64,000 nt of DNA. It comes from Coriobacteriia bacterium (lineage in GTDB: Bacteria > Actinomycetota > Coriobacteriia > Coriobacteriales > UBA8131). Both the position numbers and the translations under genes were made by a program. The DNA lies in assembly GCA_009784945.1 (NCBI GenBank), contig WQXH01000002.1, positions 44,107 through 108,106 of the forward strand, given 5' to 3'. The number at the start of each line of letters is the position of its first letter. Position 1 is the stretch's first letter. The notes under the pieces were generated by a model. It saw only the letters and a program-made list of their open reading frames with translations, had not been told where the DNA came from and ran no database searches. Below, piece by piece: positions 1-64,000 of the stretch.

Positions 1-387
1 GTCAATGCCCTCGACCTCTGGATGCCCCTTCTCCCCAACTATGAGCACGGCGTAACCCTGCTCCTTGAGTTCGGTGGCTGCTTTTTGCGCCTTTTTTACA
101 TAGGGGCAGGTGGCATCAGCAACGATGAGCCCCCGCTCTCTTGCCTTTTCAATGACTTGAGGAGCCACGCCATGAGAGCGAATGACCAAAACTCCCTCGG
201 GCACTTCTTCTACTGTCTGCACCTCTTTGATACCTTCTGCTGCCAGCTCTGCAACGACCTGAGGGTTATGGATCAAAGGGCCCAGCGTATGCACCCTCTC
301 GTACCTTGAAGACGAAAGAGCCGTAAGCGAAAGTGCTCGCTCCACGCCATAGCAGGCTCCAGCATATTTGGCCAGCTTGACCTCCAT
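1..387 (-). CDS. ispH: 4-hydroxy-3-methylbut-2-enyl diphosphate reductase, N-terminal part (cut by window edge)
   Basis: IspH reduces HMBPP to IPP and DMAPP in the last step of the MEP isoprenoid pathway, using a 4Fe-4S cluster. My translation of the minus strand gives 129 in-frame codons from an ATG at 387 to the window edge. It contains GACYGVERAL (first cluster Cys, about residue 12), HTLGPLIHNP, VIRSHGV, DATCPYV (second cluster Cys) and GEKGHPEVEGI, all classic IspH blocks. The rest, including the third Cys, lies outside the window. It starts 2 nt after the plsC stop, so it is the third gene of a cmk-plsC-ispH operon. Confident identification. Confidence 0.95.
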   Translation of the reverse strand, partial: MEVKLAKYAGACYGVERALSLTALSSSRYERVHTLGPLIHNPQVVAELAAEGIKEVQTVEEVPEGVLVIRSHGVAPQVIEKARERGLIVADATCPYVKKAQKAATELKEQGYAVLIVGEKGHPEVEGID

Positions 388-389
388 GC

Positions 390-1082
390 TTACTCTGGCT
401 CGGGAAGCGCGTAAATGGCGGTCATGATATCTTGGGTAAAGCGCTTGGCTTTTTCGCTCTTGGGCAGCCCTTCGTAAGCCGGGTCATCGAGGCTCATAGG
501 CTCGCCAAAGGCCAGCTTAATCTTTGGGAGGCGCCAGAGTTTTGAGCCCTCGGGGCTGATCTTTTCTGTATTCCAAAGCCTGAGAGGTACTACCCGTGCC
601 TTTGCAAGGCTGGCTATCATTGCAATGCCTTCGTGCACCTTGCGCTGGCCGTCAACAAGGTCTTCACCTCTGCCACGGGTTCCCTCGGGAAAGATGCCTA
701 CAATTTCATTGCGCTTCAGCATGGCCGCCGAGCGCTTAATTGCCTTGATATCACCTGAGTCTCGCTTAACGGGGTAGACGCCCAGCCACGATGCCCCACG
801 CCGAATGCCCTTGAGCTTGAAGAACTCCTCCTTGCCAATGAAGCGTACTGTGCGTGGGCGCATGGCTATCATCACAAAGAGTGGATCGAGGTAGGAACGA
901 TGATTGCCGGCAAGTATGAAACCTTCATCTAAGGAGCAAATCTTTGCTGCGCCCTTTATCTTGCATCTAAAGAGTGGCGTAAAGACGATGCGAATGACCA
1001 CTGCAAAAATGTGGTCAAACACTCTTGGCGTGCCCTTGCCTTTATTGATGGGGTTGTCGTAGAAGTAATCAAGCGGTTGCAT
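390..1082 (-). CDS. plsC: 1-acyl-sn-glycerol-3-phosphate acyltransferase (PlsC family)
   Basis: Lysophosphatidate acyltransferase family protein that acylates lysophosphatidic acid in membrane phospholipid synthesis. The acyltransferase signature HRSYLD (H61, D66) and the glycerophosphate-binding FPEGTRGR (about 131-138) are intact in a 230-residue protein, a normal length. I chose the ATG at 1082; a TTG three codons upstream is the alternative. The start lies 14 nt inside cmk, so translation is probably coupled, and ispH follows 2 nt after the stop. A moderately hydrophobic stretch near residues 25-38 may help membrane association. Confidence 0.9.
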   Translation of the reverse strand: MQPLDYFYDNPINKGKGTPRVFDHIFAVVIRIVFTPLFRCKIKGAAKICSLDEGFILAGNHRSYLDPLFVMIAMRPRTVRFIGKEEFFKLKGIRRGASWLGVYPVKRDSGDIKAIKRSAAMLKRNEIVGIFPEGTRGRGEDLVDGQRKVHEGIAMIASLAKARVVPLRLWNTEKISPEGSKLWRLPKIKLAFGEPMSLDDPAYEGLPKSEKAKRFTQDIMTAIYALPEPE

Positions 1083-1743
1083 GGGCCGCAATCCAATCCA
1101 CTACTTCGTTAATGCCCATGGCGCTGGTATCGAGGGTAAGCGCATCATCGGCTGCTACGAGAGGAGAATGCTCTCGCTCACTGTCATAGGTATCGCGCCG
1201 TATAATCTCTGCCAGTATCTCTTCTCTGTTCATATTTGGAGCATCCTTGCCAAAGCGTCTCAGGTTTTGCTCCAGGCGACGCGCGGCGCGCACCTCAGGG
1301 CTTGCTGTAAGATATATCTTGAGCTCGGCGTTGGGAAAGACCGCAGTGCCGATATCTCTACCTTCCATAACGGTGTCTTGCAAAACACCAATTCTTTGCT
1401 GCTGGGCAACTAGCGCCTCTCTCACACCCAAAACAGCTGATACGGGAGAAACAGCCTTGTCTGTTTGGGGCAGGCGAATCTCCTTGCTCACATCTTGGCT
1501 ATTAATAAACACTTTGCTGGGCAAAGGCTCCCCTGGCAAATAACCAAAGCTGATAGGCTCGCTGGAGGCAATAGACGTAAGCTCAGCTTCATCGTCTAGC
1601 GCAACATCCCTTTCTAGAGCGCGCCAGGCAACGGCTCGATACATGGCACCGGTGTCCAGGTAGGCAAAACCCAGCTTTTGGGCTACCAGCTTGGCAACCG
1701 TGGATTTACCCGAGCCTGCTGGTCCATCTATGGCAATGATCAT
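1069..1743 (-). CDS. cmk: (d)CMP kinase
   Basis: Cytidylate kinase phosphorylates CMP and dCMP with ATP in pyrimidine nucleotide supply. P-loop GPAGSGKST at residues 7-15, YLDTGAMYR for CMP binding, GRDIGTAVFP, and the RRDTYDSERE region that contributes lid arginines are all visible in 224 residues, the usual length. A good ribosome site AAGGAG lies 6 nt upstream of the ATG. It is the first gene of the cmk-plsC-ispH run; the plsC start lies inside its 3' end. Confidence 0.95.
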   Translation of the reverse strand: MIIAIDGPAGSGKSTVAKLVAQKLGFAYLDTGAMYRAVAWRALERDVALDDEAELTSIASSEPISFGYLPGEPLPSKVFINSQDVSKEIRLPQTDKAVSPVSAVLGVREALVAQQQRIGVLQDTVMEGRDIGTAVFPNAELKIYLTASPEVRAARRLEQNLRRFGKDAPNMNREEILAEIIRRDTYDSEREHSPLVAADDALTLDTSAMGINEVVDWIAAHATA

Positions 1744-1776
1744 GTTTTTCTCCTTGTGAGGTAGAGCGGTTTCATC

Positions 1777-2874
1777 CTAGCATTCCTGACGAGAAAAGAG
1801 CTGTTCAAAAGCTGTTATGGTCGCAAGGGTGTTTTCCTCATTGCCCACGCCTACACGCAGGCCGCCTCCAAAGGCAAAGGGGCGTACAATAACTCCCTTT
1901 TTGAGCAGCTGCTCAAAAGTTTGCTGAGACTCAGGAACAAAGACCCAAACGAAGTTGGCATGACTCTCGTAGTATCTGAGCCCCAGGCTGTCAAACGCTT
2001 TGCAGAGCCTGGCGCGCTGCTCAGCGTTGATAGCTCGTCTACGCTCCAGCTCCTCGACTTGCCCCAAGCTGGCAAGGGCTCCTGCTTGTGCCACAGAATT
2101 AACGTTAAAAGGCTCTCGCACTTTGTCAATAGCCTCGATGACTGGCTCAGGTGCAAAGCCATACCCTACTCGTGCGCCCGCAAGGCCATATATCTTTGAA
2201 AAGGTATGCAAAATGACGACTGGCTTTTTGCCGTCATAAAAACTCAGAGGCATCATATGCTGCGGGGCAGATACATACTCGTTATAGGCCAGGTCGAGCA
2301 CCACCATGACGTGCCTTGGCACCTCGTTCATGAAGAGTTCTAACTCTTCATGTGTGATGATGCCGCCAGTTGGATTATTGGGCGAGCAAAGAAATACCAT
2401 TTTGGTCTCTGGCGTGATGGCAGCCAGCAAAGCCTTTAGGTCAAAGCGCCCGTCATTGGTAAGAGACACCTCATCATACTTTGCGCCGGTAATCTGCGCA
2501 GCCATTCGATATACAATAAACGATGGCCAGCAGTAGACTACGTGGCTCTCAGGACTCAGGCAGGCTTTTGCTAAAAGCATCAAGAGCTCGTTGGTACCGT
2601 TTCCTACCATAATCTGCTCAAAGGGTATTTGATGCTCCCCTGCCAGTCCTTGTTTTAGCTCATGGCAAGATCCGTCACAGTATTCATTGAGACCCCTGAG
2701 GCTCTCTTGCATTGCCCCCAGTGCGGCAGGAAAAGGAGGGAAGGGGCTTTCATTGGAAGAAAGCTTATGGATGGTCTTTGTTTCGGCTATCTCAAGGATC
2801 TGCTCTTCGCGCAAACCCGGTTGATAGGGCGTCATAGCATCAAGCTCGGGTTTAAAGAAGTTAGTCCAGTTCAT
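1777..2874 (-). CDS. hisC: histidinol-phosphate aminotransferase
   Basis: PLP-dependent class I/II aminotransferase of the HisC family, which converts imidazole acetol phosphate plus glutamate to histidinol phosphate. Visible blocks are NGTNELL (phosphate binding), SPNNPTG, DLAYNEYV and the Schiff-base lysine motif TFSKIYGLAGARVGYG, with the C-terminal RPFAFGGGLRVGVG arginine region. An ATG at 2886 is possible, but the ATG at 2874 has GGGAG 5-6 nt upstream, so I use it (365 aa). No other his genes are in the window, so it sits apart from the pathway; a related aromatic or phosphono aminotransferase role cannot be excluded. Confidence 0.85.
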   Translation of the reverse strand: MNWTNFFKPELDAMTPYQPGLREEQILEIAETKTIHKLSSNESPFPPFPAALGAMQESLRGLNEYCDGSCHELKQGLAGEHQIPFEQIMVGNGTNELLMLLAKACLSPESHVVYCWPSFIVYRMAAQITGAKYDEVSLTNDGRFDLKALLAAITPETKMVFLCSPNNPTGGIITHEELELFMNEVPRHVMVVLDLAYNEYVSAPQHMMPLSFYDGKKPVVILHTFSKIYGLAGARVGYGFAPEPVIEAIDKVREPFNVNSVAQAGALASLGQVEELERRRAINAEQRARLCKAFDSLGLRYYESHANFVWVFVPESQQTFEQLLKKGVIVRPFAFGGGLRVGVGNEENTLATITAFEQLFSRQEC

Positions 2875-2911
2875 CGCCGCTCCCATTCTTCGGTCTCAAT
2901 TCCTTTATTCC

Positions 2912-3346
2912 TCATCCACTCGAACCAAAACCGCTGCTACTGCGAGCTGTTTCGTCCAGTTCATCGCACTCAACTATCGTAATATGAGGTACGGGCAGTA
3001 TGACCAGCTGGGCAATCCTTTGCCCGCGTTTGATACTGATGGTGTTTTCTGCATCGGTGTTGAGGGCGATAACTTTGATCTCTCCTCTATACTGGCTGTC
3101 AATGAGCCCTGGGGTATTGACTATGGTAAGACCCTGCCTGAGAGCAAGACCGCTGCGGGGCTGCACAAAACCTGCATAACCCTCTGGAATTGCTACGGCA
3201 ATGCCTGTAGGCACCAGCATGCGCTTGCCAGGACTAATCTCCAGCTCCTCAGTTGCAATGAGATCCAAGCCGGCATCCCCCGGGTAGGCATACTGCGGCA
3301 AAGTGAGCTCTTTATCCAGACGTTTGATCTTGAGCGTTACCGTCAT
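2912..3346 (-). CDS. dut: dUTP diphosphatase
   Basis: Trimeric dUTPase hydrolyses dUTP to dUMP and PPi, keeping uracil out of DNA. All five motifs are present in 144 residues: YPGDAGLDL (1), PRSGLA (2), NTPGLIDSQYRGEI (3, with catalytic Asp and uracil-binding Tyr), RGQRIAQLVI (4) and the flexible C-terminal arm RSSSGFGSSG (5). The frame is open upstream to 3412, but that part lies inside nrdR and lacks family similarity; the ATG at 3346, 1 nt past the nrdR stop, gives the normal N-terminus. It is probably co-transcribed with nrdR. Confidence 0.95.
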   Translation of the reverse strand: MTVTLKIKRLDKELTLPQYAYPGDAGLDLIATEELEISPGKRMLVPTGIAVAIPEGYAGFVQPRSGLALRQGLTIVNTPGLIDSQYRGEIKVIALNTDAENTISIKRGQRIAQLVILPVPHITIVECDELDETARSSSGFGSSG

Positions 3347-3347
3347 G

Positions 3348-3791
3348 CTACATTCCCTTGAGGGCGCTTTGGAATTCCTCGATATCTTTAAAGTCTTTGT
3401 ACACTGAGGCAAAGCGGATATAGGCTACGTCATCAATGCTTCTAAGGCGTTCAAGTACCATGTCGCCTAGTTTGTCAGAGCGCACTTCTCTACGCGGTAA
3501 ATCATTGAGCTCCTCTTCAACACTGGAGATGAGCGCCTCTAGGTCGTCTAAAGGTATGTCACGCTTTACCGTAGCAGTAAGCAGGCCAAAGAGCAGCTTT
3601 TCTCGATCAAAAGGCTCAGAGCTTTTATCTCGTTTAAGCACAATGAGCGGCTGGTCCTTGAGGGATTCAACCGTGGTAAAGCGGCACTCGCACTGCTCGC
3701 ACTCTCGGCGGCGTCTAATCTGTCGCCCGTCGTCAGAGGGGCGAGAGTCAATAACTCGGGATTCAGTTGAACCACACTGCCTGCAGAGCAC
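3348..3791 (-). CDS. nrdR: transcriptional repressor NrdR
   Basis: NrdR represses ribonucleotide reductase genes when dATP/ATP binds its ATP-cone. The four zinc-ribbon cysteines (C3, C6, C31, C34), SRVIDSRPSDDG, RRRREC and an ATP-cone (VLKRDKSSEPFDREKLL onward) are intact. The frame is open to an ATG at 3848, but family alignment and an AAGGAG five bases upstream both point to the GTG at 3791, giving 147 aa. It is followed 1 nt later by dut, linking two dNTP-pool functions. The ribonucleotide reductase genes are not in this window. Confidence 0.93.
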   Translation of the reverse strand: MLCRQCGSTESRVIDSRPSDDGRQIRRRRECEQCECRFTTVESLKDQPLIVLKRDKSSEPFDREKLLFGLLTATVKRDIPLDDLEALISSVEEELNDLPRREVRSDKLGDMVLERLRSIDDVAYIRFASVYKDFKDIEEFQSALKGM

Positions 3792-3865
3792 GCAAACTCC
3801 TTCACTAGAACACTCAGGTAGCTTCTTGAGATGTAGGTGGTTTCCCAAGAATTACTGTGAGTATT

Positions 3866-5323
3866 TTAGCTTAAGAGGCCGCATTCCATAAGGGCGGCTT
3901 CGGCACTGGTGATCATCATCTCTCTAAAATTGATATCTAGGTATCTATTTAAGGGCATTACTGCCACTATCCTTCCTTGCCAAGTCATTTGCGCATTACC
4001 TTCTCGATAGGCAAGGCGCCTCTTGATTATCAGGCGATAATGGTCTCCATTGAAGATGTCAATATCGCCGGGAATGCGAAACTCAGCAGTACCCTGCCTG
4101 AGCACCATCCGTCTGCGGCATATGTGCTCTACCTTGCCTTGCTTGCTTTTTTGCTTGCGAGCATTAGCTTGCTTTTTAACACTAGCTTGCTTGTTGGCAT
4201 CGGCCTTTTGGTTGCTGTCTGGTTTGCTACTCGTCTGATCTTCGCTCGCTTGGCTGCTGGCTGCTTGGTTGTTGCTGGTCTCTTGCTTGCCGTTTGCCTC
4301 ATTGTTGCCACTTGATTGGCTGCTGCCCTCCGCTTGGTTGTTGAGAGCCTGGTTGCCCTCTGCTTCTCTTCGAGATCCTACTACTCTAATAAGCTGAGCA
4401 TTAGGCATTATCAAAAAGTAGAGAAGGGGTGTAGCAAGAAATACTGCAACCATAGCCGCGGCAATCGCCAGGGGAAAACTCGAGGGCTCTGGCTGGGCAA
4501 GTGGCACAGGAGGTTGCTCTATTGCTCTCGTGATAGTGGCGTGAGAGGGCTCTGCCACAGGCTCATCCTCCTCTTCTGCAACCAATGCATATACACCTGT
4601 AATAACCATTTGTCCAATAGAAGAGACGATCTCGCCTGCGTAGTTTGCTACTACATCGTAGTAGGCAACCTCATGGAGGCCTTCTTGGCCGCGGTAGGTG
4701 ACATGAGCCGTATAGTTATTGGGATAGCCAAGGGAGTCTCTTCCTGCTACTTCATAGGTCACATCTAAGATCTTTAGTGTGGCTGCCATGGTAGCTCCTG
4801 GTGTCGTATCGCTTACCACATCAAAAGATTGATGAGTAGGAAGCCGGGTGACATCGTTATCGGGAAGCTCTGTGATGGTCTTTTGTTTGTCTACTTGTAC
4901 TAAATAGGACTGTGTTGCTTCATAGACCGTATAAGGATTGGTGGGGTCAAGGTCTAAGGAGCCTTGATATTCACCATCATCAATAGCGTAACTTGAAGGA
5001 AGGTAAGCACTCCAGTTTCCATGATCATGGGCTGGAACCTGGCTGTGTGTTTGACGCGTATATTCTCTTTTTGATGGAATGTAGAGTGGATCAACACTGC
5101 GTGAAGAGCTTTCGAGTATATAGCTTTGCTTGCCTTCTTCAAGAGTGCTTGGTAGTGTGGGCGCTACTTGGGTAGAAAGGTATGTGATAGATAAGGTGAG
5201 TGTGCCATCATCATTAATGGTAGTTGTCTCATCTGCATAGGCCATAGGCGTGGCGATGAGCGAGAGAGCCACCATGGTTGATAGGGTGAATGCGATATAT
5301 CGCTTGGGTTTTAATCTCGACAT
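3866..5323 (-). CDS. secreted membrane-anchored protein with Gln/Asn/Lys-rich linker, third gene of surface operon
   Basis: Not recognised as a named family. A signal peptide (basic start, hydrophobic core about 10-25, AYA-DE cleavage) leads an extracellular region of about 250 residues. A transmembrane segment follows near 285-308 (FPLAIAAAMVAVFL), then a low-complexity stretch (about 315-395) of Gln, Asn, Ser, Ala and Lys, and a basic C-terminal domain with RRRMVLRQG and RLIIKRRLAYREG. Ribosome site AAAGGAG is 5 nt from the ATG. It lies 70 nt downstream of the Gly/Ser-rich gene and 0.5 kb from the end of the SpaA-repeat gene, so it probably belongs to one operon. Probably an accessory component of the surface structure (inference). 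Confidence 0.7.
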   Translation of the reverse strand: MSRLKPKRYIAFTLSTMVALSLIATPMAYADETTTINDDGTLTLSITYLSTQVAPTLPSTLEEGKQSYILESSSRSVDPLYIPSKREYTRQTHSQVPAHDHGNWSAYLPSSYAIDDGEYQGSLDLDPTNPYTVYEATQSYLVQVDKQKTITELPDNDVTRLPTHQSFDVVSDTTPGATMAATLKILDVTYEVAGRDSLGYPNNYTAHVTYRGQEGLHEVAYYDVVANYAGEIVSSIGQMVITGVYALVAEEEDEPVAEPSHATITRAIEQPPVPLAQPEPSSFPLAIAAAMVAVFLATPLLYFLIMPNAQLIRVVGSRREAEGNQALNNQAEGSSQSSGNNEANGKQETSNNQAASSQASEDQTSSKPDSNQKADANKQASVKKQANARKQKSKQGKVEHICRRRMVLRQGTAEFRIPGDIDIFNGDHYRLIIKRRLAYREGNAQMTWQGRIVAVMPLNRYLDINFREMMITSAEAALMECGLLS

Positions 5324-5393
5324 TACAACTCCTTTAATACTTTGAAATCAAGCCTTATATCCAGGAAGGTGAAGGGTTTTCGAATATCTAAAA

Positions 5394-6461
5394 TCAATCT
5401 GGCCACCCCCAATATCCAGGATGCTCAACAGTTTTCCAGTAGCCACTTTCGACCCATTCGTCTTCATACATGGGTTTGGTGCCGGTTTGGCGCATACCGG
5501 AGTGAAATCCACTGTGCTTCTCGGCCTTAAGGTGATCGTTGATGCCACCAAAGAAGTGTGCGCCACAGGTGCTACAGATTTCTGCCACTCCGTATGTTGG
5601 TGTCTCACCTACATACACTTTTTGCCAGCTCGAGGTATCTACCCAGACTTGCTCTGTAAAAGGTGGATACCAAATCTGGCCGTTGTTGGTGTTACCAGAA
5701 CCAGAGCCGCCTGATTGGCCGCCGCCTGAGCTTGATCCGCCTCCTGTGCTGCCACCAGTAGCTGAGCCGCCTGTACTGGAACCGCCGCTAGAGCCTGATT
5801 GGCCACCGGTGCCACCAGATGCAGATCCGCCTGACTGGCCGCCGCCACTGGTGCTGCCACCAGAGCTTGATCCGCCTGATTGGCCACCACCGGTGCTTTG
5901 GCCACCAGATGCAGATCCGCCTGATTGGCCGCCACCTCCTGTGCTGCCACCAGTAGCTGAGCCGCCAGAGCTTGATCCGCCGCCGGCACTTGCGCCACCA
6001 GATGCAGATCCGCCTGACTGGCCGCCATGGGCGGCTGTACCGCTAGAAGAAGGAGGGCTGTAGGCTTGGTTTGAGCCCTCTGTGCTATTGGCCAGATCTT
6101 CTGCTTGACCCTCATCTTCTTTTGCATCATCTTCTTTGGCGTCAAGTGCTCTTTTAATAGAGCCTGCTTTACTTTTAATGAGCGTAGTTACACCAGAAGA
6201 AAGAGGGACAGGGCTTTCTTTAATAATAAGAGGCTCTATAGGAAGAGGCTCTTCAGTTGTGAGCACAAAGGAAAAGCATATAGCAAGGACGAGTGTGCCT
6301 AAAGCTATTGGCCAAAGGCTCAGAACTTTTTGTGCTCTCCCCTCTTTTGTGTCTTCTGATTTATCTGCAGTAGTATCTTGGGCGCTCTCTAAGGCGTCTG
6401 GTGTGCTTTCTAAAGAGACCAGAGCGCTCTTAGTAGAGACATCAGTATGCTTATCGCTCAT
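5394..6461 (-). CDS. membrane-anchored Gly/Ser/Gln-repeat protein with extracytoplasmic C2H2-like finger
   Basis: 355 residues. A cytoplasmic N-terminus (1-47, acidic/Ser-Thr) is followed by one transmembrane segment (about 48-67). Next comes an acidic/Lys linker, about 125 residues of degenerate repeats built from GGS, GQSGGS and SGGSASGG units, and a compact C-terminal domain. That domain has C296-x2-C299-x10-H310-x5-H316, a spacing like C2H2 zinc fingers, then aromatic-rich GYWKTVEHPGYWGW. Such modules recur in actinobacterial and clostridial surface proteins (recollection). Ribosome site AAGGAGG is 7 nt upstream, inside the end of the previous gene, which it overlaps by 11 nt, so translation is probably coupled. 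No LPXTG motif. Confidence 0.75.
   Translation of the reverse strand: MSDKHTDVSTKSALVSLESTPDALESAQDTTADKSEDTKEGRAQKVLSLWPIALGTLVLAICFSFVLTTEEPLPIEPLIIKESPVPLSSGVTTLIKSKAGSIKRALDAKEDDAKEDEGQAEDLANSTEGSNQAYSPPSSSGTAAHGGQSGGSASGGASAGGGSSSGGSATGGSTGGGGQSGGSASGGQSTGGGQSGGSSSGGSTSGGGQSGGSASGGTGGQSGSSGGSSTGGSATGGSTGGGSSSGGGQSGGSGSGNTNNGQIWYPPFTEQVWVDTSSWQKVYVGETPTYGVAEICSTCGAHFFGGINDHLKAEKHSGFHSGMRQTGTKPMYEDEWVESGYWKTVEHPGYWGWPD
5701..6040 (-). repeat. Gly/Ser-coding low-complexity repeat
   Basis: Degenerate tandem repeats on 9-18 bp units (plus-strand forms such as gatccgcctgattggcc and gctgccaccagt) coding for GGS, GQSGGS and SGGSASGG. They lie inside the surface-operon gene at 5394-6461. The opposite strand is open as a proline-rich frame, which I regard as a by-product. 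Length variation between strains is likely. Confidence 0.85.
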
Positions 6462-9400
6462 AAGAGTGCCTCCTTCCTCTTTTCTTTTTAAGACCTAAGA
6501 AGATACAAAGTGCACCTGTAAAAGCCACTATTGCAATCTTTAGGATTGCTAACCACAGTCCGTCTGCTGTCCTGGGGATCTTAAATGGTTTTATTGCGCT
6601 AGATGTGTTGGTAGAAAGTGATGTTCCAAGGTAGTCCGATGGTTTGAGCTCAAGGTCGAGTCTGTCAAAAGAGAAGGTCTCGATAACACGGGTTTCTACC
6701 TGGTCTTTATCAACATCGGTAAGCACTGGAGCACTTCCGTTCCAGTTTCTAAAAAGTCCTGCTTCTATGGATCCTTTCATGACGGTTTCATTACCCATGT
6801 CATCTTCTGTAAGAAGGGCACCGGTGGCAACTACTGCATAGTTCCAATCCCTTGGTGTAACACCACTGTGTGTACCAAAGGCAGATCCGGTATAAAATCC
6901 TTGGACTACACCTCCATAAAATATCCTGAGACCGGTGATATATTCACCTTCTCTTAGATTTAAGTCTGCTACGTCCAGGCGCGTTGCAGTTGTGGTAGAT
7001 ACACGCTCTTTCCATATTATCCATCCTGGCTCTATGGCTTGTGACATGTAGTTGTTGGGATTATTGGGGTTAGGGGGGTTAGCGGCCATGTAGTCATATG
7101 TATAGACGACCGGCGTATTGGGATCTGTCATGTTGGTCTTATACAAAATGGCACAAAGGCCATCATAGTCCATGCCAGGTGGAGTTGTGCCTGTCCAAAG
7201 TGTTGTCATGCGATACCCTTGCGAGGTGACGTACTCAAGCGAGTCAGTAATGACAAACTCATCTACTCTTACGTTAGAGGTGTTCTTGGCACCAAAGGAA
7301 TAGTGGTATTCTTCATGGCCAACGTTATTAGCTGCTAAATCTTTGCTTCCGTCAAGGGCAGATGAGGTAAGTGGTATGGTCTTTTTATATACCTCAATGG
7401 AGACTTTGATGAGTTCGTTTTCAAATACTTGCACTTCGTTGGTGGAGTTGGGGTCTACGCTAAAGTAGCGTGCCGTATCGCCCATTTCATCAAGGCCAAC
7501 ATATGCTGGGTTAGGACGTGTTTCATCGAGCTTGTAGCTGCCTACTTCGAGGGGGCTAAAAAGGCACTTGCCACTTTTGTCGGTAATATGTGTGGTTACC
7601 ACTTTCCAGTCTCCCGCTCCAGGCTTGCTTTCTTTGTAGAGAGTAAACTCGGTATTAGGAATGGGTTTTCCGGTGACGACATCTTTTTTTAAGACTTTGA
7701 CATCGTTTGGTTCTTCTTTGACTATGACGGCATTAAGCCTGGTTACAGCGTCTAAAGAATCTCCAGACACCTTGATTTGTTGTACTGTAACTGGGTTTGG
7801 GTTAGGTAAGCGATATCCTGGAGGAGGACTTTGCTCGTGGATGGCCACAGTTCCCAGGGGGATGATTGGAGTTCCGAACAAATTGTAATAGAAAGCATCG
7901 CCGCTGGAGAAATATGAGCTTTCAAAATACGCTACACCATTTTTCTTTGTGGCAAACACCCATGTCCTTGTTGGGCTTCCTGAAGCTTCTGCTTCTTTGA
8001 TTGTGTCGTAGTACCCGTCCCAATAGCGCACAACGAACTTAGCACCAGCAAGTAAAAAGCCATTCGGGTCATCTTGGCCATAGGCCTCGCCGGTTAAGGT
8101 GTCAAGTTTCTGGACTATCATTTCAGGAGGATCGAAAAAGGGTTCATCTTCCCTTTCAACCGTAGTGTGCTGAGAGTTATGCCTTACGGTATAAATCTCG
8201 TCATCCAGTTTATAGCCTTTAGGTGCCACCAACTCTTTTACAAAGTAGGTGCCTTGAAGGAGGTTTTTAGCAGGATTGGAGTTACCAGCACTGTCAGTTA
8301 TAAAGGTATGTATGCGACCCGTGTCAGCAGTAGCATTTGCCAAAGTTTTATAAAGCCCATATTCTGCACCAGCCAGATCATAGCAGTTGTTGCCGTCTGT
8401 GATAGATGGGTTGGCTGAGCTTTTTATGAGCGAAATGTCGCCGATCTTTTCAGGCTCGTCTGTTCTTTTAATGGTTGTGTGAATTGAGTTATGGTTAACA
8501 GTATAGATTGTATTATCGAGCAGATAGCCTTTGGGAGGCGTGAGCTCTCTTACAAAGTAGGTGCCTTGCAAGAGATTTTTTGCCGTACTTGAGTTACCGG
8601 CGCTGTCGGTTATAAAAGTGTGAATGCGGCCTGTGTCAGCTGTGGCATTTGCTCTGGTTTTATAAAGACCGTACTTTGCTCCTGCTAAATCAAAATAGCT
8701 GTTACCGTTGGTAATAGAAGGCTTGGCCGAGCTTTTGATGAGGGTTATGTCGCCGATCTTTTCGTGTTGATCTATTGTTCTTACTATGGTGTGCATGGAG
8801 TTATGGCTAACGGTGTAGATTGTGTTATCGAGCAAGTAGCCTTGAGGAGCCTTGAGCTCTTTTACGTAGTAAGTTCCTTGCTGGAGGTTTTTTACAGAGC
8901 CTCCGTTACCTGTGCTATCGGTTATAAAGGTGTGAATGCGGCTCGTGTTATTGGTGGCATTTGCCCTGGTTTTATAAAGACCGTACTGAGCTCCTGCTAA
9001 ATTGAAGTAGTTGTTACCGTTAGTAAAAGAAGGATTGGAAGATCTCTTTACCAGCGAAATGTCGCCGACTTCTTCGGGCACGTCAGTCCTTCTTATGGTT
9101 GTGTGTGTAGTGTTGTGGTTAACGGTATAGATTGTCGTGTCAAGCAGATAGCCTTTAGGTGCCTTGAGCTCTTTGATGTAGTACGTTCCTTGAAGGATGT
9201 TTCTTATAGGAGTTGAGTTACCGGCGCTATTGGTTACAAAGAGGTGTATACGACCCGTGTTAGCACTGGCGTCTGCCCTGGTTTTATAAAGCCCATACTC
9301 TGCACCTCTTAAATCATAGTAGGAGTTGTTATTGGTAACAGAAGGCTTAGACGAGCTTTTTACGAGTGAAATGTCACCAACTTTTTCGTATTGGTCAGTT

Positions 9401-11424
9401 ACCCTTACCGTGGCAAGTGTTGAGTTATGGTTAACGGTATAGATCGTATTATCGAGTAGGTACCCAGGAGGTGCTGTGAGCTCTTTTATGTAGTAGGTGC
9501 CGTTTTGGATACCGGTAGCACTGTTTGAGCTTCCTGTAGACGTGGTAGTAAAGGTGTGTATGCGGCCCGTATCTGTGCTGGCATCACTGGAAGACCTATA
9601 AAGGCCGTAGCGTGCTCCTGCAAGATTGTAGTAGGAGTTGTTATTGGTTACTGAGGGATTAGCTGAGCTTTTGATGAGCCTGATCTCTCCCAAAAATCTA
9701 AACTGTATGGGTATTGAATGAGCAGCAAGGGATTGTGTTCCTGCACGAGGACCGCTTGCTGTTGCTGAAAGATAGACCATTCCTGTTAAGCGATTGATGG
9801 AAGTTATCGTACAGTGTAGGGGCACTCCTCTGTAGCTTAACGCTTCTGGACCGGGAATACCAGGATTGACACAGGCAATGGGAAACTCCAAGTAGATGTC
9901 TCCCCAATACGCTATGGCGGTAAACCAACCGTTAGACATAGATCCGTTCCAGTTTCCTACCCAGCTCAGTGTTGTGGTAAAGCTTTGTCCTACATAAAGA
10001 CTGTTGGGGTCAACGCTCGCAAGGTCAATAAGGCCGCCTTGGTTGGGGTTTTCAGTTATGGGGCGTGGCTCGGGGGGTATAAAGCTTCCTGTTAGACCTA
10101 AAGGAGTGAGTGTTACCGTTAGCTCCCCCACAGCAGCACCAGTCGTGCCGCCAAGCTCAATGTCTCCAAAGAGGAAGGTGGCCGAGTATGCACCGCCACT
10201 TCGAAGGAGATAGGCCCCTTGAGATGTTTGCCCAACTGCAGGGCGAGCTTCGGTAAGCACTCTTGCTTGGCCAGTAACGCTGCCTATTGCATAGGTGTTG
10301 GAAGTAACGATGCCGCTTACCCGTCCGTCTTCATGTATTTCAGTAATCGTAAGCGCTGCGTCTAATATGTTTGCGTCAAGGTCACCAGAGAAATAGGCTG
10401 CGTGATAGCTTGCAAGAAAGGTGGTGTAAGGTTTTTTGGGCCAGGTGTCTTCAAGTGGGGAGAGGCTGTGTGGCATAATGGCAGCACTGCTCTGTTCACT
10501 TGCGGTCTTACCGAGGTAATCGCCACTCAATTCTTCGCCTGGCTCATCACCTGACCTGCCCAATGATTCGCTATCTGGTCTGCCGTCTGGCCCCTCAGAT
10601 GACAAGTCACCTGAGGCATGTTCATCCTCTAAAACAACGTGGGTTCTGAAAGCGGTAAAGGGTGCGTCAGGATAAGCTGCCGATCCAAAGAAGAATGTTG
10701 CCTCATAAACAAGCTCGCCTTCTCTCGTCTCAATGAGGCACAAGAGCGAGCGATCAGAACTCGTGGGTGCCTGTGGATAGCCCTCGCGATTGGTGAGCAA
10801 CACTGCCGTACCATCAGCATACTCAGGGGCAGCCATGCCATTAGACAGCACCCGTGCATAGTTTGGCGCTTTAATGACACTTTGCATATTTGCACCAGCA
10901 GCAGTAATAGAGAGGGTGGCTCCGGTAATCACCCTGTAACCATCAGCACTGGCTGCCAAAACCTCATACTCGCGTATAAGCTCAGAGTAGCCCGTGTCTA
11001 TAACCCAGTAAGGCAACTCCTCTGCATCTTGTGTGTTTTCTTCATCACTTGCTTGCGCCTCTGCCTGGTCATCGCTTGATTCCTCAGCTTGATAAGCAGT
11101 CTGATCATCGACCGGACCTTGACTCTGCTCGTCTGCTTGCCCTGGGGTCTCGTCTGCCTCTTGTGTTACATCTGGTAAGGTCTGCAGATCTTGCTCTGCC
11201 TCCTGTTGACCAGATTGCTCACCCACTTCATCGGTCTCAAAACTTGCCTCAGAAGCCAAGTCTTCTTCATTTGGGGCTTCAAAATCTGGTATTACCCCAA
11301 AAGAATCAACCATTTGTGAATCTGTCTCATTGGCAAGAGCGGAAATTGCATTATACTGTTGCCAATATAAAACAGATGAGCCAACAAGAACAACGGTGAG
11401 CAGTACCATCAGTATCTTCTTCAT
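6451..11424 (-). CDS. large SpaA/CNA-B-repeat cell-wall surface protein (pilin- or adhesin-like)
   Basis: 1657 residues. Layout: signal peptide (MKKILMVLLTVVLV...); acidic Glu/Gln/Asp stretch (about 45-135); N-terminal globular region; five tandem 104-residue SpaA/prealbumin-like repeats; two further Cna-B-type domains; a C-terminal domain; then a sorting signal. Each tandem repeat has GDISLxKSS, AGAxYGLYKT, GRIHTFxTDS, QGTYYxKEL and PxGYLLD. The Lys in LxKSS and the Glu in KEL fit intramolecular isopeptide bonds. The end is IPRTA, a hydrophobic segment and KKKRGRR, a divergent LPXTG-type sorting signal. The start has AGGAGG 4 nt upstream. It leads a three-gene operon; no sortase gene is in the window. 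Probably an adhesin backbone or tip protein. Confidence 0.85.
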   Translation of the reverse strand: MKKILMVLLTVVLVGSSVLYWQQYNAISALANETDSQMVDSFGVIPDFEAPNEEDLASEASFETDEVGEQSGQQEAEQDLQTLPDVTQEADETPGQADEQSQGPVDDQTAYQAEESSDDQAEAQASDEENTQDAEELPYWVIDTGYSELIREYEVLAASADGYRVITGATLSITAAGANMQSVIKAPNYARVLSNGMAAPEYADGTAVLLTNREGYPQAPTSSDRSLLCLIETREGELVYEATFFFGSAAYPDAPFTAFRTHVVLEDEHASGDLSSEGPDGRPDSESLGRSGDEPGEELSGDYLGKTASEQSSAAIMPHSLSPLEDTWPKKPYTTFLASYHAAYFSGDLDANILDAALTITEIHEDGRVSGIVTSNTYAIGSVTGQARVLTEARPAVGQTSQGAYLLRSGGAYSATFLFGDIELGGTTGAAVGELTVTLTPLGLTGSFIPPEPRPITENPNQGGLIDLASVDPNSLYVGQSFTTTLSWVGNWNGSMSNGWFTAIAYWGDIYLEFPIACVNPGIPGPEALSYRGVPLHCTITSINRLTGMVYLSATASGPRAGTQSLAAHSIPIQFRFLGEIRLIKSSANPSVTNNNSYYNLAGARYGLYRSSSDASTDTGRIHTFTTTSTGSSNSATGIQNGTYYIKELTAPPGYLLDNTIYTVNHNSTLATVRVTDQYEKVGDISLVKSSSKPSVTNNNSYYDLRGAEYGLYKTRADASANTGRIHLFVTNSAGNSTPIRNILQGTYYIKELKAPKGYLLDTTIYTVNHNTTHTTIRRTDVPEEVGDISLVKRSSNPSFTNGNNYFNLAGAQYGLYKTRANATNNTSRIHTFITDSTGNGGSVKNLQQGTYYVKELKAPQGYLLDNTIYTVSHNSMHTIVRTIDQHEKIGDITLIKSSAKPSITNGNSYFDLAGAKYGLYKTRANATADTGRIHTFITDSAGNSSTAKNLLQGTYFVRELTPPKGYLLDNTIYTVNHNSIHTTIKRTDEPEKIGDISLIKSSANPSITDGNNCYDLAGAEYGLYKTLANATADTGRIHTFITDSAGNSNPAKNLLQGTYFVKELVAPKGYKLDDEIYTVRHNSQHTTVEREDEPFFDPPEMIVQKLDTLTGEAYGQDDPNGFLLAGAKFVVRYWDGYYDTIKEAEASGSPTRTWVFATKKNGVAYFESSYFSSGDAFYYNLFGTPIIPLGTVAIHEQSPPPGYRLPNPNPVTVQQIKVSGDSLDAVTRLNAVIVKEEPNDVKVLKKDVVTGKPIPNTEFTLYKESKPGAGDWKVVTTHITDKSGKCLFSPLEVGSYKLDETRPNPAYVGLDEMGDTARYFSVDPNSTNEVQVFENELIKVSIEVYKKTIPLTSSALDGSKDLAANNVGHEEYHYSFGAKNTSNVRVDEFVITDSLEYVTSQGYRMTTLWTGTTPPGMDYDGLCAILYKTNMTDPNTPVVYTYDYMAANPPNPNNPNNYMSQAIEPGWIIWKERVSTTTATRLDVADLNLREGEYITGLRIFYGGVVQGFYTGSAFGTHSGVTPRDWNYAVVATGALLTEDDMGNETVMKGSIEAGLFRNWNGSAPVLTDVDKDQVETRVIETFSFDRLDLELKPSDYLGTSLSTNTSSAIKPFKIPRTADGLWLAILKIAIVAFTGALCIFLGLKKKRGRRHSYER
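8126..9694 (-). repeat. five tandem 312-bp coding repeats (SpaA-type domains)
   Basis: Five in-frame copies of a 104-codon unit. The start of each unit (GDIS/GEIR codons) falls at about 9690, 9378, 9066, 8754 and 8442, a strict 312-bp period with no indels. Copies 2-5 are closest to one another and copy 1 is the most diverged, which suggests expansion by unequal recombination. The unit ends where a conserved VEREDEPFF segment leads into a different domain at about 8130. Confidence 0.9.
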
Positions 11425-11600
11425 TGTGCCTCCTCTTGGTGCTAAGAAGTTTTGCTGCCTTTGCGCAAGATGTTATGCTCAGGATCCCGTTAGAGCAATT
11501 TGCCGATAAGCGTTGCGCGAATCGTGAGTATAGTGTATTATAGATATTATGTAAACTAGTTATTGAGAATTTGGCCGAACTATTTTGAAAGGACTGTACT

Positions 11601-12074
11601 ATGGCTTCCCAAAAAGCTGTTAAGGCGACTAGCGTGGGGGACACGACGTCAGAAAAGCCCGACGGCACGAAAATCCCGACGGCAATGATTCCGAAGGATC
11701 TGTACGCAGACATTGTTCAGCTTGCAGCCTACAACAAGATCAAGAAAACCGGGCCCCAGAGCGACTCTGCAATTTTGCGTGAGTCACTAAGGGCACTCAT
11801 GAAGCATGTTGGTTACAAACCGGGGGAAACTGACATTCTTGCTGCACCAAAAGCATCATTGGTCAAAAAGCTGGCTGCCATTCATCAAGAAGCTCGTCTT
11901 GAAGGCGGAATACGCAAGACCTTTAGTGTTTCTACATCGGATTATGAGGCTGCCGAGGCCTTCTCTTCCTACAATAAGCTGCATGGTCTGTTGCCAAAGA
12001 ACGTGTCGCAGCTTTGTCGTGATGCTCTTACTTTCTACATTTCTCAAGTTGAGTACCGATTCCGTCCGGAATAA
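11601..12074 (+). CDS. hypothetical protein with two ribbon-helix-helix-like halves
   Basis: 157 residues, no firm family. Two halves resemble each other: IPKDLYADIVQLAAYNKI followed by SAILRESLRALMKHVGY, and VSTSDYEAAEAFSSYNKL followed by VSQLCRDALTFYISQVEY. Each reads as a strand, helix, turn and helix, like a ribbon-helix-helix monomer, so one chain may form a pseudo-dimer. The start ATG has AAAGGA 7 nt upstream. The gene diverges from the surface-protein operon across a 176-bp A+T-rich gap, which places it as a possible regulator of that operon. This is inference from shape and position only. Confidence 0.6.
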   Translation: MASQKAVKATSVGDTTSEKPDGTKIPTAMIPKDLYADIVQLAAYNKIKKTGPQSDSAILRESLRALMKHVGYKPGETDILAAPKASLVKKLAAIHQEARLEGGIRKTFSVSTSDYEAAEAFSSYNKLHGLLPKNVSQLCRDALTFYISQVEYRFRPE

Positions 12075-12112
12075 AAGTCCTCTGTCTAGCTTTTGATGCT
12101 ACAATCATTACG

Positions 12113-12145
12113 TGAGTAGACGCCAGCCAGTATGGTGTCTACTCA
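12113..12145. promoter_or_regulatory. 12-bp inverted repeat upstream of tail-anchored protein gene
   Basis: TGAGTAGACGCC (12113-12124) and GGTGTCTACTCA (12134-12145) pair as a 12-bp stem with one G-T wobble and a 9-nt loop. It ends 31 nt before the ATG at 12177 and follows a possible -10 hexamer TACAAT near 12110. No T tract follows, so an operator or mRNA 5' hairpin is more likely than a terminator. Confidence 0.5.
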
Positions 12146-12176
12146 TGACGCTAATAGATTGACAGGAGCATCAAAT

Positions 12177-12761
12177 ATGACAGCGGCACCTCACGACTAC
12201 AGGGATACAAACTTTACTTCTGAGGAGCTCATTGCGCAGGCCTATGCTGCTATTGCCAGCTATGGTGTGCAAAGTGAGCTTCCAGTTCCTGCAACATCGC
12301 CTGTTGCCACAAAGGCTTCTACAAAGGCTGCACCAATCGCCAAAGGCGCTTACTTGGGTGCAACCTCGATTCCTGTTGCCCCAAAACCCGCTGTTCCTCA
12401 AGCACCAACTCCAAAGCCTGCTGTTACTTCAAGGCCTGCTCAGCATCAAGCACCAGTTCTCAAGCCTGCTGCTGCCATACCTGCTGCCTATCTGCAACCA
12501 GTCAAGGAGCAACGTCAGGCATCTCCTTTGAGTCCCCCTCCACCAACGGGCAAGCCAATCGCTTCTGCGCAATACCCTCTGCAGCCAGTTAGAGAGTCTG
12601 GGGCACATGACCCCTACACTCAACAAAGCGTCCCACCAAACTCAAAAGCCACCAAGTCCTCTGAGGAAGAGCTGCCTCGAAAGAAGAGTGGCTGGCTTGC
12701 CATAGTCATCTGGCTGATAATCATACTCTTTATGCTCTTTGTCTTACCCTTTCTTGAGTAG
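12177..12761 (+). CDS. Pro/Ala-rich tail-anchored membrane protein
   Basis: 194 residues from the ATG at 12177, which has AGGAG 8 nt upstream; the frame also opens at 12132, inside the inverted repeat. An N-terminal segment of about 30 residues (TSEELIAQAYAAIASYG) is followed by about 130 residues rich in Pro, Ala, Lys and Gln. A basic PRKKSG then precedes a single C-terminal transmembrane helix (WLAIVIWLIIILFMLFVLPF) that ends the protein. There is no signal peptide, so the long region should be cytoplasmic. No family recognised. It precedes hflX by 19 nt. Confidence 0.65.
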   Translation: MTAAPHDYRDTNFTSEELIAQAYAAIASYGVQSELPVPATSPVATKASTKAAPIAKGAYLGATSIPVAPKPAVPQAPTPKPAVTSRPAQHQAPVLKPAAAIPAAYLQPVKEQRQASPLSPPPPTGKPIASAQYPLQPVRESGAHDPYTQQSVPPNSKATKSSEEELPRKKSGWLAIVIWLIIILFMLFVLPFLE

Positions 12762-12780
12762 TAACTAGAATTTTGACCCT

Positions 12781-14091
12781 ATGTACGAAACTACTGAAAA
12801 AGTCGAACGCGCCGTACTGGTAGGCATCCAACTGCCTCATGACGAATGGCCGCTGGAGGAATCCCTTAATGAGCTGGAGAGTTTGGTGGCCACAGCTGGA
12901 GCCGAGACCGTTGGATCAGCCACTCAAAAGCTGGGTCGACCTCATCCGCGCACCTTTGTCGGCAAAGGTAAGGTCGAAGAAATCATCCACTTGGTACGTG
13001 CCCTGGAGGCAGACCTGGTGGTCTTTGATAGCGAGCTCACTCCCACACAGCAGTCAAATCTCGAAAAAGAAATGAAGGGTGTCAAAATCATCGACCGTAC
13101 GGCGTTAATCCTTGATATCTTTGCCTTGCACGCTACGACTCGTGAGGGTCGCTTGCAGGTGAGGCTAGCACAAAACTACTATCTCCTCCCCCGCCTTCGA
13201 GGCATGTGGGCACACCTTGCCGGACACCGCATGGGCGGCGGAGTTGGCAGTCGCTTCGGTGAGGGCGAAAGCCAGCTTGAGGTGGACAGACGTATCGTAC
13301 GCAAGCGCATAGATACGCTCACCGCTGAGTTGGCAAAGGTAGAAACCGAGCGGGCTACGCAACGAAAATCCCGTGCCTCTTCAAGAATCTTTCGTTTGGC
13401 CTTGGCGGGATACACAAACGCGGGCAAGTCATCTTTGCTCAACTGTCTTACCGGAGCCGATGTATTGGCATACGACAAACTCTTTGCTACGCTGGACTCC
13501 ACCACCCGCCGCCTTGAACTGCCCGATGGACGAACCATGACCATCACCGACACCGTAGGTTTTATCCAAAAGCTGCCGCACACCCTGGTAGAATCCTTCA
13601 AATCCACCCTTGATGAAATCCGCGAGGCCGACCTCATCTTGCACGTAGTAGATGCAGCTGCCGAACAGCGTGAAGCACATATGCAGGCCGTGCAAGAAGT
13701 GCTTGAAGAGGTAGGTGCTCATACGGTATCCCAGCTCGTCGTACTAAACAAAGCCGACCTGCTTACAAAGGAGCAGCTCGCTTTACTTGCCAAGCGCCAC
13801 CCCGACGCAGTGCTGTTTTCTTCTCTCGATGGCGCAGGTACCGAGGAGCTATTTACCGCCATCTCGCGTTTGGCAGATGCAGCGCGCGAGCGCATCAGGG
13901 TGTTGATTCCCTTTGATAAAGGCAACTTTGTACGATTGGCTCACGAACAAGCAACCATACTCTGCGAAGAATACACCGAAGAGGGAACCATTCTCGAGTT
14001 TTACGCAACGGCCGACTTGGCGGCTCGTTTTGCTGCCTTTGTACACCAAGACAGAGCTCAAGAGCGGGGTGAGCAGTGCTCGAACAAGTAA
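12781..14091 (+). CDS. hflX: GTPase HflX
   Basis: Ribosome-associated GTPase that splits stalled 70S ribosomes under stress. An N-terminal HflX domain (VGIQLP, THPRTFVGKGK-like RPHPRTFVGKGKVEE, DRTALILDIFALHA, GEGESQLEVDRR) leads into the G domain. There, G1 is GYTNAGKSS at 210-218, G3 is DTVGFIQKLPH and G4 is NKADL. 436 residues is the normal length. The ribosome site upstream of the ATG is weak. The last 16 nt overlap the GTG start of pap. Confidence 0.95.
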   Translation: MYETTEKVERAVLVGIQLPHDEWPLEESLNELESLVATAGAETVGSATQKLGRPHPRTFVGKGKVEEIIHLVRALEADLVVFDSELTPTQQSNLEKEMKGVKIIDRTALILDIFALHATTREGRLQVRLAQNYYLLPRLRGMWAHLAGHRMGGGVGSRFGEGESQLEVDRRIVRKRIDTLTAELAKVETERATQRKSRASSRIFRLALAGYTNAGKSSLLNCLTGADVLAYDKLFATLDSTTRRLELPDGRTMTITDTVGFIQKLPHTLVESFKSTLDEIREADLILHVVDAAAEQREAHMQAVQEVLEEVGAHTVSQLVVLNKADLLTKEQLALLAKRHPDAVLFSSLDGAGTEELFTAISRLADAARERIRVLIPFDKGNFVRLAHEQATILCEEYTEEGTILEFYATADLAARFAAFVHQDRAQERGEQCSNK

Positions 14092-15794
14092 ACTTTGCCC
14101 AAGAGAAGCTTTCTAAGGAGCTTTATAAAGCGTCTCATAACCAACTCATCAAAAAGCTTATTGTGTTACAACAGCAGGCTAGAAGCGAGGGCGTAGGCCT
14201 GGTGGTGCTATTTGAGGGCTGGGACGGAGCAGGCAAAGGTAGTCGCATCTCAGACATCATGTACAATCTTGATGCCCGGGCAACCAGCGTCCATGTAACC
14301 AAAGACATCAACGAAGATGAATTGGAGTTCTTCAGGGAGCTTAACCAGGGGGTCGGTGGTTTTTTTCCGCCTATGCAGGAGTTTTGGAATGCACTTGGCC
14401 CGCGCGGCAACATAAGCTTCTTTGTAAGAGGCTGGTACACCTCTGCCATCCAACGCCTGATCTTCACACTCTTTGGCAAGAGCGCAGGAAAAGAAGATTT
14501 GATTGCCCAGGGCGAAAAAGAAGAGCTCGAAGGGCTTGCACAGTATCTCTTGCCACCTATAACCGAGTTTGAGCAGCAACTTGCCGACGACGGATATGCG
14601 GTAGTTAAGTTTTTTGTGCACATCTCCCAAAAGGAGCAAAAGGATCGGCTTTCTGCACTCTTCAAAGATCCCTTGACTCAGTGGCGGGTAAGCAAGGCAA
14701 AGCTCGATCGCACCAAGGTGTACCAGCAGGCCTACTGGCTCTATGACGACTTGCTTACACAAAGCGATAAGCCAAACGCCCGATGGATCTTGGTAAACGG
14801 TGAAGACAGGCGGAGAGCCAACCTCACCATATGTGCCGAGTTAGTGAGAGCTCTTGAAAGTGCCTTGTCAAAAACAAAAGATGGCGCAGCAGATGAAACG
14901 ACCCCTGATAAAACCCTGATGGCACCAGCGAGCAGCCCCACTGACTCTGCAGAATCAGGGGGAGTTCATAAGGATGCCTTGAGCTCGAGAGGCAAGTCTT
15001 CTGTTTTATCCAGGCAAATCTCTCTTGCCTCAAGCCGGTTTCCTTTGGCTCCAGAGGTGGTGAGCTTAGATACGGTGGATAGTAACCTGGCGCTGGATGC
15101 TGAAGAGTATCGCGCGCAGCTCAAGCTGGAGCAAGAGCGACTCAACCGACTTGAGCTTGAAATGTTCTTAAAGCGCATTCCCCTCGTGGTGTTGTTTGAG
15201 GGCTGGGATGCAGCAGGCAAGGGTGGGGCAATAAAGCGTGTTGCCCAGGCTCTCGATGCACGTGCATACACCGTGTTTCCCAGCGCCGCTCCTACCTTGC
15301 CAGAAAAACTCCGTCCCCATTTGTGGCGTTATTGGACAAGGTTGCCCAAAGCAGGGCATGTGGGTATATACGATAGAAGCTGGTACGGGCGCGTTCTCGT
15401 TGAGCGAGTCGAAGGCTTTGCGCCCGCTGCCCAGATCTTGCGTGCCTACGACGAGCTCAACAGTTTTGAATTGGATCTCATCAACTGGGGTGCCTTGGTT
15501 TTGAAATTCTGGGTTGACATCTCTCCAGAAGAGCAGCTCAAACGCTTTAAGGAGCGAGAAGATAACCCCGCAAAGTTCTGGAAAATTACGGATGAAGACT
15601 GGCGCAACCGCGAGAAGTACTCCGACTACCGTAAAGCTGTTGAAGATATGTTCAGGCTCACCTCAACGGCGTTTGCCCCCTGGGTAATTCTTGAGAGCAA
15701 CAATAAGTACTATGCGCGCATAAAAGCCCTGCGATCCATCAGCGATGCACTCGAAAAGCGCCTGCACGCCGCCAACGAGACGAGTTTTAAGTAA
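14076..15794 (+). CDS. pap: polyphosphate:AMP phosphotransferase (two-domain PPK2)
   Basis: Two PPK2 domains in one 572-residue chain, the class II arrangement that makes ADP from AMP and polyphosphate. Domain 1 has P-loop GWDGAGKGS (48-56); domain 2 has GWDAAGKGG (376-384). The Walker B/lid motif is DRSWYGRVLVERV in domain 2, but VRGWYTSAI in domain 1. The first domain therefore lacks the catalytic Asp-Arg pair and is probably structural, as described for this class. A linker of about 65 residues (280-345) is Ser/Thr/Ala-rich. The GTG start lies inside hflX. Confidence 0.9.
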   Translation: MLEQVNFAQEKLSKELYKASHNQLIKKLIVLQQQARSEGVGLVVLFEGWDGAGKGSRISDIMYNLDARATSVHVTKDINEDELEFFRELNQGVGGFFPPMQEFWNALGPRGNISFFVRGWYTSAIQRLIFTLFGKSAGKEDLIAQGEKEELEGLAQYLLPPITEFEQQLADDGYAVVKFFVHISQKEQKDRLSALFKDPLTQWRVSKAKLDRTKVYQQAYWLYDDLLTQSDKPNARWILVNGEDRRRANLTICAELVRALESALSKTKDGAADETTPDKTLMAPASSPTDSAESGGVHKDALSSRGKSSVLSRQISLASSRFPLAPEVVSLDTVDSNLALDAEEYRAQLKLEQERLNRLELEMFLKRIPLVVLFEGWDAAGKGGAIKRVAQALDARAYTVFPSAAPTLPEKLRPHLWRYWTRLPKAGHVGIYDRSWYGRVLVERVEGFAPAAQILRAYDELNSFELDLINWGALVLKFWVDISPEEQLKRFKEREDNPAKFWKITDEDWRNREKYSDYRKAVEDMFRLTSTAFAPWVILESNNKYYARIKALRSISDALEKRLHAANETSFK

Positions 15795-15840
15795 CGCCTG
15801 CAATCTAGCGCCTGCGACCTCATGGCAGCACTCTTTCATC

Positions 15841-15846
15841 TATAAT
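15841..15846 (+). promoter_or_regulatory. possible -10 hexamer TATAAT
   Basis: A perfect TATAAT lies 44 nt before the aminopeptidase ATG and after the pap stop. I see no good -35 at the expected distance, so the call is tentative. Confidence 0.35.
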
Positions 15847-15889
15847 CGGGGGCACAGTTAGCAAAGCCCGAGCATCATAAGGGGTGCCT

Positions 15890-17125
15890 ATGTCAAAGGT
15901 CACACAAGATCTAGAAAAGTACGCTGAGTTGATTATTAGCAGCGGCTGCAATCTGCAACCTGGGCAAGAGCTTTTGCTCAGTGCCTCAACAGATTCCTGT
16001 GAGTTTGCTCGTATGGTTACAGCTGAGGCGTATAAACAAGGCGCACGCAGAGTTACGGTGCGGTTTGCAGATGAGAAGATCTCTCGCCTGCACTTTGAGC
16101 ATTGTGCGCTGGAGGTCTTTAAGGACTTTCCCGAGTGGCAGGCTTTGCTTAGCAACTCCATGGCAGAGAAAGGCGCAGCTTTTCTTTCCATCATAAGCGA
16201 TGACCCCTTGGCAATGGTGGGCATAGATCAAAGCAAGCTCGTGGAACATTCCCGCTCTTCTTACGAGGCCTGCAAGCCCTTTCAACAAGCAATTGCTGAA
16301 GGCAAACTGGTCTGGTGCATTGTTGCAGCAGCCGCTCCCCAATGGGCGCAGCATGTATTTCCACAGCTGTCTGCCGAAGAAGCGGTAGACAAGCTTTGGC
16401 AGGCCATATTCTCGGCGGTGCGTGTTAACACTGCAGACCCCCTTGCCGCCTGGCAACAACACCGCAAGAGCTTTGACGCTCGCAAGGCGTGGCTCAACAG
16501 CCAGCACTTTGATCGCCTACATTTTCATAGCGAGCTGGGTACCAACTTGGTAGTAGGGCTCAACGAAAAAGGGCTTTGGCAAGGCGGTGGCGATATTACA
16601 ACGAGTGGAACGGAGTTCTTTCCTAACATGCCTACCGAAGAAATCTTTACCACGCCCAATCGTCTGCGCGCAGAAGGCATCGTCTATTCCAGCATGCCAC
16701 TCATACACTACGGCAGCCCCATAAAAGATTTTTCTCTCAGCTTTAAGAATGGAAAAGTCGTTGACTGCTCTGCCAAGGTTGGACAAGACGTGCTTGAAGC
16801 AATTCTTTCCATAGATAAGGGAGCAACTCGCTTGGGAGAATGCGCCTTGGTTCCCTGGGATTCGCCGATTCAACAAAGCGGCATACTTTTCTTCAACACC
16901 CTTTTTGATGAGAATGCTTCTTGCCACCTGGCCTTGGGCAAGGGCTTTTCTGACTGTTTTGAGGGTGGACAAAAACTGAGCGAGGACGAGCTTGAAGCAG
17001 TGGGTGTCAACAAAAGCGCCACCCATGTGGATTTCATGATAGGAACAGCCAATATGAGCATCACCGGCATTAAACCCGATGGGCATGAGCTCCCTATTTT
17101 TTCCAAAGGCAACTGGGCTTTTTAG
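15890..17125 (+). CDS. M29 family (PepS/AmpS-type) aminopeptidase
   Basis: Metalloaminopeptidase of the thermophilic aminopeptidase family, removing N-terminal residues from peptides. Metal-ligand regions are GTEFFPNMPTEEIFTTPNR, AEGIVYSS, the His in CHLALGKGF and the terminal THVDFMIGTANMSITGI; 411 residues matches the family. The ATG at 15890 has AAGGGG 6 nt upstream; a GTG six bases earlier is an alternative. It stands alone as a transcription unit, with the amino-acid catabolic genes downstream, which suits a peptide-using anaerobe. Confidence 0.9.
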   Translation: MSKVTQDLEKYAELIISSGCNLQPGQELLLSASTDSCEFARMVTAEAYKQGARRVTVRFADEKISRLHFEHCALEVFKDFPEWQALLSNSMAEKGAAFLSIISDDPLAMVGIDQSKLVEHSRSSYEACKPFQQAIAEGKLVWCIVAAAAPQWAQHVFPQLSAEEAVDKLWQAIFSAVRVNTADPLAAWQQHRKSFDARKAWLNSQHFDRLHFHSELGTNLVVGLNEKGLWQGGGDITTSGTEFFPNMPTEEIFTTPNRLRAEGIVYSSMPLIHYGSPIKDFSLSFKNGKVVDCSAKVGQDVLEAILSIDKGATRLGECALVPWDSPIQQSGILFFNTLFDENASCHLALGKGFSDCFEGGQKLSEDELEAVGVNKSATHVDFMIGTANMSITGIKPDGHELPIFSKGNWAF

Positions 17126-17291
17126 TGTACAGGTTTTGCGCAAGGAAAACCTTGTCCGAGGTGTACCCCAAACAACCATAACCTGCACAACCAGCTTTCT
17201 GCCTGCCACACTGTAGTATCATGTTGTCTGCTTAAATCTACTATGCTTTGATAAAGTGTACTAAAGTGCACACTCTGAGAAAGGGCAGCAA

Positions 17292-18833
17292 GTGAAAGAC
17301 GAAACTAATCGCCAGCCAGTAACGCTCAGCGATATTAACAATGAATTCTCGCTCGTTAATTCTGCCTCTATGACTCCCGATGCAGACGATGCAGTGCAGT
17401 TTTTCTCCGGCAAATTCGTACCCTTGGAGATGCACCGGGTTACGACGGTCAAACGGCTGTATTTACGCACCATTGATGCCAGAGCTGAGGCCATTACCAA
17501 GGCGGGAAACAACACCTTTTTGCTAGACAACCGCGATGTCTTTCTCGACATGCTTACTGACAGCGGAGTAAACTCCATGAGCATCTACCAGCAGTCTGCC
17601 ATGCAGGCAGCAGACGATGCCTATGCGGGCTCTGCCACCTATTACCGCCTTGATGACGCGCTCAACTTCGTCTTTGGCAAAGACTACTTCTTACCAGCGC
17701 ACCAGGGTCGCGCCTGTGAGCATATTATCGCACGCTGTTTTGTTAAGCCAGGCAATACGGTAATTACCAATTATCACTTTACTACCACCAAGGCTCATAT
17801 TGTGGAAGTCGGAGGCACGGTATACGAGGCTATAGCACCCTCCTCCCTTGATCCCAACCATATTGCCGATTTCAAGGGCAACATGGATCTTGACATGCTG
17901 GCTCTCGAGACCCAACGCGTAGGCGTAGAAAACATTGCTTTTGTGCGCATAGAGGCAGGCACTAACCTTATTGGTGGACAGCCAGTCTCGCTTGCCAACA
18001 TGCGTGCGGTGTCCAAGTTCTGCAAAGAGAAGGGGCTGATGCTGGTCTTTGATGCCTCACTGTTGGCGGACAATCTTTACTTCATCAAGACCCGCGAAGA
18101 GGCTGAGCGAGGTAAAAGCGTACGCGATATCTCACTTGAGATTGCTGATCTTATGGATGTCATCTACTTCTCGGCTCGTAAGCTTGGCTGCGCACGCGGC
18201 GGCGGCATCGTCACCAGTAGCACGCAACACTATGACACCATGAAGCCACTGGTGCCACTTTATGAGGGCTTCTTAACCTATGGCGGCATGAGCGTGCGCG
18301 AGATGGAGGCCATTGCCATTGGCCTGCTTGAGACCTGCGATTTTCATGTGGTCTCGCAAACAGCACTCTTTGTCAAAGCGCTCGTTGAGATGCTCGATGC
18401 GCGTGGGGTACCTTGCGTTAAGCCGCCGGGAGGACTTGGCTGCCATATAGATGCCATGAGCTTTGTTGACCATATACCTCAGGAGCAATACCGTGCTGGT
18501 GCCTTGGCCGCAGCATTCTATCTGATAAGCGGAATTCGAGGTATGGAGCGCGGCACCTTATCCGAAGACAGGAATCCCGACGGGAGCGAGCACTTTGCAA
18601 GCATGGAGCTTATGCGCTTGGCAATACCTCGCCGTGCCTTTACCCTCTCGCAGTTAGAATATGTGGCCGATCGCCTCACTTGGCTCTATGAACACCGTAA
18701 GCTCATAGGCGGCCTAAGGTTTATTGAAGAGCCCGAGGTCTTGCGCTTCTTCTTAGGACGTCTTGAAACAATAGGCACCTGGCAAGAAGAGCTCATCAAA
18801 GCCTTTAAGAAAGATATGCCAAGCGGCTTGTAA
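17292..18833 (+). CDS. tryptophanase/tyrosine phenol-lyase family beta-eliminating lyase
   Basis: PLP enzyme of the TnaA/TPL group, which releases indole or phenol, pyruvate and ammonia from Trp or Tyr. Family blocks seen are PAHQGRACE, DFKGNMDLD, GGQPVSLANMRA, YEGFLTYGG and LMRLAIPRRAFTLSQ. The predicted PLP lysine is K297 in FSARKLGCARGGG, which differs from the SAKKD/SGKKD form of well-studied TnaA and TPL. So the substrate is uncertain and I give no symbol. 513 residues is about 40 longer than E. coli TnaA. GTG start with AAAGGG upstream. glnA follows 15 nt after the stop, so ammonia release and assimilation may be linked. No TnaC-like leader peptide was seen. Confidence 0.8.
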   Translation: MKDETNRQPVTLSDINNEFSLVNSASMTPDADDAVQFFSGKFVPLEMHRVTTVKRLYLRTIDARAEAITKAGNNTFLLDNRDVFLDMLTDSGVNSMSIYQQSAMQAADDAYAGSATYYRLDDALNFVFGKDYFLPAHQGRACEHIIARCFVKPGNTVITNYHFTTTKAHIVEVGGTVYEAIAPSSLDPNHIADFKGNMDLDMLALETQRVGVENIAFVRIEAGTNLIGGQPVSLANMRAVSKFCKEKGLMLVFDASLLADNLYFIKTREEAERGKSVRDISLEIADLMDVIYFSARKLGCARGGGIVTSSTQHYDTMKPLVPLYEGFLTYGGMSVREMEAIAIGLLETCDFHVVSQTALFVKALVEMLDARGVPCVKPPGGLGCHIDAMSFVDHIPQEQYRAGALAAAFYLISGIRGMERGTLSEDRNPDGSEHFASMELMRLAIPRRAFTLSQLEYVADRLTWLYEHRKLIGGLRFIEEPEVLRFFLGRLETIGTWQEELIKAFKKDMPSGL

Positions 18834-18848
18834 TTGTGGAGGGAAGCC

Positions 18849-20279
18849 ATGTTTAACACTTTAGAAGAAGCTCAAGCCTTTTGTTTAGACAATGACATCA
18901 AGATGATCGATTTTATGATGGTCGATGTGGATGGCCGCTGGAGGCATCTAACGATTCCAGTTGAGCGCTTTAATGAAGAGGTCTTAACAGATGGCATTGG
19001 TTTTGATGGCTCAAACTACGGTTATGCACCCGTTGAGAAAAGTGACATGGTTTTTGTGCCCGATCTAAAAAGCGCCTACTTTGATGTTTTTGAAGAGATT
19101 CCCACCTTGGGCATGATTGGCGATGTCTACGTCATCGATCTGCCCGAGAACTCTCGTTTTGATCAGTACCCTCGAAACGTTGTCAAGCGTGCCGAGGAGT
19201 ATATGCAGGAGCTGGGAGTTGCCACTGAGTTTTGCATAGGGCCAGAGTTTGAGTTTCATGTCTTTGATCATGTAAGCTTTGAGGTTGAGCCTTTTGGCTC
19301 TCGCTACGATTTAGATACAGAGCAGGCTGAGTGGAACACCGGATGCATGGACGATAACTTAGGCTACAAGGTTCCGCATAAAGGTGGCTATCACATGGCC
19401 TTGCCTACAGACAGGCTCAGTAGCTTTAGATCGCGCCTTACCATGTTGATGGAAAAGCTCGGTATAGCGGTCAAATACCATCATCACGAGGTGGGAGGAC
19501 CTGGACAAGTTGAGATTGAAGTTGAGATGGGCACACTCCTGGAGATGGCCGACAAAACCATGATGACCAAGTATTTGGCAAAGAACCTCGCCTTTGCAGA
19601 AGGCAAATCTGCAACCTTTATGCCCAAGCCCCTCTTTGAAGAAGCAGGCAATGGCATGCATGTACATATGCATCTCTTTAAAAATGGCAAGCCCTTGTTT
19701 TACGATGAGAAGGGTTACTCGCAGTTGAGCAATACGGCGCTTCATTTCATGGGTGGCATCCTCACCCATATCAAGGCACTTTGCGCTCTTACCAATCCCA
19801 GCACCAACTCCTACAAGCGCCTGGTGCCAGGCTACGAGGCACCGGTGACCATTGGCTTTGCTACCTCAAACCGCAGCAGCGTTATTCGCATCCCTGCCTA
19901 CGCCAAAGGGCCCCTCAAAAAACGCTACGAATTGCGCAACCCCGACTTTACCTGCAACCCTTACTACGCCTTTGCTGCCATCCTTATGGCAGGGCTTGAT
20001 GGTGTTCAAAAAAAGATTGATCCTGTCAAGGAGGGCTTTGGTCCATATGACTTCAATCTGTACGATCTCTCCCCCGAAGAGCAGGCAGATATCAAACAAC
20101 TGCCACGAACTCTGGACGAAGCGCTCGATGCTTTGGAGTCAGATCATGACTTCCTCACCAAGGGCGATGTCTTTTCTCCCCGGTTAATCGAAACCTGGAT
20201 TAAGAGGCGGCGCAAGGAGGCTGCCCGGTACAATCAGCTTCCGCAGCCGGTTGAGTTTGAGATGTATTACGATCTATAG
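18849..20279 (+). CDS. glnA: type I glutamine synthetase
   Basis: ATP-dependent synthesis of glutamine from glutamate and ammonia. Visible are the N-terminal beta-grasp, GIGFDGSNYG, IGPEFEFHVFD (metal Glu), HEVGGPGQVEIEVE, NGMHVHMHL, the ATP/flexible region NPSTNSYKRLVPGYEAP, and SSVIRIPA. A Tyr in NLYDLSPEE lies where type I-beta enzymes are adenylylated. 476 residues. The frame extends upstream to 18834, but the ATG at 18849 has GGAGG 6 nt before it. It sits directly behind the lyase, suggesting one transcript. Confidence 0.93.
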   Translation: MFNTLEEAQAFCLDNDIKMIDFMMVDVDGRWRHLTIPVERFNEEVLTDGIGFDGSNYGYAPVEKSDMVFVPDLKSAYFDVFEEIPTLGMIGDVYVIDLPENSRFDQYPRNVVKRAEEYMQELGVATEFCIGPEFEFHVFDHVSFEVEPFGSRYDLDTEQAEWNTGCMDDNLGYKVPHKGGYHMALPTDRLSSFRSRLTMLMEKLGIAVKYHHHEVGGPGQVEIEVEMGTLLEMADKTMMTKYLAKNLAFAEGKSATFMPKPLFEEAGNGMHVHMHLFKNGKPLFYDEKGYSQLSNTALHFMGGILTHIKALCALTNPSTNSYKRLVPGYEAPVTIGFATSNRSSVIRIPAYAKGPLKKRYELRNPDFTCNPYYAFAAILMAGLDGVQKKIDPVKEGFGPYDFNLYDLSPEEQADIKQLPRTLDEALDALESDHDFLTKGDVFSPRLIETWIKRRRKEAARYNQLPQPVEFEMYYDL

Positions 20280-20398
20280 GCAGGTGTTGACAGAATGCTT
20301 GATCGTCTCACACTTGCCTACTTATATGTTTGACTCGAGACCAAGGTGCGTGTGCTTGGGCTCACTTGATTACCAGTGACTTAAGAGAGGCTGATTCT

Positions 20399-20755
20399 AT
20401 GGAGGCTATCCAAACCGGATGCAAGCGATGCGGCTCAGAGGAATTTGAGCTTATGAATCCCAAGACTGGCGAAGTGATCTGCGCCTACTGCCGCAATCGC
20501 TGGATAGAAACAGCTCTCATCCAGCGCACCGAAACCGAGAAGTTTCTTGCCGAACAGGCAAAGCGTCCCCAGGTCACAGTGGATAATTCCACCGAAACCG
20601 ATAAGCAGCTCATGGATCTTATGACCAAGGCTGCAGGGGCAGCAACCGGAGGCTGTGTCAACAGAGTAGCCAAGGCTGTTGTGCTCATCGTGGTAGTGGT
20701 CATTGCAATAGTTACCCTCTCTTTTTGCGGCCTCTATAGCTTCATGGGCTCTTAG
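20399..20755 (+). CDS. zinc-ribbon single-pass membrane protein
   Basis: 118 residues from the ATG at 20399, with GAGAGG about 8 nt upstream. An N-terminal zinc ribbon (CKRCGSEEFEL...CAYCRNRW, CxxC pairs about 20 residues apart) is followed by a polar linker. The C-terminal transmembrane segment is AVVLIVVVVIAIVTLSFCGL. Likely cytoplasmic ribbon anchored by its C-terminus. No specific function recognised. Confidence 0.65.
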   Translation: MEAIQTGCKRCGSEEFELMNPKTGEVICAYCRNRWIETALIQRTETEKFLAEQAKRPQVTVDNSTETDKQLMDLMTKAAGAATGGCVNRVAKAVVLIVVVVIAIVTLSFCGLYSFMGS

Positions 20756-20849
20756 TTGACGGTATGAACTCTGCTATCAAATGCGCTGAGACCCTTAACG
20801 CAGGCTTCTTTCCCCTGCCTGTATCTCCTGTAGACTGGTAGGAGCAATC

Positions 20850-23675
20850 GTGGCTCATCGAGGCAAACAGAGTCCTTTTGCCCGCAGTGCCCTACGGCAG
20901 GTACGCGATACGCTACCTCGATTTTTGTCGATCTTGCTCATCACTATGATAGGTGTCATGTTCTTTGCAGGACTCAGGCTTACTGGTCCCTATATGCAGG
21001 AATCTGCGGAGCTCTGGTTTGACGAACTCAATTTCATGGACGTGCAGCTCTACTCTACCATGGGCTTTGACGACGACGATATTTCTGCAATTAGCACAAC
21101 TGACGGTGTGCGCCAGATAGCTCCAGGCTACCACGCCAATATGCTGGTCAAAAACGCCTCGCAGGAGATGAGCGTACAGCTTCTTTCGCTTGACGCCCCA
21201 CTTGATGAGCCGCACCCTTCTTCTTCTGCCTCCCCGCTTAACCAACCTTATCTGCTGGATGGCAGGCTGCCCAAACAAGCAAACGAATGCTTGGCAGAAG
21301 AACACTGGATGCACGAATCAGGCAGCGAACTTGGTAGCACGGTACGCTTCTATTCAGGCACCTCTGATCCTTATGGCAGTACACTGGCCTATGATGTTTT
21401 TACCATAGTTGGCGTAGCGTGCACCCCACAGCTGGCATCACCAGAGCGCGGTAGCTCTACCATTGGATCAGGCTACAACAGATTCTTCTTCCTTCTTTTG
21501 CCAGAGGCGTTTACTCTTGAGTTTTACACCACAGTGTATGTGCAAGCTGATCTATCAGACGCCCAGAAGGGAGAGACAGGGTCTGGCTCACGATTTGACC
21601 AGGCATATCTTGATGCGGTAGCGCCTACTGTTGCAGCCCTGGAGGCAACTGCCAGCAAGCGCAGCAAGTTACGTTTTGATTCGATTGTCTCAGATGCTGA
21701 GGCCGAGCTCGCCGATGCGCGCGCCGAGATTGCCCAGGGTTACCTAGACCTTGCTGAGGCTGAGCAAAAACTCAACGAGGTACTCGAGCTCATAGAAGCT
21801 GGTTGGTTAGAGTTGCAAAGCTTTGGGGAGGACTTGGAAGCTTTTAGGGTTGAGGAGGCAGATGCGCGTGCTGAGCTGAGCCAAGCAGAAGATGATGTTT
21901 TCCAAGCCGAGCAAGACCTGCTCGACCTTGAGCCTCCCACCTGGTACGTCCTTGATTTGGAATCCAACTCGGGCTTTAGAAGCTACAAGGAGCAAATTGG
22001 ACAAATGGAGTCGATAGCCGTAATGATTCCCGTGCTCTTCTTCCTCATTGCCGCCTTGGTATCCATGACTTCCATAACCCGCTTAGTCGACAGCGACCGC
22101 ACCATCATAGGTACCTTCAAGGCACTTGGTTATACCAATAGGACGATTACCGCGCGCTACCTGGGTTATGCCTTCTCAGCCTCACTTCTCGGTGGTGTAC
22201 TGGGTATCATCGTAGGCTCTGCGGTTTTTCCCCCGCTTATCTTCAATGCGTTTAGAACTATGTACTCCATAGCACCTGGCCCCATGGTTTTTTCGTGGTT
22301 TTACCTGGTGCTTTCGATAGGGATTGCGCTTCTTTGCACTGTAGGCCCTGCTTTGTTGGTGTGCCTGGGAATTTTGCGAGAGACTCCCGCTTCTGCCATG
22401 AGACCGCTGGCTCCCCCACCAGGCAAGCGTATCCTGCTGGAATATATCAAGCCGCTTTGGCGTCGCCTTTCTTTCTTGCATAAGATTACAGCCCGCAACC
22501 TTCTTCGCTACAAGAAACGAGCGTTTATGACCATATTGGGAGTTGCCGGTTGCACAGCTCTCATGTTCACTGGCTTTGCTTTGAATGACTCGCTCGTAAC
22601 CATAGGTCCAAAGCAGTATAGAGAGCTGCACGCCTATGATATAACCGTGGCCTTTAAGTCCGCTTTAGATGATAACGATCTTGAAGAGCTCTTTGGCTTC
22701 ATAGATAAATCACCCGAAGTGAGCTCCTCTACCCTGATTCGACGAGAAACGGTTGATATCTTGAGCGATGTGGTTACCAAGGACTTGGCGATTATCGTCT
22801 CCTTAGATCCAGCGGAGTTGCAAGAGTATTTCCTGCTGAGACCTCGTGCAGAAGGCCTCTTTTCTGAGGCTCAGCACCATCAGCTTAACAACGCGGGCAT
22901 AATAATGACTGAGCAGATAGCTCGCCAGTTGGGTGTGGACGTGGGCGACATCCTCACATTCAGGAATCTCGACGACGAAGAAGCAGAGTTTACTGTAGGA
23001 GGCATCAGTGAAAACTATGTGTATCACTATGTCTTCATGACTGCTGCTGTGTACGAAGCAGGTTTTGGGAAAGATTATGAGCCTAACCAGATTCTTGGAG
23101 TCTTGACATCCGGTTCTGGCAACGAGGGTTCAATAGAAAATGAAAGCATGGCAGATGGTGAGGACTTGGCAGAAAGTGAGGGTTTGGCTGAATCCCTCAT
23201 GGCGCTCAGTGCGGTATCGGGAGTAAGCTTCTCAAAAAAACTCGCAGACGACTTTGCTTCTATATCTGACGTACTTGAGTTCGTGATGGTCATACTCATA
23301 CTAAGCGCTGCTGCTCTGCTCTTTGTAGTGCTCTTCTCGCTCAATACCATCAATCGTGAAGAGCGTACCCGCGAGCTTGCTTCCATCAAGGTGCTTGGCT
23401 TTCAGAGTCGCGAGCTTGCCTCTTACGTCTATCGCGAGGGGCTGATACTCACGGTGATTGGTATAGCCTTTGGACTACTCTTGGGCGTAGGGCTCGAGCG
23501 CTATATCATCACAACCATCGAGATTGATGTCTTTATGTTTAGCCGTGACATCTTGCTGCCCAGCTATGTCTACAGTGTTTTGCTCACTGCTCTATTTGCC
23601 CTCGTAGTCAACCTCGTGCTCTATCGTCCCCTTACTCGCATAGACATGGTATCTTCGCTCAAGGCAATTGAGTAA
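20850..23675 (+). CDS. ABC transporter permease with two FtsX domains
   Basis: 941 residues from a GTG with TAGGAG upstream. TM1 near 27-47 is followed by a MacB-like extracellular region with a predicted coiled coil (about 270-345: repeated ADARAEIAQ, LAEAEQKL, LSQAEDDVFQAEQ). The first FtsX core has three helices (about 385-515), then come a short loop, another helix (about 565), an extracellular domain and a second FtsX core ending at the C-terminus. This is the long-permease form seen in lipid, peptide or lipoprotein exporters. The usual ATPase gene is not next to it on either side, so the partner must lie elsewhere. Confidence 0.85.
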   Translation: MAHRGKQSPFARSALRQVRDTLPRFLSILLITMIGVMFFAGLRLTGPYMQESAELWFDELNFMDVQLYSTMGFDDDDISAISTTDGVRQIAPGYHANMLVKNASQEMSVQLLSLDAPLDEPHPSSSASPLNQPYLLDGRLPKQANECLAEEHWMHESGSELGSTVRFYSGTSDPYGSTLAYDVFTIVGVACTPQLASPERGSSTIGSGYNRFFFLLLPEAFTLEFYTTVYVQADLSDAQKGETGSGSRFDQAYLDAVAPTVAALEATASKRSKLRFDSIVSDAEAELADARAEIAQGYLDLAEAEQKLNEVLELIEAGWLELQSFGEDLEAFRVEEADARAELSQAEDDVFQAEQDLLDLEPPTWYVLDLESNSGFRSYKEQIGQMESIAVMIPVLFFLIAALVSMTSITRLVDSDRTIIGTFKALGYTNRTITARYLGYAFSASLLGGVLGIIVGSAVFPPLIFNAFRTMYSIAPGPMVFSWFYLVLSIGIALLCTVGPALLVCLGILRETPASAMRPLAPPPGKRILLEYIKPLWRRLSFLHKITARNLLRYKKRAFMTILGVAGCTALMFTGFALNDSLVTIGPKQYRELHAYDITVAFKSALDDNDLEELFGFIDKSPEVSSSTLIRRETVDILSDVVTKDLAIIVSLDPAELQEYFLLRPRAEGLFSEAQHHQLNNAGIIMTEQIARQLGVDVGDILTFRNLDDEEAEFTVGGISENYVYHYVFMTAAVYEAGFGKDYEPNQILGVLTSGSGNEGSIENESMADGEDLAESEGLAESLMALSAVSGVSFSKKLADDFASISDVLEFVMVILILSAAALLFVVLFSLNTINREERTRELASIKVLGFQSRELASYVYREGLILTVIGIAFGLLLGVGLERYIITTIEIDVFMFSRDILLPSYVYSVLLTALFALVVNLVLYRPLTRIDMVSSLKAIE

Positions 23676-23788
23676 ACAAGTATCATGACAGCTTGGAGCA
23701 CCACTTACCAAGAGTTGTCTTTGGGAGTGCAAAGAGCAACCTTTGATCTTGCTGCATGTCGTTTTGCTGGTAGGCTCATTTGCTCGCA

Positions 23789-25006
23789 CTACGAATAGAC
23801 GTCCTTTGTACGCGAAGCCTCACCTGCAAGCTTCCAGTAAAACCACAGTGCTGCATCAAGAAAGAAAGGTTCGAGGACTCTTTTGGCAGCCTTTAGCTCT
23901 GCGATGATGGGGATGTTTTGCGGACAGAGTTTTTCGCAGGCACCACACTCTACACAAGCACTGGGCACATTCTTTTTTCCAGGGGCGCTGGTGACCGCAG
24001 AGGTGACAAACAAGGTCATGGCCGAGATATAACCAGTGACGTAGCGTGCGTTGTAAGCAGCAAAGCAACTGGGTATATTGATTCCTTGTGGGCAAGGCAT
24101 GCAGTAATTGCAGCCACTACAATTCACTTTGTAGGCAGACCTGAAGACATCAACGGCCGCAGCGATGGTAGCATGGTCTTCTTCAGAAAGCATGCCTTTG
24201 CTCGTCTTGAAAGCAGTCTTACTGTTCTCCTCCAGCTGCTCATGGGTGTTCATGCCCGAAAGCACCACCGTAACCTCCGGCTGATCCCAAAGCCATTCGA
24301 GTGCCCAGGCAGCGGGGCTACGGCTGCTGTCTGCCTCCTTGAAGAGTCTTTGTGCCTGTTTGGGAAGACCCGTAGCAAGCTTGCCGCCAAACAAGGGCTC
24401 CATGATGATGACGGCCATGCCTTTTTCATGCGCTTTTATGAGGCCAACACGACCAGCCTGATAGTTCTCATCCATGTAGTTGTATTGAATTTGACAGAAG
24501 TCCCAGTCAAAGGCTTCAAGCAACTCAGGAAATTCCGGCTGGGTGCCATGAAAGGAAAAACCGATTTGCCTAATCTTACCAGCTGCTTTTTGCGCATTGA
24601 TCCACGATCCAATCCCAATTGAAAGCAGCCGATCAAATGAGGCAGGGCTCGAAAGATTGTGAATGAGGTAGTAGTCGATATAGTTGGTCTTGAGGCGGGC
24701 AAGTTGCTGATTGAAATAATGGTCAAAGTCCTCAGCACTTATACATTTGTTATGGGGCAGTTTGGTGGCAATGAATACCTGCTCTCTCTTGCCACTCTTT
24801 TCCAGAGCTTGTCCAAGCACTTCCTCGCTTTTGCCATAAAGATAGGCGGTGTCAAAATAGTTTATGCCCTTTTCAATAGCATCGTTGATGATTCTCTCAG
24901 CCTTACCCCAACCATCCTGGCCCTGACTATTACGTGGCAGACGCATACAGCCAAGCCCCAGTACAGATAACTTGTTATTTGATTTAGGGTCAATGCGGTA
25001 TTGCAT
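23789..25006 (-). CDS. aldo/keto reductase with C-terminal 4Fe-4S ferredoxin domain
   Basis: 405 residues. The N-terminal AKR barrel has LGLGCMRLPR, the catalytic Asp/Tyr of FDTAYLYGKSE, TKLPHNK and YYLIHNL. The C-terminal region has two cluster motifs, CSGCNYCMPCP and CVECGACEKLCP, expected to bind two 4Fe-4S clusters. The group is common in anaerobes, with unknown substrates. The ATG at 25006 has GGGAGGT 5 nt upstream; the frame is open to 25054. It stands alone, convergent with the FtsX permease. Confidence 0.88.
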   Translation of the reverse strand: MQYRIDPKSNNKLSVLGLGCMRLPRNSQGQDGWGKAERIINDAIEKGINYFDTAYLYGKSEEVLGQALEKSGKREQVFIATKLPHNKCISAEDFDHYFNQQLARLKTNYIDYYLIHNLSSPASFDRLLSIGIGSWINAQKAAGKIRQIGFSFHGTQPEFPELLEAFDWDFCQIQYNYMDENYQAGRVGLIKAHEKGMAVIIMEPLFGGKLATGLPKQAQRLFKEADSSRSPAAWALEWLWDQPEVTVVLSGMNTHEQLEENSKTAFKTSKGMLSEEDHATIAAAVDVFRSAYKVNCSGCNYCMPCPQGINIPSCFAAYNARYVTGYISAMTLFVTSAVTSAPGKKNVPSACVECGACEKLCPQNIPIIAELKAAKRVLEPFFLDAALWFYWKLAGEASRTKDVYS

Positions 25007-25288
25007 TGCTACCTCCCGATTGGTTAGGCAATTGCTTGCAGCATGAACATGCACTCACTCGTAGGAACAAGAATACCGTAAGTTGCCCAGTAATGGCCTT
25101 TTGGTTTCTAGCTTGATTTATACAGCGCCTTGGCAGCAAAGTGGCGTGTAGGATGTCTTTTCTATCTCTAGCGTAAATAATATGAGTCTACTATTGCTTT
25201 TGTTCGTTTCTAGGCGTATGATATGGCTATTGGTTCATTTATAGAGAGGTGCAGAGCCTTTCCTTGGGTATGAAGTAGGTGTTTTTAC

Positions 25289-28200
25289 ATGCGTATGAAA
25301 GCCACCATAATCATAATCCTCATAGCCTTTGCGGTGACTGCAGCTAACTTGGGCACCAGCTTGGTGCTCACCCGCCAAAGCCTTACGGAGACTATGGGCA
25401 AGGACATCTCCTTGGCGCTCGATATTGCCAATGATCTCGTGTCTACCAAGATTAGCCTGTACAAGTCCAACGCACATACTATTGCTGAACGCCTTCATCA
25501 TGCAAGTACTCCTGTCCAAATGGAAAGTATCATGCATGAGCAACTTGCGGAGTTTCCCGATTTTATTGCTCTGGCAGTTTTTGACACACAGGGTATGGTG
25601 GCTGAATACGGAAACTCCCCCAGTGTCACACATTGGCTCGAGAACAGTGTGTATATGCAAAATGCCTTTAAGGGGCTCACCGTTATCTCCACAACCAGAA
25701 TCAATGAGGCTACCGGGGAGTTGATAATGCATATATGCTCGCCTATGGGCTCAGATCATGTTCTCTCGGTGACCTTTCCGGGGATGATCTTTACCGAATT
25801 GCTCGAAGACTACAAGCTCTGGAATACCGGCAACATCTTCATCATCGATGAGGAAGGCACTGTTATTGCGCATGCTAATCACGAGTATGTGACTTTGCGA
25901 GTCAATTTCATTGACACCCTCATGGCCTCGGGCACAGAAAGCGATAATGCAAATCTTCTTACTCTGCTGGGAGAGACGAGGGGACTCGGCACCTATGCCT
26001 ATGGTGGTGTGACCTATCAATGCGCTCATGCACGGGTATTGGCCTCGGAGTTAGGCTGGCGCATTGCATTGGCGGTGCCGTTGGAGGAAAGTCCGGTGGC
26101 GCAGGTGCAAGACAGGCTTTTCTTGCTTGCAGTTTTGTTTTTCATGTTGAGCGTCATTGTAGCGCTCTTTATCTCAGGATTTTTAGCAAGGCCCTACAAG
26201 AGGATTACCGAGCAAAACCACCGCCTTGAAGAGTTAAATGAGATCACCAGGTCTCAGGCAGACAAAATACAGGAGGCAAACCAGGCCAAAAGCAACTTTC
26301 TCGCGAGCATGAGCCATGAGATGCGTACGCCTCTCAACGCAGTTATTGGCCTGTCCGAGCTCGTTATGCACGACGGCGAGGCAGCCGAAGAAACTGAGGA
26401 TCGGCTTAGTAAGATTCATTCCTCTGGCATGACTTTGCTCGGCATAGTCAACGACATCCTCGACATATCCAAAATCGAGTCAGGAAAGTTTGAGCTGCAT
26501 CCTGTCGAGTATGACACCCCCAGTCTGATTAACGATATTGTCACCTTAAATGTCATTCGAATCAGAGAAAAGCCCATTGTCTTTTCTCTTAAGGTAGATG
26601 AAGAGCTGCCGAGGTATCTCTTTGGAGATGATTTGCGAGTCAAACAGGTGTTTAACAACCTTCTCTCCAATGCCTTTAAATATACGCATGCAGGCACCGT
26701 AGAGTGGTCGATGGGCTTTGAGCAGTGTGATAGTGAAATTGTGCTCGCCTCCAGCATCAAGGACACTGGTATCGGCATCAAGGATGAAGACATTCCCAAG
26801 CTCTATAAAGATTACAGCCAAGTGGATGCTCAGGTAAACCGCTTGTCGGAGGGCACTGGGCTGGGGCTCTCGATCACCAAGCGTTTGGTAACTATGATGG
26901 GCGGCACCATTGAGGTGGCAAGCGTGTACGGCGAGGGCTCAACTTTTACTGTGCGCCTGCACCAAAAACTTCTATCTGATGAGCCTATTGGCAAGGAAGT
27001 AGCTGATAATCTCATGGGCAATCGTTATGCCGCCTCAAAACGCGGGCAACGTGCTGGCTTTGTACGCATTGACCTTTCATATGCACGGGTACTTGTGGTA
27101 GATGACATGCCCACCAATCTGGATGTAGCAAAAGGCATGATGGCACCCTACGGCATTCAAACGGACTTTGCATCCAACGGCTTGCAGGCAGTTGAAATGA
27201 TGAGAGCAGGCACGCCGCGCTACGACGCAGTCTTTATGGATCATATGATGCCAGGTATGGACGGGGTTGAAGCCTTGCGGGTTATTCGCGAGGAGATTGG
27301 TGGCACTTATGCGCAAACCATTCCCGTTATTGCGCTGACCGCCAACGCTATAGCAGGCACCGAAAAGATGTTTCTTAGCCGCGGGTTTGATGCTTTTATC
27401 TCCAAGCCCATCGACATCTTACAACTTGATTCTGTGCTACGCCAGTGGGTGAGAAATAAAAACTTTGAGCAAAGGTACGCCGAGGCCAGTGACACTTGTC
27501 ATAAAAATGTTGAGCAGGGCGACGAAGTGTTGCCTGTACATAGGTTGGATAGTTATGCGCCGTTAGGAAAAGGGCAGCTTTGCAATGGAGAATGCACTGT
27601 GCCCAAGCCCCCAAAGGAACAGCCAGGAGATGAACAGCTGGATGATGAACAACCAGGCGATGTGCAGCTGGTTGATGAGCAGCTGGATGAGCGGCCTCGC
27701 AAAACGCAGCTCGGTAATTGGCAGCAAAGAAGGGCACCAAGCAGCGAGATGGATGGCGAGGGGCTCACGGCATTGCCTCTTGGCGGCATAACAATCGATG
27801 GTATAGATATTGCCTACGGCTTAGAGCGCTTTGCTGGTGGCGAAGAAGCCTATGTGCAATTGTTGCGGTCCTACCTCAGTAACACTCGTTCCCTGCTCGA
27901 TGAGATAGCTCGCCTTTTGGATATGGAGGATCTGGAGGGCTACGCCATAGTTGTGCATGGGATTAAAGGTGCAAGCTATGGCATGGGTGCAAGGTGCATT
28001 GGTAAGAAGGCCGAGCAGCTGGAGCGTTGGGCTCATGAGGGTCATGCAAAGCGAGTATTTGCAGAAAACCCTGGCTTTGCAACCTCGCTACGCAGTTTGT
28101 GTGATGCCATTGACCAAGCATTGCTCTGCTACCGCCAGACGAGAGTAAAGCCATGCAAGGCTGCTCCTGACCCACTGCTACTTGAGAATTTGTGGAATGC

Positions 28201-28495
28201 CTGTATGGCCTTTGACGTAGGCAGTGTGGACGCCATAGTGGCAGAACTAGAGTCTTATACATATGAGGACAACGGCAAAGAGCTTGTTGGTTGGCTTCGC
28301 CAGCAGATTGATGAGATGAATTATGAAATACTCGCCAAAGGCGACTGGCTGTCTGCCAATGATGAGTTGCCCTTGCTTTCTACACTTGAGCATGGTCTGA
28401 CGAACGCAAAATCTATTGAGCACACATACGCACAGAGAGGGAGAGGAGCGCACAATGCAAAAGAAACACAAACAGATCATCATGTTGGTAGATGA
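25289..28495 (+). CDS. hybrid sensor histidine kinase (Cache-like sensor, HisKA, HATPase, REC, HPt)
   Basis: 1068 residues. TM1 (about 5-25), an extracytoplasmic double-Cache-like sensor (about 30-265) and TM2 (about 270-295) lead to HisKA with H343 in SHEMRTPLNAVIG. HATPase follows (NLLSNAFKYT, DTGIGI, GTGLGLSI), then a receiver with D651 in MDHMMPGMDG, a charged linker (about 775-815) with short EQPGDEQL-type repeats, and an HPt domain with H890 in VVHGIKG. About 100 further residues end the protein. Signal flow H343-D651-H890 to the next regulator is expected. The downstream HD-GYP gene starts 41 nt inside this frame. Confidence 0.92.
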   Translation: MRMKATIIIILIAFAVTAANLGTSLVLTRQSLTETMGKDISLALDIANDLVSTKISLYKSNAHTIAERLHHASTPVQMESIMHEQLAEFPDFIALAVFDTQGMVAEYGNSPSVTHWLENSVYMQNAFKGLTVISTTRINEATGELIMHICSPMGSDHVLSVTFPGMIFTELLEDYKLWNTGNIFIIDEEGTVIAHANHEYVTLRVNFIDTLMASGTESDNANLLTLLGETRGLGTYAYGGVTYQCAHARVLASELGWRIALAVPLEESPVAQVQDRLFLLAVLFFMLSVIVALFISGFLARPYKRITEQNHRLEELNEITRSQADKIQEANQAKSNFLASMSHEMRTPLNAVIGLSELVMHDGEAAEETEDRLSKIHSSGMTLLGIVNDILDISKIESGKFELHPVEYDTPSLINDIVTLNVIRIREKPIVFSLKVDEELPRYLFGDDLRVKQVFNNLLSNAFKYTHAGTVEWSMGFEQCDSEIVLASSIKDTGIGIKDEDIPKLYKDYSQVDAQVNRLSEGTGLGLSITKRLVTMMGGTIEVASVYGEGSTFTVRLHQKLLSDEPIGKEVADNLMGNRYAASKRGQRAGFVRIDLSYARVLVVDDMPTNLDVAKGMMAPYGIQTDFASNGLQAVEMMRAGTPRYDAVFMDHMMPGMDGVEALRVIREEIGGTYAQTIPVIALTANAIAGTEKMFLSRGFDAFISKPIDILQLDSVLRQWVRNKNFEQRYAEASDTCHKNVEQGDEVLPVHRLDSYAPLGKGQLCNGECTVPKPPKEQPGDEQLDDEQPGDVQLVDEQLDERPRKTQLGNWQQRRAPSSEMDGEGLTALPLGGITIDGIDIAYGLERFAGGEEAYVQLLRSYLSNTRSLLDEIARLLDMEDLEGYAIVVHGIKGASYGMGARCIGKKAEQLERWAHEGHAKRVFAENPGFATSLRSLCDAIDQALLCYRQTRVKPCKAAPDPLLLENLWNACMAFDVGSVDAIVAELESYTYEDNGKELVGWLRQQIDEMNYEILAKGDWLSANDELPLLSTLEHGLTNAKSIEHTYAQRGRGAHNAKETQTDHHVGR

Positions 28496-29582
28496 TAATA
28501 AAACAAACTTGGCAATGGGCAAGAACATTTTAGGCGAGCACTACAACGTCTACCCATTGCCCTCAGCAGCCAAACTATTTGAGTTTTTGGGGCATGTCTC
28601 GCCAGATTTGATTTTGTTGGACATCGACATGCCTGGTATGAATGGCTATGAAGCCTTGACGTTGCTCAAAGCAGATCAAAAATACGCTGACATTCCTGTT
28701 ATCTTCGTTACCGCCAAATCATCAGAGTCTGATGAGTACGAGGGATTGGCACTAGGAGCCATTGATTATATAACCAAGCCCTTCTCCCCTGCTTTGCTGC
28801 TCAGGCGCATCGAAAACCACCTTCTGGTACGCAGGCAAAAAATGAAGCTGGAGGAGTACAACAATAATCTACTGCTTATGGTCAAAGACAAGACCCAGCA
28901 GGTGTATGAACTCCTCAGCGCGATAATGCACAGCATGGCCGACCTCGTAGAGTTTAGGGATCAGTCCACCGGGCAACATATCTGTCGCACCCAAGAGTAT
29001 CTACGGACGCTGGTTGAGCAGCTAATAAAGGATGGTGTATATCAAGACGAGCTGTCCTTGTGGGACATGGATCTGATGTTGCTTTCATCTCCGTTGCATG
29101 ATGTGGGAAAGATAGCTATCAGCGACACCATTCTCAATAAACCCGGCAAGCTCAGTGATTGCGAGTACGACGTCATGAAAACGCATGCGCAGAAGGGTGT
29201 GGAGATACTTGAGCGCATGGAAAGCTCTGCTCAATACATTGACTTTTTGGAGCAGGCCAAGCTCTTTGCAGGAGCGCATCATGAAAAGTGGGACGGAAGT
29301 GGTTACCCTTTTGGCCTGAGTGGGCTCAAGATACCCCTTGAAGGTCGCATCATGGCCATTGCTGATGTGTATGATGCCCTGGTTTCTGTTCGCCCCTACA
29401 AAAAGGCCATGAGCGCTGAGAGCTCGGCGCAAGTTATCCTGGATGGTGCAGGTGCACACTTTGACCCCTTACTCGTCAAAGCATTTAGAGCTGTCAAAGA
29501 CGAATTTGCCGCTATCACCCTCAAATATGCGGACGCTCATACAGAAGACAGTCGCACCGGTTTCGTTTGTCAGGTTGCGTAA
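28455..29582 (+). CDS. response regulator with HD-GYP phosphodiesterase domain
   Basis: 375 residues. The receiver domain has DD near 13-14, D56 in LLDIDMPGMNG, a Thr/Lys pair VTAK...ITKPF, then a coiled helix and an HD-GYP domain. The domain has HDVGK, HH in AGAHHEKWDGSGYP and the GYP-type IADVYDALVSVRPYK. Such domains hydrolyse c-di-GMP. The ATG at 28455 has GGGAGAGGAG 6 nt upstream; the TTG at 28416 is less likely. It overlaps the hybrid kinase by 41 nt, so the two are probably a cognate pair. No other c-di-GMP gene was recognised here. Confidence 0.92.
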   Translation: MQKKHKQIIMLVDDNKTNLAMGKNILGEHYNVYPLPSAAKLFEFLGHVSPDLILLDIDMPGMNGYEALTLLKADQKYADIPVIFVTAKSSESDEYEGLALGAIDYITKPFSPALLLRRIENHLLVRRQKMKLEEYNNNLLLMVKDKTQQVYELLSAIMHSMADLVEFRDQSTGQHICRTQEYLRTLVEQLIKDGVYQDELSLWDMDLMLLSSPLHDVGKIAISDTILNKPGKLSDCEYDVMKTHAQKGVEILERMESSAQYIDFLEQAKLFAGAHHEKWDGSGYPFGLSGLKIPLEGRIMAIADVYDALVSVRPYKKAMSAESSAQVILDGAGAHFDPLLVKAFRAVKDEFAAITLKYADAHTEDSRTGFVCQVA

Positions 29583-29727
29583 TTTGCGTGAGGAAACGCA
29601 ACAAAAGGTGTAAAGTACGCCGCGGAAATGCACTCAAAGATGTGATTATCGCGATAAAGAGCGATGGAGAGCTGCTTGGATTGCATTTGTCAGGTTGCGC
29701 AAATCGCAACAAAGCAGTAAAGTGTCC
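29566..29727. repeat. duplicated hairpin motif upstream of tRNA-fMet
   Basis: TTTGTCAGGTTGCG occurs at 29566-29579 and again at 29686-29699, exactly 120 bp apart. Each is followed by a self-complementary CGCAAC and then CAAA and GTAAAGT. The first copy overlaps the end of the HD-GYP gene. The second ends near the tRNA gene and might serve as a terminator or processing site; function unknown. Confidence 0.6.
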
Positions 29728-29739
29728 TTTCCACTTTAT

Positions 29740-29817
<78 letters not shown>

Positions 29818-29825
29818 CTAAACCG

Positions 29826-29869
29826 CAGGTCAGAGGCATATTTTGAGGCTTCTGACCTGTTTCATTTTA
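29826..29869 (+). terminator. terminator after tRNA-fMet
   Basis: Stem CAGGTCAGAGGC (29826-29837) with GCTTCTGACCTG (29848-29859), one G-T pair, followed by TTTCATTTT. Related hairpins follow the other two att copies, so each element brings a terminator at its end. Confidence 0.75.
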
Positions 29870-29887
29870 GCCCACTTTTTGCCCAGG

Positions 29888-29906
29888 TGAGCAATAAGTG
29901 GGCAAT
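29888..29906 (+). promoter_or_regulatory. probable integrase arm-type sites, left end of element A
   Basis: TGAGCAAT (29888) and TGGGCAAT (29899) are spaced 11 bp apart, one helical turn. The same octamer recurs at the left end of element B and beside the integrase start, which fits arm-type binding sites of a tyrosine recombinase. Confidence 0.55.
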
Positions 29907-29969
29907 CATTCAGGCAATCCAGAGAGATTCGATCGCTCGACTTCTCAAATCTTGGCAGAACTCAGCTTA

Positions 29970-30281
29970 TTAAGCTTGATAAATCACTTGGCCTGTCTTA
30001 AAAACATTTGCAACAAAACCACTCTTGTCATCTTGGCTATCCAGCAAAATCGGCTCTATGTTGTAGCTGATTCCACGACGCATACGCCAGAGCGAAGACG
30101 ACGTCTCTAGCCAGTCACCCTGGAAGCCATCAAAGATTACCGCAACATCAATGTCGCTATCCTCGCCAGCATTACCCTTTGCATGAGAGCCATAAAGCAC
30201 AATTGCTGCTGGTGATAGCGCTCTGGTCACCACCTCGGTATAGCGCTTGACCGTGCTATCTACTGTTCCTTTATCCAACAT
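29970..30281 (-). CDS. nucleotidyltransferase (MNT) of a HEPN/MNT pair
   Basis: 103-residue minimal nucleotidyltransferase. The GS-x10-D-x-D signature is intact: GSHAKG at 31-36 and D43/D45 in DSDIDVAV. In characterised HEPN/MNT (type VII) toxin-antitoxin systems this partner adds AMP to the HEPN toxin and silences it. ATG with GAGGAG 6 nt upstream. It overlaps the HEPN gene by 22 nt and is the last gene of a four-gene operon in element A. Confidence 0.88.
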   Translation of the reverse strand: MLDKGTVDSTVKRYTEVVTRALSPAAIVLYGSHAKGNAGEDSDIDVAVIFDGFQGDWLETSSSLWRMRRGISYNIEPILLDSQDDKSGFVANVFKTGQVIYQA

Positions 30282-30649
30282 AGCAACTCCTCAGTGCTGT
30301 CGAGCAGGACTTGGCATTTCTCTTGTGTGAGCGTCTTGTATATCTGATCCTTATAAGCTGGATACCGCGCTTGGATATTCAGTGGGTTTAGCTCTTCGAT
30401 AAAGTCCTGCTGCTCTTCACTCATTGTGTCAATTATACCAGCTCGCACAGCCAGCCTAGATAAATCGTGAACTTTTGGCGGCATCTCGCCCTCTTCACAG
30501 CTGCGAGCAATAACAGCCTTCAATGCCTTCTCAATTGTCTGGTGGCACATAAAGCCAACATAAAGATACCGCTTTGAATTCAGCATGGCCTTAGCAGTTT
30601 CAATATCATAGTCAGCTAGCTCAAACCAATATTCTGAATGGTCACTCAT
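30260..30649 (-). CDS. HEPN domain protein, partner of MNT
   Basis: 129 residues matching the small HEPN family: an N-terminal WFELADYDIETAKAML helix, CHQTIEKALKAVI and the PKVHDLSRLA region, then NPLNIQARYPAY. In this family the partner is usually a toxin RNase. I do not see a clean RX4-6H active site, so the chain may be a non-catalytic or adaptor version. It begins 39 nt after the KAP NTPase gene and overlaps the MNT gene. Confidence 0.85.
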   Translation of the reverse strand: MSDHSEYWFELADYDIETAKAMLNSKRYLYVGFMCHQTIEKALKAVIARSCEEGEMPPKVHDLSRLAVRAGIIDTMSEEQQDFIEELNPLNIQARYPAYKDQIYKTLTQEKCQVLLDSTEELLCWIKEQ

Positions 30650-30688
30650 AGGCTCTCTTTTCTGTTGTCACTATCGAAATACCAGCTT

Positions 30689-33600
30689 TCACTGCATGTC
30701 CTTTTTGCTATGCCTTATGATTGTGTACTTTTCTCCCTGCTCATCAAGAACATACCCTTTAATAAGTCCCCGCAGTCTAAATATTTCAAGTATGGTCTCG
30801 TTTGTGGTAGTTGCGTCAAACTTAGGTCGACTCCGAGCGTTATAGAGCTGTAAATAATTTTCTAATCCTGAGCTAGGCAGCCAGCATTTAATTTCTTCAT
30901 CATTAGCTGCGGGAGCAAGTGCGATCAAAAGCTTTTTTTTACTAGCAGCTGAGATCCGATGGCTGCCAAAGAGCAAGGCGACAAATCGTTTTTCAATAAT
31001 ACTCGATTGAGATATAACACTATCTATATTGTTTATGGCTAACTCAAGAATCGCCTCCTGGGTCTTCTCTGCGTAGCGTGTTGCGTGCCTAAGCAAAAAA
31101 TCAAAATCAGCAGAATCGTAGTTGTTATGAATAATATAAGCAGAAATCTCATCTGGAAGCTCCATAGCAGCAATGGGTATTGGGTCACCATCGAGCTTTA
31201 AGATTTCTATTTTTTCTGAAATGGTGATATCTGTATTCAATATCTTCATAGCCTCTTCATGTGAATACATGATTGTATCAGCCATCAAGCTGATGTATTC
31301 TTGTATATGCGCCTTTATGTAGTCAATAGCATAACCCTCGTAATGCTCGCGAATAAACTCGAGGGTTTCGCCTGTCATTTCAAGCTTGCCTGTTAAATCA
31401 AGTATTGAGAGTTTTTGCTGTGAGAGGCCTGCTACTTCTAGCGGTGAGAGTATGTAGTCAAATTGCTTAATGTATGCGCGATAAAGATTATCGTCAAGTT
31501 CTTTTGCAGTAACGAGCGCGTCAAAGAATTCTTTTTCTAAGATAGCATTGGAGAAATCTGAATTGCAAAACTCAACACCAAAACCTTTGGTATTTAAAAA
31601 GTCGATCAGTGCATCATCAAGCTCTGCGTTGCAAGCCGAGAAAAAGTATGAGACAATGTTTTGAGAGGTGGGCCTGACTGTTTTATGATTCTTCAGCAGC
31701 AATTGCCATAGATCCTCATTCTTAACATCTTGCAGGACAGGCACTTCTGTCTCAAGCTGTGAGATGTATCTGGCCATGTTCTCTTCATTAGCATCATTTT
31801 TATTGAGCAACGCAACAACACTAGGCGCAGCATCAATCATAGCCCCGCTAAAATCTTCAAAAATGGCATTAAAGAAATCATTAATATTTGAGTTCACATA
31901 GGCTGCTACCGAAGAATCAGCTTCTGTCATTAGTATTGTATAGGGCATCAAGCGAAAAGAGTCGAGATCGGGGCTACTATAAAACCTGCTAACCATTGCA
32001 CGCAAATTATGATAGTTAATCTCATAAGAATTGTTGTTATAAATTTTCTCTAGCAACAATGGGTTTGAATTATCGATTTTTATTGCTTTGAAGCACACAC
32101 CAAATTTCTTTATCCCTTGAGCGAGCAAGTCTTCAGGGTAAGAATTGTCTGTTGTCAGAAAGTTCGTGTCATTCGAAATTATTTGCACCAGAATCTCTTT
32201 TGATTTGTCATTCAAATAATCGAGTGTTAAGTGATCTCTGCCTTGAGCAGCTAGCAATGTGCGTGCGAACCTATCAACAAATCTAGCGCCCCTTTCACCG
32301 AATGGGAATGCGTCTCCATCTGCTAGATCATAGCAATCCGCAATAAAACTCTTCCATTCCAGCCCGAAAGCTTCAACAAGATTTGCTATGCAATTTGTAG
32401 TATTTCCATATCCAATAACAAACTCGAAGTGCTTAGAGCCCGAGAGCTGCTGTATGAACGTTCTCGTTTTTGTGACAAATATCTCAGTTGAAAGAAAATC
32501 AGCGAGCAGAAAGTCGAAAAGCTTATAGTTGAGAGTTTCCTCCTCCTCAAAAGCTAATGTAGACAGTCTTGATGCGACCATAGAGGGACGATCTAAGGGA
32601 TAAACGTGCTGTTTTGCCCTTTTGTCAGCAACACTCCGTAGAAATATCATATCTCTTCTTGAAATTGAATTCTCATAGAAATATGTCATGTAGTCTGCGT
32701 AAGTTTCATCAATATAGCCTTCTCGAACAAGATACTTTAGCAATGGAAAGTAGTGGCTGTCTTTGAGAGACTCAAAGCTTTCCTTTTTACCCGTTTCACT
32801 TTGGTAATTGCATTCAAAGAGTGTGTTAACGCTATCTCTCGTGATGATGTCTTTAAGCTTACTCTCTTCTAGCCTCATAGCCTCCAGCTTTGCCTCAGAA
32901 ATTTCTGAAGCAAGTAATTGAATGCGCTCTTTTCGATTGGCATCATTATCTGAGCTATAATTAAGACGCCTATCATATTCAGCGAGTAGCGCAGAATTTT
33001 GGCTGCTGCCGCGTTGCTGCTCAATTCTTTTTTTGCAGGTTTCCGGATCCACATAGTTTGTGTTACCAGATAATCTTGTATTGTAAATTATCGCTATTTC
33101 ATCGCTGAACAATGGTTCGTTTTTAATTCTTTCAAGCTCCTCAGTTTTAGAAGCAATTGCAGTCTGTAGCTCCTCTCTTCGGGCTGACACTAATCCTTCT
33201 CTTCCACTGCCATCGATTACCTCACTGATAAAGCCTCTGCCCAATTGCAATTCTGAAAAATCTCGTGGGAATAGATTCTTGTATGCTATCACTGCCAGCA
33301 TCTTATTGGGGTCCTGCTCAGTAGTAGTAAGTCTTGCTCTATAAACTGTAAACTCGTTACAAATATTTTGTAGAATACGCATATCATCTACATAAAGTGA
33401 AAGTCCTTGAAGAAACTCTTGGTCGATATCTGTGCTAAAACTATAGCCAATTTCTTGAAAGCACTGAATGAATTTATTGTACGAGTTTGAGCTGTCGATA
33501 ACTGGCACGACGGGGATAATAAAGTCAAAGAACTTCACTCGATCAGCTGTCTCAAAAATGTCGTCTCTCATCAGGTAGAAGAATCGAAGTCTTCTGTCAC

Positions 33601-34426
33601 CTCGCGAATTATTGACCAAGGTGTTGATTTCACGCAAACGCTCAAAGATCAAGCTCGATTCATATCTATCGATGTCTTCAAACACAATTACGTCAGCCTT
33701 TACCCTTTCGAAAAGATATAGAACCTCATTGAGATACTTGTCAAAAAAAGAACTCTCGTGCTCTTCGAATAATTCGATGCCAACACTACCTATCCCTGCT
33801 TTTTTTACAATATGCCTTTGTTCTTGAAGGCTTAGCAGCTTGTAAATGAAATACCCAGCAATCAGAAAAAAGGCCATCCCCGTAATAAAACGAGAGCCTG
33901 ATACAATGCTATCTAATAGCAAAAAGCTATGTGGTTCTGCATTTATGTTTGCCAATCCGAACCACTCATCAGAAAACAGAGTGTACAGCCCGAGTATTGC
34001 GCCTGCCACGAGAAGAATGGCAGCAAAGAGGTTTCGTTTTTTTGAAACAACTTTTTTTACACGAAAATTCGTGAGTGGTATTCTCTTGGGCGGTATTTGA
34101 TGTATTAATTGATTTAGTATTTTCCCTTCAAGCCTCGCTTCAACATCACCTTGGCTAACCCCCCTCTCACCCTCACCGCCATTGACGCTATAGTGGCTTT
34201 TATTTGACCTGAAATGTGCAAGTGAAATATGCACGAATATTTTGTTTGTGTGTTTCTTTTTGTATGTCTCTAGTATGCTACTTTTCCCCGAACCGTAGGA
34301 TCCAGACAACGCAATGTTTTTTATATTGTCATTCGCAAAAACAAATTCGAAAGCGTCTTCATATACACTAATATCAGCGTCATGTATGGGACTATGTGCG
34401 TAGAATTTCACTTTACCGTTATCCAT
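30689..34426 (-). CDS. KAP/YobI-type P-loop NTPase with membrane insertion
   Basis: 1245 residues. Walker A GSYGSGKSS at 42-50, two transmembrane helices at about 132-150 and 178-200, then Walker B VIVFEDIDRY at about 247-255. Membrane segments between Walker A and B are the hallmark of KAP NTPases; YobI-like proteins have the same plan. A coiled-coil stretch (about 420-560) and a long C-terminal region (600-1245) without recognised domain follow, probably a helical sensor region. The start overlaps the end of the ISP-type gene by 8 nt, so the two are probably made together. Role in the element is inferred to be defence. Confidence 0.8.
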   Translation of the reverse strand: MDNGKVKFYAHSPIHDADISVYEDAFEFVFANDNIKNIALSGSYGSGKSSILETYKKKHTNKIFVHISLAHFRSNKSHYSVNGGEGERGVSQGDVEARLEGKILNQLIHQIPPKRIPLTNFRVKKVVSKKRNLFAAILLVAGAILGLYTLFSDEWFGLANINAEPHSFLLLDSIVSGSRFITGMAFFLIAGYFIYKLLSLQEQRHIVKKAGIGSVGIELFEEHESSFFDKYLNEVLYLFERVKADVIVFEDIDRYESSLIFERLREINTLVNNSRGDRRLRFFYLMRDDIFETADRVKFFDFIIPVVPVIDSSNSYNKFIQCFQEIGYSFSTDIDQEFLQGLSLYVDDMRILQNICNEFTVYRARLTTTEQDPNKMLAVIAYKNLFPRDFSELQLGRGFISEVIDGSGREGLVSARREELQTAIASKTEELERIKNEPLFSDEIAIIYNTRLSGNTNYVDPETCKKRIEQQRGSSQNSALLAEYDRRLNYSSDNDANRKERIQLLASEISEAKLEAMRLEESKLKDIITRDSVNTLFECNYQSETGKKESFESLKDSHYFPLLKYLVREGYIDETYADYMTYFYENSISRRDMIFLRSVADKRAKQHVYPLDRPSMVASRLSTLAFEEEETLNYKLFDFLLADFLSTEIFVTKTRTFIQQLSGSKHFEFVIGYGNTTNCIANLVEAFGLEWKSFIADCYDLADGDAFPFGERGARFVDRFARTLLAAQGRDHLTLDYLNDKSKEILVQIISNDTNFLTTDNSYPEDLLAQGIKKFGVCFKAIKIDNSNPLLLEKIYNNNSYEINYHNLRAMVSRFYSSPDLDSFRLMPYTILMTEADSSVAAYVNSNINDFFNAIFEDFSGAMIDAAPSVVALLNKNDANEENMARYISQLETEVPVLQDVKNEDLWQLLLKNHKTVRPTSQNIVSYFFSACNAELDDALIDFLNTKGFGVEFCNSDFSNAILEKEFFDALVTAKELDDNLYRAYIKQFDYILSPLEVAGLSQQKLSILDLTGKLEMTGETLEFIREHYEGYAIDYIKAHIQEYISLMADTIMYSHEEAMKILNTDITISEKIEILKLDGDPIPIAAMELPDEISAYIIHNNYDSADFDFLLRHATRYAEKTQEAILELAINNIDSVISQSSIIEKRFVALLFGSHRISAASKKKLLIALAPAANDEEIKCWLPSSGLENYLQLYNARSRPKFDATTTNETILEIFRLRGLIKGYVLDEQGEKYTIIRHSKKDMQ

Positions 34427-37400
34427 CCTTGTCCGATCCTTTGAGCTCTTGTTGGATATTAATGGTTTCCGCGAGCGCGCCTGCTACGGTTTCAATGTGG
34501 GTGAAGTTGTTGATGTCAAGTTGTTCGCCTTTGTGGGATTTGAACCATTTTGGAAGAACCTGGTAGCCGCCGATGTAGTAATTCCAAACGTCCTCGGGGA
34601 TGCCGTGGATGCGTTTGTTCTTGTTGAGGTGGAGGACACCGTCTATGTACTTGATTGCACCTATTTCAAGGTCTTCGCTGTCGTTTGGCTCTATAGTCAG
34701 AGTTAATGGTTTCCTGTCTTGAAGCAAGTGTAACCTACGTAGGCGCGAGCCTGCATCTACATATTGCCAGAAGTGTTCTTCGCTCACATAGAAAGCGTCT
34801 GGATTGTCAATTGCTTTTGGGTCGGCAATAACGGGAACACGAGGAAAGTCGCGCTTTAGAAATTCAGCATACTTCTCCCGATAATGTGGATCATAGAGAA
34901 TTCCGTAGATGTAGTCGAAAACTTGTAATGGGTCGGCTTCAAATGAAAGATTATTAACGAGCTGTTTGAAATCGGTCTCATTGAAATTAGCTCGCCAATC
35001 GACCTCTATGCCTTGTGGGCGCAAATAGAGTGGGGCGACGTAGGCAGCACTTTTAGTTGGGTAATCGATAAAATGGCCATCAACAATGCTATTGACCGCT
35101 AAGGCTCCATCCCATGCTCTGTCAAAAACTGTTCCTTTTGGAAAAACTATTCCGATGTTAGGGCTATCTGAGAGTCCAGCACCTTTGTGTTCGAGGAAAT
35201 GCTGCATGACCTGGAAGACGGGATAAGCGATGAGCCCTTTTGTATTGCCTGTATAGAACATCCATCGTTGATCGAAAGGGCGATAGTGTTCTTCAATATA
35301 GACCCCATTCTCTGGGAAGTTCTCTTCTAGATCTTTCTTCGCAAATCCATATTTCCAGTCGCGAGAATCGTTCCCAAGACTGAACTGTGTTCTCGCAGCG
35401 CTCTCCTCCAGTGCTAAAAACGATTTCAACCTGCTCTCAAGTGCTTGTTTCGAGCAGTCGGATACAAATGAGTCCCTCTTCGTCATCATGCCAATGGCGT
35501 TTACGGTAAAAAGACTAGCTAGTGACACACCCTCCTCATATTCTGCTTTTCCGTGTACGCATTGGGGCATGAAAAATAGATTGTTGGTATCAAGTGGAAG
35601 CTTGTTGAACTCTACGGAATTATCTAACAATTGCCGAAGCTTGCCTTTGGACTCACCGATAAGGTCGGAATGAATCACATCTGCCCACAGCTCGTTGTCG
35701 CTGGTCTTAACAGCAATAATAATGCCCACTCCTTGGCGAATATTGAATACATTTTCATCAGGTAAGCCATCTGGGGCAATCTCTTTTTTGTTTGCATTGC
35801 CATGAAGATCAACTACATATATCCTATCAAAGGTTTTGAGAAGGCTTGCTCTCATGCCCGCTAGACTTGGCGAATCATAATAGGCGTGAGGCGAAATAAA
35901 TGCTAATACCCCCTCGCCATTTTTCTTTATCAGCGATTCAGCAAAATGAAAAAACATAATATAGTCATCTTTGAGGATTCCGCTCGTGCGTTTGTTAACG
36001 GTGCCGTCTGCATTGAATTTATATGAGGATGTGTCGTATTTATTGCCGCCGTGTCTGTTGTAGGGTGGATTTCCAATTATCACTTTGATGGGTCTCCGCG
36101 ATTTCCAAGTATCGGCTTTCCGAGCCTCCTCGGTTACTGCTCCAGAAAAGTCCTGCACTGCAAATAGGCTCATCTGATCGGCATCCTCAACCTGGGTGAG
36201 CGGTGGCGCAAGTGTATTGGTCAGAAATATATTACTGGCTGGAATTGAGGCGCTTGGAACGGTTTTATCCAGTGTCTCGTCAATGGTGCGGCGCACCTTT
36301 AAGTGTGCAACCACATAGCTTGTCATCATGATCTCAAAGCCTATAAGGCGGCTCATCAGCCCTTTATTATCAAGGATATAGTCCTTCCAGAACGCTTCTT
36401 TGCCGCCTGTGAAATATGTTTCGTGTATGTATCGAATTATCTCTGCATGAAAAGTGCCCGTTCCTACAGCTGGGTCAAGAATTGATACTCTCGGAACACT
36501 TCGCTTGATTGTGGTTTTTTCCTTCTTGCCCTCGTGATAAGGCGTAGAGCTCAGCTCTAACTCAAAGGTCTCGTTGTTGGACAGGCCACCTTCGATGCCC
36601 AAATCCTCAACTAGCACCTTGTCCACCATACGAACCATCCAGCGCACCACTTGATAGGGTGTATAGTACACACCGAGCGATTTCCTGAGCGCAGGATCAT
36701 AGTGCTGCAAGAACTCCTCATAAAAGTGGATGATGGTGTCTTTCTCATCGTCCAGGTCAAGCAAGGCTTCAATGTTGGCAATGCGGTACAGGTCGCAAAG
36801 GCGATTGATGACTGCCTCTAAGGTTGGATGTTGATTATTTGCGTTGGCAATATGTGAGAAGAAGAGTTTAAGCAGGTCGCTTTCTTGTCTGAGGCTGCCG
36901 ATTGCCTCAAAACGATTGAATGATTCAGAGGCGCCATTGTTGTAGCGGGCAATAAACAACCCGTATACCACAGTCTGTGCATACATATCAGCAAAGCTCA
37001 CCGTGTCAAGGAAGGGTCGAAGTTCCTCTTTTATCTTGCCGTAGAGAGAATATATCTCCACAAATAAAGGCTTGGTTCGTTGCTGCTCATCAATGACTGG
37101 CTGGCCGTTTCCATCGTCCTTTAGTATCCCAGTAATAACGCTACGAATAGTACGGGCATGAATAGCCATGTATTCTGCTAGCCTTGCTGAGCTTTTTATT
37201 TGGGCTGGATCCTTGAGCAGAAAGTCTTCAATTAAGCTGGAAAACAGATCGAGGCTTTCCTTTTTGAGTCTTAAGGTGCCTTCAACATATTCCATAAGAT
37301 GCACTGCTGAGTAGCGTACTGGCTCATCGTTTTCCAGCATCCAAAAACTCCAGGTAAGGTTGTCAGTAAGAATGATGTTGCCATAGCGCTTGGTTTCAAG

Positions 37401-37685
37401 CAGGACTTGCTCCTTGGCGCGCTCGTCTATTCCGCCAACCCTCTTTACTTCAATGCCAGCAAAGGGCTCATTTTCGCTTGTATTCTCTCCCTCGCGCCAA
37501 AGAAGGATGTCAACATTTTCACCTGCTGCGCCACTGCGTCCGCCTGACAGGTCTCGTGCTTCACAACCAAAATGCTTTACTAGTGCGATGATCGGCTCAT
37601 TGTAGGAGGTCTCAATGTTTCCTAATAAAAAAGCGTCGTTCACCCGCTTGAAGTACTCGGTTATAGCTTTAGATATGTCAGACAC
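34419..37685 (-). CDS. Type ISP-like restriction-modification protein without helicase domain
   Basis: 1088 residues from a GTG with AAGGAG 7 nt upstream. The N-terminus has a PD-(D/E)xK-like nuclease core (D59, E79-x-K81 in AGIEVK). A linker is followed by an N6-adenine methyltransferase with motif I DPAVGTGTF (404-412) and motif IV NPPY (539-542), then a Type ISP-type C-terminal specificity region (for example YDYIYGILYDPHYREKYAEF). Classical Type ISP enzymes are about 1500-1600 residues with a RecA-like helicase between nuclease and methyltransferase; I see no helicase motifs here. It leads the operon with the KAP NTPase, HEPN and MNT genes. It could act like a Type IIG enzyme or use the NTPase as partner. 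Confidence 0.85.
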   Translation of the reverse strand: MSDISKAITEYFKRVNDAFLLGNIETSYNEPIIALVKHFGCEARDLSGGRSGAAGENVDILLWREGENTSENEPFAGIEVKRVGGIDERAKEQVLLETKRYGNIILTDNLTWSFWMLENDEPVRYSAVHLMEYVEGTLRLKKESLDLFSSLIEDFLLKDPAQIKSSARLAEYMAIHARTIRSVITGILKDDGNGQPVIDEQQRTKPLFVEIYSLYGKIKEELRPFLDTVSFADMYAQTVVYGLFIARYNNGASESFNRFEAIGSLRQESDLLKLFFSHIANANNQHPTLEAVINRLCDLYRIANIEALLDLDDEKDTIIHFYEEFLQHYDPALRKSLGVYYTPYQVVRWMVRMVDKVLVEDLGIEGGLSNNETFELELSSTPYHEGKKEKTTIKRSVPRVSILDPAVGTGTFHAEIIRYIHETYFTGGKEAFWKDYILDNKGLMSRLIGFEIMMTSYVVAHLKVRRTIDETLDKTVPSASIPASNIFLTNTLAPPLTQVEDADQMSLFAVQDFSGAVTEEARKADTWKSRRPIKVIIGNPPYNRHGGNKYDTSSYKFNADGTVNKRTSGILKDDYIMFFHFAESLIKKNGEGVLAFISPHAYYDSPSLAGMRASLLKTFDRIYVVDLHGNANKKEIAPDGLPDENVFNIRQGVGIIIAVKTSDNELWADVIHSDLIGESKGKLRQLLDNSVEFNKLPLDTNNLFFMPQCVHGKAEYEEGVSLASLFTVNAIGMMTKRDSFVSDCSKQALESRLKSFLALEESAARTQFSLGNDSRDWKYGFAKKDLEENFPENGVYIEEHYRPFDQRWMFYTGNTKGLIAYPVFQVMQHFLEHKGAGLSDSPNIGIVFPKGTVFDRAWDGALAVNSIVDGHFIDYPTKSAAYVAPLYLRPQGIEVDWRANFNETDFKQLVNNLSFEADPLQVFDYIYGILYDPHYREKYAEFLKRDFPRVPVIADPKAIDNPDAFYVSEEHFWQYVDAGSRLRRLHLLQDRKPLTLTIEPNDSEDLEIGAIKYIDGVLHLNKNKRIHGIPEDVWNYYIGGYQVLPKWFKSHKGEQLDINNFTHIETVAGALAETINIQQELKGSDKDG

Positions 37686-37907
37686 TCTTGAACTCCTTAT
37701 TAGGCATTTGAAGCTTTTGCTTTCTTGCTTTCAGTTAATTATAGCGGCTTCTGCCAGCTCTTTAGCTGCCTTTCCACTCATCCCCTTTCATCTTCTCTAA
37801 CCATAGCTCTAGTACTGCCTTTCAATTGTGGAGACAGCTCTTTCATCCATTCGCCCAAAATACTTACTCGCTGTTCAACAGCATCGCAGTCGCGAACTTG
37901 CAGTCTA

Positions 37908-37943
37908 GTGGGACAGCGGGACAGGGGACAGCCTCCTGTCCCA
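37908..37943. repeat. REP-like palindrome, copy 1
   Basis: GTGGGACAG at 37908 and a second GGGACAGG can each pair with CCTGTCCCAC ending at 37943. The sequence family (GGGACAGG...CCTGTCCC) matches palindromes spread by REP-associated tyrosine transposases. It lies in the roughly 500-bp gene-free stretch 37686-38192 upstream of the restriction operon, in which I see nothing else. Confidence 0.6.
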
Positions 37944-38192
37944 CATTGCGGAATGAAAACGGCAGATCCAGCAAGTGTCCAGCAAGTAGAATCACGCCCA
38001 TTTTGGAATATAGCGCTTGGGTTTAGGGGCAGGCAACTGCTGAGACTCGCTGCCACGGTCTATCTTGTTCAAACCAGTGCCCTCAGCCCTCACCAAGATT
38101 CTGCATCAGTCTTGCAACAAGCTCAGATCCTGCTGGGGAACGTGGTAAAATGGTTACATATCACGACGCGGGCGATCCGAACGGAGAGATAC

Positions 38193-38538
38193 CTAAGGAG
38201 GACCCGCATTTTCCTTGCCCTCTGCTTTGGCAATCTTCCGCATAACATTCTCATCGTCAAGCTTTCCAAGGTATCTTGTACCGACCGCCTTGTATAGCGA
38301 TGATGAGCGCTTTTTGTTGGGCAACAGCAGTCTCTCGAAGCGATTCTCTTTTATCAGGTAATCGACCATCCGCTTGTAATCACCATCACCAGAGACGAGC
38401 ACCACTTTATCAAACTCCTCGCGCTCGTAGAGCTTCCTCATTACCGAGAACACAACATCAACATCGACGTTCCCCTTTTTCTTACCAACGAGATTCTTGC
38501 CGTGTTCACGAAAGACAAGGATGTATCCAAAAGGGACA
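38193..38538 (-). pseudogene. NYN-domain (LabA-like) RNase, 5'-truncated remnant
   Basis: The frame reads KNLVGKKKGNVDVDVVFSVM, then VVLVSGDGDYKRMVDYL and a short C-terminus, typical of NYN/PIN-like RNases with acidic residues in VDVD and SGDGDY. No start codon with the N-terminal strand is found. The frame runs back into the palindrome at 38531-38552, beyond which it has no similarity. So the 5' part was lost at the repeat junction. Confidence 0.65.
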
Positions 38539-38552
38539 GGAGCCTGTCCCTT
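38531..38552. repeat. REP-like palindrome, copy 2, at junction of two truncated genes
   Basis: AAGGGACAGG-AG-CCTGTCCCTT is a perfect 10-bp palindrome, followed by another TTGTCCC. It lies exactly between the truncated NYN gene (minus) and the truncated zinc-finger gene (plus), about 620 bp from copy 1. Confidence 0.7.
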
Positions 38553-38557
38553 GTCCC

Positions 38558-38887
38558 ATTTATGATGGCTACTACGGAGCTGCGTTCAACAACCTGCTTG
38601 AGCGGCTCTGGCATAACTTTGCGTGCGATGCCTGCAAGGGCATCCTGGGTGTCTGTGAATGCTGTGGGCAGCTCTTTGAGGCTGCAAATAAACGTAAGGA
38701 TGTAAAACGCTTTTGCTCAACTGAATGCCAGAGCTATGCCAAGTCTGCACGGCAGTACCGGAGACGCAAAATCAGTGAGCTTGCTGATGCTCTTGGCAGG
38801 AGACCTACGCTGGAAGAGGCCCAAATGGCTGCTGGCAGCTATGAGGTCTCCGAGAAGATGATTGATGCAGCATTGAAGAAGCCTTAG
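38558..38887 (+). pseudogene. zinc-finger protein, C-terminal remnant (element A copy)
   Basis: 110 codons homologous to the last part of the full protein at 45019-46230: YDGYYGAAFNNLLERLW, a finger with CECCGQLFEA...CSTECQSYAKSARQYRRRK, then LGRRPTLEEAQ and SYEVSEKMID. The first roughly 300 residues are missing, and upstream sequence has no similarity beyond the palindrome. It converges with the AlbA_2 gene, overlapping it by 4 nt, as the intact copy does by 6 nt. Confidence 0.85.
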
Positions 38888-40320
38888 TTGGTCAGATTGT
38901 TTTTGCTGCTACCAGCACGACGATACTTTTGTAGACGGCTATTTGGCTTATCAGGAATGGTTCTTTCGATTATCCTGGCGTCAAGCGCTGGCTGAATATA
39001 AGCTCTCAAGAAACTCATACGGTCGGAGAGCCCAAGCATTTGCATTAGCTCCTTTAGGCTAAACTCCTCTTCTCCCAACACCCTCAACAGCTTATTGACT
39101 TGAGGGGTAACTTGAGGGGTAACTTGAGGGGTAACTTGCTCTGCATCGTAGTTCATGTTCAAGAGAATCACTTTGAAATTGCGGCCGTCATCGATAAACT
39201 GGGGTTCGAACTCAGGTTTATAATTTGGCGCTAGCTCTGTACGCTCACGAATGAGCTTTAGTCCTGTGCCGCGTCGCTCCATCAGCTCCATTCTCTGGAA
39301 CAGGTCAGCAATTATCGGATTGCGTCTTTCGCTGGAGACCGTTGTGACATCCACATCTTCTGGCAACCTGCCGTCTACCTTGCTACCTGGTGAGGTAATC
39401 TCTAGCCTATCATCGAAAACAAAAATCGTTATCTCGGCTCCGCCAATAGTATAGTCGCGATGAATCAGAGCGTTGACCAAGGCTTCTTCAACTACGCGTT
39501 CAACGTAGCTGTGATTGGCAATCCTACTGGGTCCAGTAATCTTCTTCCATGGCTTGAGATTGTTCCTGTCTACGAAGGCAAGCCCTTCTCTCAACAGCCT
39601 TAAGAGGCAGCCTTCGAATTCATGATCATCTAAAACTTCCTCAGATGAGCTTGACTTATGCAAACCCTTCCATCGTGTGCAGAAGATGCGGTTTGTCCTA
39701 AGTATCCACTGGTCTGCAAGAAGCACTCCAGCATTTGTCAGGAAGCCGTCCTTTGTAATTAGGCCAAGCGATTCAAAGTCGCTTTCCTCAAAAGTGCTGC
39801 GCGTTCGCTCATAGTAGGTAGCTTTGAGAATATCGAAGCTATAATCTTCCTTCTTATGGGTTGAGATCAACTCATCATAATGCGTGTTTGAGCCGCGCAT
39901 GGCTAGAGAACGTAATTGCTGGCCCGATGCGGGAACCGAAGAACTGCCTGACCGAATGAATGCCTGTTGAACACCATCTCTCATGTAAAAGTATGGGCAA
40001 TCATCCCCTGGAAACACCTCGAGAAGAACAATTACTTTGCCCTCATGCTCAACAACATCAACAGAATAGTCTGGCAGTGGGTCTATGCTGTTGCCAATCA
40101 GCTCACTTAACTTGTCTACAGTAAGCTGCGGGTTACAAATGCCTACCATTGCTCCATGATCATCCACCCCAATCAGAATCTTCCCTCCTGAAGAATTAGA
40201 AAACGCGCTGACTGATTTCAGCCAACCCTTTGGGCGCTCCCAATTAAGATTCGCTTTGAATTCTCTGTTATCCGTCTCAACACGTAGTAGGGCAGCTATA
40301 TCCAACTCATCTGCGTTCAT
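38884..40320 (-). CDS. AlbA_2 (schlafen-like) ATP-binding/HTH protein, element A copy
   Basis: 478 residues. The N-terminal AlbA_2 domain has TDNREFKANL and SSGGKILIGVDDHGAMVG. A middle HATPase_c_4-like domain has VVEEALVNALIHRDY, DRLEITSPG, NPIIADLF and RGTGLKLI. Three tandem TPQV repeats (12-bp units at about 39099-39135) then lead to a C-terminal winged-helix region. Such proteins are usually DNA-binding regulators. The ATG forms a 4-nt ATGA overlap with the decayed integrase frame upstream, the same coupling as at the element B integrase. B carries a paralogue at 46225-47691. Confidence 0.82.
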   Translation of the reverse strand: MNADELDIAALLRVETDNREFKANLNWERPKGWLKSVSAFSNSSGGKILIGVDDHGAMVGICNPQLTVDKLSELIGNSIDPLPDYSVDVVEHEGKVIVLLEVFPGDDCPYFYMRDGVQQAFIRSGSSSVPASGQQLRSLAMRGSNTHYDELISTHKKEDYSFDILKATYYERTRSTFEESDFESLGLITKDGFLTNAGVLLADQWILRTNRIFCTRWKGLHKSSSSEEVLDDHEFEGCLLRLLREGLAFVDRNNLKPWKKITGPSRIANHSYVERVVEEALVNALIHRDYTIGGAEITIFVFDDRLEITSPGSKVDGRLPEDVDVTTVSSERRNPIIADLFQRMELMERRGTGLKLIRERTELAPNYKPEFEPQFIDDGRNFKVILLNMNYDAEQVTPQVTPQVTPQVNKLLRVLGEEEFSLKELMQMLGLSDRMSFLRAYIQPALDARIIERTIPDKPNSRLQKYRRAGSSKNNLTN

Positions 40321-40395
40321 TCATCTGCCTTTCCTCGAAAAACCATGTCTCCTATTGTATCAGCTGCGACGCGATCGTTATTACCTGTGCAATAG
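40317..40395 (-). pseudogene. tyrosine integrase, C-terminal remnant (element A)
   Basis: Minus-strand translation gives DRVAADTIGDMVFRGKADE followed by TGA, matching DRTAADTIGDAIFGNGK near the end of the element B integrase. The nucleotide match (CTATTGTATCAGCTGCG on the plus strand) is close. No upstream integrase coding sequence remains before the next gene at 40421. The stop overlaps the AlbA_2 start as ATGA. Confidence 0.8.
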
Positions 40396-40420
40396 ATGTG
40401 GCTTCTTCAACAATCCCTGC

Positions 40421-40720
40421 TCACAAGATTTTATATCGCCAGCCTTTTGATGCCATCTTCTCGGAAATCAATTCACTAACAACGCCATCGGGCCCCGAGC
40501 AATACCAATCCATGTAGTTGCCATGACACAGCATGGACGCTATCAACGATCCGGCTGAGCGGAAGGAGTAGCCTACTTCGCTATTATCCTCATCAGATTC
40601 TTGACACCAATCAACATTTGCCAGAGCGGACCAGAGCTCTGTACCAAATTCCTCATCTTCTCTGAGTCGCTTCGTGAATAGCTCTCGAAAGTCATCCTCA
40701 AATTGTTGTCTATAGTCCAC
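40421..40720 (-). CDS. small acidic hypothetical protein
   Basis: 99 residues from a GTG with AGAGGAG 4 nt upstream. Acidic N-terminus (FEDDFRELFTKRLREDEEFG), then WSALANVDWC, YSFRSAGSLIASML and DWYCSGPDGVVSELI. No family recognised; the pattern looks like a compact soluble protein. It occupies the space where the A integrase body would have been. Confidence 0.55.
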   Translation of the reverse strand: MDYRQQFEDDFRELFTKRLREDEEFGTELWSALANVDWCQESDEDNSEVGYSFRSAGSLIASMLCHGNYMDWYCSGPDGVVSELISEKMASKGWRYKIL

Positions 40721-40913
40721 AGCGCTCCTCTATGTTCTGGAATTTTCTTTGATAGGATTGTAGTCATTAAGGTCATAATTGTCATTGAACTTGAAGTTCA
40801 ATGACAAGATCAGCGAAAAAAGGTACTGTATTCTGCAGCTGTTGCGCCAAATGGCCTCAGCATGCAAATTGTTTAACTACAACAGCGTAGCTGCACAACG
40901 ATGATTGAAGACA

Positions 40914-41288
40914 ATGACACAAGCTATGAGCTCTACCAAGCAAGTCTATTATCAAACAAGTAGCCTTAGTCTGGACGATAAGAAGTCTTTTCTCCGAGAG
41001 TGTTTAGATCTCAGTTACGATTGGTGGGTCGACAAACTCGATTGCTCAGAGTCTTTTGCAAGGCAAAAAGTCGACTGCTCCTTCGAGGCAATTCTCGATA
41101 GGCTAACCAAAAAGTCTCACTTTGTAGTCATTAACCGGAGGCGCTGGGGCGATTTTGAAAACAGAGAGCACTTTGAGGTTGGCTTTTGCTCAATGGAAAG
41201 CCCAATCGATTACTTTCTGTTCATCGAAATTGAAAGCGCAAAGATGCCGCAGATTCTCGCTCACTACGATCTAAAACCAATGCACTAA
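40914..41288 (+). CDS. hypothetical protein
   Basis: About 124 residues from the ATG at 40914; TTG 40905 and ATG 40926 are alternatives and no start has a strong ribosome site. Contains DDKKSFLRECLDLSYDWWVD, a basic NRRRWGDFENREHFEVGF and a hydrophobic SPIDYFLFIEIE. No family recognised. It reads towards the right end of element A, in the last gene position before att copy 2. Confidence 0.5.
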   Translation: MTQAMSSTKQVYYQTSSLSLDDKKSFLRECLDLSYDWWVDKLDCSESFARQKVDCSFEAILDRLTKKSHFVVINRRRWGDFENREHFEVGFCSMESPIDYFLFIEIESAKMPQILAHYDLKPMH

Positions 41289-41425
41289 TCGTATTACAGC
41301 CTTGGTTTAGACAATCACTGGATGAGAAGCGTCTTATCTTGCTGAATTTGTTCATGTGTAAATGTCATGCTTTGCCTGCACTTTAGTGGTTTTCGATTAT
41401 GAATTTAGTCTAGACACTATAAGAA

Positions 41426-41526
41426 CCCCGCGACCAACTAAACCGCAGGTCAGAGGCCATTTTTAGGACTTCTGGCCTGTTTCAAATTTGCCCACTTATA
41501 GCCCAGGTGGGCAATAAGTGGGCAAT
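41426..41526 (+). repeat. att copy 2 plus left end of element B
   Basis: Colinear with 29806-29906 over 101 bp without gaps, about 88 identical by hand alignment. The first 32 bases, starting at CCCCGCGACCAA, are identical. It includes the terminator hairpin and two TGGGCAAT sites at 41508 and 41519, again 11 bp apart, plus an inverted TTTGCCCA at 41487. Only the last bases of the tRNA are present, so it is a junction between elements and not a tRNA gene. Confidence 0.85.
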
Positions 41527-41595
41527 CGCCTCGTGGGTATGGCAACCAAAAGTGGGAGCTGTGGCACAGTTTTGAATCTTAGACTGCTTGTCGTC

Positions 41596-41835
41596 TCAGC
41601 AAATCTGGTCAATTGTCCAGCTAGCATCAATATAAATTGCCAGAAAATCTGCCAAGCTTAAGGCAATTTGCTCTCCTGCGCACCCTGAATCAAAGATACA
41701 CTCATCCCCACACTCGAGGAAGTGCGTTGAGCGTAAACCACCGTTGAGCAGCAGGGATGCCTCAACGATCAGTCCTCGGTTCGTCTGCACAATGTCTACG
41801 AGTCTATATGTAGAGACAGCTGACCTTTCTCTCAT
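41596..41835 (-). CDS. small hypothetical protein coupled to HNH endonuclease gene
   Basis: 79 residues from an ATG that overlaps the HNH stop as ATGA, which favours this start over a TTG at 41853. The sequence (RLVDIVQTNRGLIVEASLLL, CIFDSGCAGEQIALSLADFL) has no family I know. Tight coupling suggests a functional partner or immunity-type companion of the HNH protein (inference). Confidence 0.6.
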   Translation of the reverse strand: MRERSAVSTYRLVDIVQTNRGLIVEASLLLNGGLRSTHFLECGDECIFDSGCAGEQIALSLADFLAIYIDASWTIDQIC

Positions 41836-42938
41836 ATCGTCTGTTCGCTCCAAAGGTTATGGATATGCAAGTATGTCGTAAAATGGTACTCCATATACGA
41901 AGCCCTTCGGCCCATCAGCTGTATATACATATTGCTATTGAGGTTTAGTTTCTGATAGTCGTCTCTGGCTATCTCCTTGGAGATGGCAATCAATCCTCCA
42001 GAGTCATAGCTAAAAGAGACGAGGCCTTTGTCAAAAAGAGAATCGTGGTTGACGCAAAGAACCAACCCGTTAGAAATATCAAGGCGCTCAAAGTCGCTTG
42101 AGTTTCTCCAAGGCTTGATATGGCTGGCGATTAGCAACTGACTGTAATGCAGTCCGCACAACTCACAAGAACTATTTTTTTTCAACAGTCTTCTCCTGAA
42201 GCTACTTTGGCCAGAGCGGGCTATTACGTTTCTTTTGACCTCGGTATTGTTTATCTGCTCATAGGTGTCTTTGCTGTCGCCGCTATCGCTTTGTAGGATC
42301 TCAAAGTCATGCCAGTATTGGAGAAACTCACCATATTGTCTAAGAGACGCACTCAAAGTCCCCTGAAGAAAACCCTTTGAGGCTTTGTTGATCTCTTCGA
42401 AGTTTGCTGCATTCCGGATTGTCTTCTCGACGTCTTTGAAGTCTTGGTATTTGTCGACGCAATACATACTTCTAGGAATAGGCTTATCAGTGGTCAAAGA
42501 GGAAGGTAGCTCATCCAGAGCCTTCGTATAGTTTTTGATAGTGCTTTGGCTGAGTCCATATACCTGTTTGCCTAACCAGTCTCGGAAGCGCCTTTCGCTT
42601 TCGGATTCATTCTTCAATGCAATATACCCCCTGGACTCTCTTTCCGTCAGGAACTGAAGATAGTAATTGGCAGCAGCAGGAAAAGCTCCATGTGTTTTTT
42701 TGTTTAGCATGAGATAGTTATCTGCAGATTCTAAAACCTGACGTGTCTCTTTAAAGCCATAAGAGGAGAGCTTGTTGAAAGCGCTCTGTCTCAAACTGTC
42801 GGCGACATCCAAGGAGTTCGGAAAGCTCTTGATGCTCCTCAAGTAAGAATTGATTGTTTGAGCCTTAAGCGGTTCCTGTTTCTGAGATAGATACTTTGCA
42901 TACTCTTGCCTAAGTGCACTACTTGGCTCGGTTTTCAT
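41835..42938 (-). CDS. HNH endonuclease (HNH_2-type)
   Basis: About 367 residues; the stop TGA extends to 41832. The N-terminal 250 residues are helical, with two similar segments (SQSTIKNYTKALDELPSSL resembles TINSYLRSIKSFPNSLD, a SAM-like or core-binding-type repeat). They precede an HNH nuclease: SCELCGLHYSQLLIASHIKPW, then NGLVLCVNHDSLFDKGLVSF. C-x2-C and H/N/H residues are intact. The start has GAGGAG 2-3 nt before the ATG. It is the first cargo gene at the left end of element B and may be a restriction-like defence nuclease; homing is another possibility. Confidence 0.75.
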
Positions 42939-43036
42939 AACTCCTCACTTTTCAACACTCTGATTTGACGCTTCATGATGATCTCCGTTGTCAATTTAGG
43001 TATCCCTATTCTACCTGATAGCTCTTCGTTTTGATT

Positions 43037-44083
43037 TCATCTCAATTGTTCACTGTGCCGAATTAACTTTTGATCTTTATTCCTGGAATCTAGCTTCAGT
43101 TCGCGGGACGCAATGGCTTCGCACTCGCGGATTTGGGTTCGTTGCGTTTTGAGTTCACAGCCGATGTCTTTGAGTCGTTGGCGAGCTTCGGCGGCTTCGG
43201 TTGCATCGTCTGCCTTGGCAATTATCTTGTAGAGTTTGTTGCGCTCCTTGATGAGAGGTGGGATTCTTTGCTGTTGCTGGAGCTTGAATTCGTGCAGCTT
43301 AGTGAGGGTGTCAAGGGTGTTGGTGATGAGTATCTCGGTTTGGCGGAGGATTATCTCCAGCATCATGACTTCTGCACTGAGGTTGGGCGTGAGTCTCTTG
43401 GCGGGGATTGTTGAGTATGCCTGAATCAATAGGGCGTAGTGGTAGTGCTGACGAATAAGTCCTTGGTAAGGGAACTCTTCTGCCTTCTTGCTAATCTGGC
43501 GGATGATTGCTGGTGACAGAGTAGAGTGCTTTGTGTAGCCGCGGCGTGACATCTCTTTAGTGGTATGCCTCCCCTCTTTTGTGGCTTTCCAGTTGCCGTA
43601 GCTCTTTGTTTTCTGCTTTTCTGGTTGCTTAATGACGCTGAGCGAGTACTCGCGGCAAAGGCGGTCGCTTTCTGCACGGAAGGAGCGGTAGGCAGCTTTA
43701 TCGTGGTTGTAGCGAAGGCCGTCTGTTTGCGAAACCGAGTTCCACATGAAGTGATTGTGGATGTGGTTTTCGTGGTCGGTATGGGTGGAGACAAGGACTT
43801 GGAATCTGTTGCCGAGGGTTCGCTCTGCAAGCTTGACGCCGATTTCATGGGCGGTTATCGCGTTGACTTCATCTTCGGCAAATGATTGGTAAGCGTGGTA
43901 TGCGGTGGTGCCGCCTGTCTTGCCGTACTGCGCTTTGACGGCTTCCATTTCCATCACAGCAGTTTCCAGCGAGCAGTTGATACCTGACACCAGGAGGCCG
44001 CCAGCTGTCTTTTCAGGATTGGAGATGTAATTGATAAGCTTGGGCAGCGAACCGGTCACTTTCCAGATTTTTGTGGTGGCCAT
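43037..44083 (-). CDS. MOB-type relaxase, shortened
   Basis: 348 residues from an ATG sharing one base with the mobC stop (TAATG). The catalytic Tyr is probably Y19 (INYISNPEKT), and the metal-binding triad is HTDHENHIHNH at 101-111. These place it in the MobA/VirD2-like group. After KATKEGRHTTKEMSRRGYTK the protein moves directly to a C-terminal helical region (LIRQHYHYALLIQ). Relaxases of this kind usually have about 100 more residues here, so an internal deletion is possible. With MobC it should nick an oriT in element B; no type IV secretion genes are present, so transfer would need a helper. Confidence 0.82.
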   Translation of the reverse strand: MATTKIWKVTGSLPKLINYISNPEKTAGGLLVSGINCSLETAVMEMEAVKAQYGKTGGTTAYHAYQSFAEDEVNAITAHEIGVKLAERTLGNRFQVLVSTHTDHENHIHNHFMWNSVSQTDGLRYNHDKAAYRSFRAESDRLCREYSLSVIKQPEKQKTKSYGNWKATKEGRHTTKEMSRRGYTKHSTLSPAIIRQISKKAEEFPYQGLIRQHYHYALLIQAYSTIPAKRLTPNLSAEVMMLEIILRQTEILITNTLDTLTKLHEFKLQQQQRIPPLIKERNKLYKIIAKADDATEAAEARQRLKDIGCELKTQRTQIRECEAIASRELKLDSRNKDQKLIRHSEQLR

Positions 44084-44484
44084 TATTCGAACTCCCAATG
44101 CTCAGAGTCATCGTCTAGCATCTCTCTAGATTCCGGGTCAAGCCCGGAATGACGGATGGTGAGCTTGTCTGGCTTGATAATCTCATTGGTGATGTCTTGG
44201 ATTGCTTGTCGGAGCTCCTTGATGGCTGCCTCAATCCGTACAGCATCCATCTCACCAGTGCAGTGGACTCGGTGGGCAAGCTGATTCAGATTATTGCCAA
44301 CATAATGAATCTCTCGCATCATGCGATAGTAGTCAGTCGGTGGAACCTCCTTGGGAACCATGCCGTTGATTAAGTGGCGGAGGTATGCCGAGCGAGTCAA
44401 ATTGCAACGGCGGGCAAGAGTGTCAAGGCGGCGAAGCTCCTTCAGGCTGAGCCTGAGATTCACCTGTTCATTGCGCGTTCTCAT
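44083..44484 (-). CDS. mobC: MobC-type mobilization protein
   Basis: 133 residues from the ATG at 44484, with AAAGGGGG 7 nt upstream; the frame opens further to 44565. An RHH-like N-terminus (RNEQVNLRLSLKELRRLDTLARRC) and the MobC block (MMREIHYVGNNLNQLAHRVH) are clear. MobC helps the relaxase open oriT. The C-terminal IRHSGLDPESREML is encoded by a dispersed palindrome (44130-44150), so the tail looks like an insertion in frame. Confidence 0.82.
   Translation of the reverse strand: MRTRNEQVNLRLSLKELRRLDTLARRCNLTRSAYLRHLINGMVPKEVPPTDYYRMMREIHYVGNNLNQLAHRVHCTGEMDAVRIEAAIKELRQAIQDITNEIIKPDKLTIRHSGLDPESREMLDDDSEHWEFE
44130..44150. repeat. dispersed palindrome inside mobC 3' end
   Basis: ATTCCGGG-TCAAG-CCCGGAAT, 8-bp perfect arms. 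Sequences of this kind are common interspersed palindromes in many bacterial genomes and typically give HSGLDPESR when translated, as here. Confidence 0.7.
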
Positions 44485-44565
44485 GAGCGTGCCCCCTTTG
44501 TTGGCATGGGGAAAGCGGATGTGGATAGACAAAAGGCTAGCCATATCCATTGCTTGCCAGAACAA

Positions 44566-44590
44566 TTCCCCGCGTCTGTGACACGGGGAA
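44566..44590. other. strong hairpin upstream of mobC, candidate oriT
   Basis: TTCCCCGCGTC-TGT-GACACGGGGAA, 11-bp arms with one wobble and a 3-nt loop. It lies in the gap between the excisionase-like gene and mobC, the usual place of oriT in small mobilizable elements. It could instead be an attenuator of the mob operon. Confidence 0.4.
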
Positions 44591-44643
44591 CATCACTATC
44601 CGAAAAGAGGATGCTTTCATAATCTATGAGCTTCCCATGCCGA

Positions 44644-44949
44644 TTATCGCAACACATTGCTGCGCCCCTTCTTCTCAAGATAACTAATCAGTTTGCGCTC
44701 ATTGATGAGCAACTTCTTTGAACCGATGCGCATGCATACATCTGGCGGTAGTTCCCCTGCCCACTTGTAAGCGGTGGTGCGCCCGATGCCAAAGTGTTCT
44801 TGCAGCTCGGCTATGGTAATCCACGCCTTGGGAGAATCTACCAGTTGCGCTGACTCTTGGTTTTGGGTGTCCACCTGATGGACTATATCCGTCACTATCG
44901 TTTCCTTCCTTTTCGTCATTTTTGAAGTTGACAGATGCCAATCTATCAT
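44644..44949 (-). CDS. helix-turn-helix DNA-binding protein, putative excisionase
   Basis: Up to 101 residues; the start could also be the ATG at 44919, and neither has a clear ribosome site. The C-terminal half is a MerR-like/excisionase HTH: WITIAELQEHFGIGRTTAYKWAGELPP then RIGSKKLLINERKLISYLEKKG. Small proteins of this kind bend DNA to direct excision. It precedes mobC and diverges from the zinc-finger gene. Confidence 0.75.
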   Translation of the reverse strand: MIDWHLSTSKMTKRKETIVTDIVHQVDTQNQESAQLVDSPKAWITIAELQEHFGIGRTTAYKWAGELPPDVCMRIGSKKLLINERKLISYLEKKGRSNVLR

Positions 44950-45018
44950 GTATTGTCATACTGTAATAGGTGATATTTGCAGTATATTTTCTTCTCGAAG
45001 GGAATTTGGAGATTGAAG

Positions 45019-46230
45019 ATGCGTTATTCATTCGACCCAAGGTCAGGGCAAGTGCGCGGCACATTTGAGGTAGGCGTCGATTTTGAAGGCGAGATAGATG
45101 GTGAGCATTGTGATACCGAGCTTGTCACGTTCCAATTCAGTGAGAGCGAGGTCATGGAGAGAGTGGAGATTGACCAAGATCAACTCTATATAGACTTTGC
45201 AAACATCGTTGCTTCGGAGCAGATGCCTTTGCTGGAGGAGGATTGGATTGCCTTCAACCAGTTCTCTTCTTTCAATATCCCTGACGACTATCGGGACTAT
45301 CTAGATTACGAGTCTTTAGTCAATCTTGCAGAAACAACAGGCCCTCTGTTTGGCTCCTTCAATGAGGAGTCTGGTTATATTCAAGTCGACCATATCATGG
45401 AGCCAGAGCGATGCTGGTACGATGCAGCTAAGGCGCTGAACCTCGCTATCAGGATTCAGTCATATCTTCTTGGGCGCGCCTACTCTGATTCTCTTGACGA
45501 TGCCATTTACTTTACCTTGTATACTGGCGCAGGAGAAAACGAGTTGGTCTGGCAGTGCTCAAGTTTTTATCCTGACAGTATCGACAGCCCTTATTGGGAG
45601 ATGCTTGAGCTCTCAGAAGAGGAGGAGAATCGCCTGTTCCTGCCTACTGTCGATGGCTCATGTGCTAATCTTGCATTTCATACCCGTTGGAACACTAGAG
45701 ATCATGGACTGTGGAATCACTCCTCGCTCCGCGTTGCAGCAGTGCCTGGCGGAGTTGACATCTCAGCAATGGCTCCAGTTGCCTATGCATCTTTCAGCTA
45801 CATGGTAGAAAATGATGAAACCGCATCATTAGCTAGGATACTCATCGCGCATCTGGTGCGCGCGCTCATGCTGCTGCATACCCATCGGGTTTATCATGAC
45901 TGGTATGACGGGTTATTCGGCTTGGCCTATAACAACCTTCTAGAGCGGTTCTGGATGGACTTTGCCGCTGGCGCCTCTCTGGGCAAGCTCGGAGTATGCA
46001 ATCACTGTGGAGAAGTCTTTGAGGCTATGGGAGAGCGGAAGGAAACCAAGAAGTATTGCTCAGTATCCTGCCAGGCTAACGCCAAATCCGCTCGGCAGTA
46101 CCGGAGACGCAAGATTCGAGACCTTGCTGAAACACTTGGCAGGAGACCTACGTTGGAAGAAGCTCAGGAAGCTGCTAGTAGCTATGAGGTCACAGAAGAA
46201 ATGATAGATACGGTATTGCAGCACCTATGA
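45019..46230 (+). CDS. zinc-finger protein of the element family (intact copy)
   Basis: 403 residues from the ATG at 45019, with TTGGAG upstream. About 300 residues of unrecognised, acidic, mixed alpha/beta sequence precede a C-terminal finger CNHCGEVFEAMGERKETKKYCSVSCQANAKSARQYRRRK, in which four Cys and a basic helix resemble CGNR-type fingers. A conserved tail LGRRPTLEEAQ...SYEVTEEMID follows. CGNR-type proteins are thought to bind nucleic acid. Truncated relatives lie at 38558-38887 and 49283-49449, so it is a signature gene of this element family. Function unknown. Confidence 0.75.
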   Translation: MRYSFDPRSGQVRGTFEVGVDFEGEIDGEHCDTELVTFQFSESEVMERVEIDQDQLYIDFANIVASEQMPLLEEDWIAFNQFSSFNIPDDYRDYLDYESLVNLAETTGPLFGSFNEESGYIQVDHIMEPERCWYDAAKALNLAIRIQSYLLGRAYSDSLDDAIYFTLYTGAGENELVWQCSSFYPDSIDSPYWEMLELSEEEENRLFLPTVDGSCANLAFHTRWNTRDHGLWNHSSLRVAAVPGGVDISAMAPVAYASFSYMVENDETASLARILIAHLVRALMLLHTHRVYHDWYDGLFGLAYNNLLERFWMDFAAGASLGKLGVCNHCGEVFEAMGERKETKKYCSVSCQANAKSARQYRRRKIRDLAETLGRRPTLEEAQEAASSYEVTEEMIDTVLQHL

Positions 46231-47691
46231 AACAGGTAATATGACTATCCAATGCCCAGCGCGAACCGATCCTTCCCTCGCCAGATTTCCACTTGCCTTC
46301 AATGATTCAATATCTCTGAGGACTGTCCTCTTGGCTACACCCATTTCCTCTGCAAGAGTCGTTACGGTTTTTTTGGGATCATCGGTTAAAGCCCCCAGTA
46401 TTTCTTTTTGACGATAGGAAAAACCGTTCAACTGACCATCATTGGCATCAGTGACATCTTTGATGACATTGGTGACATCTTTGGTGACATTGGTGACATT
46501 CGATACTAAAAAGGCATCTTCCCCACTCTCACTTTCTTCGATATCTGCACCGACAACCTCATTGGGCTCAACTGGCAGCTCTCGGCGAAAAAAGACCACG
46601 GAGAAGCCCTGCTTCTTCTTTTTGAACTCGTAGCGCACCCCTGCTGCATTACACTCATCGGCAATTTTCTTGAGTCCAGTGCCGAATCCTTCGATGTCCT
46701 TTGAATAATACATTATCTGGGCTAGAAGCGGATTTCGGTGTATAGGCTGTTCATCCCGCATGATGAAGTCTTCGGGAGAGTAGCCCTCTGGAAAGGCACC
46801 TGGATTATAAACCTCAATGCGATCGCTGAATATGACCAGCTCATTGATTTGTGGCACGAAGTAATCTTTATGCGCATATGAATTAAACAGTGCCTCGCGC
46901 AAAGCCTCGATGGGTACTTCTGGTATCTCTTCTCGCTTCATATTACCTTCGAGAACAACTCGCCAGCGTGTGTTGCGGCGAAAGTACCACTCGGCGGCAT
47001 CAACAAGCTGATCAATAGTTCCGCTCTGTCTGTCAATATCAAGAAAGGTCAACCTCTCTTTCGTGGCAAATACGGCCATTTGGATCTCCAGATTCGGCTT
47101 CTTGCCAAACATCACTACTGCAGCATTCCTGGGTGCGTCTTTCTCTAACAAATGGAGCTTGTTGAGCGTACCTCTAAGATCGGAGAACTTAAAACTCAGG
47201 CGTCCTGCTTCGTTAGCCTTCTTCATATATGAGCGGACAAAATTCGTATTCATTTCAGTCAACGCTGAATCAGAAATTGATGTATCCCAAATTGATACCA
47301 ATCCTTGCTTTTTCTTGAAGAATTCTTCGAGTGCCTCTGGTGCTAGTTGGCGGCTCTCGTCTGCAACGCGGATGTAGGCTTTACTGTCTGCGAAGTATGG
47401 GACATTATGGCCTTCGAACACTACTCGAATGCACTCTTTGTTGTCAATTTTTACCATCTCGACTGTCGGAATTATTTGAGGCTTAATCCTCGTTCCGATA
47501 GCTTGACTGACATCGCGAAGGCTTGAGGTCGACACCATTTGCCCAACAACTGTCCCATCAGGCTTAATCCCAAAGTAGAGTTCGCCTCCTTGGTGCTTAT
47601 TGAGGATGGCGACAATATCTTCAAGAGCAACATTGAGTTCTCCCGTTGTTTTCTTGAACTCGAGTACCTCAGACTCCATACCAAAGATCAT
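46225..47691 (-). CDS. AlbA_2 (schlafen-like) ATP-binding/HTH protein, element B copy
   Basis: 488 residues. The N-terminal AlbA_2 domain has ESEVLEFKKT and NKHQGGELYFGIKPDGTVVG. A GHKL-like middle domain has PIEALREALFNSYAHKDY, DRIEVYNPGAFPEG and GFGTGLKKIA. A Val-Thr-rich repeat (VTNVTKDVTNV) then precedes a C-terminal winged helix (KKTVTTLAEEMGVAKRTVLRDIESL). The ATG forms ATGA with the integrase stop and has AAAGGA 5 nt upstream, so it is translated with the integrase. It probably regulates the element. Confidence 0.82.
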   Translation of the reverse strand: MIFGMESEVLEFKKTTGELNVALEDIVAILNKHQGGELYFGIKPDGTVVGQMVSTSSLRDVSQAIGTRIKPQIIPTVEMVKIDNKECIRVVFEGHNVPYFADSKAYIRVADESRQLAPEALEEFFKKKQGLVSIWDTSISDSALTEMNTNFVRSYMKKANEAGRLSFKFSDLRGTLNKLHLLEKDAPRNAAVVMFGKKPNLEIQMAVFATKERLTFLDIDRQSGTIDQLVDAAEWYFRRNTRWRVVLEGNMKREEIPEVPIEALREALFNSYAHKDYFVPQINELVIFSDRIEVYNPGAFPEGYSPEDFIMRDEQPIHRNPLLAQIMYYSKDIEGFGTGLKKIADECNAAGVRYEFKKKKQGFSVVFFRRELPVEPNEVVGADIEESESGEDAFLVSNVTNVTKDVTNVIKDVTDANDGQLNGFSYRQKEILGALTDDPKKTVTTLAEEMGVAKRTVLRDIESLKASGNLAREGSVRAGHWIVILPVS

Positions 47692-48977
47692 GGCTGTCCT
47701 TTCTTGTTACTCTTTCCATTGCCAAAAATCGCATCCCCTATTGTATCAGCTGCGGTGCGATCATTTTGGGCTATCGCATGGGCGTAGATGTCCATGGTGA
47801 GGCTTGCGCTGGAATGACCTAGGCGATGTTGGACGGTCTTGATGTCTGCGCCGCTGCCAATAAGCAAAGTGGCTTGTGTGTGACGGAGCTCGTGGAAGTT
47901 GAAGCCGCGGTAGCCGCTACGCTTGACGTGTCTGGTACCACTTGGGTCGGTGTAGATTTCCTCATGCTCAAAGTAGCCGAGACCGTGGTCAGCAAAGAAG
48001 TTGCGGCGCCAGCGCGAGAAGTTGTTGGGGTCGGTAATAGCGCCCAGCTCATTGGTGACAATCGGTGTGTCTGGCGTCTGCGCTATCATCATTTCCACTA
48101 ACTGTTGACGTTGTAACTCCTTCCAGTTGCGGAGGTATCTGGCTGTCTCCTCGTCTAGCCCAATCCAGCGATGCGCATTATCGCTCTTTGGCTCCCTAAG
48201 AGTGAGGTCGTTGGTTAGTTGTTGGGCGATATAGATGCGTTGGTTATTAAGATCAACATGCTTCCAGGTGAGCCCTAGTGCCTCTCCCCTCCTGATTCCA
48301 GTAGCCAAGCCAATCCAGAGTGCCGTTATTCTTCCGCAGGGCTCTTCCTTCCGTAAGTCTTCAGCCAGCTTCGTTGCCTGTTTCAGCGTGAGACTCTTGC
48401 GCTCAGCGCTCTTTGGTCTTGCTAGGTCGACGGAGTCGCAGGGGTTCTTTGTGACTATCTCCTCCTTGACCGCTTGCTTCATGACCTGTCGCAGTTTTGC
48501 ATGGAGCTTGTGTAGCTGGCTTTTGGTCACCTTGCTATCGGTGCGTAGCTTTGCGTAGACTTCGTTAATCATTCCCACAGTGAGCTTGTCGATGCCTACT
48601 TCTTCAAATAGCTCCTCAATCCAAGATGTTTCTATCTCATCACGCTTAATGGTCAAAGGAGACAAGTTGCCTAGGCTTTTGCGCTGCTCTTGGAACTGAC
48701 GGGCATAAGCTCCAACGGTAAGCTTGCGCCCATAATGCATGGCGACACTCTTTAGCTCCTCTTTATAAAGCTCCATTTGACGTCGAGCCTCAGCCTTGTT
48801 TCCATATACCGTTCGCATTGGTGCCTTGAGGTAGCGGTTTGTCTTAGGATCCTTGCCGAGCCTGGGGCGAATACGATAGACCTGCCCGCGTTGGACCTCA
48901 ATAATCTCGCCCTCACCGCGGCTGGCTCGTTCCTTGTTCTTCTTCGGCTCAGTATCCTTTGGCTTAACTCTTGCCAT
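47688..48977 (-). CDS. int: tyrosine recombinase/integrase of element B
   Basis: 429 residues from the ATG at 48977, with AAAGG 5 nt upstream; the frame is open to 49079, across the arm sites. It has a Lys-rich N-terminal arm-binding domain, a core-binding domain, and a catalytic domain with R in ATGIRRGEALGL, HELRHTQATLL, LGHSS and the nucleophile Tyr in MDIYAHAIAQ. All catalytic residues are present, so it should be active. It reads away from the right att site at 49168, standard for tRNA-targeting elements. Confidence 0.93.
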   Translation of the reverse strand: MARVKPKDTEPKKNKERASRGEGEIIEVQRGQVYRIRPRLGKDPKTNRYLKAPMRTVYGNKAEARRQMELYKEELKSVAMHYGRKLTVGAYARQFQEQRKSLGNLSPLTIKRDEIETSWIEELFEEVGIDKLTVGMINEVYAKLRTDSKVTKSQLHKLHAKLRQVMKQAVKEEIVTKNPCDSVDLARPKSAERKSLTLKQATKLAEDLRKEEPCGRITALWIGLATGIRRGEALGLTWKHVDLNNQRIYIAQQLTNDLTLREPKSDNAHRWIGLDEETARYLRNWKELQRQQLVEMMIAQTPDTPIVTNELGAITDPNNFSRWRRNFFADHGLGYFEHEEIYTDPSGTRHVKRSGYRGFNFHELRHTQATLLIGSGADIKTVQHRLGHSSASLTMDIYAHAIAQNDRTAADTIGDAIFGNGKSNKKGQP

Positions 48978-49024
48978 GATTGCCTTTCTCCGCATATTCG
49001 ATAGTACTAGCATATCATCATTGG

Positions 49025-49065
49025 TGGGCAATCTCAAGAGGATAAGTGGGCAATAAATGGGCAAT
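49025..49065 (+). promoter_or_regulatory. three phased arm-type sites beside integrase gene
   Basis: TGGGCAAT at 49025, 49047 and 49058, spaced 22 and 11 bp, all on the same helical face. They lie just upstream of the integrase ATG and match the octamers at both left ends. Likely integrase arm sites, and a place where integrase could repress its own gene. Confidence 0.65.
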
Positions 49066-49109
49066 CTGTTTGACATCACAAAATATCATGCGGCACTAAC
49101 TGGCAGTTT

Positions 49110-49122
49110 ACCTGCGGTTTAG
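49110..49122 (-). repeat. inverted copy of element left-end sequence
   Basis: ACCTGCGGTTTAG is the exact reverse complement of CTAAACCGCAGGT, which follows the att core at 29818-29830 and 41438-41450. It lies 46 bp inside the right att and may be a terminal inverted repeat of the element. Confidence 0.5.
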
Positions 49123-49167
49123 TAGCATTTGCTGACATTGGGCAAAACCAGGTGGCACCCAGCAACA

Positions 49168-49217
49168 CGGGCTCATAACCCGAAGGTCATTGGTTCAAAT
49201 CCAATCCCCGCGACCAA
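49168..49217 (+). repeat. att copy 3 (right end of element B, partial tRNA-fMet)
   Basis: Identical over 50 bp to the 3' part of tRNA-fMet (29768-29817). The 5' part of the tRNA is absent, so it is not a functional gene. It is followed by CCGCAGGTCAGAGGC and GCTTCTGGCCTG, another version of the att-associated terminator. Confidence 0.9.
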
Positions 49218-49221
49218 GAAT

Positions 49222-49253
49222 CCGCAGGTCAGAGGCGCAAACGCTTCTGGCCT
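49222..49253 (+). terminator. att-associated hairpin after att copy 3
   Basis: CAGGTCAGAGGC with GCTTCTGGCCTG around a short loop, the same design as the terminator after tRNA-fMet. The following T-run is weak. Confidence 0.5.
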
Positions 49254-49282
49254 GATTGTTTTCAAGATCTAAAAAACGCTGT

Positions 49283-49449
49283 TGCTATGTCAGAGCTATG
49301 ACAATTCATTTCAAAACTCCGTGTGTCTACCGAATCATTTGGCAGAAAGCCAACACTGGAGGAAGCGCAGACAGCAGCTGGCAGTTATGAGGTCACCGAG
49401 GAGATGATTGATTCTGCCTTGAAGAAATCTTGGTGTATGCTGTATTCAT
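49283..49449 (+). pseudogene. zinc-finger protein, short C-terminal remnant (element C)
   Basis: In-frame ESFGRKPTLEEAQ...SYEVTEEMIDSALKKS up to TAA at 49449 matches the tail of the zinc-finger genes. Upstream, GTCAGAGCTATGACAA matches the finger-coding part of the element A copy in another frame, so there is an internal deletion and frameshift. This shows a third element unit to the right of B. Confidence 0.8.
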
Positions 49450-49518
49450 AAACGTTCCTCCCTGCCGACAAGAGCCCCGGGGGCTCTTCCTGAAAAGGAT
49501 AGGTGGGGAGGTCATTTT

Positions 49519-50187
49519 CTAGAAACGCATCTTCGCTAAGCTTTTCAAGTAATCCTTTATGAGACGTCTCCTGCCTTTGAAGAACATATCCTCTGCCTTG
49601 GAGAGCTCATTTGCTTCAACTTTTGCATTGCTAAGCTCAAGTGTGCACAACAAATCGGCAACTTGAAACAGTCGGTAATCTGAAGGCACCACCTTCCTGA
49701 TGTCAACATTGAAGAATGTTGCACTGAAGATTCCGTAAACCAATGCGGTAACCTCAGCCTGACCATTGTCATAGTAGACATTCACTGTATTAAATGATTG
49801 AAAGTACTCAAGATTATCTTTAAAGAAAAGGGAGAGTTCGCGTGACAATCGCCCAGAAAGAAGAACTCTATCAGGATACTCTTTGTTCTTGATAACAAAG
49901 GATTTATATTTCACGCCAGTGACACGCGTAAATGTGAAGAGTTGATCAAAAAGATGCCTGCGAGTATCCAGGCTCATGTTCTTGTATTCGTCTTTCTGGC
50001 GGATTATTGGTGAGGTGTGCAACGCGCGCCCAGAAGGAAAACCAAGTCGATCCAAACCTTCAGAAAGTCTGGCTAGTTGCGATTCTATTGGTTTATCCTG
50101 ATCATGAAACACGAGTGTCAGTACGTAGTACTTGGTGTCTGTGCCTGCCGAGCCAGATTCATCAAGAAAGACACTTATTACGCTCAT
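49519..50187 (-). CDS. DUF3800 family protein
   Basis: 222 residues with the N-terminal DESG motif (FLDESGSAG), YYDNGQAEVTALVYG and VADLLCTLEL towards the C-terminus, typical of DUF3800, a predicted RNase H-like fold common in defence islands and mobile elements. Start ATG with AGGAG 7 nt upstream. It occupies the position held by AlbA_2 genes in A and B, between integrase and zinc-finger sequences. Confidence 0.82.
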   Translation of the reverse strand: MSVISVFLDESGSAGTDTKYYVLTLVFHDQDKPIESQLARLSEGLDRLGFPSGRALHTSPIIRQKDEYKNMSLDTRRHLFDQLFTFTRVTGVKYKSFVIKNKEYPDRVLLSGRLSRELSLFFKDNLEYFQSFNTVNVYYDNGQAEVTALVYGIFSATFFNVDIRKVVPSDYRLFQVADLLCTLELSNAKVEANELSKAEDMFFKGRRRLIKDYLKSLAKMRF

Positions 50188-50209
50188 TGATTGGCTCCTA
50201 GAAAGAGAT

Positions 50210-50230
50210 TGGCGGGGACTTTTCCCCGCC
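50210..50230. terminator. hairpin upstream of DUF3800 gene
   Basis: GGCGGGGA-CTT-TTCCCCGCC, an 8-bp perfect stem at about 50210-50229. It may end transcription of the rightward neighbour or belong to the 5' leader of the DUF3800 gene. Confidence 0.4.
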
Positions 50231-50345
50231 TACGATGGACCCGGGTCTCTCGACCAGCCCAGATGAACTCATTGTACACCATAGAGGCTGGCCTGTGCTG
50301 AAGAATCTGGCTGCCGTACTGATTTGTCATTTACCTTGCCTTCGG

Positions 50346-50410
50346 TTGCCAAAAATTGTATCCCCTGTCGTATCAGCTGCGGCGCGATCATTGGGCTATC
50401 GCATGGGCAT
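50346..50410 (-). pseudogene. tyrosine integrase, C-terminal remnant (element C)
   Basis: The plus-strand sequence TTGCCAAAAATTGTATCCCC onward closely matches the 3' end of the element B integrase (47718-47785). On the minus strand it reads YAHAIAQ, then a 2-nt deletion, then an out-of-frame copy of the DRTAADTIGD region. The rest of 50411-50715 holds an open frame (LESDEDRIYIWERDAVESFE...) of unclear status, with no ribosome site and no recognised homology. Confidence 0.8.
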
Positions 50411-50715
50411 AAAAAGGCTCTAGAATCTGATGAGGATCGTATATACATTTGGGAGAGGGATGCAGTAGAGAGCTTTGAAGTGCTCATCGAATTTCTGAGG
50501 AAAATGACAAGGGCAGTCAAGGCAGCTATAATCCAGGGTGAGTTAAATGCCCCGTCTATCCGTAGGTGGTTTCTCGAAATATTAACTAAGTGTTTCCTTG
50601 CATGCTTTCTGCTTGTTTGTTTCGCAGGCATTACTACCCCAGAAAGGCCCAGGGACGCAACAGGTGTAAAAAAGGATTAAACTTATCTAGCGACAGACAG
50701 GAGGGAAAACACAGT

Positions 50716-51648
50716 ATGAACGATACTCGCGAGATCCCAACATGGCTAGCTGAGTTGCTGCCGCAACCTAAGCAGCCAACGAGAGTTTTTCTCAGTGACA
50801 AGGGACTAATATGCGCCAAGCACCCGGATAACTCGGTATCCACCTTTGATGCAAATTTAGAAGAAGCCTACGACATGCTCAAAGGAGGTGGTGCCGATAT
50901 AGTGTTTGCCGATGAAGTGTATCAACACTACTCTCAGCACAAAGAAGGAGTGATTGACAAGGAGTTTGGTGCTATCTGGATTCCAGTTAACGACGGCAAA
51001 GCTTTCCGGATGCTTACTTCCACGACAGACGATGACAGGTATAGCTTGTTGAAGTGGGCATGGGAGGAGTTTCAGGAGATAGATGCCAAGTGGCGCGAAA
51101 ATGCTGGCTTCTACAATAGCTGGCACTGGCTGGATACCCACCCAGCATTCTGGACACGTAGTTATCGCTATTGGAGCGACGACCCAAAATGGCAAGAGAG
51201 TATGCTCTGGGGCTGGGAGACGGAAGGGTACTGCCAAAAGATCTACGTGTCAGCTATGCAGGCTGATGATGGACGTGTTGCCGTCGCCCTTGAATTGGGA
51301 GCGCATGTTTCTAGCTGTGACAAGTATCTGGAGATGCAGAAAGAAACTATCGTGGTGACCGATGTCTACCAGGAGCACTATCACGATTATCGCTTGGACA
51401 GCTTTGCGCCTACCTACGAAGAGGCAATCATTTTAGCTGCAAAGAGCGTTGACAGGTTCTTTCACACCGATGGCAATGAAAGGCTGGGTGTTCCCTACGA
51501 ACCCACCGAGATAGAGAAGGAGTTGGCGTTGAGAATGGAAGAGGCAGATGATTGCTTTGGACATTCCCACAATGATTGGCGCGCAGCACTACCAAGAGTT
51601 GCATTTGAAAATTATGGAAACTGGCTGAAGGAGTCCATTGCAGAGTAG
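50716..51648 (+). CDS. hypothetical acidic, Trp-rich protein
   Basis: 310 residues from the ATG at 50716, with AGGAGGG about 9 nt upstream; the open frame begins at 50590 but the earlier part looks non-coding. It has no signal peptide or membrane segment. Many aromatic and acidic residues: WAWEEFQEIDAKWRE, WHWLDTHPAFWTRSYRYW, WGWETEGYCQKIYVS. No family recognised. It begins an accessory stretch of small unrelated genes to the right of the element array. Confidence 0.65.
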   Translation: MNDTREIPTWLAELLPQPKQPTRVFLSDKGLICAKHPDNSVSTFDANLEEAYDMLKGGGADIVFADEVYQHYSQHKEGVIDKEFGAIWIPVNDGKAFRMLTSTTDDDRYSLLKWAWEEFQEIDAKWRENAGFYNSWHWLDTHPAFWTRSYRYWSDDPKWQESMLWGWETEGYCQKIYVSAMQADDGRVAVALELGAHVSSCDKYLEMQKETIVVTDVYQEHYHDYRLDSFAPTYEEAIILAAKSVDRFFHTDGNERLGVPYEPTEIEKELALRMEEADDCFGHSHNDWRAALPRVAFENYGNWLKESIAE

Positions 51649-51783
51649 AGGTATTGCCTACAGTATTGCCTACAGCATCGACTTACAGGGGAGCTTTTCG
51701 GAGGGGCGAACTTGACAGGCAACGAACCTGGAGCAATCAGGCAATTTTAATTGGGAGGATGAATTCAACTTCCAAAGATGATT

Positions 51784-52644
51784 TCAGTGTTTTCTCAGAA
51801 CCCAGGTGACGCAGACAAGATTGTTATCTATGTCGTCATACTCATCTTGTTGGTTGCGAACGTATTCCTTAAACAGTGCTATTTTGTCGGGGTGCATCTC
51901 GCTCAGCTCATTGGCTCTTTTGGTTATCGCTGCCAGGCCCGTCTCGCTATTATGATCGCCCTCGCTATGTCCCGCGGCCGTTTCAAGGAGCTCAAAACCT
52001 GCCTCCTTAAAGAGATCCATCCAGTGCTGTAAAGGGTGGTATGCGTCTTTGTTGAACCTGATATCGCCTTGCTTGCCATCATCAGGAATATAACCTTCTT
52101 CGATAAGAATATAGCCTCCTGGTTTCACCGTTGCCTTAAGCTTGTTTAATGCCTCCAGCGGACTGCCCAGTACGTCAAGGCCCACTGCGCCATATATTAC
52201 ACAGTCGTAGTCTGTTTCTGTTGCAACTGCTTCGTTGATGTCACCAATGGCAAATTCGCACAAATCATTGACGCTGAACTCTTGAGCCTTTAGTTTGGCA
52301 TACTCTACGAATTCTGAAGTGAGATCTATTCCTTTAACCTTAACCCCCAGTTCATCGGCAATTTTGACTGATACCGCTCCCTTGCCACAAGCAAGATCTA
52401 GCACTCTTGTCGTGTCTGATATGTCAACATGCTTTCTGATCAACTCAACCATTACCTCAGGGTCGCTGCCAAGCTCCCAGAAATCTTGAAGTAAGTAGGG
52501 CAAGAATGGCAGGAGCTCTATCGTGTCCCCTGAAAGAGAACATGCTAGCCTCTCATTGGTTTCTTGTGAACTGAGTAAGTTCAAGAGTCTCCTCTCTCTA
52601 AAAGCCCTGACGATATTATCCAGCGAGGATAAGGCTGCGCACAT
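51784..52644 (-). CDS. class I SAM-dependent methyltransferase
   Basis: 286 residues. SAM-binding motif I VLDLACGKGAVS, motif II acidic end KGIDLTSEFVEYA, GDINEA, and motif IV/post-motif GYILIEEGYIP are clear. The N-terminal 70 residues are helical. Small-molecule methyltransferase is most likely, substrate unknown. The ATG at 52644 has GCGGAA directly upstream. Confidence 0.82.
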   Translation of the reverse strand: MCAALSSLDNIVRAFRERRLLNLLSSQETNERLACSLSGDTIELLPFLPYLLQDFWELGSDPEVMVELIRKHVDISDTTRVLDLACGKGAVSVKIADELGVKVKGIDLTSEFVEYAKLKAQEFSVNDLCEFAIGDINEAVATETDYDCVIYGAVGLDVLGSPLEALNKLKATVKPGGYILIEEGYIPDDGKQGDIRFNKDAYHPLQHWMDLFKEAGFELLETAAGHSEGDHNSETGLAAITKRANELSEMHPDKIALFKEYVRNQQDEYDDIDNNLVCVTWVLRKH

Positions 52645-52791
52645 TTCCGCTCAGTTAAAAAGCCCGTGACCATCCTCTGCCATTGGGTCAGGTCATTATC
52701 ACATACCTGGAGGTTGCTTGGGAGAAGTATATCCCTTTGCACCTCACCTCTGCGCCTTATCAAGCAGCGTGTATAATGACGATAATTGGCA

Positions 52792-53355
52792 ATGAGCGAT
52801 GAGCTCTTTTTGCACACAGCTAAAAATGAGAAGGAGGCTGACCTCGTGGAAAGAGCTACCGCTTTCAAAGGGCTAGTGTTTGAGCCTTTTGCCGAGCAAG
52901 ATGTGATTATCTGCACGCCCATCATGAAAAGAGCATTTGATGCGGACACAAAAATTCACACTGAGCAAAGCGAGGGCGGCCCACCTGGTTACGTTAACGG
53001 TGAATTTCTGAGAAACTGGTATATGCACAAAGATGCAATGCCTTACAAAATATCCAAGGATGGCTGGCCATGCGGAGCACTGAGTCTTTGGATTCGTGAC
53101 GACAGTGTAAACTTCCTAGGCAATATATTCATTGACCCTGAGCTACAAGACCAAGGTTTTGGGATGATTATCTGGGATTTTATTGAGAAAACCTACCCTG
53201 ACACAATAAAGTGGCAGACCGAAACTCCTGCGTTTTCTAGGAGGAACCACCATTTTTATGTTAACAAGCTCGGCTTTAAGATTGTGAGCATCAAGAACCC
53301 AAAAAATGACGTTGGAGCTCGTACATTTTTCATGGAGAAGGAAATGGTTGGCTAA
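52792..53355 (+). CDS. GNAT-like N-acetyltransferase
   Basis: About 187 residues from the ATG at 52792 (TTG at 52786 alternative), no strong ribosome site. The core LGNIFIDPELQDQGFGMIIWDFIEK matches the acetyl-CoA-binding strand and helix, and NHHFYVNKLGFKIV the C-terminal GNAT motif. The first 80 residues are less typical. Substrate unknown. Confidence 0.75.
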   Translation: MSDELFLHTAKNEKEADLVERATAFKGLVFEPFAEQDVIICTPIMKRAFDADTKIHTEQSEGGPPGYVNGEFLRNWYMHKDAMPYKISKDGWPCGALSLWIRDDSVNFLGNIFIDPELQDQGFGMIIWDFIEKTYPDTIKWQTETPAFSRRNHHFYVNKLGFKIVSIKNPKNDVGARTFFMEKEMVG

Positions 53356-53505
53356 AGCGGCTGGTAAAAGTAGAGAAGTTGGTTTTTGATGCTGCTGAAT
53401 ATGTCAAGTTAACTGTCCGCGGCATTGAGGAGATAGGATCTCTTCGAAAGAAGCTGCTTGGTGCGAGCAGATAGCAGTAGCAACAGGGCAAAAGGATGGC
53501 ATATT

Positions 53506-54165
53506 GTGAATCTGGAACAATTCAAGAAAAAAGCTGCAGAAGTCTATGACTGGGCTCCAGGTTGGGAGGCTATTGACGCCTGTCTCGACCCTCTCTACCC
53601 GGGTCAGGAGCCGCGTCACTTTGGTGCGCCCATGTCCGATCGAGCAATATTTGGCGGCGACCAATATCTCGATGGCTTCAGTGTATACCAATCTCCTCAT
53701 GGGCATTTACACATTGTTACCTATGGTATGTCTGAGCTCTACATTAACGAGGAGTCACTGGGGGGAGAGTGGAGCAAGTGGGGCTACGAGATGACGATTC
53801 GACTCCCTCTTTGCGAGGAAAAGGAGTACCTGTGGGCCATCGACCTCTTGGCAAACCTCGCTCGCTACACCTTTGAACAACAAGCTTATTATGAGCCGCT
53901 TCAGTTCATAGGCGGCGATGGAAGCTCTATTTGCAGTGGATCTGGCAGCAGTCTTACGGGGCTTCTTATTATCAAAGATCCCGAGTTGCCTGGCACGGAC
54001 ACCCTTTACGGCAGGCTGGACTTCATGCAATTAGTGGGCATAACAGAAGACGAAAAAGCGGCGCTCAAAAAAGACAGCAGCCAGGCGCTGATCTTGTTTG
54101 AGCGCATGAAGCAGGACAATCCTTTTTTCATTACCGACCTAACACGAGAGCAAGGCTACCTATGA
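53506..54165 (+). CDS. suppressor-of-fused (SUFU) family protein
   Basis: 219 residues from a GTG with AAAAGG about 11 nt upstream; the frame opens at 53458. It shows the bacterial SUFU pattern: GWEAIDACLDPLYPGQEPRHFG, LDGFSVYQSP, HIVTYGMSELY, and WGYEMTIRLP, then FMQLVGITEDEKAAL. Bacterial SUFU proteins often act as immunity or adaptor proteins in toxin and mobile contexts. Next gene starts 31 nt downstream. Confidence 0.82.
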   Translation: MNLEQFKKKAAEVYDWAPGWEAIDACLDPLYPGQEPRHFGAPMSDRAIFGGDQYLDGFSVYQSPHGHLHIVTYGMSELYINEESLGGEWSKWGYEMTIRLPLCEEKEYLWAIDLLANLARYTFEQQAYYEPLQFIGGDGSSICSGSGSSLTGLLIIKDPELPGTDTLYGRLDFMQLVGITEDEKAALKKDSSQALILFERMKQDNPFFITDLTREQGYL

Positions 54166-54196
54166 TGGAGCTTGACAGAGAGGAGCGAGGTGGCTA

Positions 54197-54541
54197 ATGT
54201 CAAACGTCGAGGACTACATCAACAGCCAAGATGAAAAAGTGCAGCCACTGCTGCAGAGTATTCGTGAGATAATCTTAAGCAATGCCCCTGAGGCTGTTGA
54301 GAAGATGGCCTGGCAGATGCCCACCTATTGGCAGGGCAAGAACCTGATTCACTTTGCTGCTCATAAAAAGCATATTGGCCTCTACCCTGGCGCTGAGGCC
54401 ATTTTGCATTTTACTGAAAGGCTTCAAGGCTATAAGACTTCAAAGGGCGCAATCCAGCTGCCAATCTCCGAGCCCCTCGATTTGGCCTTAATTGCTGACA
54501 TAGTCTGCTGGCGCAAAGAAAGAGCAGCAGGAGGCCTTTAG
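54197..54541 (+). CDS. DUF1801 (YdhG-like) protein
   Basis: 114 residues matching the DUF1801 pattern: YINSQDEKVQPLLQSIREII, EKMAWQMPTYW, FAAHKKHIGLYPG and a C-terminal IADIVCWR. Related proteins are described as iron chaperone-like. ATG with GAGGAGCGAGG upstream, probably co-transcribed with the SUFU gene. Confidence 0.85.
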   Translation: MSNVEDYINSQDEKVQPLLQSIREIILSNAPEAVEKMAWQMPTYWQGKNLIHFAAHKKHIGLYPGAEAILHFTERLQGYKTSKGAIQLPISEPLDLALIADIVCWRKERAAGGL

Positions 54542-54674
54542 GAAGCGCCTTCGTGGCATAAGTTCCCTTGACACTTCTTCTCCTTTTTCTGTCTCCATTA
54601 GATAAAGGCTGATGTGTAATTCCTTCCCAAGAGAATGCTCTTTATGGACATAGTGCTATTAAGCCTCTAAACTC

Positions 54675-55079
54675 CTATGTATTGAGCGTAGTGATAAAAA
54701 GAGGGACTGAGTCTGTGCTCGGCTCAAAGCCACACTCTTGGTAGAAGCGCATTTTTTTGTCGTAGCCAACAAGAACAATCCTCAAGTAGCCTACATATCT
54801 CTCTTTGACCAAGCTTACTAGCTTTCTCCCAATGCCCAACTGCTGATACTTGGGATTGACGAGTAAGAAGTGCACATAGGCGGTCATGTCCCCATCATCC
54901 AGCGCATTAATAAGGCCAATGAGGTGCTCGCCATCCCAAGCGCTAAACACTGAGCCTGAGTTATTCATAGCGCAAACAAGTCTTTCTGGAAACTCAGCTG
55001 ACGACCACGCCACAGATAAAAACAATTCCTGCAGCTCCTCGGGTCTAAATTCCTGTGTGTCTTTATAGATTATCCTCAT
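54675..55079 (-). CDS. GNAT family N-acetyltransferase
   Basis: 134 residues: VHFLLVNPKYQQLGIGRKLVSLV is the acetyl-CoA pyrophosphate-binding motif (QxxGIG), and YDKKMRFYQECGFEPS is the C-terminal GNAT hallmark. GGGGAG lies 8 nt upstream of the ATG. Substrate unknown. The 395-bp stretch 55080-55474 beyond it contains no gene or structure that I can support. Confidence 0.88.
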   Translation of the reverse strand: MRIIYKDTQEFRPEELQELFLSVAWSSAEFPERLVCAMNNSGSVFSAWDGEHLIGLINALDDGDMTAYVHFLLVNPKYQQLGIGRKLVSLVKERYVGYLRIVLVGYDKKMRFYQECGFEPSTDSVPLFITTLNT

Positions 55080-55474
55080 GACGTTGACTCCCCTCTATGC
55101 AATAAATGACGCACATGATAGTGGCATCATTCTATCAAGTGAATGAAGGAACTGGAAATCCTGGTCTGATAAGTCTTCTCCTGATAAAACGCCTGATGAG
55201 GTTGTATTAGCGGGGACGAAGTGGTGGCGGGATAGGTGTTGGTGAGGCAGCTAGGGAGTCTGGAGCGTTAGCAAACTTATTCTAAGCAAGTATTGAGGGC
55301 GTGGTAGGTGGCTGGGCGTGATGTTTGGAAACGGCGAGGAGTTTCGTAACAGTCTGCCGTCCTCAATTGCCCCTCATTAATCAAAGAACTCCTGTAGAAG
55401 CCGCGATTAATACTTCGACAAGAAGGATGTGCGCTTGCTCTACGCGGATCTTCTCTCCACTAGATATCAGCTGC

Positions 55475-57013
55475 TTAACTTTTCTTGACTACGAACAGCA
55501 GCGCTAACAGGTAAGCCAGCGAGAATCCCAGTGCCAGGAGCGGAAGCTTAAAGGCCGAGAAGAGCAGAAAGCCTGCAATGAATATGAGCACGGTTACTTC
55601 GTAGCTTGCAGTCTGCTGAGTTTTTAAGAGAGGCAGATTGTCTACTCCTGAGCAAAGCACGAGTAGTGCGTTGACGACGAGACAGAAGAGCATAGCTAGC
55701 AGTATTAACGAAAGCGGCAAGAGCGAGTCAGTCAAGCCAAGGCTCAACAACACTACGACTACCGAAACCAGAGTGGAAAGCAAAAAGCCAGGGAGGGCGT
55801 TCAGCACCAAAAGATTGAGGTTGTCAAAGGGGAGATGATTTCTGATAAGACTGTTAGCGCGGTCGTCTCTGTAAGAACGCGTAATCTCGCGAAGCCCTCT
55901 GGGCAAGAGTAGAATCACCATAATCCATATGAGCCAGATAATGGGCAAATGAAAAGTGAGGAGGACTCCCATGGTGGCCAATGGTGGAACAGCTCCTCCC
56001 CAAATGATGATGGAAGGAATACCCTCAAATTGGCGCAAGTGCGACAGAAACGAGCGTGATACCACAGCGAAGCTTCCTAGGGCAAGTGGCGCGCTCACCC
56101 ATAGACCTCGACGTGCAATACGCCTCTTGCGACGAAACTCGCCTGCTCCTTCTAAGAGATAAAGCGATGCGAGCCTGAGGTTATGCGTCTCCGCATAGAG
56201 GGCGCTTTCGCTCACTACACGAATGACATCAACTCTTTTTGCAACCAAGGTAAGCAAGGGTAGGCCCATTAGGCACAGGAGGGCTAACACAGCAACCAAC
56301 AGAGGGAGCGCCAGTTGAGACCAAGACGAGAGAGTGGCTCCCGTAAAGAAAAACACAAGTACCACCAAAAGAAGTAGGCACAAAGAGACACCACCAATGT
56401 ACCACCACTTCATCTTTTGGGCTAAAGCTAAACGGGAAAGACCTATCACCCATGACCAAAGCACCGTGCCCACAAAGGATAACGCTGCTATTGCGGCAAA
56501 AACACCACTGCTTACTGCTGTATCTAAAACACTTTGGAATCCTGAGCCCATGAGGTAACCAAGTATTGCTCCTGTTACTCCCAAAAGCAGCATCTGGCTT
56601 AACACCTTCCAATAAACTATGCTCCGGACAGAAAGAGGGCTTGCTGCAATGTAAGCAATGTCGGGCTCAGAGAGCTTCCAAGGCGATGTCCAAGTGCTTA
56701 CGAGAGTAGAAAAGACAAAGAGAGCCAGGGGTAGCATGGGCATAAAACCATAAAGCTCTTGCGCCAGCCCAAGCTCTAAGGCAGCCAAGGCTGCAAAAGC
56801 AATCTTAACGTGGTGAAGTAAGGCAAGCCAAAGTAGCACTATTACAGTTGCAAGAAATGCGATTACATAGAGCTGATAAAGCCTACTGCTCAGTTCTTTT
56901 TCTTCTCGTATCTCTGAAGAAATAAAGCCAGCGAAGACTCCTGTCGAAGCTCGCCAACCCAGTATAGCCTTTGTTTGGGCATAAAGCCAAAAGTCATTCC
57001 ACAGCAGTTTCAT
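55475..57013 (-). CDS. ABC transporter membrane subunit
   Basis: About 512 residues with roughly 12 hydrophobic segments, and EExE-like loops between them. It begins MKLLWNDFWLYAQTKAILGWR, then paired helices (LYVIAFLATVIVLLWLALL and others) to a last helix next to FVVKKS. This matches large ABC-2-like exporter permeases. It follows the ATP-binding gene with a 12-nt gap, so the two form an exporter; substrate unknown. Confidence 0.78.
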   Translation of the reverse strand: MKLLWNDFWLYAQTKAILGWRASTGVFAGFISSEIREEKELSSRLYQLYVIAFLATVIVLLWLALLHHVKIAFAALAALELGLAQELYGFMPMLPLALFVFSTLVSTWTSPWKLSEPDIAYIAASPLSVRSIVYWKVLSQMLLLGVTGAILGYLMGSGFQSVLDTAVSSGVFAAIAALSFVGTVLWSWVIGLSRLALAQKMKWWYIGGVSLCLLLLVVLVFFFTGATLSSWSQLALPLLVAVLALLCLMGLPLLTLVAKRVDVIRVVSESALYAETHNLRLASLYLLEGAGEFRRKRRIARRGLWVSAPLALGSFAVVSRSFLSHLRQFEGIPSIIIWGGAVPPLATMGVLLTFHLPIIWLIWIMVILLLPRGLREITRSYRDDRANSLIRNHLPFDNLNLLVLNALPGFLLSTLVSVVVVLLSLGLTDSLLPLSLILLAMLFCLVVNALLVLCSGVDNLPLLKTQQTASYEVTVLIFIAGFLLFSAFKLPLLALGFSLAYLLALLFVVKKS

Positions 57014-57025
57014 GGCCATGCAACG

Positions 57026-57769
57026 TCAGTCTATACTTGCTGGAGCGCCAAAGTGCTCTTGTTCATTGAGATTAAATAGGCCTTCGAGGGCGTCCTTGTT
57101 AATGAGCTTGATGCTTTTCTCACTAATCTGCAGTGCTCTGTTTGCACAAGAAAGCGGTATTCTCTGGTGGCAGCTCAAGAGAATGCTTGCACCCTCTTGG
57201 GCAAAGGATGCCAACTGATTGCTCAGCAAAAGAGCGGTCTTTTGATCAAGAAAGGCAAAGGCTTCGTCGAGTAGCAGGAGCCTTGGTTTGACCATCAAAG
57301 CTATTACGACAGCCAGCTTGTGCCTCATACCCCGAGAGTATGTGGACGGATAACGTTGCAGGTGCTCGTGCAGACCAAAAGCCGTTGCGAGCCAGTGAGC
57401 GCATTCGTGGTCATTGACCCTTCGATTAGCTTTGAGAACGAAATCAATATGCTCTTCTGCTGTCATATCAGCATAGAAAGGCGGGGTGTCAGAAACAAAG
57501 GAGAGCTCGGCTCTCAGATCTCTGGCAGTGCCGACCAAGAGCTTGCCTGAAACGTGGATAGTGCCGCTCGCAGGAGTGTCAAGCCCTGCTAGGCACCGCA
57601 TCAAGGTCGATTTGCCAGACCCATTTTGTCCCACTAGTAAGCATACGTCTCCAGGATTGAGCGAAAAGTTCACCTGCTCCCAAACCAACTGCTTACCATA
57701 GTTATATGAGAGGTTTGAGACAGCTAAGACCTTGCTTGTCTGGTAATCCATTAAAGGCGTACTGCCCAT
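57026..57769 (-). CDS. ABC transporter ATP-binding protein
   Basis: About 247 residues from the ATG at 57769, with AAAGGT about 11 nt upstream; GTG at 57781 is an alternative. Walker A GQNGSGKST, Q-loop region SFVSDTPP, signature YSRGMRHKLAV (a variant of LSGGQ), Walker B LLLLDEAF and H-loop SCH are present. Partner of the membrane protein downstream. Confidence 0.9.
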   Translation of the reverse strand: MGSTPLMDYQTSKVLAVSNLSYNYGKQLVWEQVNFSLNPGDVCLLVGQNGSGKSTLMRCLAGLDTPASGTIHVSGKLLVGTARDLRAELSFVSDTPPFYADMTAEEHIDFVLKANRRVNDHECAHWLATAFGLHEHLQRYPSTYSRGMRHKLAVVIALMVKPRLLLLDEAFAFLDQKTALLLSNQLASFAQEGASILLSCHQRIPLSCANRALQISEKSIKLINKDALEGLFNLNEQEHFGAPASID

Positions 57770-57824
57770 GTATCTAGCCACCTTTCAAAGCATTGCCAAT
57801 AAGTATGAACAAGCTGTCCCTAAA

Positions 57825-58016
57825 TTATACACTGCCCTTGATGTAGGCGCGATAGCTGCTCCATCTATATCCATTCGGTGTATTCGTTATTTTGGCGAGC
57901 GTCGGGTTTTTGTGTATGTATCGAACAAGGGTCAAGAGATAGCGATCATCTTCAACACATTGGCGGGCTTGCCTTGTCATCTCCGATAATCCTTTCCTGT
58001 GTAGACCTCTGGACAA
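57825..58016 (-). pseudogene. REP-associated tyrosine (Y1) transposase, C-terminal remnant
   Basis: Minus-strand frame EDDRYLLTLVRYIHKNP then GYRWSSYRAYIKG is the conserved C-terminal signature of RAYT transposases. The N-terminal part with the HUH and catalytic Tyr is missing. It stands beside the REP-like palindrome at 58040-58062. Confidence 0.78.
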
Positions 58017-58038
58017 AAGAAGAGCACAAAGGGAGAAA

Positions 58039-58062
58039 ATGGGACAAAATCAGACCGTCCCC
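58039..58062. repeat. REP-like palindrome next to transposase remnant
   Basis: TGGGAC...GTCCCCA with an imperfect centre, the same family as the GGGACAGG palindromes at 37908 and 38531. It probably marks the end of a former RAYT unit. Confidence 0.55.
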
Positions 58063-58210
58063 AATTGTCACACCAATTGTCCATGATTTTGATATATGTC
58101 AAAAACTGAGTGCCACTTTATGCAGTTTGTGTTACTATTTTTTGCGGACTGGGCTCTCTTGATTCCTGTGCAAGCAAGGAGTGCTGTCAAGACCACGATA
58201 AGGAGGACAA

Positions 58211-59671
58211 ATGGGTGGCATAGCTGAGGTTAATTCTGCAATTAACAGTTTTGTGTGGGGTCCAGTGATGCTCGTGTTTATTGTGGGGGTTGGTGTGTAC
58301 TACTCCTTCCGCCTTGGCTTTTTGCAGGTTTCAAAGTTTGGAACATGGAACAAGCTCACCTTGGGGCAAATATCCTTTCGCAAAAAGACAGATGCTGGAA
58401 AGCTCTCGCCATTTCAAGCCTTTTCGACAGCTATGGCAGCCACTGCAGGGGTGGGTAATCTGGTTGGTGTCTCAACCTCTATCATCCTTGGTGGCCCTGG
58501 CGCCATACTCTGGATGTTTGTGTCGGGCTTTTTTGGAATGATTACCAAGTTTGCCGAGATTGTGCTTGCCGTTCGTTTTCGTGTACGCGATAAAAAGGGG
58601 GACTTTGTTGGTGGCCCCATGTATTATATTTCGCGCGGCTTAGGAAAAAGCTGGCGCTGGCTTGCTGTATTATTTGCCATTTTTGGAGCAGTCTGCGCCT
58701 TTGGCATTGGCAATATGACACAGATTAATGCGGTTATCGGCACGTCTTCGCAGATGCTGGTTGATTTGGGAGTCATGACTACCTCACAAACAGAAGGCTT
58801 TCAAGCCTACAAGCTTGTTTACGGAATCATACTCGCAGCGATGGTGGGTCTCGTGATTCTTGGTGGTCTCAAGCGAATTGGCGCCACTGCAGAATTGCTC
58901 GTGCCCTTTGCAGGTATTTTCTGCATCATTGGCTCGATAATTGCCATCGTCATGAATGGCGATCAATTTGGTGCTGCGGTAAGCTCAATTTTCATCCACG
59001 CCTTTTCTAGCGAAGCGTTAGTGGGAGGCGTTGTGGGCTACGCAGTAATGAATGCTGTTCGATTTGGTATTGCCAGAGGCGTATTTACCAATGAAGCCGG
59101 CTTGGGCTCGGCTCCCATCGCCCATGCTGCTGCGGATGTGAAGCATCCCGTTAAGCAGGGTATGTGGGGGCTATTTGAAGTCTTTGCTGACACGCTCATC
59201 ATGTGCACACTCACGGCCTTAGTCATTCTCACCTCGGGAGTCTACTTGGGCAATCCAGAAATGTGGATACAAAGTGGCGATGGTGCTGCCTTGGTTAGTC
59301 AAGCTTTCTCAGCGTCATTTGGCATCTTTGGCTCGGTCTTCATAGCTATTTGTACTTTGATTTTTGCCTACTGCACAACGCTGAGCTGGTCTTTGTATGG
59401 CGTTCGCTGCTTCCAGTACTTAACTAAAGGCAGAGGAATTACGGGGTACCGCCTGGCTTTTTGCCTGGTTGTCGTAGTAGCTGCCATCATGCAACTGACC
59501 CTTGCTTGGGATATTGCCGACACGCTCAACGGCCTGATGGCCATACCTAACCTGATTGCTCTCATTGGACTTTCAGGACTGGTAGTCAGAATCTACAAAG
59601 ACTGGCGCAAGGGTGAGAATAAATATGACACAGAGGTCACCGATGCTGGCATCGACCCAGACGCAGAATAG
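58211..59671 (+). CDS. sodium:alanine (AGCS family) symporter
   Basis: 486 residues with about 11 membrane helices and the AGCS signatures FSTAMAATAGVGNLVGVST, GPGAILWMFVSGFFGM, KFAEIVLAVRFR, and TNEAGLGSAPIAHAAA. Imports alanine or glycine with sodium ions. AAGGAGG lies 5 nt upstream of the ATG, a strong site. Stand-alone gene, consistent with an amino-acid-fermenting host. Confidence 0.93.
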   Translation: MGGIAEVNSAINSFVWGPVMLVFIVGVGVYYSFRLGFLQVSKFGTWNKLTLGQISFRKKTDAGKLSPFQAFSTAMAATAGVGNLVGVSTSIILGGPGAILWMFVSGFFGMITKFAEIVLAVRFRVRDKKGDFVGGPMYYISRGLGKSWRWLAVLFAIFGAVCAFGIGNMTQINAVIGTSSQMLVDLGVMTTSQTEGFQAYKLVYGIILAAMVGLVILGGLKRIGATAELLVPFAGIFCIIGSIIAIVMNGDQFGAAVSSIFIHAFSSEALVGGVVGYAVMNAVRFGIARGVFTNEAGLGSAPIAHAAADVKHPVKQGMWGLFEVFADTLIMCTLTALVILTSGVYLGNPEMWIQSGDGAALVSQAFSASFGIFGSVFIAICTLIFAYCTTLSWSLYGVRCFQYLTKGRGITGYRLAFCLVVVVAAIMQLTLAWDIADTLNGLMAIPNLIALIGLSGLVVRIYKDWRKGENKYDTEVTDAGIDPDAE

Positions 59672-59739
59672 TTCCGTGTGTTTTCTACCCAAGTCTACCG
59701 CCAAGTTTATTTATGTCCGGAGCTTGAGAGGAGCCAGAA

Positions 59740-60765
59740 ATGTATCAGAGTGTCAAGAAGAGCAGAGTGCCGCTCATCCTCTTTCTCGTTTTGGCAGTGG
59801 ATGCCTACATTGTATCGGCTGTAATTCTTTTTAGTATTCCCGAGAGTTACCGAGCCCTCGTCGCAAGCATCGCAATCCCGCTTGACCTCATGATTGTAGT
59901 GCCTGCTTTTTTTTATTTCCTGGTCATTAAACGTTATAAGCTCGCCCCAGCCCTTCTCCTGCCTGTTATCGCACTCGGTGGCCTCTTCGTTTTTCAAGTG
60001 GTTAGGCCAGAAAACTACCTGGCTTTCTTAGCCATTGCCGCAATTGCCTTTACGATAGAGCTGGTCATCATTGTGCATGAGGTCAGGCGCATCGGTAAGG
60101 TTTACAAGCAGGCGAGAGGAGCATCAAACGACCCACGAGAATGGTTCTTTGCACCTGCCTATGCACTGGTGCCGAGCCACTCGGTTGCTTTCGCAATAGG
60201 AACCGAGCTCATGATGACTTACTATGCCCTTTGCTCCTGGCGCAAAAAGCCCCTTGTGCCCCCTGGGTCTGAGGCTTTCAGCTGTCACAAAGACACTGGC
60301 TATCTCTCGGTAATGTGCGTCTTTGCATTTTTACTTCCCCTTGAAATCGTAGCGCTACACGTACTAATATCTCTATGGAATCCGACAGTTGCCCTTGTAG
60401 TTACTGTGTTGGGCGTCTACACAGCGATTTGGCTACTGGGAGACTGTCGAGCAACGCTGCTACGCCCCATCACCCTTTCAACGAGGACGCTCACTCTCAA
60501 CTCCGGCATTAGGCTGTCGAGCAAAGTCCCCCTGACTTCCATACAGTCCATTGGCTCTGAAAACCCTGGCTTTTCAAAGGCTGAGACTCTCGATATTGGC
60601 CTGCTGTTTTCAACTAACATGTGGATAACGCTTTGCGAACCCCAAGAAATCAAAGCTCTCTTCCAAAGAAAAAAGCAGGTGCGAGCCATTGGGTTATCCA
60701 TAGACAGTGTGCCATCCTTCAAGAAGGCTCTATTGGAATCTATGGAGAGTCAAGACGCATCATAA
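59740..60765 (+). CDS. membrane protein with C-terminal PH-like domain
   Basis: 341 residues, ATG with GAGAGGAG 6 nt upstream. Three or four N-terminal helices (LILFLVLAVDAYIVSAVILF and following), a charged loop (about 115-150), two further helices near 190-235, then a soluble C-terminal part (LTLNSGIRLSSKVPLTSIQSIG...) that looks like a bacterial PH domain. No specific function recognised. Confidence 0.65.
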   Translation: MYQSVKKSRVPLILFLVLAVDAYIVSAVILFSIPESYRALVASIAIPLDLMIVVPAFFYFLVIKRYKLAPALLLPVIALGGLFVFQVVRPENYLAFLAIAAIAFTIELVIIVHEVRRIGKVYKQARGASNDPREWFFAPAYALVPSHSVAFAIGTELMMTYYALCSWRKKPLVPPGSEAFSCHKDTGYLSVMCVFAFLLPLEIVALHVLISLWNPTVALVVTVLGVYTAIWLLGDCRATLLRPITLSTRTLTLNSGIRLSSKVPLTSIQSIGSENPGFSKAETLDIGLLFSTNMWITLCEPQEIKALFQRKKQVRAIGLSIDSVPSFKKALLESMESQDAS

Positions 60766-60892
60766 CGAAAAGTAAGCCAGCTAAAAGCCGATTAAGGCTG
60801 ACGCATAATGCTGGTGTGCCAAGGTATAGAATTTCTGCTGAAGGAAGAGGGGCGAGTGTGCCCTGCTCAAGAAGAACAGAAGGTAACAAACA

Positions 60893-61473
60893 ATGCATTT
60901 CTTTTTACAGGGTGCAAAAGGTGTTGGAAAGTCAGTTTTACTCCAAGAGGTCTAGCGCCCTTTGCCTCAATGGTTGCTGGATTTGTTACACAGCGCCTCA
61001 AGCTCAATGAGAAGCCTGTAGGCTATAGAGCACTGGTCATTCAAGGCACACTGGAACCGGTGGAGATGTCTTATTCAGAAAACATGAAAGATGTCTTTCT
61101 GGCACGCGGCAAAAAAGACATTGCAATTTTGGAGCAAAAGATACAAGAGGCTGAGCAGGCTATTAGGGACAAGCGTACAAAAATCGTTATGCTCGACGAA
61201 ATAGGTGGCTTTGAGCTTAGCTCAGACACATTCATGAGCTCACTATTGCAAATACTGGCATCTGGAAAACCTTGCGTTGGTGTTTTGAAGTCTGCTGAAA
61301 ACTTAAAAAGCACTCTATGGTCATCTGGCATGCAGCTTGAACATCAAGTCCAGCACGCTAGACTAGCGCAGACTATTCAGCAAAACGGGGAGCTTCATAC
61401 TGTTACCGCAGAGAGTATACAGTACTTGAGAAGCAAGCTGAATCACTTCATAAGTCAAGCACAAAAGAGCTAA
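60893..61473 (+). pseudogene. THEP1-type nucleoside-triphosphatase, frameshifted
   Basis: The natural start is the ATG at 60893, preceded by GAAGG. It reads MHFFLQGAKGVGKSVLLQEV, a perfect THEP1 N-terminus with P-loop GAKGVGKS, then meets TAG at 60953-60955. The family continues in the next frame with APFASMVAGFVTQRL, through Walker B KIVMLDEIGGFEL, to a stop at 61473. One missing base near 60949-60952 restores a single frame. It is either a recent mutation or a sequence error; the open frame from 60808 is artefactual at its N-terminus. It lies just before the metal-uptake-like genes. Confidence 0.85.
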
Positions 61474-61577
61474 GCAGGGTATACCCCAGGCGGGAGCCTG
61501 AGCAATAACGGTAGATCTGCCGGTAAGAATAAGACTATGCAAGAAAATCAATAATTGACATTTTTGAAATCTCGAGT

Positions 61578-61618
61578 ATTATCCTTGACTATGAATAATA
61601 TTCTCTGTCAAGGATAAT
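61578..61618. promoter_or_regulatory. 12-bp inverted repeat upstream of fmdE-like cluster
   Basis: ATTATCCTTGAC (61578-61589) and GTCAAGGATAAT (61607-61618) are exact inverted copies around 17 A+T-rich bases. The repeat lies 65 nt before the FmdE GTG. It resembles an operator for a dimeric metalloregulator; no T tract follows, so it is not a terminator. Confidence 0.6.
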
Positions 61619-61682
61619 TCCTGGAGACTGGATTGCGACCCAAGCAGGCTGCTGGCAAAGAGATGATGGAAGGAGGGTCTTT

Positions 61683-62249
61683 GTGAGGACTTTTGCAGAG
61701 GATTTACAGGTAGCAACAGCGTATCATGGGCACCTATGTGCTGGACAAATCATAGGAGTGCGAATGGCTCGTAGAGGGCTGAGTGCCCTGGGGATTGATG
61801 ACCCAGGGGAGTCTCGCAACCTGGTTGTCTATGTGGAATGCGACCGTTGCCTAACTGATGCCATTGGCACAGTGACAGGTTGTAAGCTAGGCAGACGCAG
61901 CCTCAAGTGGATGGACTATGGTAAATCGGCTGCCACTTTTCTAAACACAGATACGGGAGAAGCTGTTCGCCTCAATACAAAACAGTTTTACTCGCCGCCA
62001 GAAGATATCGATCTAGTCAAGTTTTTTGAAGCCATACCTGATGATGAGATGTTCAATGCTACACGAGTCAAAGTTGACTACCGGCAAGTGGATCTGCCTG
62101 GAAAGCCCTTGGAGCGCGCTACGTGCCAGGCGTGCAACGAGGTGGTTAATGATGGACGTCAAATCACACAGGGCGCACAGGTGTTATGTAAAGCCTGCGC
62201 CAATGGCGCATACTACGATTTATACGAGGAGGAGATGTCAAATGCGTAA
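61683..62249 (+). CDS. FmdE family protein with C-terminal zinc ribbon
   Basis: 188 residues from a GTG with GGAAGGAGGG upstream. The FmdE domain has HGHLCAGQIIGVRMARRG, VECDRCLTDAIGTVTGCKLG and YGKSAATFLN, then the C-terminal ribbon CQACNEVV...CKACANGAYY. Outside methanogens such proteins are often next to molybdate, tungstate or iron-type transport genes, as here. Function unknown; metal or cofactor handling is inferred. It overlaps the next gene by 8 nt. Confidence 0.88.
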   Translation: MRTFAEDLQVATAYHGHLCAGQIIGVRMARRGLSALGIDDPGESRNLVVYVECDRCLTDAIGTVTGCKLGRRSLKWMDYGKSAATFLNTDTGEAVRLNTKQFYSPPEDIDLVKFFEAIPDDEMFNATRVKVDYRQVDLPGKPLERATCQACNEVVNDGRQITQGAQVLCKACANGAYYDLYEEEMSNA

Positions 62250-63372
62250 GCACACACGTACCGTAATAGCCCTTGCACTCTGTTTCATTCTCAGTCAATC
62301 GATTGTGCTCACAGGCTGCCAAGCCCAAGATGCTGGAGAGCCAGCCGAACCCCTGGTGGCTGAGGCAGAAACTCAGGCAGAAACTCAAACCATCGTTGAC
62401 CATGCTGGTCGCACTATTGAGCTACCAGCACAAATAACCACCGTCTATTCGATTAGCCCTGTAGGCACCATGCTCATGTACACCTTCGACGACACAATGG
62501 TGGCAGGACTCAATGTCATCTTGTCTGAGGAGGAAAAAACCTACTTAACGGATCACTATGTCAACTTGCCGCACCTCGGCGGCTGGTATGGCCAGGGAAA
62601 CCAGGGAAATGTTGAAGAAATCATCAAGAATGCTCCCGACATGGTGCTCTCTACAGGCTTGAATCAAAGCTTTGTTGAACAGGCTGAAGAGCTACAAGAT
62701 CAGCTGGGCATTCCGGTTGTAATTGTCAAGGATGGCCTGAGCGACCTGGCAGAATCCTACCGCTTTCTTGGTGAGCTTTTTGATCAAGAGGCTCGAGGGG
62801 AGGAGCTCGCCAGGTATATTGACAACAGCATTGCCTTAGCCAATGAGATTGCCTCTCAGGTGCCCGAGGACGAAAGAGTTCGGGTGTATTATGCTGAGGA
62901 GCAAGATGGATTACACACTGATCCTGCGGGATCAACACATTCACAGCTCATCGAGCTTTGTGGCGGTATCAATGTTGCCGAGTGCGAACTGCTTCCTGGC
63001 TATGGACGAACTGCGGTCTCAATAGAGCAAGTGCTCACCTGGGATCCTGAGCTGATCATTTGTTGTGTAGATAATGGGCGACCCGATTCCAGCAGCTACC
63101 ATACAGTGCTGTCCGATGAAAAATGGAGCACAATACAGGCTGTGAGAGACAATCATGTATATCAAACGCCTCTGCTGCCGCAAAACTGGTTTGATCGACC
63201 ACCATCGGTTAACACGATTATTGGAATCAAGTGGACTCTTTACCTCCTATATCCAGATCGTATTGACTTTGACATTAAGCAAGAAGCAAAAGATTATTAT
63301 GAGCTTTTCTATCATGTCAAGCTCACGGATAAGGATGTGGATGCCATTACAAATCTAGCCTTGCATCAGTAG
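62242..63372 (+). CDS. periplasmic-binding-type lipoprotein for iron-type ABC transporter
   Basis: 376 residues from the ATG at 62242, with GAGGAGGAG upstream; the frame opens earlier, inside fmdE. It has a lipoprotein signal with lipobox LTGC (C26), an acidic linker, then a Peripla_BP_2 fold: VDHAGRTIELPAQITTVYSI, PDMVLSTGLNQSF, IPVVIVKD, and IELCGGINVAE...VLTWDPELIICC. Binds an iron chelate, cobalamin-like or oxyanion ligand; the FmdE context suggests a metal. The permease follows 6 nt later. Confidence 0.88.
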   Translation: MRKHTRTVIALALCFILSQSIVLTGCQAQDAGEPAEPLVAEAETQAETQTIVDHAGRTIELPAQITTVYSISPVGTMLMYTFDDTMVAGLNVILSEEEKTYLTDHYVNLPHLGGWYGQGNQGNVEEIIKNAPDMVLSTGLNQSFVEQAEELQDQLGIPVVIVKDGLSDLAESYRFLGELFDQEARGEELARYIDNSIALANEIASQVPEDERVRVYYAEEQDGLHTDPAGSTHSQLIELCGGINVAECELLPGYGRTAVSIEQVLTWDPELIICCVDNGRPDSSSYHTVLSDEKWSTIQAVRDNHVYQTPLLPQNWFDRPPSVNTIIGIKWTLYLLYPDRIDFDIKQEAKDYYELFYHVKLTDKDVDAITNLALHQ

Positions 63373-63378
63373 CGCCCA

Positions 63379-64000
63379 GTGTTAGGGCAAAAAAAACGCA
63401 TTCATCCGGCAGGGATGCTTGTTATCCTCGGAGTAATCCTTGGGGCAAGCATTCTGCTGTCCCTCATGGTGGGACGCTACGACATCTCACTTGTATCCAT
63501 ACTAAAGGCATTTAGTGGGCAGGAAGTTTCCGAGCAGGTTTCCGAGCAGGTTTTACAAATAATCTTTCAAGTTAGGCTGCCACGCATTTTTGCTGCAATT
63601 CTTGTGGGAGGGGCGCTTTCGGTGTCGGGCGCCGCTTATCAGGGCATGTTTAAAAATCCGCTCGTTTCGCCAGACCTGCTGGGTGCATCTGCCGGGGCTG
63701 CCTTTGGAGCAATACTGGGCATTATGCTGGGCATAGGTGTTCTTGGCATGAAGTCACTGGCTTTTACTTTTGGGCTACTAGCCGTGCTGGCTGCGTGGTT
63801 CATTGGCACCAAAGTAGGCAAGGGGAGCAACACAAACCTTTTGCTGGTATTGGGCGGCATTTTAGTTGGGGGTTTGTTCCAATGTCATTTAGTTAAGAGT
63901 AAACTACAGGGCCTTTTCCCGGAAAACACTCGCTAGTCCCTTCAGATACCTGCAGGCGCCTGGCTAATCAGCGGCAAGACTGGATAAATATCCATCTCAT
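63379..64000 (+). pseudogene. FecCD-type permease, broken in this sequence and cut by window edge
   Basis: GTG start. The frame shows the FecCD pattern GRYDISLVSILKAF, VRLPRIFAAILVGGALSVSGAAYQGMFKNPLVSPDLLGASAGAAFG and LLVLGGILVGGLFQ, then a premature TAG at 63934-63936 after 185 residues, about half the normal length. Past the stop, another frame resumes with LANQRQDWINIHL, matching the next FecCD segment. Several indels between about 63880 and 63950 are needed to reconcile them. A decayed gene is likely, unless sequence quality falls near the end. Confidence 0.75.

Follow-up and report, generated by a model that had tools for sequence, protein, structure and literature searches.

Probably separate defence modules of known families in a new assortment, stacked on a likely mobile element of a Coriobacteriia bacterium

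Layout of the four-gene block

The window analysed here, by which we mean the whole stretch of 64,000 nucleotides from contig WQXH01000002.1 of a Coriobacteriia bacterium (GCA_009784945.1), contains four minus-strand open reading frames packed closely together. The first is the ISP gene (37685-34419; 1088 aa, GTG start), which encodes a DrdV-like restriction-modification (R-M) enzyme, followed by the KAP gene (34426-30689; 1245 aa), the HEPN gene (30649-30260; 129 aa) and the MNT gene (30281-29970; 103 aa). The ORF coordinates confirmed the arrangement given in an initial annotation of this DNA, in which neighbouring genes overlap by 8 and 22 nt and are separated once, by 39 nt, and Pfam and PADLOC matches bore out the gene families it had named and their link to defence. 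Because the genes are so tightly packed, all four are probably carried on one transcript. A scan for promoters and terminators came out near chance (17 found vs. 15.3 expected, and 8 vs. 6.8, respectively), and therefore counts neither for nor against a single transcript.

The encoded proteins and their relatives

The first gene (34419..37685, minus strand) was assigned as a DrdV-like (Type IIL/IIG) R-M enzyme from Pfam, PADLOC, PDB 7lo5, fold and motifs. The protein, here called the ISP protein, has an N-terminal PD-(D/E)xK nuclease motif, a helical connector, an N6-adenine methylase and a Type_ISP_C specificity domain. Its Pfam matches were Type_ISP_C, N6_Mtase and Eco57I, and it matched PADLOC REase_MTase_IIG with an E value of 4.6e-188. 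It carries an E-V-K nuclease motif, DPAVGTGTF and NPPY, and in an alignment of the protein with 21 relatives (n = 22) the nuclease D, E and K and the core of both methylase motifs were invariant. No helicase family was found among the Pfam matches listed at E ≤ 1, and a pattern search found no Walker A or DEAD/DEAH-like box, in agreement with the nuclease and N6-methyltransferase motifs without a helicase described initially. The structure model was of moderate quality (pLDDT 74, pTM 0.47), and its nuclease part was spanned by one structural alignment only (rmsd 15.4), which means that the assignment of this part is that of a motif plus one loose alignment. Matches to the ISP protein occurred in 28 of the 396 genomes of the window's phylum, its own included (E ≤ 1e-20).

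DrdV (PDB 7lo5/7lvv), a Type IIL / IIG(S) R-M enzyme, was the best relative of known structure both by sequence (7lo5 as top profile match, E 1.3e-61) and by fold, where one alignment covered model residues 1-1071; identity was approximately 20% (19-23% in structural alignments). Both are single chains without a helicase that combine a nuclease, a helical connector, an N6-adenine methylase and a specificity domain (TRD). The Type ISP enzymes LlaBIII and LlaGI have methylase and specificity domains homologous to those of the ISP protein, which thus shares their combination of an N6-methylase with an ISP C-terminal specificity domain, and their coupler region aligned to its model in the fold comparison. 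They differ in having their own ATP-driven, helicase-like translocase between nuclease and coupler, and typically PD-QXK; the ISP protein has neither, and is 1088 aa long vs. 1578 aa for LlaBIII. The initial annotation had presumed a motor to be required and missing here. Since DrdV is itself helicase-free, no borrowed motor is needed. A further relative of almost the same size (1086 aa), annotated as type ISP, is the R-M gene on lp56 of Borreliella burgdorferi, which aligned by tblastn at 29.8% over 92% of the query. Unlike the locus studied here, it has no KAP or HEPN/MNT gene annotated within 4 kb. The gene bbq67 is located on lp56, and we take bbq67 to be WP_010883927.1.

The second gene (30689..34426, minus strand) encodes a KAP/YobI-type P-loop NTPase of 1245 aa that is Tmn-like, as judged by PF20693, PADLOC Tmn, motifs and the fold of a relative. 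YobI-ATPase (PF20693) matched with an E value of 7.1e-117 and 391 bits, against a cut-off of 27. Walker A (residue 42) and Walker B (residue 246) flank hydrophobic segments at residues 131-153 and 180-198, and these predicted membrane helices between the Walker motifs, as expected of the KAP/YobI family, are the two that had been noted at first. The long C-terminal region is predicted to be helical. The best 119 relatives, YobI-type NTPases (PF20693), shared 35-47% identity with the query over 84-100% of its length and showed no difference in domain plan; those listed occur in Bacillota, Desulfarculales and others. Among 100 genomes of the window's relatives, two had a KAP match, one being the genome itself and the other holding only pieces, one with an internal stop. 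Among the papers listed by the literature searches, none dealt with what YobI itself does.

Tmn, a KAP-family phage-defence protein, shares the KAP NTPase domain and two membrane helices with the KAP protein. The PADLOC Tmn match (E 1.5e-73) consisted of three stretches; the best (12-440 of 1245 vs. 32-470 of 1273) covers no more than the first third of the protein, and the likeness is that of this first third. Tmn acts alone, unlike the KAP gene, which is set in a four-gene block. The modelled fold of a KAP relative (P0050) resembles AAA+/STAND proteins, with STAND-like matches to Avs3, Avs4 and NLRs; its matches also include AAA+ motors, dynein among them, and no SF2 helicase is named in the 50 VIA-align rows listed. 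For KAP, a profile search found no PDB sequence relative at E ≤ 1, a single-sequence PDB search gave two matches only (E 0.84 and 1.6), and Foldseek with the KAP model gave no match at E ≤ 0.001. KAP NTPases encoded in operons with Orc/CDC6 proteins are implicated in anti-phage immunity in an account given in PMC10853773.

The remaining two genes encode a HEPN-domain protein of 129 aa (30260..30649, minus strand) and a minimal nucleotidyltransferase (MNT) of 103 aa (29970..30281, minus strand). The former is the sole PF05168 match in the genome at E ≤ 0.001 (E 1.6e-26), and a pattern check of all 129 aa found no Rx4-6H RNase motif. HEPN proteins without the motif can still be toxic, as stated in a passage of PMC3710099. 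The MNT protein matched Pfam Polbeta/NTP_transf_2 (PF18765/PF01909) and PADLOC PDC-S09 (E 2.7e-11), and reached 45.6 bits against NCBIfam MntA, under the cut-off of 60. Its GSX10DXD motif, as defined in a portion of PMC11586414, is intact at residue 31. Overlapping HEPN and MNT genes with GSX10DXD are also found in the HepT/MntA type VII toxin-antitoxin system. The pair here differs from it in the absence of the RX4HXY catalytic and acceptor motif, in the sub-cut-off MntA score and in gene order: the HEPN gene comes first on the minus strand, whereas the MNT gene is almost always 5' of HEPN according to a statement in PMC3710099. The toxin-antitoxin pair proposed initially therefore stands as to its families, but not as a standard pair.

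Probable mobile element context

A tRNA-Met (CAT) gene on the plus strand (29740..29816, tRNA prediction) is the predicted integration target. A 50-bp direct repeat at 29768..29817 (plus strand) has an exact copy at 49168..49217, and these probably represent the left and right attachment sites, respectively. An att-like sequence at 41426..41527 (plus strand), 89% identical to 29806-29907 over 103 columns, would mark the junction of two tandem elements. In the right element, a MobA/VirD2-type relaxase and a NikA/MobC mobilisation protein (43037..44565, minus strand) accompany a tyrosine integrase (47688..49079, minus strand; PF00589) adjoining the right attachment site. This set, an integrase and a relaxase with direct repeats that copy the 3' part of the tRNA gene, is that of an integrative mobilisable element at a tRNA gene. 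In a genome of the same genus (G003), a homologue of the integrase (85.5% identical, 427 aa) lies next to an att sequence with 95% identity over 62 columns. The left element encodes a Schlafen/AlbA_2 protein (38884..40320, minus strand; Pfam), a distant homologue of 46225-47691 (tblastn 24% over 341 aa, E 3e-15). Judged by its sequence surroundings, the four-gene block appears to be carried as cargo by two integrative elements that sit in tandem at tRNA-Met.

We consider it unlikely that the four genes are decaying cargo without present function. Such decay would fit the left element, which holds the block and seems to have lost its integrase, keeping only a shortened CxxC gene and a likely remnant of its integrase C-terminus (40338..40400, minus strand; 21 aa, 52%, E 0.003, with DNA 40348-40379 matching 47734-47765 at 87.5%), and it would fit a HEPN protein without Rx4-6H. 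Against it, all four reading frames are open, and the nuclease, methylase, Walker and nucleotidyltransferase motifs are intact.

Occurrence of the two large genes together

In the genomes examined, the ISP and KAP genes were rarely neighbours, and no recurrent pairing of them was seen. An ISP-type sequence lay near one of 80 KAP loci, as a 126-aa C-terminal remnant immediately 3' of KAP (L026), these KAP contexts being biased by the two peptide patterns used to select them. No KAP gene was found in 17 ISP-centred regions, several of them short (four with 3.7 kb on both sides, 12 with at least 1.5 kb downstream), which came from 14 of the 27 other matching genomes of the phylum and, for three, from G462 and G463. 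The closest relatives of each gene were likewise without the other. The single conserved system put forward in the initial annotation is not supported by these counts, and the condition which that annotation had itself named as refuting it, rarity of the pair in other genomes, applies to the loci covered here. We accordingly rejected a conserved ISP-KAP operon on the neighbour counts, one of which took 50 of the 80 KAP loci.

Same-strand ORFs lay within 400 nt upstream of KAP at 50 of the 80 loci and downstream at 28. We scanned 34 upstream and 20 downstream neighbours, mainly the longer ones; short ORFs, a 208-aa upstream ORF (L082) and pieces of broken KAP genes were excluded and the L054 piece included, one choice in a 222-aa class apart. 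A fixed KAP partner of any kind was rejected, no family matching more than two scanned neighbours. HEPN/MNT relatives were absent at E ≤ 10 from the KAP-adjacent ORFs of the 80 loci. KAP adjoins other DNA methylases at L004, at L051 and on an S. horikoshii plasmid (H44).

Wider searches gave a similar distribution. In the class of L026, none of 391 genomes had an ISP match at E ≤ 1e-100, an empty answer that is uninformative on absence; in the class of the L006 genome the only match among 196 genomes at 1e-50 was the L006 genome itself. Viral contigs contained two ISP loci without KAP and six KAP loci without ISP. Plasmids held 65 ISP and 608 KAP records; no KAP annotation stood beside three plasmid ISP genes, although 2.8 kb upstream of one of them there is an AAA family ATPase; nor did an ISP annotation stand beside three plasmid KAP genes, one of these plasmids being unannotated. 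The 119 top-ranking relatives of KAP and the 119 of ISP had four longest-contig sizes in common, with 0.9 expected, and two of these four sizes are too short for both genes. Since a shared size of 20,556 bp is expected only ~0.003 times by chance, the metagenome contig of that length in both lists (P0011, P0210) likely represents at least one further co-localisation, and given this contig the ISP-KAP pair may recur rarely. We recognised no description of an ISP/IIG-KAP-HEPN/MNT system in the open-licence papers searched.

Separate defences or a coupled unit

The block is best explained as a set of genes that a likely mobile element carries at tRNA-Met: those for a DrdV-kind R-M enzyme, for a KAP/YobI NTPase with a predicted membrane location, and for HEPN with MNT. 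They are likely transcribed together, yet probably work as separate defences rather than one machine; we give this reading a probability of roughly 75%. Such an ordinary collection is probable because the families are known, the two large genes are rarely together and the closest enzyme is motor-free. The R-M enzyme would recognise an asymmetric site and methylate adenine on one of its strands. Where the DNA is unmodified, enzyme copies bound at several sites would assemble and their nuclease domains pair, cutting at a fixed distance without ATP. Its relation to Tmn and the AAA+/STAND-like fold suggest a switch role for KAP: a membrane-bound protein whose helical C-terminal region may sense a phage trigger, upon which the NTPase would arrest the cell. 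HEPN/MNT may be a toxin-antitoxin-like or stabilising pair, whose HEPN protein would either have become inactive or act in the absence of the classical RNase motif.

An improbable alternative couples the two large genes, with KAP guarding the R-M enzyme and arresting the cell if restriction is blocked or fails. The 8-nt overlap, which suggests coupled translation, the likely co-localisation on the 20,556-bp contig, the ISP remnant at L026 and the other methylases beside KAP all favour such a unit and count against separate defences. The same applies to the backup toxins known beside R-M-like systems: part of PMC12839542 assigns HEPN proteins, MNT fusions among them, an auxiliary or backup role in BREX. 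The STAND-like matches of the KAP relative's model would also suit a guard. Opposed to this are the neighbour counts (one fragment at 80 KAP loci, no KAP gene in 17 ISP regions) and the closest relatives of each gene, which lack the other. If true, the guard function would be a new way of coupling restriction to abortive infection. Its fullest form is more doubtful still: a rare recurrent two-gene unit in which the motor-free DrdV-type enzyme cuts first, a translationally coupled KAP/STAND protein arrests the cell on escape or block, and HEPN/MNT adds a third layer.

The initial proposal that KAP is the missing ATP motor of a helicase-less Type ISP enzyme is very improbable and was rejected on the DrdV match and the absent association: nothing found points there, the same-sized lp56 relative has no KAP neighbour, most KAP relatives have no nearby ISP gene and vice versa, and the AAA+/STAND likeness is weaker evidence against it because that class, which holds switches, also includes some motors.

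Read as separate defences, the striking-looking four-gene defence operon resolves into several known modules gathered on what is likely a mobile element, a case of known parts in a new assortment. It also suggests that helicase-free enzymes of ~1050-1100 aa annotated as 'type ISP' are better seen as DrdV-like.

Gene content and probable carrier element of the four-gene block

The ORF reading of the window placed four genes on the minus strand between 37685 and 29970, and it recovered the overlaps and the gap described in the initial annotation. Pfam, PADLOC and NCBIfam scans identified the first product (ISP, 34419–37685) as a Type_ISP_C/N6-methylase protein, assigned by PADLOC to the REase_MTase_IIG class. 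The second (KAP, 30689–34426) was a YobI-type KAP NTPase with a match in its N-terminal part to Tmn, a one-gene KAP-family phage-defence protein. The same scans identified the third product as a HEPN protein (30260–30649) and the fourth as a minimal nucleotidyltransferase (MNT, 29970–30281). GC content over the 30–38 kb interval was 40–47%, compared with 45–53% in the remaining 2-kb blocks of the window.

An exact 50-bp repeat occurred at 29768–29817, over the 3′ part of a tRNA-Met gene, and at 49168–49217, adjoining a tyrosine integrase gene. A relaxase and MobC were encoded between the two copies. A third, partial att-like copy at 41426–41527 divided this island into two halves, which had in common an end sequence and two genes, one of CxxC type (64% over 106 aa) and the other of Schlafen/AlbA_2 type (24% over 341 aa). 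The left half also contained a probable integrase remnant related to the integrase of the right half. In the simplest reading, positions 29768–49217 appear to hold two tandem, related integrative elements at one tRNA-Met gene; the left element seems to be the carrier of the four genes and to have lost its own integrase apart from the probable remnant.

Related sequences were found in other genomes. In G003, of the same genus, an integrase 85.5% identical to that of the window (locus L160, 8338–9857) adjoined the same att sequence, and the four genes had no match on the 11-kb contig carrying it. The tRNA-Met gene was present in G001, where the flanking sequence was similar (85% over 130 nt); the element genes tested had no match on this 12.6-kb contig.

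Elsewhere in the window, an Rfam DUF3800-XI RNA (62 bits) was detected on the minus strand at 50215–50261, just upstream of a DUF3800 gene (49519–50187). Direct repeats at 8238–9648 (spacing 312 nt) and 5740–6026 suggest a repetitive protein gene.

Association of ISP and KAP genes across genomes

The genome scan for KAP returned 250 pattern-matching stretches. KAP relatives were encoded by 87 of them; the 80 best were retained as loci, and 53 of these had flanks of 3.3 kb or more on each side. An ISP-type ORF was near KAP at only one of the 80 loci (L026), where a C-terminal piece of 126 aa lay on the 3′ side of KAP. When 50 of the KAP-locus genomes were searched in full for ISP, three gave a match at E ≤ 1e-20, including the L026 piece. 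The top-ranked KAP locus (L004) contained no ISP gene; it did carry a Schlafen gene, together with a partial methylase.

Several KAP loci had other neighbors. At L026 (13988–16305), KAP was adjoined by the C-terminal remnant of ISP and by AAA_21 and RloB genes, forming a mixed defence cluster. At L051 (8046–12694), an N6_N4_Mtase gene was followed 23 nt on by the start of KAP, a methylase–KAP adjacency involving a different methylase family. At L005 (460–14324), the KAP gene was split over several frames and adjoined a multi-gene cluster encoding DUF499 and Swt1-like HEPN, AAA_21, a DUF1156 protein that matched methyltransferases weakly, and a helicase C-terminal/NOV_C protein.

From the ISP side, no KAP gene was found in 17 regions centered on ISP matches. 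These regions came from 14 of the 27 other match-bearing genomes of a phylum-wide ISP search, plus three from G462 and G463, which carry the KAP loci L005 and L006; at least 1.5 kb lay downstream in 12 of the 17 and 3.7 kb on both sides in four, and several were short. An ISP relative was 74% identical to the window's protein, and no equally close KAP counterpart was present among the 120 matches listed (best 46%).

The lists of KAP and ISP relatives were also compared by the size of the longest contig. Four sizes were common to both lists (0.9 expected). One was the 20,556 bp of P0011 and P0210, a coincidence with a chance probability of about 0.003. Two others were too short for the pair of genes; the remaining size, 9,901 bp, was weak evidence. 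With the partner gene seldom found from either side, yet this 20,556-bp coincidence, the ISP–KAP pairing is rare but probably not unique.

The HEPN/MNT pair

The GSX10DXD motif was intact in MNT, and a motif check of the HEPN protein found no Rx4-6H motif. HEPN proteins lacking this motif can still be toxic, according to a passage of PMC3710099, which also gives the usual gene order of such pairs as the opposite of the HEPN-first order in the window. HEPN was the sole match to PF05168 in the window's genome at E ≤ 0.001. Auxiliary or backup modules described in a BREX paper include HEPN domains, some of them fused to MNT (PMC12839542).

Interpretation of the assemblage

The initial annotation had proposed one undescribed defence operon, with KAP as a possible motor for the ISP protein. 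Its observation held, and its interpretation was mostly not borne out: the families are known, and co-occurrence proved rare in the genomes examined. A small chance remains that ISP and KAP form a coupled unit. AAA+ motors stand among the structural matches of a predicted model of the KAP relative P0050; because of these matches and the shortness of several ISP regions, our confidence is slightly reduced. The four genes represent known families in a new assortment, carried on a likely mobile element, and with a probability of roughly three in four they act as separate defences.
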